Assembly: GCF_025791835.1 (NCBI RefSeq)
Contig: NZ_JAOXLP010000036.1
Location: 1-27,547, forward strand
Source of the DNA: Roseomonas xinghualingensis
GTDB lineage: Bacteria > Pseudomonadota > Alphaproteobacteria > Acetobacterales > Acetobacteraceae
Reading direction: 5' to 3'
Length of the DNA: 27,547 bases
Position numbers and translations under genes: made by a program. Below, one piece after another: positions 1 through 27,547 of the stretch. Within the stretch, counting starts at the first letter, position 1. Every line of letters starts with the position of its first letter. The notes under the pieces were generated by a model. That model searched no databases. It had not been told where the DNA came from and saw nothing but the letters and a program-made list of their open reading frames with translations.

Positions 1-153
1 TTGGTCCACGCCGCCGGCCTGGCCGTAGCCTGTGGCGGCGCCACGCCGACCACGAGCAGAAGCGAGGAACCCGCGACGTGACACCAACGCCGGTCATTGA
101 CCGACCCGATTACAGAAGGTGTTCTTAGCCTCCCAGGGGCCACGCGCGCGCCC
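1..153. other. Left-edge stretch, no gene assigned
   Basis: This stretch lies downstream of the Rieske ferredoxin. On the minus strand one frame starts with a possible GTG and reads Ser-Arg-Arg-Gly-Phe-Leu, and another frame contains a hydrophobic Leu-Leu-Leu-Val-Val-Gly run ending in Ala-rich sequence. Both look like pieces of a secreted-protein signal sequence, as would be expected if another Bug-type receptor gene started here and ran off the left edge. Neither frame has a convincing start plus ribosome binding site, so no CDS is called. Confidence 0.25.
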
Positions 154-489
154 TCAGCCCGCCCCGGACGGCAACAGGATCTCCACCTGCCCCTCGGCCA
201 CCCGCGTCGGAAAGGTGCTCAGTGCCCGCTCGCACGGGCTGCTCAGCGCCTCCCCCGTCGTCACGTCGAACTGCCCGCCATGCAGCGGGCATTCCACCAC
301 CGTGCCATCCAGCCACCCGTCCGACAGCAGCGCGTAGGCATGGGTGCAGACATTGTCGGTGGCGTAGATCCGCCCCTCGACATTGTAGAGCGCGACCTGG
401 CGTTCCCCGAGGCGCAGCGCGAGGATTTCCCCTTCGGGCACGTCCTCTGCCGCCGCGACGCGCTGCCAGGACCCGACATCCTCCGACAT
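154..489 (-). CDS. Rieske [2Fe-2S] ferredoxin of a ring-hydroxylating dioxygenase
   Basis: This 111-residue cytoplasmic ferredoxin should pass electrons from the FAD reductase encoded at 3396-4667 to the terminal oxygenase. The Rieske ligands are visible as C48-x-H50 and C67-x2-H70, with 16 residues between the two pairs, as in naphthalene/biphenyl-type ferredoxins. Length matches the family (about 105-115 residues). The ATG at 489 is preceded by a good GGAGG ribosome binding site in the 16-bp gap after the beta subunit. It is the last gene of a leftward operon: reductase, Bug receptor, alpha, beta, ferredoxin. Nitrite-reductase small subunits share the fold, but the neighbours make the dioxygenase role more likely. 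Confidence 0.88.
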   Translation of the reverse strand: MSEDVGSWQRVAAAEDVPEGEILALRLGERQVALYNVEGRIYATDNVCTHAYALLSDGWLDGTVVECPLHGGQFDVTTGEALSSPCERALSTFPTRVAEGQVEILLPSGAG

Positions 490-505
490 CTCGATTCCTC
501 CGTCC

Positions 506-1009
506 CTAGACGCTGTAGAAGTCCAACGCCGTCGGGATCATGTCGTTGGTCAGCAGCACCTTCTTGCGGGCGATGCGCCAAGCGCCATCCGGCTCCCGAC
601 GCAGCGTGTGCTCGTAGCGGCCGACATACATATGCGCGCGCGACACGCGCGGGTCGAACTCGTGCACCATCCAGCTCGACGTCACCTCGATGCCGCCATC
701 CGTCACGGCCATGGGCAGGATGTTGGTCACCATATGCACCGTGCGCGGCAGCGGCAGCGCCGTCACCGACTTGCGCGTGCGGATCCGCATGATCCGCTCC
801 TCCAGCCCGACGCGGGAGGGGTGGTAGATGAGCGAAATCTCGCGGTCCGGGTCGCTCGTCGGCCGGTGCTCGTCCAGCCAGGCCGGGACCCAGAACACCG
901 CGTCCTCCGCATAGAGGGCGAGCCAGGAATCCCAGTCCTGGCGGTCGAGATAGAGCCCCTCGCGGTAGAGTAGGTCGGCGCAGACCGCCGCCGCGGTTAC
1001 GTCGGTCAT
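506..1009 (-). CDS. Ring-hydroxylating dioxygenase beta subunit
   Basis: This 167-residue small subunit has an NTF2/SnoaL-like fold and supports assembly of the alpha3beta3 oxygenase. It carries family hallmarks: the N-terminal D-W-D-S-W-L-x-L-Y-x-x-D-A pattern, the R-E-I-S-L-I-Y-H-P-S-R-x-G-L-E-x-R segment, and a C-terminal R-K-K-V-L-L-x-N-D segment. It most resembles benzoate/anthranilate dioxygenase small subunits. The frame stays open upstream, but the start is set at the ATG at 1009. This overlaps the alpha-subunit stop by 4 bp (ATGA), which indicates translational coupling, and gives the usual family length. Confidence 0.88.
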   Translation of the reverse strand: MTDVTAAAVCADLLYREGLYLDRQDWDSWLALYAEDAVFWVPAWLDEHRPTSDPDREISLIYHPSRVGLEERIMRIRTRKSVTALPLPRTVHMVTNILPMAVTDGGIEVTSSWMVHEFDPRVSRAHMYVGRYEHTLRREPDGAWRIARKKVLLTNDMIPTALDFYSV

Positions 1010-2352
1010 TCCGCCGCCGCCTGCATTTCGCCGCGCGCCACCAGCCGCCGCCATTCGCGGTAGCTCGCGTGGAAGCAGGTCTCGTCTCCGAAGGCGAGCG
1101 ACCCCACGGCCTCGGCCGCCGGCCGCACCCCGATCTCCGCGGCGAGCGACGGCCCGCCATTCCCGCCGCCCAGCCCGCGCGCATAGCCCTGCGTCCAGCC
1201 ATCCGTATCGGCCGCGTAGCCAGATTGGCAGTACTCGTACATCACGTTGTCGTCCGAGGTCGCGAGGCCGGTCGGGTTGAAGAAATCCTCGTACTGCCGA
1301 ATCCGCAGCCGCCGCGCCTCCGCCTCCTCGCCGATCGGGGCCATGCAGTGGGACATCATCTCCGTCCGGTCCGGCCCCAGCGGGCGCCAGGTGCGGAGCT
1401 GCAGGGAGACGATGTCGATGATCTGCAGGTTCGGAAAGATGGTCAGGTTGCGCTGGCGGAGCATCCACTTCGCCTTCGCCTCGCCCACGCGCTGCCGCAC
1501 CTCGGCAAGGCGGGCCGTATCGAAGGCCAGCGGCCGCAGCCCGCGCGGGGGATTGCGGATGGACCACATCATCGAGTGCCCGTTCTCGAAGCTGAAGCTG
1601 CCCTGCGCCTCCGCATCCACCTCCGGCGGCGGCGTAACGCCAGGCGGGCTGGCCTTTGCGCGCTTGGCCAGCACATCGACATAGGAGCTGTGGGTGGAGC
1701 CGAAATGGTAGAAATCCAGCCCGTTCTCCAGCTGCAGCTTCCAGTTGGCATCGAAGGTGTAGTTCACCGGCCCGGGCACGAACTCCCAGCCCGTGCTGCT
1801 CTGGTCGAGCACGAGATCGAGCATCGCCCGCGCCTCGCCCAGATGCTCCTCCAGCGAGGGCACGTCGGGCGAGAGGCTGGCGAACAGCAGGCCACGGTAG
1901 TTGCCGAAGCGCGCAACGGGCAGCAGGCCGTGATCCTCCTGCACGAAGGATTCCGGGTACTGCCCCTCCGCCTCGTCCGTCACGAGCGTGTTCCGCCCGG
2001 CGCTATCATAGGCCCAGCCGTGATAGCGGCAGACATGGAACTTTGTCCGGCCCTTGCGGAAGGGGCACACCACCGCGCCGCGATGCCGGCAGGAATTGAG
2101 GAAGGCGTGGATCACCCCCTCGGAATCCCGCGTTACCAGCACGGGCTGGCGGCCGATAAAGGTGGTGAAGAACTCGTTGGGCTTCGCCACCTGGCTTTCC
2201 AGCCCCACGAAGACCCAGGTGCCCTCGAAGATGCGCTCCATCTCCAGCTGGAACACCGCGGGGTCGCGGAATACGTCGCGGTGAACGCGAAACACGCCGC
2301 TCTCCGGCCGGTCCTGGACCAGCTCGGCGGCGCTCCTGGGTCGGTCGCTCAT
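1006..2352 (-). CDS. Ring-hydroxylating dioxygenase alpha subunit (Rieske non-heme iron oxygenase)
   Basis: This 448-residue catalytic subunit should activate O2 to dihydroxylate an aromatic (probably carboxylated) substrate. The N-terminal Rieske domain has C88-x-H90 and C108-x2-H111 with the canonical 17-residue spacing. The catalytic domain has the mononuclear iron site E-N-G-L-D213-x2-H216-x4-H221, and a DD pair near residue 400 could supply the third iron ligand. The sequence style is that of the benzoate/toluate/anthranilate group, for example V-F-R-V-H-R-D-V-F near residue 20. Because a separate ferredoxin and an FAD reductase lie in the same operon, the system looks three-component, as in AndA-type anthranilate dioxygenase, not two-component like BenABC. 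The ATG at 2352 follows a GGAG site; the frame extends upstream without a better start. The substrate cannot be read from sequence alone. Confidence 0.9.
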   Translation of the reverse strand: MSDRPRSAAELVQDRPESGVFRVHRDVFRDPAVFQLEMERIFEGTWVFVGLESQVAKPNEFFTTFIGRQPVLVTRDSEGVIHAFLNSCRHRGAVVCPFRKGRTKFHVCRYHGWAYDSAGRNTLVTDEAEGQYPESFVQEDHGLLPVARFGNYRGLLFASLSPDVPSLEEHLGEARAMLDLVLDQSSTGWEFVPGPVNYTFDANWKLQLENGLDFYHFGSTHSSYVDVLAKRAKASPPGVTPPPEVDAEAQGSFSFENGHSMMWSIRNPPRGLRPLAFDTARLAEVRQRVGEAKAKWMLRQRNLTIFPNLQIIDIVSLQLRTWRPLGPDRTEMMSHCMAPIGEEAEARRLRIRQYEDFFNPTGLATSDDNVMYEYCQSGYAADTDGWTQGYARGLGGGNGGPSLAAEIGVRPAAEAVGSLAFGDETCFHASYREWRRLVARGEMQAAAE

Positions 2353-2378
2353 GGCGAGGGCTCCGTCATGCGTTGTGT

Positions 2379-3359
2379 CTAGTCGAGCGAGATGCTGGCC
2401 GCGCGGGCCACGTCCCGCCACTTCGCCAGCTCGCCCTTCAGGAAGGCGTCCAGCTCGGCGATGGTCGATGGCGCGGGCTCCACGCCCAGCGGCCGCACCT
2501 GTGCGCCGAAGCGCGGGGAGGCGACGATCTCTCGCAGATCCGCCGAGATGCGCCGCAGCGCCGCCTCCGGCGCACCGGCCGGCGCCACCATCGCCTGGAA
2601 GGCGGTGACGGAGAAGCCGGGATAGGTCTCGGCGATGGTCGGCGTGGCCGGCGAATCCGGCAGCTTCGCATCCCCCGCCACCGCCATCAGCTTCAGCCGC
2701 CCCGCCTCCACATGCGGCCGCACGGAGCTCCATAGGTCGAACATGAGCGGCACGCGGTCGCCCAGCACGTCGGTCAGCGCTGGCGCGCTGCCGTTGTAGG
2801 GCACGTGCTCCATCTGGATGCCCGCCTTCTGCTGCAGCAGCTCGCCCGCCATCTGCCCGCCCGTACCCGGCCCCGGCGAGGCATAGGCGAGCGGGCTGCG
2901 CGCCTCCTTTGCATGCGCCACCAGCTCGGCCAAGTTGCGCGGCGCGAAGCCCGGCGAGGCCACCAGCACGAAGGGTGAGGTCACCAGCATCCCCACCGCC
3001 GTGAAGCCGCGCACCGTGTCATAGGGCAGGCGCTGCCGCACCGCGGGGTTGATGACGAAGGAGTTGGTGGCCACCCCGATCGTGTAGCCATCCGGCGCCG
3101 CCTGGGCGAGCGCGTTGGTGCCCACGATGGTGCCGCCGCCGCCCCGGTTCTCTACCACCACCGGCTGCTTCCACCGGTCCCCGAGCTGCTCGGCGATGAT
3201 ACGCACGATCACGTCGGTCGGCCCGCCCGCGGCGAAGGGCACGATGATGCGCACGGGCCGCACGGGGAAGGTGGCCTCCTGCGCCCGCGCGCCCCGCGCG
3301 GCCAGCGCCAGTCCCGGCGCCGCCAGCAGCGCCGCCCGCCTCGTCCAACGTCCCGTCAT
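2379..3359 (-). CDS. Bug/TctC-family periplasmic solute-binding protein (1)
   Basis: This 326-residue periplasmic receptor belongs to the Bug (TTT substrate-binding) family, which binds carboxylates and other small acids. The N-terminus has a twin-arginine style signal (T-R-R-A-A-L-L-A-A-P) with likely cleavage after A-R-A. The mature start F-P-V-R-P-V-R-I-I-V-P-F-A-A-G-G-P-T-D is diagnostic, and P-Y-N-G-S-A-P-A near the middle is the second family motif. The ATG at 3359 is chosen over one 12 bp upstream because it has GGAGG at the correct distance. It sits between the reductase and alpha-subunit genes and probably captures the substrate of the dioxygenase. No TctA/TctB membrane genes are nearby, which is common for orphan Bug receptors. 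Confidence 0.88.
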   Translation of the reverse strand: MTGRWTRRAALLAAPGLALAARGARAQEATFPVRPVRIIVPFAAGGPTDVIVRIIAEQLGDRWKQPVVVENRGGGGTIVGTNALAQAAPDGYTIGVATNSFVINPAVRQRLPYDTVRGFTAVGMLVTSPFVLVASPGFAPRNLAELVAHAKEARSPLAYASPGPGTGGQMAGELLQQKAGIQMEHVPYNGSAPALTDVLGDRVPLMFDLWSSVRPHVEAGRLKLMAVAGDAKLPDSPATPTIAETYPGFSVTAFQAMVAPAGAPEAALRRISADLREIVASPRFGAQVRPLGVEPAPSTIAELDAFLKGELAKWRDVARAASISLD

Positions 3360-3395
3360 GCCGTCCTCCATCCCCTCTTTTTCTTTCGCGCCGGA

Positions 3396-4667
3396 TCAGC
3401 CGGCAGCGGCCCGCGCCGGCACCGCCAGCCGTGCGGCGGGATCGGCCAGCACCGCCCGCGGCACCGGCTGCCCGGCGCGGATCGCCTTGCGCAGCATCCC
3501 GATGTCCCGCCCGTTATTCACCGCCACGGCCCCCACCGGCCGCCCCTCCTCATCCATCGAGACCAGGGTCCAGCGGTCGGAACCGGGATCGCCGCGCTCG
3601 ACGAACTCCACCCCGGAATCCGGCAGCCCGACAGACTGGATGTTGTGGGTGAACTGATCGGACCACAGCCAGGGCAGGTCCTCGTAACAGGCGGCCTCGC
3701 CGCACATGGCGCGCGCGGCGGTCAGCGGCTGCTCGGAGGCCGTCTTCCAGGATTCCACCCGCCGCCGCGGCCCCTGCCCGGCGATGGGATGACAGGTCAC
3801 CTCCCCTGCCGCGAAGATGGCGGGGTCGTCGGTGCCGCACGCCGCATCCACCAGGATGCCGTCCCCCACCGCCAGCCCGGCCGCCTCGGCCAGTTCCGTG
3901 TTTGGCCGGATGCCGATCCCCACCACGACCAGATCCGCCCGCAGCGCCTCGCCGCCGAGATCCAGCACCGCCCCGCCCTCCGGCGCGGCCCGGATGGCGG
4001 CCACCCGCGCGCCGAGCCGCAGCGCCACGCCCTCACGCCCGTGCAGCGCCGCCGCCCAGCGACTCAGCGCTTCCGGCATCCCGCGCACCAGCAGCCGCGG
4101 CGCCGCCTCCACCACCGTCACCCGGCAGCCGAGCATCCGTGCCGCCGCTGCCACCTCCAGCCCGATGAAGCCGCCGCCCACCACTGCCACATGCCGCCCG
4201 GGAACCATCCCGGCCCGCAGCCGCGCCGCATCATCCAGCCCGCGCAAGGTATGCACCGGCGCCCCGGCCTCCGCCGGCAGCACCAGCGGACGGGACCCGG
4301 TGGCGAGAAGCAGCCGGTCGTAAGGAATGGCCTCGCCCCGTGCCGTGGCGACCTGCCGCGCCGCCCGGTCAATCGCCACCACCCGCTGCCCGGCGCTGTG
4401 AAGGATGTTGAGGGTGGCGTAATCCGCCGTCCCCGGCAGGCTCAGCGCATCCGGCGCCATGCGGCCGAGCAGCAGGTCCTTGGACAGCGGCGGCCGGTCA
4501 TAGGGCAGCCCCGCCTCCTCCCCGATCAGCGTGATAGAGGCCGACGGGTCCAGCCGCCGCAACTCCAGCACCGCGCGATGCCCGGCCAGGCCGGCCCCGA
4601 CGATCACGTGGCGACGGGCGGGCTCCTGACCTCCGGGGGTGGCCCTGCCTGCACCGGTCATGCTCAT
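3396..4667 (-). CDS. FAD-dependent NAD(P)H:ferredoxin reductase
   Basis: This 423-residue flavoprotein belongs to the pyridine nucleotide-disulfide oxidoreductase superfamily and resembles the reductases of three-component dioxygenases and P450s (BphA4, rhodocoxin reductase). The FAD-binding G-x-G-x-x-G lies at residues 24-29, the NAD-binding G-G-G-F-I-G at 164-169, and the second FAD motif is a D-x-x-x-F-A-A-G-E type segment near residue 290. P-Y-D-R-P-P-L-S-K at about 55-63 is typical of the group. It should reduce the Rieske ferredoxin at 154-489. The ATG at 4667 has GGAGG eight bases upstream. It is the first gene of the leftward dioxygenase operon, divergent from the MocR regulator. Confidence 0.88.
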   Translation of the reverse strand: MSMTGAGRATPGGQEPARRHVIVGAGLAGHRAVLELRRLDPSASITLIGEEAGLPYDRPPLSKDLLLGRMAPDALSLPGTADYATLNILHSAGQRVVAIDRAARQVATARGEAIPYDRLLLATGSRPLVLPAEAGAPVHTLRGLDDAARLRAGMVPGRHVAVVGGGFIGLEVAAAARMLGCRVTVVEAAPRLLVRGMPEALSRWAAALHGREGVALRLGARVAAIRAAPEGGAVLDLGGEALRADLVVVGIGIRPNTELAEAAGLAVGDGILVDAACGTDDPAIFAAGEVTCHPIAGQGPRRRVESWKTASEQPLTAARAMCGEAACYEDLPWLWSDQFTHNIQSVGLPDSGVEFVERGDPGSDRWTLVSMDEEGRPVGAVAVNNGRDIGMLRKAIRAGQPVPRAVLADPAARLAVPARAAAG

Positions 4668-4712
4668 GCGGACGCCTCCTCCCTCTTGGAGATGAGGTCA
4701 CCACGCCTGCTG

Positions 4713-4755
4713 CTGTACAGGTAGTGACAGATTCCGTGATTCGGGACCAGTACAG
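4713..4755. promoter_or_regulatory. Candidate operator in the divergent intergenic region
   Basis: The 100-bp gap between the reductase start and the MocR-type regulator start contains CTGTACAG (4713-4720, a perfect palindrome) and a second GTACAG at 4750-4755. The two GTACAG hexamers are in direct orientation 35 bp apart, with a related TGACAG at 4725-4730 between them. MocR-type regulators often bind paired direct repeats in such divergent promoters. The assignment is by position and pattern only. Confidence 0.45.
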
Positions 4756-4767
4756 AAAGGGGCGGGC

Positions 4768-6207
4768 ATGCGGCGCTACGAAGCAGTGATGGATCTCGTT
4801 CGGCGGCAGGTCGTGGCCGGGACGCTGCGCGCGGGCGACCGGATGCCCTCAATCCGGGCCATGGCCGCCCGCATGGGCGTCAGCGCCATCACGGTGCAGC
4901 ACGCCTATGCCCTGTTGGAGACCGCCGGCGAGATCCGGGCCCATGCGCGATCCGGCTTCTTCGTGGCCCAGCCGCGGCGGAGCCCGCCGGAATTCTCGGA
5001 CGACCCGGGCCTGCCCGCGGGCGGCGAGGGGCGCCCCGTGGATCTCGACGCGCTCGCCTACCGCGTCGCCTCCTGGAGGCATGACGGGCTGGGTGCCTTC
5101 GGGGCCGCCCTGCCCAGCGCCGACCTGTTCGACGCGGCCGGGCTACACCGGCAGCTCGCCCGCGTCCTGCGACACGCGACGGGGCAGGAGGGCGCGCAGC
5201 CCCCGGGGGGCGATGCCATGCTACGGGAAGCGATCGCCCGCCGCTCCTCCCGCCGCGGTGTCGTCGCGAGCCCGGAGGAGGTGGTGGTCACGGGGGATGG
5301 CATGGCCGGGCTCAACCTGTGCCTGGACGTGCTCACCGAGCCCGGCGACGTGGTGCTCGTCGAGAGCCCGTCCTTCTTCCCGCTCCTCGCTGCCCTGCAC
5401 CGCCGGCGCCTGCGGGCCCTGGAGATCTACTCCCATCCCCGGCACGGGGTGGACCCGGACCAGCTGAATCACCTGCTGCGCAGCAACGATGTCCGCGCCT
5501 GCCTCATGATGCCGGTGCACCATCACCCCACCGGCATCACCTATCCGGAGGAGGTGATGCGCCGGATCGTGGAGGTCGCCGCGCGGGAGGGCGTTCTGAT
5601 CGTCGAGTGCGATCTGTACGGCGAGCTGAGCCATCGCGAGGAGGCGACCGCCAGCCTCAAGCGCTTCGACCCCGGCGACGTGGTCCTGCAGTTCGGGAGC
5701 TTCGCCAACACTCTCGCACCGGGCTACGGACTGGGCTGGGTGCTGGGCGGGCGGCACCGGCGGCGGCTGATGGAGAGCCAGTTTCTCAGCGGCATGGTCA
5801 CCGGCGACCCCATGCGGCAGAGGGCGATCGCGGAATACATCGGGCAGCGCAGCCATGACCGCCGCCTCAGGGTGCTGCGGGAGACGCTCGCCGCGCGGAT
5901 GCAGCACGGGCTGGAGCTGGTGGCCCGGCATTTTCCGCAGGGCTGCGCGGTCTCCCGCCCGGCCGGGGGCTTCATGTGCTGGGTCCGCGGACCGAGGGAC
6001 TTCGACGCCCTGGCGGCGTCGCGCGCCGCCCTCGGCCTCGGCGTCTCCCTGGCACCCGGCCCGATGTTCTCGGTTACCCAGTCCTTCGAGACCTTCGTCG
6101 GCCTGAACCTGTCTTTCGCCTGGGACGCGGAGCGGGAGGCGCAGTTCCGGCTGGTTGCGGCGATCATTTCCGGCCAGGTCGGCGCCACGGCCAGGCCCAG
6201 CCCCTGA
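4768..6207 (+). CDS. MocR-type GntR regulator with a degenerate aminotransferase-like domain
   Basis: This 479-residue regulator has a GntR winged helix-turn-helix (residues about 1-70, including L-R-A-G-D-R-M-P-S-I-R) fused to a fold-type I aminotransferase-like domain (about 110-470), as in GabR and PdxR. The cofactor pocket is unusual. D282 and Y284 correspond to conserved PLP contacts, but the Schiff-base lysine position in G-S-F-A-N-T-L-A-P-G is Asn314 (codon AAC). The N-P-x-G asparagine is His253, and the C-terminal substrate-carboxylate arginine is Gly445. The protein may therefore not form the internal aldimine. It is transcribed divergently from the dioxygenase operon and probably controls it. 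The ATG at 4768 follows an AAAGGGG site. The sequence shows no frameshift. Confidence 0.85.
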   Translation: MRRYEAVMDLVRRQVVAGTLRAGDRMPSIRAMAARMGVSAITVQHAYALLETAGEIRAHARSGFFVAQPRRSPPEFSDDPGLPAGGEGRPVDLDALAYRVASWRHDGLGAFGAALPSADLFDAAGLHRQLARVLRHATGQEGAQPPGGDAMLREAIARRSSRRGVVASPEEVVVTGDGMAGLNLCLDVLTEPGDVVLVESPSFFPLLAALHRRRLRALEIYSHPRHGVDPDQLNHLLRSNDVRACLMMPVHHHPTGITYPEEVMRRIVEVAAREGVLIVECDLYGELSHREEATASLKRFDPGDVVLQFGSFANTLAPGYGLGWVLGGRHRRRLMESQFLSGMVTGDPMRQRAIAEYIGQRSHDRRLRVLRETLAARMQHGLELVARHFPQGCAVSRPAGGFMCWVRGPRDFDALAASRAALGLGVSLAPGPMFSVTQSFETFVGLNLSFAWDAEREAQFRLVAAIISGQVGATARPSP

Positions 6208-6531
6208 AGCTGCAGCGCCGGACAGGCGATCGAGTGGCGGACCTGCGGTGAAAGAGTGATCAGGAGGCCGCGCCTCCCACATCGGCGCCCACTGCCCAGG
6301 CATCAGCGCCGGCGCTGGCGGCGGCAGGGCGGATCGCCTTCTCCCTTCCCTCCCCCGTGTCTATGCGGGCCGGGATGACCGCGAGCCTGCCCTTCCTGGA
6401 TGCCGAGGTGCCGGCCGAGCGGGTGTGGTGGATCCAGGCCCCGCGGCGCGCCACCCCCGGCAGGCGGTGCGGATCGACTGCGTTGCATGGACCAGCTTGA
6501 AGGCGCAGGAGTGCCGCCGGCGGCTCCGCGA
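6208..6531. other. Gap between the MocR regulator and the IS5 transposase
   Basis: About 320 bp lie between the MocR-type gene and the end of the IS5 transposase. Both strands have short open frames, but none has a recognisable product or clear ribosome binding site. The stretch probably contains the 3' end of the IS5 element and some displaced DNA. No clean inverted repeat could be fixed by eye. Confidence 0.4.
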
Positions 6532-7497
6532 TCACGTGATGCGGACATACTCTGGGCGTCCGAGTTCGAGCATTTCGTTGAGTGCGCGGACAGCGACGGC
6601 TATCTCGGTCGCACGGCGCCGGTCGGTACGCGAGTGCAGCGCGCCGCCGATGACGCGCTTGGACCTGCTGATATCCGCCTCGACCAGGGCACGCGAGTTG
6701 TAACCAGACACCTTCTGCCAGCCCATGCGCCCGCACTCGGCGATCGCCCTGAGGTGCTCGTCGCGCTGAGTTGGCGCCGTCTCGGCCGTGGCGCTCGGTA
6801 CGGCGCCCGAGCGGGGTGGCACGATGACAGCAGCATCGGGGTGCCGCGCCGCAATTTCAGCGTAGACACCATCCTGGTCGTAGGCGCCATCGGCGGTGAA
6901 CGAGGCGATCCTGTCCGCGACCTGATCGAGCAAGGGACCAACCTGGGAGGCGTCATCGACATCGTTCGCCGTCAGGGTGAACGCGGCGATCTGTCCGGTG
7001 TCGGCGTCCACACCGATGTGCAACTTGCGCCACGACCGGCGCGTCCTGCTCCTGTGCTTCTCGACCAGCCACTCGCCCGGGCCACATAGCCGCAGCCCTG
7101 TACTGTCCACCAGCAGGTGTATGGGGCGGGTGCTGGACCGGGGCTGTCGCACCTCCAACGTCTCGGCCCGGCGGCTGAGGGTAGAATGGTCCGGCACGGG
7201 CAGGTCGAGACCGAGAAGGTCAATGATCGAGCCCATCAGCCCTTCGGTCTGACGCAAGGCCAGGCGGAACACGGCTCGAAGCGCCAGGGCCGTGGAGATG
7301 GCCAGCTCCGAATAGCGGGGTTGCCCGCTCTGCGCGGTCCGGCGCTCGGCCTTCCAGGCCGCGATCGCCGCATCCGTGAACCAAACGGTCAGACTGCCAC
7401 GCCCGCGGAGAGCCGCATCGTATTCTGCCCAGTTCGTTGCCCGGAACCTCAGCTTCGGAATACGGTGACGGCGGTCGGCATTCGCCTTGAACGGCAA
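6532..7497 (-). CDS. IS5-family transposase (DDE)
   Basis: This 321-residue DDE transposase appears intact. The catalytic triad is readable: first Asp in L-L-V-D-S-T-G-L-R, second Asp in F-T-A-D-G-A-Y-D, and Glu within the IS4/IS5 signature Y-(2)-R-(3)-E-(6)-K (Y-N-S-R-A-L-V-E-A-D-I-S-R-S-K). The frame runs 44 codons further upstream to an ATG at 7629. A TTG start at 7497 is preferred because it is preceded by an AGGAG site 8 bases away, and the protein then begins just before the family-typical F-K-A-N-A-D-R-R-H-R segment. Element ends were not resolved: the 5' end lies somewhere in 7510-7630 and the 3' end below 6532. Confidence 0.85.
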   Translation of the reverse strand: MPFKANADRRHRIPKLRFRATNWAEYDAALRGRGSLTVWFTDAAIAAWKAERRTAQSGQPRYSELAISTALALRAVFRLALRQTEGLMGSIIDLLGLDLPVPDHSTLSRRAETLEVRQPRSSTRPIHLLVDSTGLRLCGPGEWLVEKHRSRTRRSWRKLHIGVDADTGQIAAFTLTANDVDDASQVGPLLDQVADRIASFTADGAYDQDGVYAEIAARHPDAAVIVPPRSGAVPSATAETAPTQRDEHLRAIAECGRMGWQKVSGYNSRALVEADISRSKRVIGGALHSRTDRRRATEIAVAVRALNEMLELGRPEYVRIT

Positions 7498-7682
7498 GCT
7501 GCGTTCTCCTGGAGGATGACGGACCCCCGCCACCTCAGGAACCCATAACCCAGCCAGGCGTTGCCAAGTTGGCGAGAACGGCGACACCGAGAGCTTACGG
7601 CTGGTGATGGCCTCACACGGCAGCCGCAAATCCGGTCACCTCTCGCCATGCACTGAATGCGGCGTCACGAACGGTACGGAAT

Positions 7683-8488
7683 TCAGTGGCGGTCAGGAGG
7701 TGGCGGCGGAGCTGGAAGTGGTTGTGGCTCCGGCAGTTCTGTCAGCTCTCGCGCCAGAGCTGCCTCGAGGATGGCGAGCACGGTGGCCGCGACGGATATG
7801 CATCATGCGAAGGCGGTTGGCGGGGACATGCTGGTTGTGGCGGAGGTGGTTGCGGAGTTCGTCGTAACTGCGACAGAACCGCTCGGCTGAGGTGGAGCTC
7901 TTGAACCCACGCACACATCGGATCCGGCCTTTGATGCCCCGGTGATCCTGCTCAAGCCTATTATTCTTGAAGACGCTGGTACGGTGGGTGACCCGCCTGC
8001 CCAGCGTCGAGCGGAAGAACGCCTGGGCCGCCGACATGTCGCGGTGCTCGCTCAGCATGGTATCGACGAGGTCACCGTTCCTGTCGATTGCTCGATACAA
8101 GTAGCACCAGCGTCCCCGGACCTTCAGATAGGTTTCGTCAACGTGCCAGGAGCGGCGGCCGGCGCCGCCCGTCCCGCGCCGGCGCTGCCGAAGGTCAGGT
8201 CAGCAGCGGTGCGAGCTTCGCTTCCCAGGCGCGGACCACCTCGTGGCTGAACACAATGCCGCGGATGAGGAACATCTCGGTCAGGTCGCGGAGGGTGAGG
8301 CGGTAGCGCAGGCGCCACAGCACCACCAGCGCGATGACGTCGCTCGGGTACTGCGCCCTGTTCAGCACCCCGGAGCTGCGCTCGTTGAACCCTCGGCCGC
8401 AGCTGCGGCACCGGAACCGCGGGTAGCCCTGGGCAGTACGGTCCCGCCGCTCGGTCACCTCGGCCGAACCGCAGTCCACGTACTCCAT
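7683..8488 (-). pseudogene. IS6-family transposase remnant (two frameshifts, internal deletion)
   Basis: This is a broken IS6-family transposase. The N-terminal part (8488 down to about 8195) has the zinc-ribbon C-G-S-A-E-V with F-R-C-R-S-C-G-R-G-F, then V-V-L-W-R-L-R-Y. One extra base near 8191-8195 shifts the frame. It continues in the next frame with R-S-W-H-V-D-E-T-Y (first catalytic Asp) and Y-R-A-I-D-R-N-G. The text then jumps from A-F-F-R-S directly to T-L-G-R-R-V-T-H-R, omitting about 26 residues that should include the second catalytic Asp. L-E-Q-D-H-R-G-I-K-G-R (catalytic Glu) is present. A second shift near 7800 moves the C-terminus (A-T-V-L-A-I-L-E-A-A) into a third frame. It cannot make active transposase. 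Confidence 0.82.
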
Positions 8489-8564
8489 CCCAGGCTCCCG
8501 GCGGCCCCTCACCCCGTCAGGAGCCTATCCACTGCCCCACCTCGCCAATCCGGGCATCCCTGGC

Positions 8565-8584
8565 GCGAGGGCTGACAGATCCCT
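8565..8584 (-). repeat. Probable terminal inverted repeat of the IS6 remnant
   Basis: Read on the minus strand, GGGATCTGTCAGCC begins directly after the crotonase stop codon and lies upstream of the IS6-family remnant, where its 5' terminus is expected. It resembles GGGTCTGTC at 21977, the start of a second IS6-family fragment. No matching left end is seen near 7600-7680. Confidence 0.45.
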
Positions 8585-8585
8585 C

Positions 8586-9374
8586 TCAGCGGCCCATGAA
8601 GACCGGCCTTCGCTTCTCCAGCTTGGCGCGCCGACCTTCGACATAATCAGAGCTTGCATAACAGGCATCTTCCGCCGCCTTGACCTTCTTCAGGTCCGGA
8701 GGACCGCCCCGCAGTGAGAGCTCTCGAAAGGCGATCTTGGCAGCCCGCAGGCTCAGGGGCGCATTGGCCGCCAACTCCTGTGCCAGCGCTGTAACCGCCG
8801 TGTCGAGCGCCAGGAGGTCCAGGAGGAGCTGCTGGGCAATGCCGAGGGAAAGTAGCTCTTCTCCTCCATACTGACGCCCGAGTAGCACCATCTCCCGCGC
8901 CCGGGCGAGGCCGACGACGTCCACAACCTTCTCGATGTCCTCCAGCCTGTAAGGTAGGCCAAGGCGGACAGCGGGAATGCCGATGCGCGTATCCACCGTA
9001 CAAAGCCGGAAGTCCGACATCAGGGCGAGTTCGAAGCCGGCGCCGAGGCAATAACCATGGAGCGCCGCCAGCACCGGCTTCTCGAGCGTCTGAAGTGCGG
9101 TCGCCACCTCACGCTGCCAGGCGTTGTAGCGCTCCGCGGCCTGGGGATCGGCGCGGATGGTGTCGAACTCGCTGATGTCGTTCCCGGTGCAGAAGGCGCG
9201 ATCGCCACTGCCGGCGAGGACCAGGACCCGTATTGAAGGATCCTCGGCGACACGGGCGAGCAGGCTCGGCAAAGCCTGCCACATCTCCGCATTGATGGCG
9301 TTCAGCCGGCGGGGATTGTCGAGCGTCAGCCGCGCGACACCGTCCACCACCTCGAAGCGGATGAGCGCGGTCAC
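8586..9374 (-). CDS. Enoyl-CoA hydratase/isomerase (crotonase) family protein
   Basis: This 262-residue CoA-ester enzyme is the last gene of the leftward hyu operon. The crotonase oxyanion-hole elements are A-F-C-T-G64-N-D and G-Y-C-L-G111-A-G-F-E115. Glu115, one of the two catalytic acids of true hydratases, is kept. The second, normally in a P-E pair, is replaced by P134-A135, and the usual G-G glycine loop that follows is R-L-E-D-I. It may therefore be an isomerase, hydrolase or decarboxylase-type crotonase and not a water-adding hydratase. The ATG at 9374 overlaps the CoA-transferase stop by 4 bp. The stop codon is followed within a few bases by an IS6-type terminus. Confidence 0.85.
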   Translation of the reverse strand: MTALIRFEVVDGVARLTLDNPRRLNAINAEMWQALPSLLARVAEDPSIRVLVLAGSGDRAFCTGNDISEFDTIRADPQAAERYNAWQREVATALQTLEKPVLAALHGYCLGAGFELALMSDFRLCTVDTRIGIPAVRLGLPYRLEDIEKVVDVVGLARAREMVLLGRQYGGEELLSLGIAQQLLLDLLALDTAVTALAQELAANAPLSLRAAKIAFRELSLRGGPPDLKKVKAAEDACYASSDYVEGRRAKLEKRRPVFMGR

Positions 9375-10546
9375 AGCGCCTTCTCCGCCCGCAACGCCGC
9401 CACTTCTTCCGGGGAGAAGCCGAACTCCGCCAGAATGGGATCCGTGTGCTCGCCGCGATCCGGGGTGGGACGCCTTGGATTCGTCACGCCCGGCATCTGG
9501 ATAGGCGTGCGTACGAGGTTGATTTCCCCCAGCGTCGGGTGCTGGACCGGGAAGCTGAGGCCAAGGTGCTGCACCTGCCGGTCTGCGAAGACCTGATCCA
9601 TGGAATAAACTGGACCGGTCGGCACGCCGGCCTTGTTCAGCCGCTCGATCCAGCTCTCCGCCGTGTCCTGCAGCAGCTTCGACTGAAGCACGGCGTTCAC
9701 CTTCGCCCTATTCGTTGAGCGCGCCGCTTCCGTGGCGAGCTCCGGGGCCTGGGCCTCGGCCCCGATATCCAGCGTCTCTACGATCCGGCGCCACATCTCA
9801 TCCCCGCCGGCCGCCAGATTGATCACGCCATCGGCCGTGTGGAACAGCCCCGTGGGCACCGTGGTCGGGTGGTCGTTGCCGGCCTGTTGCGGCACCTCCC
9901 GTGCCATTGTCCATCGGGTGGCCTGGAAGTCCATCATGGCGATCATCGCCTCGAGCAGCGAAGTGTGCACCCAGCGCCCCTTGCCGGTCCTTTCCCGCTC
10001 CAACAGGGCAATCAGGATGCCGATCGCGCAGAACAGGCCCGAAGTGAGGTCCGCTACGGGGATTCCGACGCGGACCGGCCCCTGGCCGGGCAGGCCGGTG
10101 ACGGACATCAGGCCACCCATGCCCTGCGCGATCTGGTCGAAGCCCGGCCGCCGGGCATAGGGGCCGTCCTGGCCGAAGCCGGAGATGGAGCCGAGTACGA
10201 TGCGCGGGTTGATTGCGGCCAGCGCGTCATAGCCGATGCCCAGCCGGTCCTTCACGTCAGGACGGTAGTTCTCCACCACCACATCGGCCTGTTCCACCAG
10301 GCGGCGGAAGGCAGCAAGCCCCTGGGGGTGCTTCAGGTTCAGCGTGATGCTGCGCTTGTTGCGATGGACGTGCTGGTAATCCGGGCCGTTGCGGGCACCG
10401 CCCATGCCCTTGCCCGTATCGACCTCATCCGGGGCTTCGATCTTGATGCAGTCGGCTCCCCAGTCGGCAAGCTGGCGCACGCAGGTAGGACCGGACCGGA
10501 CGCGGGTAAGGTCCAGCACCTTGATATGGGAAAGCGGCAGGGCCAT
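9371..10546 (-). CDS. Family III CoA-transferase (CaiB/BaiF)
   Basis: This 391-residue protein transfers CoA between carboxylic acids. It has the N-terminal L-S-H-I-K-V-L-D-L-T-R start, the K-I-E-A-P segment, S-I-T-L-N-L-K-H-P-Q-G, and V-V-V-E-N-Y-R-P. The catalytic aspartate lies in G-I-P-V-A-D166-L-T-S-G. The ATG at 10546 is preferred over one five codons upstream because it overlaps the hyuA stop by 1 bp (TGATG) and matches the family N-terminus. With the following crotonase it suggests that the acid released by the Hyu enzyme is converted to a CoA ester and processed further. The substrate is unknown. Confidence 0.9.
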   Translation of the reverse strand: MALPLSHIKVLDLTRVRSGPTCVRQLADWGADCIKIEAPDEVDTGKGMGGARNGPDYQHVHRNKRSITLNLKHPQGLAAFRRLVEQADVVVENYRPDVKDRLGIGYDALAAINPRIVLGSISGFGQDGPYARRPGFDQIAQGMGGLMSVTGLPGQGPVRVGIPVADLTSGLFCAIGILIALLERERTGKGRWVHTSLLEAMIAMMDFQATRWTMAREVPQQAGNDHPTTVPTGLFHTADGVINLAAGGDEMWRRIVETLDIGAEAQAPELATEAARSTNRAKVNAVLQSKLLQDTAESWIERLNKAGVPTGPVYSMDQVFADRQVQHLGLSFPVQHPTLGEINLVRTPIQMPGVTNPRRPTPDRGEHTDPILAEFGFSPEEVAALRAEKAL

Positions 10547-12651
10547 CAGGCGGTCTCGCACTCGCGGGCCACAGCGGTGGCGGGTTGGGTCAGGTGGATA
10601 GCGATATTGCCGCCCGCCTCCACCACGGCGCGCGCGCCGGGCGGGATGAGCAGAGTGGACATGGCTTCCTCGACGATGGCGGGGCCGGCGATTTCCGTGC
10701 CCGCCGCGAGACGGCGGCGATCCAGGACCGGCACTTCATGCTCGACCTGGCCGAAGCGTGCCAGGCGGGTGCCCGTGCGCGGGTCACCCTTGGCGGCTTC
10801 CGGAACCTCCGGATCCAGGCTGCTCCCTGCCGTGCTGCCGGTGGCGGAGACCCGGATATTGATGATCTCGATGGCAGCGACGGCCGGCCTGCGGGAGAAG
10901 ACGCGCTCATATCCTGCCAGGAAGGCCCCGCGAATCATTGCCTCCTTGCTGGCGTCATAGGGCCCTGACGGCAGTTCGGTGATCAGCTCATAGCCCTGGC
11001 CTACAAAGCGGAGATCGGCGGCGCGCCGCAGGATGGGCTGCGTCCCGCCCCCGATGGTCGCGGCGATAACAGCGCGGGCTTCCGCCTCCAGCTTCGCGTA
11101 GGCGTCCTCCAGCGCGGACCAGTCCATCCCATCCAACCGGCGCGAGATGGTGGTTACGCGATCCACCCGCGCAGGGGCGAGCAGCAGGCCCAGAGCGGAG
11201 GCGACACCAGCACCGGGTGGGCAAATCACCTGCGTGATCCCCAGCCGCCGGGCCAGCTCGCAGCCATGAAGCGGGCCGCCTCCACCGGTGACCAGCAGGG
11301 CGAAGTCCCGCGGATCATGCCCCTGCTCCGCTACGTGAACGCGGGCGGCCGCCGCCATGGTCTCGTTCACCACGGCATGGATGCCGGCAGCGGTCTGCGG
11401 CACGTCCAGCCCCGCCGCGGAGGCCAGGGCGCCGACCGAGCTTCGCGCCGCCTCCATGCTCAGCTTCATCGTGCCGCCGGCAAAGGTCTCGGCATCGAGA
11501 TAGCCAAGCAGCAGGTTGCCATCGGTGACCGTGGGCTCCATCCCGCCACGCCCGTAGCAGGCTGGACCGGGCACGGAGCTGGCGCTGCGAGGACCGACCT
11601 TCAGCAGCCCGAGCGCGTCATGGGCCGCGATGGAGCCGCCCCCTGCCCCGATCTCGATCAGCTCGATCGTGGAGATGGTCAGCGGCAGGCCACTGCCGGC
11701 GGTGAAGCGGCGCTCCCGCCCGGCCTCGAACTTATGGACCACCAGGGGCTCGCCGCCATGAACCAGCGCCAGCTTGGCCGTGGTGCCTCCCAGATCGAAG
11801 GCCAGCAGGTCCCGGCAGCCGGAACGCTCGCCGAAGAAGGCAGCCGAGAGCGCGCCAGCGGCCGGGCCGCTTTCCAGCAGTTGTACGGGTACGCGCTTTG
11901 CCTCGTCTACATGGGTCAGGCCGCCATTGGACAGCATCATGAAGAGCGGAGCGGTGATCCCCAACGCAGCCAGATCGCCAGAGAGGCGGTTCAGGTACTT
12001 CTCAGCCAGCGGCTTCACATAGGCATTAGCCACGGTGGTTGAAGTCCGGTCGAACTCGCGGATCTGCGGGGCAACATCGCTTGAGAGGGACAGGATCACC
12101 GAAGGGTAGCGCTCCGCCACCAGCCGCGCTGCCTCCTGCTCATGGGCGGGGTTCGCATAGGCGTGCAGAAAGGCGATGGCGATGGACTCGATACCCTGCC
12201 CCACGAGCTTCCCTGCCGCATCCAGGACACTGACCGCATCCAGGGGAATCTCGACGGTCCCATCCGGCGCCAGCCGCTCAATGGCCTCGAGCCGGCGTGA
12301 GCGACGAACGAGGGGCTGCGGCAGCGGCAGGTGCAGGTCGTAGAGCTCGTATTTCCGCTCATGGCCGATTTCGAGCGTATCCCGGAAACCGGCGGTGGTG
12401 ATGAGGCCGGTCGGCGCGCCGCGGCGCTCGATCAGGGCATTGGTAAACAGCGTCGTTGCATGGACCACGCGCGTCACCCCGGCGGCCTCCGTCCCTTCCT
12501 GCGCGAAAAGGTGCCGGATGCCGGCCACCACGCCCCTGGCCGGATCGGCTGGGGTGGTCAGCTCCTTATGGGCAGCGAAGCGGCCTGTCGTGTCGTCATA
12601 AAGCACGATGTCGGTGAAGGTGCCGCCGATATCGATGGCCAGGGCGCTCAT
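10546..12651 (-). CDS. hyuA: Hydantoinase/oxoprolinase subunit A (HyuA family), copy 1
   Basis: This 701-residue ATP-dependent subunit belongs to the N-methylhydantoinase A / 5-oxoprolinase / acetophenone carboxylase family. It begins with the actin-like phosphate-binding D-I-G-G-T-F-T-D (residues 7-14). It also has V-V-H-A-T-T-L-F-T-N-A-L-I-E-R, a second nucleotide motif F-D-L-G-G-T-T-A-K, and G-A-G-G-G-S-I-A. Such proteins act as a complex with a HyuB partner to hydrolyse cyclic amides or carboxylate ketones using ATP. The start overlaps the upstream hyuB stop by 4 bp. It is closely related along its length to the second copy at 18245-20332. The exact substrate cannot be assigned. Confidence 0.9.
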   Translation of the reverse strand: MSALAIDIGGTFTDIVLYDDTTGRFAAHKELTTPADPARGVVAGIRHLFAQEGTEAAGVTRVVHATTLFTNALIERRGAPTGLITTAGFRDTLEIGHERKYELYDLHLPLPQPLVRRSRRLEAIERLAPDGTVEIPLDAVSVLDAAGKLVGQGIESIAIAFLHAYANPAHEQEAARLVAERYPSVILSLSSDVAPQIREFDRTSTTVANAYVKPLAEKYLNRLSGDLAALGITAPLFMMLSNGGLTHVDEAKRVPVQLLESGPAAGALSAAFFGERSGCRDLLAFDLGGTTAKLALVHGGEPLVVHKFEAGRERRFTAGSGLPLTISTIELIEIGAGGGSIAAHDALGLLKVGPRSASSVPGPACYGRGGMEPTVTDGNLLLGYLDAETFAGGTMKLSMEAARSSVGALASAAGLDVPQTAAGIHAVVNETMAAAARVHVAEQGHDPRDFALLVTGGGGPLHGCELARRLGITQVICPPGAGVASALGLLLAPARVDRVTTISRRLDGMDWSALEDAYAKLEAEARAVIAATIGGGTQPILRRAADLRFVGQGYELITELPSGPYDASKEAMIRGAFLAGYERVFSRRPAVAAIEIINIRVSATGSTAGSSLDPEVPEAAKGDPRTGTRLARFGQVEHEVPVLDRRRLAAGTEIAGPAIVEEAMSTLLIPPGARAVVEAGGNIAIHLTQPATAVARECETA

Positions 12652-14264
12652 GCCGGCATCTCCGTAACCAGGCCGTCTTCTTGGTCCCGCTGGACGTGGA
12701 TCGGGTCGCGTTGAGAGGGGGGGCCAAAGCCGCCTCCGCCGGGGGTTCGCAACTCCACCGTGCTGCCGGGATTGAGGATGTGCTGCCGCTTCGGGTCCAC
12801 CATGGCACCGTCGATCAGCACGGCGCCCGGCTCCCCTGCCCCGCCACCTGCAAGGCCACGCGCGGCGGCCTCGGGCTTCGTCCGCTCAGCCATGAAGGTG
12901 ATTGCAACCGGCGTCGCGGAGCGGCTCTCGAAAGCCCATTCCTGCCCGGTCCCGCCACGATGCATGCCGGCGCCGCCGGTTCCCGTCCGCAGGCGCCGGT
13001 GGCGGATGCGGAACGGATTGCCTTGCTCGATCATCTCCACCGGCGCGGCGGAGACGTTGGATGGCCAGGAGAGGACATTCGCCCCGTCATGTTCCACCGA
13101 CGCGCCATAACCGCCATTCATGAAGAACTGGTTGGCGATGGGAGAGCCGTCCGGCCGCGTGCCCGCGAAGTTCAGGCTCCAGAGCGGCGAGCCGACGCCG
13201 GCGATCACCTGTTCCGGAATGGCTTGCGCCAGGGCCTCCAGGATCATCGGCGGGATGAAGTGCCCGGTCAGCGCACGATTGGCGCCCGCCGCGGGCGGGG
13301 TGGAATTCAGGATGCAACCCCTCGGCGCTGATACCGTAATGGGACGGAAGGCGCCTTCATTATTCGGCACCTCCGGGCACAACGCCGCTTTCACGGCGAA
13401 TGCCGTGTAGGCCATCGTGTAGGCGAGGCATACATTGATGCCGCGCGGCACCTGCGGGTCCGTGCCCTCGTAATCGGCCAGAATGCTGTCGCCGTGCTTT
13501 TTCAGCGCCAGCTTGAGGCGGATGGGCTGCTCCAGCCCGTCGGTCACGACCTCCGAATGGTAGATGCCATCCGGCACGGCACGGATTGCAGCACGTGTCG
13601 CCTTCTCCGAACGCGCATGGATTTCGTCCGCCAGCGCCACCAGGTCGTCGAGCCCATGCTCGGCCAGGAGGGTACGGAGCCGCTTTTCCATCAGGTCCAG
13701 CGCTGTGAACTGGGCGTAGAGGTCGCCCAGGGTCTGGTCAGGAACACGAGTGTTCTTGCGCAGGAACTTCACGAAGGTCTCGTCGATCGTGCCGGCGCGG
13801 ACCACCTTCATGATCGGAATCTGCAATCCCTCCTCAAAAACCTCCCGCGATTCCGCAGTGCGGATGCGCCCACCGATATCGGGCGCATGGGCGACAGATC
13901 CGGCAAAACCCAGCAGACGTCCGCCGAGCATGATGGGCTTGGCCACCGTGATATCCGGCAGATGGCCGGTGCCGAGCCAGATGTCGTTGGTGATGAGGAT
14001 ATCCCCTTCCTCCAGCGTCTCCGGCGGGTACTCGGCCAGGAAATGGCCGATCGTGCGTGGCACGGTGCAGAGGAAGGAGGGCACGCCATCCGTGGCCTGC
14101 ACGAGCGAATGGCCGCGCGCATCGGTCAGCACGCAGGCGAAGTCATGCGACTCCCGGACGATGGTGGAGAAGGAGGTGCGAAGCAGCGCCGCCGCCGCCT
14201 CGTCCACGATTGAGACGAGGCGGGTCCAGAGCAGCTCGAGCGTGACCGGATCGAAGGTCTTCAT
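12648..14264 (-). CDS. hyuB: Hydantoinase/oxoprolinase subunit B (HyuB family), copy 1
   Basis: This 538-residue partner of the HyuA protein encoded directly downstream has the family hallmarks. These are F-D-P-V-T-L-E-L-L-W-T-R-L at the N-terminus, R-T-S-F-S-T-I-V-R-E-S-x-D-F-A, and L-I-T-N-D-I-W-L-G-T-G-H-L-P-D-I-T (metal/active-site region), with T-P-G-G-G-G-F-G-P close to the C-terminus. The frame is open for another 58 codons upstream, but the ATG at 14264 has a GAGGT site and lies 7 bp after the Bug receptor stop. HyuA/HyuB pairs form large ATP-dependent cytoplasmic complexes such as caprolactamase, hydantoinase or acetophenone carboxylase. Confidence 0.9.
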   Translation of the reverse strand: MKTFDPVTLELLWTRLVSIVDEAAAALLRTSFSTIVRESHDFACVLTDARGHSLVQATDGVPSFLCTVPRTIGHFLAEYPPETLEEGDILITNDIWLGTGHLPDITVAKPIMLGGRLLGFAGSVAHAPDIGGRIRTAESREVFEEGLQIPIMKVVRAGTIDETFVKFLRKNTRVPDQTLGDLYAQFTALDLMEKRLRTLLAEHGLDDLVALADEIHARSEKATRAAIRAVPDGIYHSEVVTDGLEQPIRLKLALKKHGDSILADYEGTDPQVPRGINVCLAYTMAYTAFAVKAALCPEVPNNEGAFRPITVSAPRGCILNSTPPAAGANRALTGHFIPPMILEALAQAIPEQVIAGVGSPLWSLNFAGTRPDGSPIANQFFMNGGYGASVEHDGANVLSWPSNVSAAPVEMIEQGNPFRIRHRRLRTGTGGAGMHRGGTGQEWAFESRSATPVAITFMAERTKPEAAARGLAGGGAGEPGAVLIDGAMVDPKRQHILNPGSTVELRTPGGGGFGPPSQRDPIHVQRDQEDGLVTEMPA

Positions 14265-14271
14265 AGGTACC

Positions 14272-15252
14272 TCAGTTGAGCCGAATGTTCGCGGCCTGGA
14301 TGACGCGGTTCCACTTTTCCGTCTCGGCGGCGAAGAAGCGACGGGATTCAGCGACCGTTCCGCCCACCGGTGTCGCCCCAAGCTGCCGGAGCCGCTGCTG
14401 AACCGCCGGCTGCGCCAGCACCTTGCGGGCATCGGCATTCAGGCGCTCAAGAAGCGGCTCGGGAACGGTGCCCGGAGCGGCGAGCGTCATCCAGGCAGTG
14501 GCGACATAGCCCTCCACCCCCGCCTCAATGGCGGTCGGCACGCCGGGCAGCGCGTCGGAACGTGTGGCGGAGGTCAGGGCAAGGGGACGCACGGCGTTGC
14601 CCTGCGCCAGCGGCGGAACGGTGGGCAGGTTCTCGAACATCACGTTCACGCTGCCAGCGACAAGATCGTTCAGCGCCATGGAGCTGCCCCGGTAAGGCAC
14701 ATGCGACATCTGCACGCCGGCGCTCAGCAGGAACAGTTCGCCCGCCATATGGGTAGAACTGCCATTGCCGGCAGAGGCGAAGGTGAGCTGGCCTGGCTTC
14801 TGCCGTGCCAGAGCGACCAGTTCCCGCAGGTTCCGCGCCGGCAGCGAGGGATTCACGATGATGACGTTGGGCACGTCGATCAGGACGGTGACGGGTGCGA
14901 TATCCTTGGTCGGATCATAGGTCAGCCGCGGATAGATCGCACTGGCGGCATGGATGCCAACGGTGCCGATCAGCAGCGTGTAGCCGTCGCCCGGGGAGCG
15001 GGCGACCACCTCGGCGCCGATGTTGCCGCCCGCACCGGGGCGGTTCTCCACGACGACGGGCTGCCCCCAGAGGGCACCGAGATGTTCGGCCATGATCCGC
15101 CCGGACACATCCGCGGTGCCGCCTGGAGAAAAGGGCACCACGATGCGAACCGGCTTCGTGGGAAAGGCAGGCGCTGGCGGCTGTCCCTGGGCCAGGCCCG
15201 GCGCAGCATTGGCGACCACAAGCAACACGGCAACAAATAAGCAACGCAGCAT
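14272..15252 (-). CDS. Bug/TctC-family periplasmic solute-binding protein (2)
   Basis: This 326-residue Bug receptor has a Sec signal peptide (hydrophobic V-A-V-L-L-V-V-A-N-A, likely cleavage after L-A-Q or nearby). The mature protein starts with F-P-T-K-P-V-R-I-V-V-P-F-S-P-G-G-T-A-D. Further family features are V-V-E-N-R-P-G-A-G-G-N-I-G and V-P-Y-R-G-S-S-M-A. The ATG at 15252 follows AAGGGGATC. It is the first structural gene of the leftward hyuBA operon and probably delivers or senses the compound that HyuAB attacks. The gap to hyuB is 7 bp. There is no adjacent membrane transporter. Confidence 0.88.
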   Translation of the reverse strand: MLRCLFVAVLLVVANAAPGLAQGQPPAPAFPTKPVRIVVPFSPGGTADVSGRIMAEHLGALWGQPVVVENRPGAGGNIGAEVVARSPGDGYTLLIGTVGIHAASAIYPRLTYDPTKDIAPVTVLIDVPNVIIVNPSLPARNLRELVALARQKPGQLTFASAGNGSSTHMAGELFLLSAGVQMSHVPYRGSSMALNDLVAGSVNVMFENLPTVPPLAQGNAVRPLALTSATRSDALPGVPTAIEAGVEGYVATAWMTLAAPGTVPEPLLERLNADARKVLAQPAVQQRLRQLGATPVGGTVAESRRFFAAETEKWNRVIQAANIRLN

Positions 15253-15320
15253 CAGTCGATCCCCTTTTGATGAGGCAAGCCGCGCGCGATGGAATTTCCT
15301 GCTTTGTTATTCTGATTTGG

Positions 15321-16022
15321 TTAGTCTGAAATCATTCTCGAAAGCACTTCGACGTAGAGTTCGCGGCCCGCAGCAATGTGGCGCCGCATCGCGATCTCTG
15401 CGGCCTGTGCGCGGCCAGCCTCGATTGCGGCGAGAATCTCGGTGTGTTCCGCAGCGATGCGGTCATGTCGCTCCGGCACGGCGCGCGCCAGATGCCGATA
15501 GCGGTCGAAGCCTAGCAGCACCTGCTCGTGGCACGCCGCGGCGGACTCGTTCCCGCTCAACCGGCGCAGCTCCTCGTGGAAATCAAACCCCACAGACAAG
15601 GCAAGCTCGGGATCGTTGATCCCCAGCACGCGAAGATGGCGCGCATGAATGTCCCGCAGCCTGTCTATCCGGGCCATGCCACGGGCCACACGATCGGCGG
15701 CGCAGCTGGCGAGCAGCCCTTCCAATACCTCCCGCGTGGCGGATAGGTCATGCATCTCCCTCATTGAGAGGGGTGGAACCCGCAGGCCGCGTGCCGGCTC
15801 ACGGACCAGGAGACGCAACTGCTCCAATCGCCGCACGGCGTCGCGAAGCGGCGTACGGCTGACCTTGTAGCGCGCGGCAAGGCGCTCCTCGGTTTCCATC
15901 GCATCGGGCGCCAACTCGCCGCTGGTGATAGCACCGAGAAGCTGGCGGAAAACCAGTTCGGCCGCCGTCATACCAGACGGCGCCCGCTCCACGGCATCGC
16001 GGTTTCCTGCGCTCGAGTTCAT
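15321..16022 (-). CDS. GntR-family regulator with FCD ligand domain
   Basis: This 233-residue regulator of the FadR/FCD subfamily has an N-terminal winged HTH (about 20-85, with Y-K-V-S-R-T-P-L-R-D-A-V-R-R-L-E). A helical FCD domain follows whose metal/ligand residues are visible as D-F-H-E-E-L, E-H-T-E-I-L and a final R-R-H-I-A-A-G helix. A GTG at 16046 would add eight codons. The ATG at 16022 is preferred because the added codons would run through the TGTATACA palindrome that looks like this regulator's own operator. It lies 68 bp upstream of the Bug-hyuB-hyuA-CoA-transferase-crotonase operon in the same direction and very likely controls it, with a metabolite of that pathway as effector. 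Confidence 0.88.
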   Translation of the reverse strand: MNSSAGNRDAVERAPSGMTAAELVFRQLLGAITSGELAPDAMETEERLAARYKVSRTPLRDAVRRLEQLRLLVREPARGLRVPPLSMREMHDLSATREVLEGLLASCAADRVARGMARIDRLRDIHARHLRVLGINDPELALSVGFDFHEELRRLSGNESAAACHEQVLLGFDRYRHLARAVPERHDRIAAEHTEILAAIEAGRAQAAEIAMRRHIAAGRELYVEVLSRMISD

Positions 16023-16035
16023 GGACACATGAATG

Positions 16036-16047
16036 CATGTATACACG
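16036..16047. promoter_or_regulatory. Candidate GntR/FCD operator upstream of its own gene
   Basis: A perfect 8-bp palindrome TGTATACA (16038-16045), flanked by a further matching C/G pair after one mismatch, sits 16-23 bp before the chosen gntR ATG. FCD-type GntR proteins bind short palindromes of this size, commonly in their own promoters. The assignment is by pattern and position only. Confidence 0.5.
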
Positions 16048-16085
16048 AACGTGACAACAAGGATCGCGCTCTCGCGATCGCCGGA

Positions 16086-17006
16086 TCAGACGCGGCGTTT
16101 CGCGGACCGCTCCGCCTGCCGCCTCAGCCAATCGCGAAAGGCCCGCAGGGCCGGCACCTCCTCCGCCACCTCGGGATAGATGAGGCGATAGGCCATGTCC
16201 CCACTCAGCACCTGGGAGAAAGGCGCCGCCAGCCGCCCGCAGGCCACGTCGGCCTCGATGAGGAAAGCCGGGAGCAAAGCAACTCCGAGCCCGGCAGCTG
16301 CGGCCTCCGCCACCATGGCCATATTCTGGAACTGCGGGCCGCGCAGCCCGTCGATCCCTTCCAGCCGTGCCTCGGCCAGCCATTCCACCCAGCCCCGTGG
16401 CCGCGTGGTCTGCTGCAGAAGAACCTGGCGGGACAGGTCCTCCGGCCGGCGCAGCATAGCGGCCACCGCCGGTGCGCAGACCGGAAGCCGCGCATCCTCC
16501 ACCAGATCATGGCTCACGATGCCAGGCGCGGCGGTACCGGTTAGGATGATAGCGGCGTCCACATCCTCGGCGGCGAAGTCCATCGGCGTCAGCCGCGTCG
16601 TGTAGTTCCGGAAGTTGAGCATCATTCCTGGATAGGCCGTGCGGAAGGCCGGCAGGCGCGGCATAAGCCAGCGCGCGCCGAATGTCGGGGACACTGCGAG
16701 GTTCAGCGTGCCGCCGGTCCCGCGATGCGCCAGCAACTCCAGTGTGGCGCCCTCAAGGCGTGCCAGGCTGGCTCGGACCTGCGGCGCATAGGCCGCACCA
16801 GCGGGCGTCAGCACTAGGCGCTGCCGCACCCGCTGGAAGAGGCGCAGGCCGAGCAGCGCTTCCAACCCCGCAAGCTGGCGGCTGACTGCGCTCTGGGTCA
16901 GGCGCAATTCCTCCGCGGCGCGGGTGACGTTGAGATGGCGGGCGCAGGCCTCGAAGGCCTGGAGGGCGGAGGTCGGGGGGACATGGCGGCGCATCTGGGA
17001 CTTCAT
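16086..17006 (-). CDS. LysR-family transcriptional regulator (GcvA-like)
   Basis: This 306-residue LysR regulator has an N-terminal HTH (about 10-70: L-Q-A-F-E-A-C-A-R-H-L-N-V-T-R-A-A-E-E-L, then T-Q-S-A-V-S-R-Q-L). The C-terminal periplasmic-binding-protein-like effector domain includes L-N-L-A-V-S-P-T-F-G-A-R-W-L. The style is that of GcvA/AmpR-like members. It is encoded divergently from the Bug-hyuA-hyuB operon that starts at 17220, the usual arrangement for a LysR activator and its target. It also lies just upstream of the gntR gene. The ATG at 17006 gives the standard length. Confidence 0.88.
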   Translation of the reverse strand: MKSQMRRHVPPTSALQAFEACARHLNVTRAAEELRLTQSAVSRQLAGLEALLGLRLFQRVRQRLVLTPAGAAYAPQVRASLARLEGATLELLAHRGTGGTLNLAVSPTFGARWLMPRLPAFRTAYPGMMLNFRNYTTRLTPMDFAAEDVDAAIILTGTAAPGIVSHDLVEDARLPVCAPAVAAMLRRPEDLSRQVLLQQTTRPRGWVEWLAEARLEGIDGLRGPQFQNMAMVAEAAAAGLGVALLPAFLIEADVACGRLAAPFSQVLSGDMAYRLIYPEVAEEVPALRAFRDWLRRQAERSAKRRV

Positions 17007-17219
17007 TCTAGATCGTCATGAAAACATGCGCGAGTTTCAGTTGCAGTCCCGATGCATCACGGTGAACCTTGGTCTGGCCGAAACCTAGCCGACGAAATGC
17101 GGCCAGATCTCATGCCGGATTTGCATGGGATGAAACGGCGAGAACGAGCCGCGCTGGGCAGCGATCCGGCGGACATGGGATGGATGCCTGCCTCACTTGG
17201 CCTGCCAGGAGGTGACTTC
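17007..17219. promoter_or_regulatory. Divergent promoter region between lysR and the second hyu operon
   Basis: This 213-bp region separates the LysR gene from the rightward Bug-hyuA-hyuB operon. A CATG-AAAA-CATG dyad (17017-17028) lies immediately upstream of lysR and is a candidate LysR-type binding half-site pair. An open frame runs through the region in phase with the Bug gene, but its codons before 17220 do not look like a signal peptide, so it is left non-coding. Confidence 0.45.
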
Positions 17220-18212
17220 ATGACGTTCGTCAGAATGCCGCGCCGTGCATGGATCGCCGGCGCAGCCGGTGCCGCCTTCATGTCCTGCCCTGAAATGCGG
17301 GCCCAGGCAGCCTGGGCGCCACAACAGCCCATCCGGATCCTGGTGGGCTACCCGCCTGGTGGCGCGGTGGACATTCTTGTCCGCGTGGTGGGCGAAGGCG
17401 TGCAGCGCCTGCGTGGTGTGTCCGTGGTGCCGGAGATCCGCAGCGGCGCCTATGGCTTCATCGCCGCGCAAACCGCCGCACGCGCCGCTCCCGATGGCTA
17501 CACCCTCTGCAGCGCCATCATGGGGATGATGAGCGTCCTCCCCGCGATCCCCGGCATACCTGTGCCGCTGGACCTGGATAAGGAGCTGACTCCCGTATCC
17601 GCCCTGGCGGGCACGCCGATGGCGCTGGTCACACGGCCGAATGCGCCGTTCAACGATGTTGACGGGCTGATCGTCTACGCAAAATCAAGGGGCGGTGCGG
17701 CCACCTACGCCTCATCCGGGAATGGTTCCATTAACCATCTCGGTGCCGCGCTCTTCTGCGGAGCCACCGGCGTGCAGATGACGCATATTCCTTATCGCGG
17801 CGGCGCACCCGCCACCCTCGATGTCTCGGCCGGTCGGGTGGACATGATGGTGGCGAATGTCGCGGAGGTGGCCCAGCAGATCAGTGCCGGACAACTCAAG
17901 GGCCTGGGCGTGACAGCGAAGGAACCGACGCCGCTGGCGCCGCAGCTCGCCCCGCTTGCAAGGCACCTCCCGGCCATGGAGATCAACAACTGGTTTGGCC
18001 TCGCGGGCCCGGCCGGCATGCCGGCGGAGATACGTTCGGCGCTGGGCGAGATGTTCAACGCCGTCGTCAATGATCCGCAGACCGCAAAGATCCTCACCGA
18101 GCGCGGACTCCTGCCGCTCGGCGAGACCGGCCCGGCCTTCGAGCAACGTATCCTTCGGGACCGCGCGCGCTGGAAGGAAGTCGTGCAGGCCAACAACATC
18201 CGCGGCGACTAA
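17220..18212 (+). CDS. Bug/TctC-family periplasmic solute-binding protein (3)
   Basis: This 330-residue Bug receptor has a twin-arginine-like signal (M-P-R-R-A-W-I-A-G-A-A-G-A-A-F) with cleavage probably after M-R-A-Q-A. The mature start I-R-I-L-V-G-Y-P-P-G-G-A-V-D is the family signature, and I-P-Y-R-G-G-A-P-A is the second ligand-binding motif. The ATG at 17220 has an AGGAGG site 9 bases upstream, whereas the longer open frame from 17052 has none of this. It is the first gene of the rightward operon and is followed after 32 bp by hyuA. It is clearly diverged from the other two Bug proteins, so a different ligand is likely. Confidence 0.87.
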   Translation: MTFVRMPRRAWIAGAAGAAFMSCPEMRAQAAWAPQQPIRILVGYPPGGAVDILVRVVGEGVQRLRGVSVVPEIRSGAYGFIAAQTAARAAPDGYTLCSAIMGMMSVLPAIPGIPVPLDLDKELTPVSALAGTPMALVTRPNAPFNDVDGLIVYAKSRGGAATYASSGNGSINHLGAALFCGATGVQMTHIPYRGGAPATLDVSAGRVDMMVANVAEVAQQISAGQLKGLGVTAKEPTPLAPQLAPLARHLPAMEINNWFGLAGPAGMPAEIRSALGEMFNAVVNDPQTAKILTERGLLPLGETGPAFEQRILRDRARWKEVVQANNIRGD

Positions 18213-18244
18213 CGCTGCCTCTCCGCGTTATTTCAAGGAAGACC

Positions 18245-20332
18245 ATGACCGCGTCCCTTTCGCCCGGTTCCCTGTCGCTGGGCATCGATATCGGTGGAAC
18301 CTTCACCGATCTTGTCATCCTGAACCCTGCCGATGGTCGTGCCTCCATCTGGAAGGAGAGTACGACGCCCGATGATCCCTCCCGCGGGGCCATCAAGGGT
18401 CTGCAGCAATTGCTTACCCGCAACGGGATCCAGGCACAGTCGATCGGTCGGGTGGTTCACGCCACCACCCTCTTCACCAATGCCCTGATCGAGCGAAAGG
18501 GCGCGGCCACGGGCCTCCTGACGACAGCGGGCTTCGCTGACGTCCTGGAAATCGCGCGGGAGCGGAAGTACGAGCTCTACGACGTGTTCCTGGAGATGCC
18601 GAAGCCCCTCGTTCCCCGTCCCTGGCGGCGGGAGGCGAAGGAGCGGCTGGCACCCGATGGCAGCATTGAAGTACCGCTCGACGTGAAGGCCGCGCTGGCT
18701 GAGGTGGAGGAGCTGGTGGCGCAAGGCGTGACCAGCCTCGCCATCTGCTTCCTGCACGCCTATGCCAACCCGGTGCATGAGCGCGTGGCGGCCGCGGCCA
18801 TCGTGAAACGTTTCCCGCAACTTTCCATTTCCCTGTCCTGCGACATCGCGCCCGAGATCCGCGAGTACCCGCGCGCGGTTACCACAGTCGCCAACGCCTA
18901 TGTCCGCCCGATCGCGGAGACCTATCTGGACACGCTCGAGGCCGCTCTGAAGCGCGCCGGCATTCCGGGCGGCCTCTTCCTCATGCTTTCCAATGGCGGT
19001 CTGACCCATGTGGCGGAAGCCAAGCGGGCGCCTGTGCAGCTGCTGGAGAGCGGCCCCGCTGCGGGCGCCCTGGCCGGTGCCTGGTTCGGCCGCCATGCAG
19101 GGCTTGAGCGGGTCCTGGCCTTCGACATGGGCGGAACAACCGCCAAGCTCGCCCTGGTGGACGATGGAGAGCCGCTGGTGGCCTGGGGCTTTGAGGCGGC
19201 GCGTACCAAGCGCTTCCTCCGCGGCTCCGGCCTGCCCATCCAGATCGCGACCGTGGAGTTGATCGAGATCGGCGCCGGCGGTGGTTCCATCGCGCGCCCC
19301 TCCGAACTCGGTACGCTGCATGTCGGCCCGGAGAGCGCAGGCGCACAGCCCGGCCCTGTTTGCTACGGCCGCGGCGGCACCGAGCCGACAGTGACGGACA
19401 GCGACCTGGCACTGGGTTACCTGAACCCGGACTTCTTCCTGGGTGGAACGATGAGGATCGATCCCGGCCCCGCCATGGCGGCGCTGGACAGGCTTTCCAC
19501 GCGGCTCGGGCTGGAAGTGAGCCGTGGCGCTCCGGGCATCCATGATGTGGTGAACGAGAACATGGCGGGTGCCGCGCGTGTCGCTATCGCGGAGCGGGGC
19601 CGTATCCCGCGTGACTATGCACTGCTGGCAACCGGCGGTGCCGCGCCCGTCCATGCGTGGAATGTTGGCACCAAGCTCGGCGTCTCTCGTGTCGTCTGCC
19701 CGCCTGGCGCCGGGGCAGGCAGCACCATTGGCATGCTGATGGCCCCTGCCCGCATCGACCGCGTGGCCTCGCGCAACGAGCCGTTCGCGACGGCGCGTTG
19801 GGACGAGATTACCGCTACTTTCGAGATGCTGGAGACGGAAGCCCTGTCGGTCATCGGCGACACGGGCGCGGATCTCTCCTGCCCCAGCGTCCGCCGGCTG
19901 GCGGACATGCGCTATGTCGGCCAGGGTTCCGAGATCACCGTGGCACTTCCCTATGTACTGGAGCCAAAGAGCGTGCTCTCCGCCTTTGAGCAGGCTTATC
20001 GACAGCTCTTCGGCCGCACGCCACCAGGCGCAAACGTCCAGTTCGTGGCGCTGCGGCTTTCCGTCTCAGCGCCCATGCCCGGTGCGGGCGAGACCCTGCA
20101 TATCGGGAGCGGCAGCGCCGGCACCACGGCACTGAAGGGCCGCCGTCAGGTCCATTTCCCCGATATGGGCGTCATTGAGACAGCGGTCTATGACCGCTAC
20201 GCCCTGAAGCCCGGGATGCAACTCGAAGGCCCAGCGGTCTTCGAGGAGAATGAGAGCACTTTTGTCGTCGGTCCTGACGCGCTCATCAGCGTGCTGCCCG
20301 ACGGCTCCATCCTGGCGGAGCGCGTGGCATGA
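18245..20332 (+). CDS. hyuA: Hydantoinase/oxoprolinase subunit A (HyuA family), copy 2
   Basis: This 695-residue HyuA-family ATP-dependent subunit shares its motifs with the copy at 10546-12651: D-I-G-G-T-F-T-D near residue 14, V-V-H-A-T-T-L-F-T-N-A-L-I-E-R, F-D-M-G-G-T-T-A-K-L-A-L-V and G-A-G-G-G-S-I-A. By eye the two copies align along most of their length, with long identical blocks, so they are paralogues or were acquired separately. The ATG at 18245 has an AAGGAAG site. The stop overlaps the hyuB start by 4 bp. It forms the catalytic complex with the following HyuB; the substrate is not defined. Confidence 0.9.
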   Translation: MTASLSPGSLSLGIDIGGTFTDLVILNPADGRASIWKESTTPDDPSRGAIKGLQQLLTRNGIQAQSIGRVVHATTLFTNALIERKGAATGLLTTAGFADVLEIARERKYELYDVFLEMPKPLVPRPWRREAKERLAPDGSIEVPLDVKAALAEVEELVAQGVTSLAICFLHAYANPVHERVAAAAIVKRFPQLSISLSCDIAPEIREYPRAVTTVANAYVRPIAETYLDTLEAALKRAGIPGGLFLMLSNGGLTHVAEAKRAPVQLLESGPAAGALAGAWFGRHAGLERVLAFDMGGTTAKLALVDDGEPLVAWGFEAARTKRFLRGSGLPIQIATVELIEIGAGGGSIARPSELGTLHVGPESAGAQPGPVCYGRGGTEPTVTDSDLALGYLNPDFFLGGTMRIDPGPAMAALDRLSTRLGLEVSRGAPGIHDVVNENMAGAARVAIAERGRIPRDYALLATGGAAPVHAWNVGTKLGVSRVVCPPGAGAGSTIGMLMAPARIDRVASRNEPFATARWDEITATFEMLETEALSVIGDTGADLSCPSVRRLADMRYVGQGSEITVALPYVLEPKSVLSAFEQAYRQLFGRTPPGANVQFVALRLSVSAPMPGAGETLHIGSGSAGTTALKGRRQVHFPDMGVIETAVYDRYALKPGMQLEGPAVFEENESTFVVGPDALISVLPDGSILAERVA

Positions 20333-21975
20333 ACGCGGTGGACAATGTTCGGCAGTTCGACGCCGTGGAGATCGAGCTGCTTTGGCGGCGCCTTATCTCG
20401 CTCGTCGATGAGGCGGCGGCGGCGCTGGTGCGCACCAGCTTCTCCACTCTCGTGCGGGAGAGCTACGACTTCTCCTGTGTGGTGACGGACGCCAACGGGC
20501 AGTCTCTGGTGCAGGCGACGGAAAGCATTCCGAGCTTCATCGGCACCCTGCCCGAGACGGTGAAGCACTTCATCCGGCATTTCCCGGAGGAAAGCCTGCA
20601 GCCCGGCGACGTGCTGATCACCAACGATCTCTGGCTTGGCACCGGCCACCTGCCCGATATCACCGTGGCCAAGCCGATCTTCCGCAATGGCAGGCTGGTG
20701 GCGTTCAGCGCCTCCACCGCCCATGCGCCCGATATCGGCGGCAAGATCCGCAGCCCTGAGCCGCGCGAGGTCTTCGAGGAAGGGCTCCAGATCCCGCCCA
20801 TGAAGCTGCTTCGTGCCGGGCAGCAGGATGACACGCTGGTCTCGATCATCCGCAAGAACGTGCGCACGCCCGACCAGACCATGGGCGATCTCTGGGCACA
20901 GTTGGTGGCGCTGGACCTGATGGAGGAGCGCCTCCTCATCCTCATGGAGCAGGCCGGGCTCGATCACCTTCGGGACCTCGCGGCCGAGATTCACACGCGC
21001 TGCGAGACAGCGATGCGCAACGCGATCTCCGCGCTGCCGGATGGAACCTATACCAGTTCCCTCCAGACGGATGGGCTGATGGACAAGCCCATCACCCTGC
21101 GCCTGGCGCTGACAATCCAGGGCGACTCCATCACGGCCGACTTCACGGGCACGGATCCTCAGGTGGACCGCGCGATCAACTGTGCGCTCTGCTACACCTA
21201 TGCAATGACGATGTACGGGGTGAAGGTTTGCACCAGCCCCAACCTTCCAAACAATGAGGGCGCCTGGCGCCCCATCCGCATCGAGGCGCCAGCCGGCTGC
21301 ATCGTGAATCCAGTCTTCCCGGCCTCTGGCGGCTCCCGCATGCTGATCGGGCACTACATTCCCATGCTTGTTTTCGGCTGCCTCGGTCAGGTGGTGCCGG
21401 AGCGGGTGATGGCGGCCTGCGGATCGCCCATGTGGGGCATGAACCAGTCCGGCGTGGATGCAGACGGTAAGCCCTACGCCAACATGTTCTTCTTCAACGG
21501 CGGTATGGGAGCGAATATGCAAGGCGACGGCATCTCATGCCTTTCCTGGCCTTCGAACGTCTCCTCCACACCGATCGAGATCACCGAGCACATTGCCCCG
21601 CTGCGGGTGCATCATAAGCGGCTACGCCCGAACAGCGGCGGCCCTGGCCGCCACCGGGGCGGGTTGGGACAGGAGGTGCTGATCGAAAGCCGGTCCGAAT
21701 CTCCGATTGCTGTTTCGTTCCTTGCCGAACGTACCCTCTTCCCTGCCTTCGGTATCGAAGGCGGGGAGGCCGGTGCGCCTGGTCTCCTCCACATCAACGA
21801 TCAGGCCGTTGATCCCAAGCGACAGTATGTGCTGCTTCGGGGAGACACCGTTCTGATGGGGACACCGGGTGGAGGGGGGCATGGTCCGGCTTCCGAGCGT
21901 GGGGCGCGCGAGTTGGAGGCAGACCGGTGCGCCGGGTACATCAAGTGTCCGTCGTCGAAGGCTTGGGGACAGTGA
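20329..21975 (+). CDS. hyuB: Hydantoinase/oxoprolinase subunit B (HyuB family), copy 2
   Basis: This 548-residue HyuB-family subunit is coupled to hyuA by an ATGA overlap. The family motifs are present: V-E-I-E-L-L-W-R-R-L, R-T-S-F-S-T-L-V-R-E-S-Y-D-F-S, L-I-T-N-D-L-W-L-G-T-G-H-L-P-D-I-T, and near the end G-T-P-G-G-G-G-H-G-P-A-S. The C-terminal tail beyond that glycine run is about 30 residues and includes Cys residues and the non-typical ending S-S-K-A-W-G-Q. The stop codon is followed immediately by an IS6-type terminus, so the extreme C-terminus may have been altered by insertion, although the core is complete. Confidence 0.9.
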   Translation: MNAVDNVRQFDAVEIELLWRRLISLVDEAAAALVRTSFSTLVRESYDFSCVVTDANGQSLVQATESIPSFIGTLPETVKHFIRHFPEESLQPGDVLITNDLWLGTGHLPDITVAKPIFRNGRLVAFSASTAHAPDIGGKIRSPEPREVFEEGLQIPPMKLLRAGQQDDTLVSIIRKNVRTPDQTMGDLWAQLVALDLMEERLLILMEQAGLDHLRDLAAEIHTRCETAMRNAISALPDGTYTSSLQTDGLMDKPITLRLALTIQGDSITADFTGTDPQVDRAINCALCYTYAMTMYGVKVCTSPNLPNNEGAWRPIRIEAPAGCIVNPVFPASGGSRMLIGHYIPMLVFGCLGQVVPERVMAACGSPMWGMNQSGVDADGKPYANMFFFNGGMGANMQGDGISCLSWPSNVSSTPIEITEHIAPLRVHHKRLRPNSGGPGRHRGGLGQEVLIESRSESPIAVSFLAERTLFPAFGIEGGEAGAPGLLHINDQAVDPKRQYVLLRGDTVLMGTPGGGGHGPASERGARELEADRCAGYIKCPSSKAWGQ

Positions 21976-21976
21976 T

Positions 21977-22152
21977 GGGTCTGTCTTAACGGAGGCATTG
22001 TCATGTAGTTGGCTCTGGCCGGAATGAAGCGGCCGAGCCACGCTGGCGGGATACCGTCCGAGCTCACCACCTATCCTGGCTACCACTTTCCGGCCGAGGT
22101 CATCCACCGCGCCATTTTGTGCATAAACGCCCAACCAGGACCCCTACGATAA
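21977..22152 (+). pseudogene. 5' fragment of an IS6-family element
   Basis: GGGTCTGTC at 21977 looks like an IS6-family terminal repeat. It is followed by an ATG at 22024 opening a 42-codon frame whose first 31 residues, including Y-P-G-Y-H-F-P-A-E-V-I-H-R-A-I, are the N-terminus of an IS6-family transposase. After about 22116 the similarity stops abruptly and the frame ends at 22152. This marks a deletion or recombination breakpoint. It is a different IS6 subgroup from the remnant at 7683-8488. Confidence 0.65.
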
Positions 22153-22163
22153 TTGACTGTAAA

Positions 22164-22231
22164 TCACTGATCTCACAGTGAATGTTGGCCATCGGGTGGG
22201 GTCCTGATCGGCGCCGACCGGGACCCCACCC
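22164..22231. repeat. Two hairpins in the junction region
   Basis: TCACTG (22164-22169) pairs with CAGTGA (22176-22181) around a 6-nt loop. Next, GGGTGGGGTCC (22194-22204) pairs perfectly over 11 bp with GGACCCCACCC (22221-22231); its 16-nt loop contains the palindrome CGGCGCCG. A short T run (TTTT) follows on the plus strand near 22241. The second structure could be a terminator or a recombination-related structure; no gene ends close enough to decide. Confidence 0.6.
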
Positions 22232-22290
22232 TCACGTCGGTTTTCTGCTGTAAGTCAACGCTATAGTCCGGCTTTGGGCAGGGTCCCGGT

Positions 22291-22590
22291 TCAGCGCCTC
22301 TTCACACTGAGAGGAACGGAAGTGAAAAGGACGTACCGGTCGGGTGATAGAGCCCGTATCTTCTGAATTTCAGTCTTCTGAAGGTGAGCCCGGAGAGCAC
22401 TCAGTCCAGACCCGGCGTAGTGCTTGCACTGGATTATGGTCTTCGTGCCCTCGGGACAGGAATACCGGAGGTCTATCCCCTGGTCGCGGCCAGGCTTGAA
22501 GGCTTCGAGCCGATGTCCCCATTCGGCCTGGAGGAGGTCCAGAGCCAGGGTCTCGAAGTCCACCGGGGACAAGCGGGTTAGGTCGTACAC
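22291..22590 (-). CDS. Mrr-like PD-(D/E)XK nuclease domain, truncated
   Basis: This 99-residue protein has a restriction-endonuclease-like (Mrr) domain. An N-terminal Y-D-L-T-R-L-S-P-V-D-F-E segment is followed by G-R-D-Q-G-I-D40 and I-I-Q54-C-K56-H-Y, the D...QxK catalytic core. In family members of this type the nuclease domain is normally the N-terminus of a longer defence protein, often with a STAND-type NTPase domain. Here the frame stops right after T-S-V-P-L-S-V, so only the nuclease part remains. A GTG at 22590 is chosen because GGAAGGA stands 7 bases upstream; the open frame itself extends to 22638. It may be a decayed defence gene or cargo of the neighbouring transposon. Confidence 0.62.
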   Translation of the reverse strand: MYDLTRLSPVDFETLALDLLQAEWGHRLEAFKPGRDQGIDLRYSCPEGTKTIIQCKHYAGSGLSALRAHLQKTEIQKIRALSPDRYVLFTSVPLSVKRR

Positions 22591-23199
22591 ATCCCCATCC
22601 TTCCAGCGCGGGCATCCGAACGCCCCAGTTCCGCGCACGCCACCAGCATCGTAGATGAACTCCAGCCGGAAGTATTCGCGTTGTATTCAGGCGCCCTTCA
22701 GGTGGAGTTGTGCCACCGACAAGCCATGGAAGAGGATATGCGGGGCCGCCATCCCGAGTGGACGGCATTTGTGTGCACGGCCGGTGCTACCGGGGAAGAA
22801 CTCGGTCGAGCACCCCACACGAAACACTCCAACGATTTCCAAAAGTAGTGCGAGCAGTCCATCACTGTTGGCGTCCTATACATTCGTGGTCGGGCGCCAA
22901 CACATGGGCAAACAGTCTGGAAGTTGGACAAACTATGGGTGGGCTCACTGGTCCGTCTCACGAATACTGCGAACTCGCACGTCGGGATTTCAAGATGTTA
23001 CGCAAAGCCGTCTACCTGAAGATGACAATAGCATCGCACAATAAATGCCAACATCAACTGCCAATCTCGCAATAAATGGCTATGGCATTCGCAGTCGGGC
23101 AGGCTCTGAAAGCGTTGCATCCCTCCGCGACGGTGACGCGCCGGAACGCCGCTTCGAAGGCCGCGTCTGTCTCGCCAGCCTCCGCCTCGCTCGCCGCCT
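22591..23199. other. Low-GC, gene-poor stretch beside the tni operon
   Basis: About 600 bp lie between the Mrr-like fragment and the end of the tniQ operon. Base composition is visibly less GC-rich than the rest of the window and no frame has a recognisable product or good start. Near 23022-23080 short related motifs occur: GACAATA (23024-23030), GCACAATAAATGCCA (23036-23050) and GCAATAAATGGC (23069-23080). The last two share AATAAATG and are 31 bp apart. Tn7-like element ends carry repeated transposase-binding sites of comparable length, so this could be part of a transposon end, but no terminal TGT/ACA and target duplication could be fixed. Confidence 0.35.
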
Positions 23200-25212
23200 C
23201 TATGCGCCGCTTCCCTTGCGGCTCCTTGCCAGCTTTGGTGGCGGGGTCGAAGCCCCCATCCCGGGCGTCCCCAGCGCGCCCCGTGCTGCCGCCAGTGCGG
23301 CCGCGACGCCCGGAACGCGCAACCAGCACCCAGGGGCGATCTCCGCGACCCCGAGCCGCCTCATGAATGCGGCAACCTCGCCGATTGCCATACCGCACTC
23401 GCGCGCTGCGTGGCCGGTGGTGACGTGCGCAACGAGGAACGCCTCGACGCTCTCCGACGACAGCCGGATCGACCCGGATGCAGCCCGGCGCCGACCACGA
23501 TCCGGGCCCGGTCCGTCGGCGCGCCGGATAAGATTGGAGGACAGCAGCGCCTTGAGAGTCCGCGTGCTGACGGCGAGCCTGGCCATGGCCTCTCGCTCCG
23601 TCATTGTGTCCTTCCGTGGCAGGCCCGCCGACGCGAGCAGGCCATCCAGCTCCGCACGCGAGAACAGGAACCGCTTCAACCCGATGACTCCGGAGTCGAG
23701 GGCGACTGGGGCGACTGGGGCGAGCCGTGCGTCGAGGACCCGACGCAACAACGTCGAGAGGTCGGTGCGGAGCGTCCTCACGAAGCTCAGGAGCGTGCCC
23801 GAGGCGCCTCCTCGACCGGCCTCGCCGGTCTGAGTTGGCTCGCCGATGCGGCGGAGCAACGCGTCAATGTCGCAACGGCCAAACAGAGCGACTCTCCCCA
23901 GGCCCTTGATGTCGACTCGGCGGGCACCCGGGAGGAGGCCCGCGCTTACGAGCCGGGTGAACCCCTTGTCCCAGATTCCCAATAGCGCCGCCGCCTGGCC
24001 GCCCGTGACGAGGCCCTTGCGTCGGAGTGCCTCCTCGCGGTCGAGGTCCGCCCCCCGCTCCACTCCGATCCGGAGAGCCTCGGTCAGCGGCACCGAGTTC
24101 CGAAACCGCTTGCCGTTGCCTAAACCTTTCGTTCTGATGCCGCCATCGTGAATCAGCTTGCACAGGGCCGCTGTTCTCAGCCCTGTAATGATCCTAGCCT
24201 GCCGCAATGACACAAAGCGCTCGACGCCGGAACCCCCGCCGCCCGCCGCGTCTGAAGTTTCGCCGTGATGGTCGAACTCGGCCCGAATGCCCGCGAACGC
24301 GGGGCGCGAGAGGGACTGAAGCAGGCCGCGGCGGATCCTGGCACGCGCCTGCCCAACATCGACCTGCTGCCGTGCCGCGTCAGAATCGGAGGCCCGGTCA
24401 ATAGCTTCGTGAAAAGAAATGGGCCAGTTCGCAAGCAGTATGGCGGCAGCGGCGACGACGTCCGCCGTCGCTAGCAGCGGGATAGACCGCGCCCTGCTCA
24501 CGGCGACCGGCACCTCCCCGCCCTGGAGCGCGAGCGTCCCGAGGCGCCCCAACAGGAGCAGCACGTCCTCAAGCCGCATGCCGGAGAGCAGGGCCTCCAG
24601 CCGACCGCATGCCGGGGGGCTCGGCTCGCCGATGCGCGGGGCGAGAGTCCGCATAAGTTCGGTGACCGCCGAAGGCACCGCCGGAGTCTCGCACGACATG
24701 AAGTCGTGACCGTCGCAGCACCGCACGAGGCTTCGCCTCAGCCACGTCAGCCGTTTTCCGCACCCCGGGCAGCACTCGAGCATCTGGCAGGCGTGCACCG
24801 GGCAAGCGATCCAGGCCTGAAGGTCCCAGGCAGCACGCAGGATGCCCCCCTCGCGGAGGCAGGCGGGACACGCGCGAGGATGGACCCGGTCGAACGCCTT
24901 CGTGCTCACGAGCATGCCGTTCGGAAGGCGCAGCCTGAGCCGCCCGACTGCCACAGTGCCGAGGTCATCGAGTTCGGTGGCATCGAAGCCGCACCAATTG
25001 CCGATCTGCGCCAACCTGGCTGAGGTAAGGACAAAAGCCTGGACCGAAGAGTTCCGGTATTTTGCAGCGTTCGAGATGGCTTCGTGCCTGCGGTACCCGT
25101 TCGCCTCCGACAACCGGAGAACCCAGCCGAGGGCGCTCTCCCCGCGAGCGGGCGGCGCACGCACGACGAGGCGGCTTCCTGGCGGCAGGAGGCCGTAGCG
25201 AGGCCGGGTCAT
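23200..25212 (-). CDS. tniQ: TniQ/TnsD-like transposition protein with C-terminal HTH array (1)
   Basis: This 670-residue protein is recognised by its N-terminal TniQ domain: G-E-S-A-L-G-W-V-L-R-L-S-E-A-N-G-Y (residues 24-40). Two zinc-binding clusters follow, C115-x2-C118 with C137-P-V-H140, and C148-x2-C151 with C165/C166 and H169. It is longer than typical TniQ (about 400 residues) and comparable with or larger than TnsD. The extra C-terminal half contains about four excisionase/MerR-like HTH units, near 333-383, 400-456, 535-595 and 598-645. These repeat a pattern of small residue-A-A-x-x-L-G and L-x-x-x-G-L/I. TniQ/TnsD proteins choose the insertion site and recruit the TniB/TnsC ATPase. 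The ATG at 25212 overlaps the upstream tniQ stop by 1 bp. Confidence 0.8.
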   Translation of the reverse strand: MTRPRYGLLPPGSRLVVRAPPARGESALGWVLRLSEANGYRRHEAISNAAKYRNSSVQAFVLTSARLAQIGNWCGFDATELDDLGTVAVGRLRLRLPNGMLVSTKAFDRVHPRACPACLREGGILRAAWDLQAWIACPVHACQMLECCPGCGKRLTWLRRSLVRCCDGHDFMSCETPAVPSAVTELMRTLAPRIGEPSPPACGRLEALLSGMRLEDVLLLLGRLGTLALQGGEVPVAVSRARSIPLLATADVVAAAAILLANWPISFHEAIDRASDSDAARQQVDVGQARARIRRGLLQSLSRPAFAGIRAEFDHHGETSDAAGGGGSGVERFVSLRQARIITGLRTAALCKLIHDGGIRTKGLGNGKRFRNSVPLTEALRIGVERGADLDREEALRRKGLVTGGQAAALLGIWDKGFTRLVSAGLLPGARRVDIKGLGRVALFGRCDIDALLRRIGEPTQTGEAGRGGASGTLLSFVRTLRTDLSTLLRRVLDARLAPVAPVALDSGVIGLKRFLFSRAELDGLLASAGLPRKDTMTEREAMARLAVSTRTLKALLSSNLIRRADGPGPDRGRRRAASGSIRLSSESVEAFLVAHVTTGHAARECGMAIGEVAAFMRRLGVAEIAPGCWLRVPGVAAALAAARGALGTPGMGASTPPPKLARSRKGSGA

Positions 25213-26984
25213 CAGGGACAGTCCGCGAGGCGCCAGACCGAGGACAGGCCCCGGCGCGGGTCGGGCGCTACGACGGGCCTCACACCGGCGGCTTCGAGGC
25301 GTCGGATGAGACTTCGGGTGCTCGTCCCGCGAGCGGCGGCGAGGGTACCGCTGGTGGCGTAGACTGCGGGGAACGCGGCGACCGAGGCGGCGCGCACCGC
25401 GCGCCGGGTCAGCGTCTGCCCCGGCGATGCACTGACGGTGAGGCAACCGGCTCCGACGAGGGCGGGAATCATTCGAGGATGCACCGCGAGGGCACGCGCC
25501 GCCTCCCGGACGGTCATTGTCGCCTCGGTCGCACCCGCCGCCAGTGTCGCGGGAACCGCGTAACGCGCGAGGGTCGGCGCACCCGGGGCCTTGGACAGGG
25601 CCAGGAGTTCCACTTTGCCACGGGCCGCCGCCAGGAGGGTTCCGACCAGCGCGGCGTGCCCGCGGCCCGCGAGGTCGGCAAGGCTCGGTCCTTCCGACGC
25701 CCGCCCGCTGCAAGCGGCGTCTAGTCGCCGCCCGAACTCAGTCACCGCGGACGGTTCAACGTAGGTGCCGGGGGTGCGGCCGGGCGGATTCCGCAGCGCC
25801 TCAAGCAGCCCGGCCCGGACAATCCGCCGCGCTTGACCGGGCGTGACGCCGAGTTGGCGGGCGGCCTCCGTGGCGGTGACGGCAGCCGCGCACCGCGCAC
25901 GGAGCGCCGCAATGTCTGTGGACTGGAACATTCGGAACAGGCGCCCGCCGCCGCGGACCGTACGGGCCGGGAGCAGTGCAGACGCGACGAGGCGCGGAAT
26001 GCGCCCTTTCGACACGCCGAGCCCCTGGGCGGCGTCCGCGGCCGTCAGCGGAGCCCCTTCCGGTCGGTCTATGTAAAGCGGGGACCACGGCTTCACCCGG
26101 CCGCCCTCCCAGCGGGCCAGCCAGTCACGCAACTCCCGGTGCAGGAAGGGGAACCCCGCCTCTTTGAGGGAGGCCAGCATGCGTCGCAGCTGCGGCCCGA
26201 ACGCACCTCTCACCCCGGCGCCCGAAGGCTCCCCGCCGCCGAGTGTCGCGAGCCAACGGTGCAGGCCGCCGGGCCAGTCCAGGAGGACAGGCGACGCGGC
26301 CTCGATCAGGGGCGCCGCCCGCCCCACTGGTAGCTTCCTCATATATACGCTGCGCCAGCCGCCCAGGTCGTCGGTGGCGTCCGCAGCGCACGCTGCGAAG
26401 AACCAGACGAGCCGCACGGCGGAGGCGGCGTCGCTCACAGGGGCGCCTCCAGGAGGCGGTTCGGTCCCGTCCAAGAGCGCCGCGACGACGCGGGCGACGC
26501 CGACCAGACCAAGCGCGGCCTGCTTTGGTTCAGCCTCCAGCAGGTCATGGCCACAGGCGCATCTCGCGAGGCCGGGACGGCACCAGCTAAGCGGAGTCCC
26601 GCACGCGGGGCACTCGTCGAAGAGCAGGGTTCCATGGTCCGGACAGGCGACGACCGCCCGGATGTCCCAGAGGCGGCGGACCCAGGGCTTGCCGCGCAGG
26701 CACGGGACGCAGATACGCGGTCGCACGGTGACCCTTGCGTCCTCGGGGAGCCCTCCGTCCCCTGCCACGACCGCGAGGGACTCCGGATCGGCGCCGGTGA
26801 GTGACGCGACACCCGCGAGCTGCCCGGGATCGCGCGCCCGTGCCGCGAGGCGGCCGAGTCGAAGTAGCCAGCGGTGGTCGCGCCCGCCGTTGAAGGACGA
26901 GATCCGGAGGAGGTAGCCATCGTAGGACTCGTCCGGCCCGGCGGGAGCAGCACGCACCGCAAGGCAGCCCCGGTGCCCGGTCAC
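25212..26984 (-). CDS. tniQ: TniQ/TnsD-like transposition protein with C-terminal HTH array (2)
   Basis: This second, divergent TniQ-like protein has 590 residues. The N-terminus has D-E-S-Y-D-G-Y-L-L-R-I (residues 18-28), then a zinc region with C92-x2-C95, C114-P-D-H117, C125-x2-C128 and C141/C143/H146. The C-terminal half again shows about four HTH-like units, near 312-365, 368-421, 489-541 and 545-587, for example T-A-T-E-A-A-R-Q-L-G-V-T and T-V-R-E-A-A-R-A-L-A-V-H. A GTG at 26984 is preferred to upstream ATGs because it overlaps the tniB stop (GTGA) and places the TniQ domain at the N-terminus. The two TniQ proteins resemble each other in layout but little in sequence, which suggests separate target-recognition duties. 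Confidence 0.78.
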   Translation of the reverse strand: MTGHRGCLAVRAAPAGPDESYDGYLLRISSFNGGRDHRWLLRLGRLAARARDPGQLAGVASLTGADPESLAVVAGDGGLPEDARVTVRPRICVPCLRGKPWVRRLWDIRAVVACPDHGTLLFDECPACGTPLSWCRPGLARCACGHDLLEAEPKQAALGLVGVARVVAALLDGTEPPPGGAPVSDAASAVRLVWFFAACAADATDDLGGWRSVYMRKLPVGRAAPLIEAASPVLLDWPGGLHRWLATLGGGEPSGAGVRGAFGPQLRRMLASLKEAGFPFLHRELRDWLARWEGGRVKPWSPLYIDRPEGAPLTAADAAQGLGVSKGRIPRLVASALLPARTVRGGGRLFRMFQSTDIAALRARCAAAVTATEAARQLGVTPGQARRIVRAGLLEALRNPPGRTPGTYVEPSAVTEFGRRLDAACSGRASEGPSLADLAGRGHAALVGTLLAAARGKVELLALSKAPGAPTLARYAVPATLAAGATEATMTVREAARALAVHPRMIPALVGAGCLTVSASPGQTLTRRAVRAASVAAFPAVYATSGTLAAARGTSTRSLIRRLEAAGVRPVVAPDPRRGLSSVWRLADCP

Positions 26985-27420
26985 TTGCTGAGGGCGGTGC
27001 GGGCGGCGCGTGCTCTGTCCTTCTTGGTGGAGCGCCTGCGGACCGACGCGAGCGGTGCCCTGTCGTCGGCCAGCGGCGGCGGCAGGTTGGGCAGCCCCCC
27101 GGGCTTCCCGTTGGGCACTCTCCATTTGAATTCCTCCTTGAAAGGGTTTTCAAGCCCGTAGCGGGATGTACTGAACGCCTTCGTGAAGGCCCGCTCCAGG
27201 AGAGGCCGGTCAATGACGGGATGAGCTTTGGGGTTGCTGATCGCGAGCTTCAGGGCCGTCCTGAGGAGCTTAACGAGGTAGCCCATGACGCCCCGGCTCG
27301 CGTAGAAGAACCGGAACGCGCGCTCGTCATTGACGCCGTCGTCGTTGTCGTCGGGTCGCACATCGGCCGCAAAGGGGATCGGCGAGGCACCCATGAAGCC
27401 GAGGAGGATGCCGATGAAGT
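26981..27420 (-). pseudogene. tniB: C-terminal part of a TniB/TnsC-like AAA+ ATPase, cut by IS66
   Basis: The last 145 residues of a TniB/TnsC-type transposition ATPase. Recognisable features are I-P-F followed by an acidic stretch, then F-R-F-F-Y-A-S-R-G-V-M-G-Y-L-V-K-L-L-R-T-A-L-K-L-A-I, the helical lid found after the AAA+ core, and a charged Lys/Arg-rich tail. The Walker motifs lie beyond the break. Homology ends at 27420, where the IS66 terminal repeat begins. It overlaps the downstream tniQ start by 4 bp, and the three genes form one operon. The call depends on the lid sequence and context, since the core is missing. Confidence 0.62.
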
Positions 27421-27547
27421 GTAAGCGAGGGCTACAGGCCCTTGCCGTGATTGGCTGACGCTCGGGGCGTTTTCGGGTCGGCCCAGCACCAGGGCATGAG
27501 CTCGTCGATGCGGCTGTTGGGCCAGCCCTCGACAAGGCGGGTCAGCA
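27421..27547 (-). mobile_element. End of an IS66-family element inserted in tniB
   Basis: The sequence starting at 27421, GTAAGCGAGGGCT, matches the GTAAGCG start of IS66-family terminal repeats. It lies 11 bp beyond the stop codon of an IS66-type transposase. The 8 bp before it (GATGAAGT, 27413-27420) would be one copy of the family's 8-bp target duplication; the other copy is outside the window. Confidence 0.75.
27432..27547 (-). CDS. tnpC: IS66-family transposase (TnpC), C-terminal fragment
   Basis: A 37-codon partial frame enters from the right edge and reads L-T-R-L-V-E-G-W-P-N-S-R-I-D-E-L-M-P-W-C-W, the conserved C-terminal signature of IS66 transposases (consensus around R-I-D-E-L-L-P-W), then ends with TAG at 27432. 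The rest of the gene lies outside the window. Confidence 0.75.
   Translation of the reverse strand, partial: LTRLVEGWPNSRIDELMPWCWADPKTPRASANHGKGL

Follow-up and report, generated by a model that had tools for sequence, protein, structure and literature searches.

A Tn7-like transposon with two long TnsD proteins and a probable attachment site at the 3′ end of gyrB

Gene content of the locus

The window analysed here, a stretch of 27,547 nucleotides from Roseomonas xinghualingensis (contig NZ_JAOXLP010000036.1), ends in a run of overlapping genes that belong to a Tn7-like transposon.

23200..25212, reverse strand: TnsD-B (TniQ-B), 670 aa, ATG start, TniQ domain at residues 18-143
25212..26984, reverse strand: TnsD-A (TniQ-A), 590 aa, GTG start, TniQ domain at residues 16-121
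26981..27420, reverse strand: C-terminal remnant of a TnsC/TniB-like ATPase, 146 aa, 51-53% identical to a protein of LOR1-02
27421..27547, reverse strand: terminus of the IS66-family insertion in tnsC; the contig stops within it

The sequence-only reading had placed two long TniQ-domain proteins here, and its coordinates are exact. Both proteins exceed the Pfam TniQ cut-off of 27 (33.8 bits for TnsD-A and 51.8 bits for TnsD-B) and show TniQ folds in predicted models, the nearest solved structures to their cores being the TniQ proteins of type I-F3 CASTs. HTH_17 likewise passes its cut-off of 27 in both, at 45.8 bits in TnsD-A and barely, at 27.1 bits, in TnsD-B. Their earlier designation as TnsD-type selectors holds. 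The proposed translational coupling is also upheld, as the stop of the TnsC/TniB-like gene overlaps the TnsD-A start (GTGA) and the TnsD-A stop overlaps the TnsD-B start (TGATG).

The upstream gene is indeed TnsC/TniB-like, as had been suggested, but what stands here is only a 146-aa C-terminal remnant cut by IS66. The remnant alone has no Pfam match and is identified by its homology to the protein of LOR1-02 (Paracraurococcus sp., a different genus), the single close relative found with its context; the LOR1-02 TnsC homolog, its gene cut at the contig start, scores 20.5 bits against the TniB profile, below the cut-off of 22.4. The C-terminus of the IS66 TnpC lies at 27432-27545 (DDE_Tnp_IS66_C, PF13817; 25.1 bits, E 2e-5, below the cut-off of 30), and the exact end of the element was placed from sequence at GTAAGCG at 27421, which we take to be the IS66 end from the end motif of the family. 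The stretch of tnsC that precedes the remnant, to the extent that LOR1-02 preserves it, was not found in the window genome, nor was a complete tnsC of this element seen there, the TniB profile matching only contig C65 and, weakly, C52. Neither the Mu_C profile nor the TnsB of a related element, G138, recovered a matching tnsB from this genome; the one match is a separate element on C65. No tnsA of this element was noticed in either genome, nor a tnsB or complete tnsC in LOR1-02. With tnsC cut by IS66, and no matching tnsB or remaining tnsC found, the window copy looks immobile, and it is probably dead. Two of the six cargo ORFs have no Pfam match.

Transposon ends and the gyrB insertion site

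The flank beyond TnsD-B contains one end of the element and the chromosomal sequence that it adjoins.

22294..22638, reverse strand: Mrr-nSTAND3 gene fragment in the far flank (Mrr_cat 33.4 bits, cut-off 21)
22944..22948, no strand: 5-bp target-site duplication, CTCAC, the reverse complement of GTGAG
22949..23093, forward strand: tnsD-side transposon end, matching the LOR1-02 end, with tip 5′-TGGTCCGT at 22949
23038..23078, forward strand: two RCAATAAATG repeats, putative TnsB sites, starting at 23038 and 23069, 31 bp apart

The tnsD-side end aligns without gaps to that of LOR1-02, with 81 of 145 bases identical against a maximum of 67 in 60 shuffles. The two RCAATAAATG repeats are the only exact copies in the whole assembly, and the LOR1-02 end has one perfect copy and one with two mismatches, likewise 31 bp apart. 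The connection to gyrB was found via the Mrr-nSTAND3 fragment, of which the full gene is located after gyrB in two congeners. An attempt to find the insertion site by chromosomal synteny at hyuB failed; synteny with three congeners stops at 21887-21942 and gives way to dispersed repeats.

The other end of the window element is on a different contig of the same genome, C33, where the tip TGGTCCGT recurs 12 bp past the stop of gyrB (identified as such by a curated model) and adjoins GTGAG, the partner of CTCAC in the window. The LOR1-02 element lies 13 bp past the gyrB stop and has its own 5-bp duplication, TTCGG. Both known elements, from two genera, thus share the +12/+13 position and a 5-bp target-site duplication, and all four of their ends have the tip and a TGCGAA block, in the pattern TGGTCCGT-N9-13-TGCGAA. 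The tip is absent from the remaining 18 of the 20 gyrB flanks examined. The GyrB C-terminus reads VEPRR-FIV-NALKVANLDV in all 20 genomes, with one variable residue per gap.

In both genomes the element is spread over more than one contig, and mobile sequence is often present in the gyrB flanks of this family, so that the co-location could in principle reflect chance or assembly, the proteins being ordinary TniQ remnants. That account is contradicted by paired 5-bp duplications in two independent insertions with the same tips at +12/+13 bp, and we consider it barely credible. On the sequence evidence we estimate a probability of roughly 85% that the 3′ end of gyrB is the chromosomal attachment site of this Tn7-like transposon, with two insertions known; the earlier expectation of a fixed attachment site fits copies lying immediately 3′ of gyrB in two genera. 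For this rare Tn7-like lineage, whose two selectors are both full-size, a precise attachment site and defined ends are thereby available, and protein-only, site-specific insertion beside a universal gene would be useful in genome engineering.

Tn7 itself inserts about 25 bp after the glmS stop, with its tnsD-side end away from glmS, and makes a 5-bp target duplication. The present element resembles it in combining a TniQ domain with a C-terminal DNA-binding region (here by sequence and model) and in inserting just past an essential gene that is conserved, the tnsD-side end lying distal to it; it differs in its use of gyrB rather than glmS, its two long TnsD proteins, its tip and its distance of 12-13 bp after the stop. 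A literature search found no paper that ties gyrB to TnsD/TniQ targeting, and the article text of a survey of such loci has no mention of gyrB (PMC10293859). The gyrB target is a new result; the tandem or double tnsD architecture by itself is already published.

Two paralogous selectors with HTH arrays

The sequence-only reading gave each protein about four helix-turn-helix units in series. The serial array is retained in AlphaFold models, and the count rises to about five in each, following the TniQ core in an order common to both proteins.

25215..26048, reverse strand: TnsD-A HTH array, five units, residues 313-590 (AlphaFold model, fold matches, unit profiles)
23275..24222, reverse strand: TnsD-B HTH array, five units, residues ~331-646 (AlphaFold model, HTH_17)

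With secondary structure judged by eye, the units span residues 313-367, 369-424, 425-482, 489-541 and 542-585 in TnsD-A (mean pLDDT 74) and 333-385, 402-462, 475-530, 536-595 and 596-646 in TnsD-B (mean pLDDT 68), unit 3 being the least clear HTH in both models. Unit 1 of TnsD-A has fold matches to BldC/Xis/MerR, and residues 488-555 to gpNu1. Unit profiles were compared pairwise from alignments of orthologs only, for which reversed controls over 25 pairs gave at most 3.3%. By this measure TnsD-A units 1, 2 and 4 are mutually similar (91-97%) and match TnsD-B units 2 and 4 (69-93%) but not TnsD-B unit 1 (at most 14%), and the TnsD-B units are not recognisably similar to one another (at most 10%). 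TnsD-B units 1, 2 and 4 do resemble one another (72-95%) once distant relatives join the alignments; for comparisons between the two proteins, values from such alignments were set aside because they have rows common to both sides, and the ortholog-only values are used.

TnsD-A and TnsD-B form sister clades in the tree, and an ancestral duplication is the apparent origin of the pair. The A, B and joint A+B clades are common to the first and final trees. A single TnsD from G138 falls with the TnsD-A clade (support 97/89) on a long branch, and a grouping of A and B without it is not rejected (p 0.108, for the first tree, which had a different C65 TniQ row from the final one); we are unsure of its placement inside the A+B group. 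Its element has a TnsB with a broken frame (Mu_C 14.9 bits, below the cut-off of 21.7) and a TnsA-like ORF (17.5 bits, below the cut-off of 26.5). Since that element sits on a different contig from gyrB and the tip was not found at the G138 loci, belonging to the A clade is not in itself a sign of gyrB targeting.

The tandem pair lies downstream of tnsC in both the window and LOR1-02, where the TnsD-A ortholog has 602 aa (49% identity) and TnsD-B has 502 aa (28% identity), lacking units 4-5, of which no convincing remnant was found downstream of the gene. Among the matches listed and judged by eye, adjacent long TniQ pairs occur in these two genomes only (60 TniQ-bearing genomes among 397 of the family). 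A metagenomic relative of TnsD-B, P0004, is 37% identical. A protein search with an 18-row alignment gave no further relatives at E 1e-10, and a class-wide search with the TnsD-A alignment matched 11 of 385 genomes including its own, the best other at E 4e-16 and none close. Plasmid searches returned distant TniQ/TniB relatives only (5, 7 and 18 records), and viral contigs scanned with TnsD-B gave zero matches.

The suggestion of an undescribed family of target selectors is not borne out. Faure et al. (2023, PMC10293859) report tniQ/tnsD genes in tandem at 1,048 loci, pairs of tnsD genes among them; they already describe TnsD proteins that carry several HTH domains at the C-terminus, name "two tnsD genes" as a category and attribute tandem paralogous selectors to in-situ duplication. 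Those dual TniQ-TnsD loci share with ours tandem paralogous selectors downstream of tnsC, but there the second selector is generally far smaller, whereas here the two proteins measure 590 and 670 aa, each with about five HTH units (602 and 502 aa in LOR1-02). The pair offers a handle on how HTH arrays encode targets and how duplicated selectors diverge.

Target recognition and the region after gyrB

Tn7 TnsD binds glmS at the end of its coding region (PMC2918618). By analogy, the winged-HTH array of TnsD-A would bind the final stretch of the gyrB coding sequence and the TniQ domain of TnsD-A would recruit TnsC, after which the lost TnsA/TnsB would insert the element just downstream, leaving gyrB undamaged as Tn7 does glmS. 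TnsD-B, the ancient paralog, would most likely be a second selector for another type of target, or an accessory. We infer that TnsD-A reads gyrB because it is evenly conserved between the window and LOR1-02 (core 49%, units 45-58%) and the LOR1-02 TnsD-B has diverged (core 32%, units 23-27%) and has two units fewer. As a counterpoint, units 3-5 of TnsD-B are conserved like the core in P0004 (39-47% vs 40%), with units 1 and 2 lower (22% and 31%). A more speculative reading, less likely than not, is a gyrB-homing lineage in which a duplicated pair of five-unit TnsD proteins provides protein-only dual targeting, one of them for gyrB and the other for a second target, for instance mobile plasmids, and so substitutes for TnsE or CRISPR as the second pathway.

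The same divergence weighs against a joint reading by both proteins, as a heterodimer or in series, of one extended gyrB site with a bipartite sequence matched to ten HTH units. Overlapping genes kept together in two genera, broadly colinear arrays and the retention of all five TnsD-B units in P0004 are consistent with it; the LOR1-02 element nevertheless sits at gyrB with a TnsD-B lacking units 4-5, although the truncation could post-date insertion, and we regard joint reading as doubtful. That TnsD-B rather than TnsD-A reads gyrB is unlikely: its TniQ match is the stronger and it too occurs in both genera, but its first unit is weakly conserved (22-26%) and its LOR1-02 copy is shortened, against the even conservation of TnsD-A.

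Among I-F3 CASTs are some that pair a parE-homing TnsD with a second TniQ (PMC11406308); parE is the gyrB paralog. That branch shares with the present element two TniQ-family proteins and an adjoining GyrB/ParE-type topoisomerase gene; here the target is gyrB, both proteins are long and no cas genes were noticed by eye. Together with the I-F3 affinity of the TniQ cores, the parallel would allow the element to be part of a dual-TniQ CRISPR-associated transposon with cas genes in its missing middle. We think this quite improbable, given that both proteins have long HTH arrays and neither is short, that reading by eye of ORFs from the window, L030, L138 and L140 brought up no cas-like protein (the middle of both elements being missing), and that 21900-27547 has two two-copy repeats only and no CRISPR-like array.

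The gyrB-proximal tip in G206 resembles that of Tn7, and a matching far end was not found in the stretch examined; in G303 a second, far copy of its tip was not found within 32 kb. The position directly following gyrB is taken in some relatives by other TniQ genes and by genes of a defence type, a pattern that suggests a shared island hot spot.

Paired TnsD genes at the contig edge

The window is one entire contig (C59 of genome G000, 27,547 bases) and closes with three overlapping minus-strand genes.

27420-26981, minus strand: TnsC/TniB-like ATPase, C-terminal remnant, overlapping the neighbouring gene
26984-25212, minus strand: TnsD-A (A), 590 aa, overlapping the neighbouring genes
25212-23200, minus strand: TnsD-B (B), 670 aa, overlapping the TnsD-A gene

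Both TnsD proteins exceed the curated TniQ and HTH_17 cut-offs, B barely for HTH_17 (27.1 versus 27), and the sequence-only reading of two long TniQ proteins with HTH units withstood profile search. The TniB-like ATPase it placed upstream is present as an overlapping TnsC/TniB-like gene, but only as a C-terminal remnant cut by an IS66 end at the window's right edge. Profiles of A and B with their relatives best matched 7u5d among solved TniQ chains (E 1e-24 and 2.9e-24, respectively, over the first ~350 positions). Neither the rest of the ATPase gene (query, the Paracraurococcus sp. LOR1-02 protein, which is truncated by the start of its own contig) nor a TnsB of the type in G138, a genome with a related single-TnsD element, was found in the 99%-complete G000 assembly. 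Another G000 contig (C65; L008, ~2885-6500) carries TniA-TniB-TniQ genes of a distinct element.

Insertion downstream of gyrB

A gapless alignment pairs window 22949-23093, downstream of B, with a LOR1-02 contig (81/145 identical; maximum of 60 shuffles, 67), and matches drop to 5/20 beyond the aligned end, which begins 5'-TGGTCCGT. Inside it RCAATAAATG occurs twice, spaced 31 bp, with no further exact copy in the assembly. The start of an Mrr-nSTAND3 gene sits immediately outside this tip with DNA from upstream of that gene, recognisable in one congener. The gene lies directly 3' of gyrB in two congeners, and gyrB was therefore examined as the insertion site.

L109 9263-11602: Mrr-nSTAND3 gene after gyrB, congener
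L110 848-3157: Mrr-nSTAND3 gene after gyrB, congener
Window 22294-22638: Mrr-nSTAND3 fragment beside the window element

gyrB was located in 27/28 genomes queried, and 3' flanks were compared for 20 of these 27. On G000 contig C33, GGTTGTTGTGAG separates the gyrB stop from the same tip as in the window, TGGTCCGT; in LOR1-02, CGTTGTTGTTCGG lies between the stop and the tip. Each pair of tips is flanked by an agreeing pair of five-base sequences, GTGAG/GTGAG in G000 and TTCGG/TTCGG in LOR1-02, and none of the 18 remaining flanks has this tip within 100 bp. The target gene passed the gyrB model and failed both parE models. These two insertions just after gyrB, in two genera, with unlike paired 5-base duplications and near-equal spacing, show at the level of genome comparison that the element homes site-specifically to gyrB, bearing out the fixed chromosomal attachment site anticipated by the sequence-only reading. 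The gyrB-side end is the one distal to tnsD, as in Tn7, where the end beside glmS is likewise the one away from tnsD. The window element, which is damaged, belongs to a rare Tn7-like lineage characterised by two long TnsD proteins side by side and by attachment at gyrB.

Relatives and a candidate gyrB reader

In a scan of genome_contigs (84,980 species, one genome each), two short peptide patterns taken from A gave LOR1-02 as the single relative; these patterns are narrow, and the window's own genome may be missing from the scan. LOR1-02 shares the order tnsC-A-B (identity 49% for A, 28% for B), and its B stops after unit 3. Two metagenomic proteins without context, P0002 (52%) and P0004 (37%), are relatives of A and B, respectively. 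TniQ occurs in 60/397 genomes of the family; among the matches listed, adjacent long tniQ pairs are confined to G000 and LOR1-02, and eight genomes carry a long tniQ no more than ~7 kb from a short one (337-397 aa). In a tree of 32 TniQ cores the A proteins form a clade (99/90; 97/89 with the G138 TnsD included), the B proteins another (99/97), and a six-row clade unites A and B (95/86), pointing to a single duplication, as far as core sequences indicate, that predates the split of the two elements. The G138 element, the nearest with a single TnsD (L099, G138:C256, 2181-8495, minus strand), has a tnsA-like ORF, a tnsB whose reading frame breaks close to a C homopolymer, tnsC and a 701-aa TnsD; it and gyrB are on different contigs.

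Faure et al. (PMC10293859) report 1,048 tandem tniQ/tnsD loci, name 'two tnsD genes' as a category and describe multi-HTH TnsD tails; the second protein there is usually small, whereas both are long here. An Annual Review article (PMC11406308) cites homing at glmS, tRNA and parE. No publication tying gyrB to TniQ/TnsD targeting was found in a search that covered main texts and few subscription papers. Nine papers mention gyrB along with TniQ or TnsD; in one of them, PMC12452197, gyrB is a tree marker, and the main text of a Tn7-like cargo survey (PMC8649781) contains neither 'gyrB' nor 'gyrase'.

TnsD binds the terminal part of the glmS coding region (PMC2918618); on that model the HTH array of A would bind the end of gyrB and its TniQ core would recruit TnsC, placing insertion just downstream. 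The last 20 gyrB codons encode an almost identical peptide in 20/20 genomes. Between the window and LOR1-02, A is evenly conserved (core 49%, units 45-58%), whereas B has diverged (core 32%, units 23-27%) and lacks two units in LOR1-02; on this basis A, not B, would be the gyrB reader. Counting against that assignment, P0004 keeps all five B units (units 3-5, 39-47%; core 40%; unit 1, 22%; unit 2, 31%). B may serve a second pathway, be accessory or be a co-reader.

Possible islands after gyrB, and cargo

The Mrr-nSTAND3 genes after gyrB in two congeners and the fragment at the window element suggest tandem islands; the L109 copy best matches PADLOC PDC-S73 (E 1.9e-137). In the congener G303 (L139, G303:C41) a short TniQ gene (9776-10636, 286 aa, 33.7 bits) lies ~130 bp from the gyrB stop (gyrB at 10766), with a long TniQ 30 kb off on the same contig, and another Tn7-like element may occupy the same site. 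In G206 (L142/L034, G206:C276) a Tn7-like tip, TGTGGGCGG, begins 7 bp after gyrB; the region 8-16 kb downstream of gyrB contains tnsB, tnsC and, judged by eye, a tnsA-like ORF, together with a TnsD of 643 aa and a TniQ of 339 aa, and the far end was not found in the stretch examined.

Among the LOR1-02 cargo on the gyrB side inside the element (L140 1819-7596) are an AAA-peptidase M41 protein and two proteins that match Xre/MbcA-type antitoxins below threshold. A further cargo protein weakly matches a type II restriction enzyme (PADLOC E 6e-8). In the window, hyuB synteny with three congeners ends at 21887-21942, and dispersed repeats of this genus run in succession from hyuB to the Mrr fragment (21944-22606). 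Positions 10546-14438 and 18245-21975 carry two paralogous, oppositely oriented pairs of putative hydantoinase/oxoprolinase-like genes, each pair adjoining a putative tripartite-type solute-binding protein.
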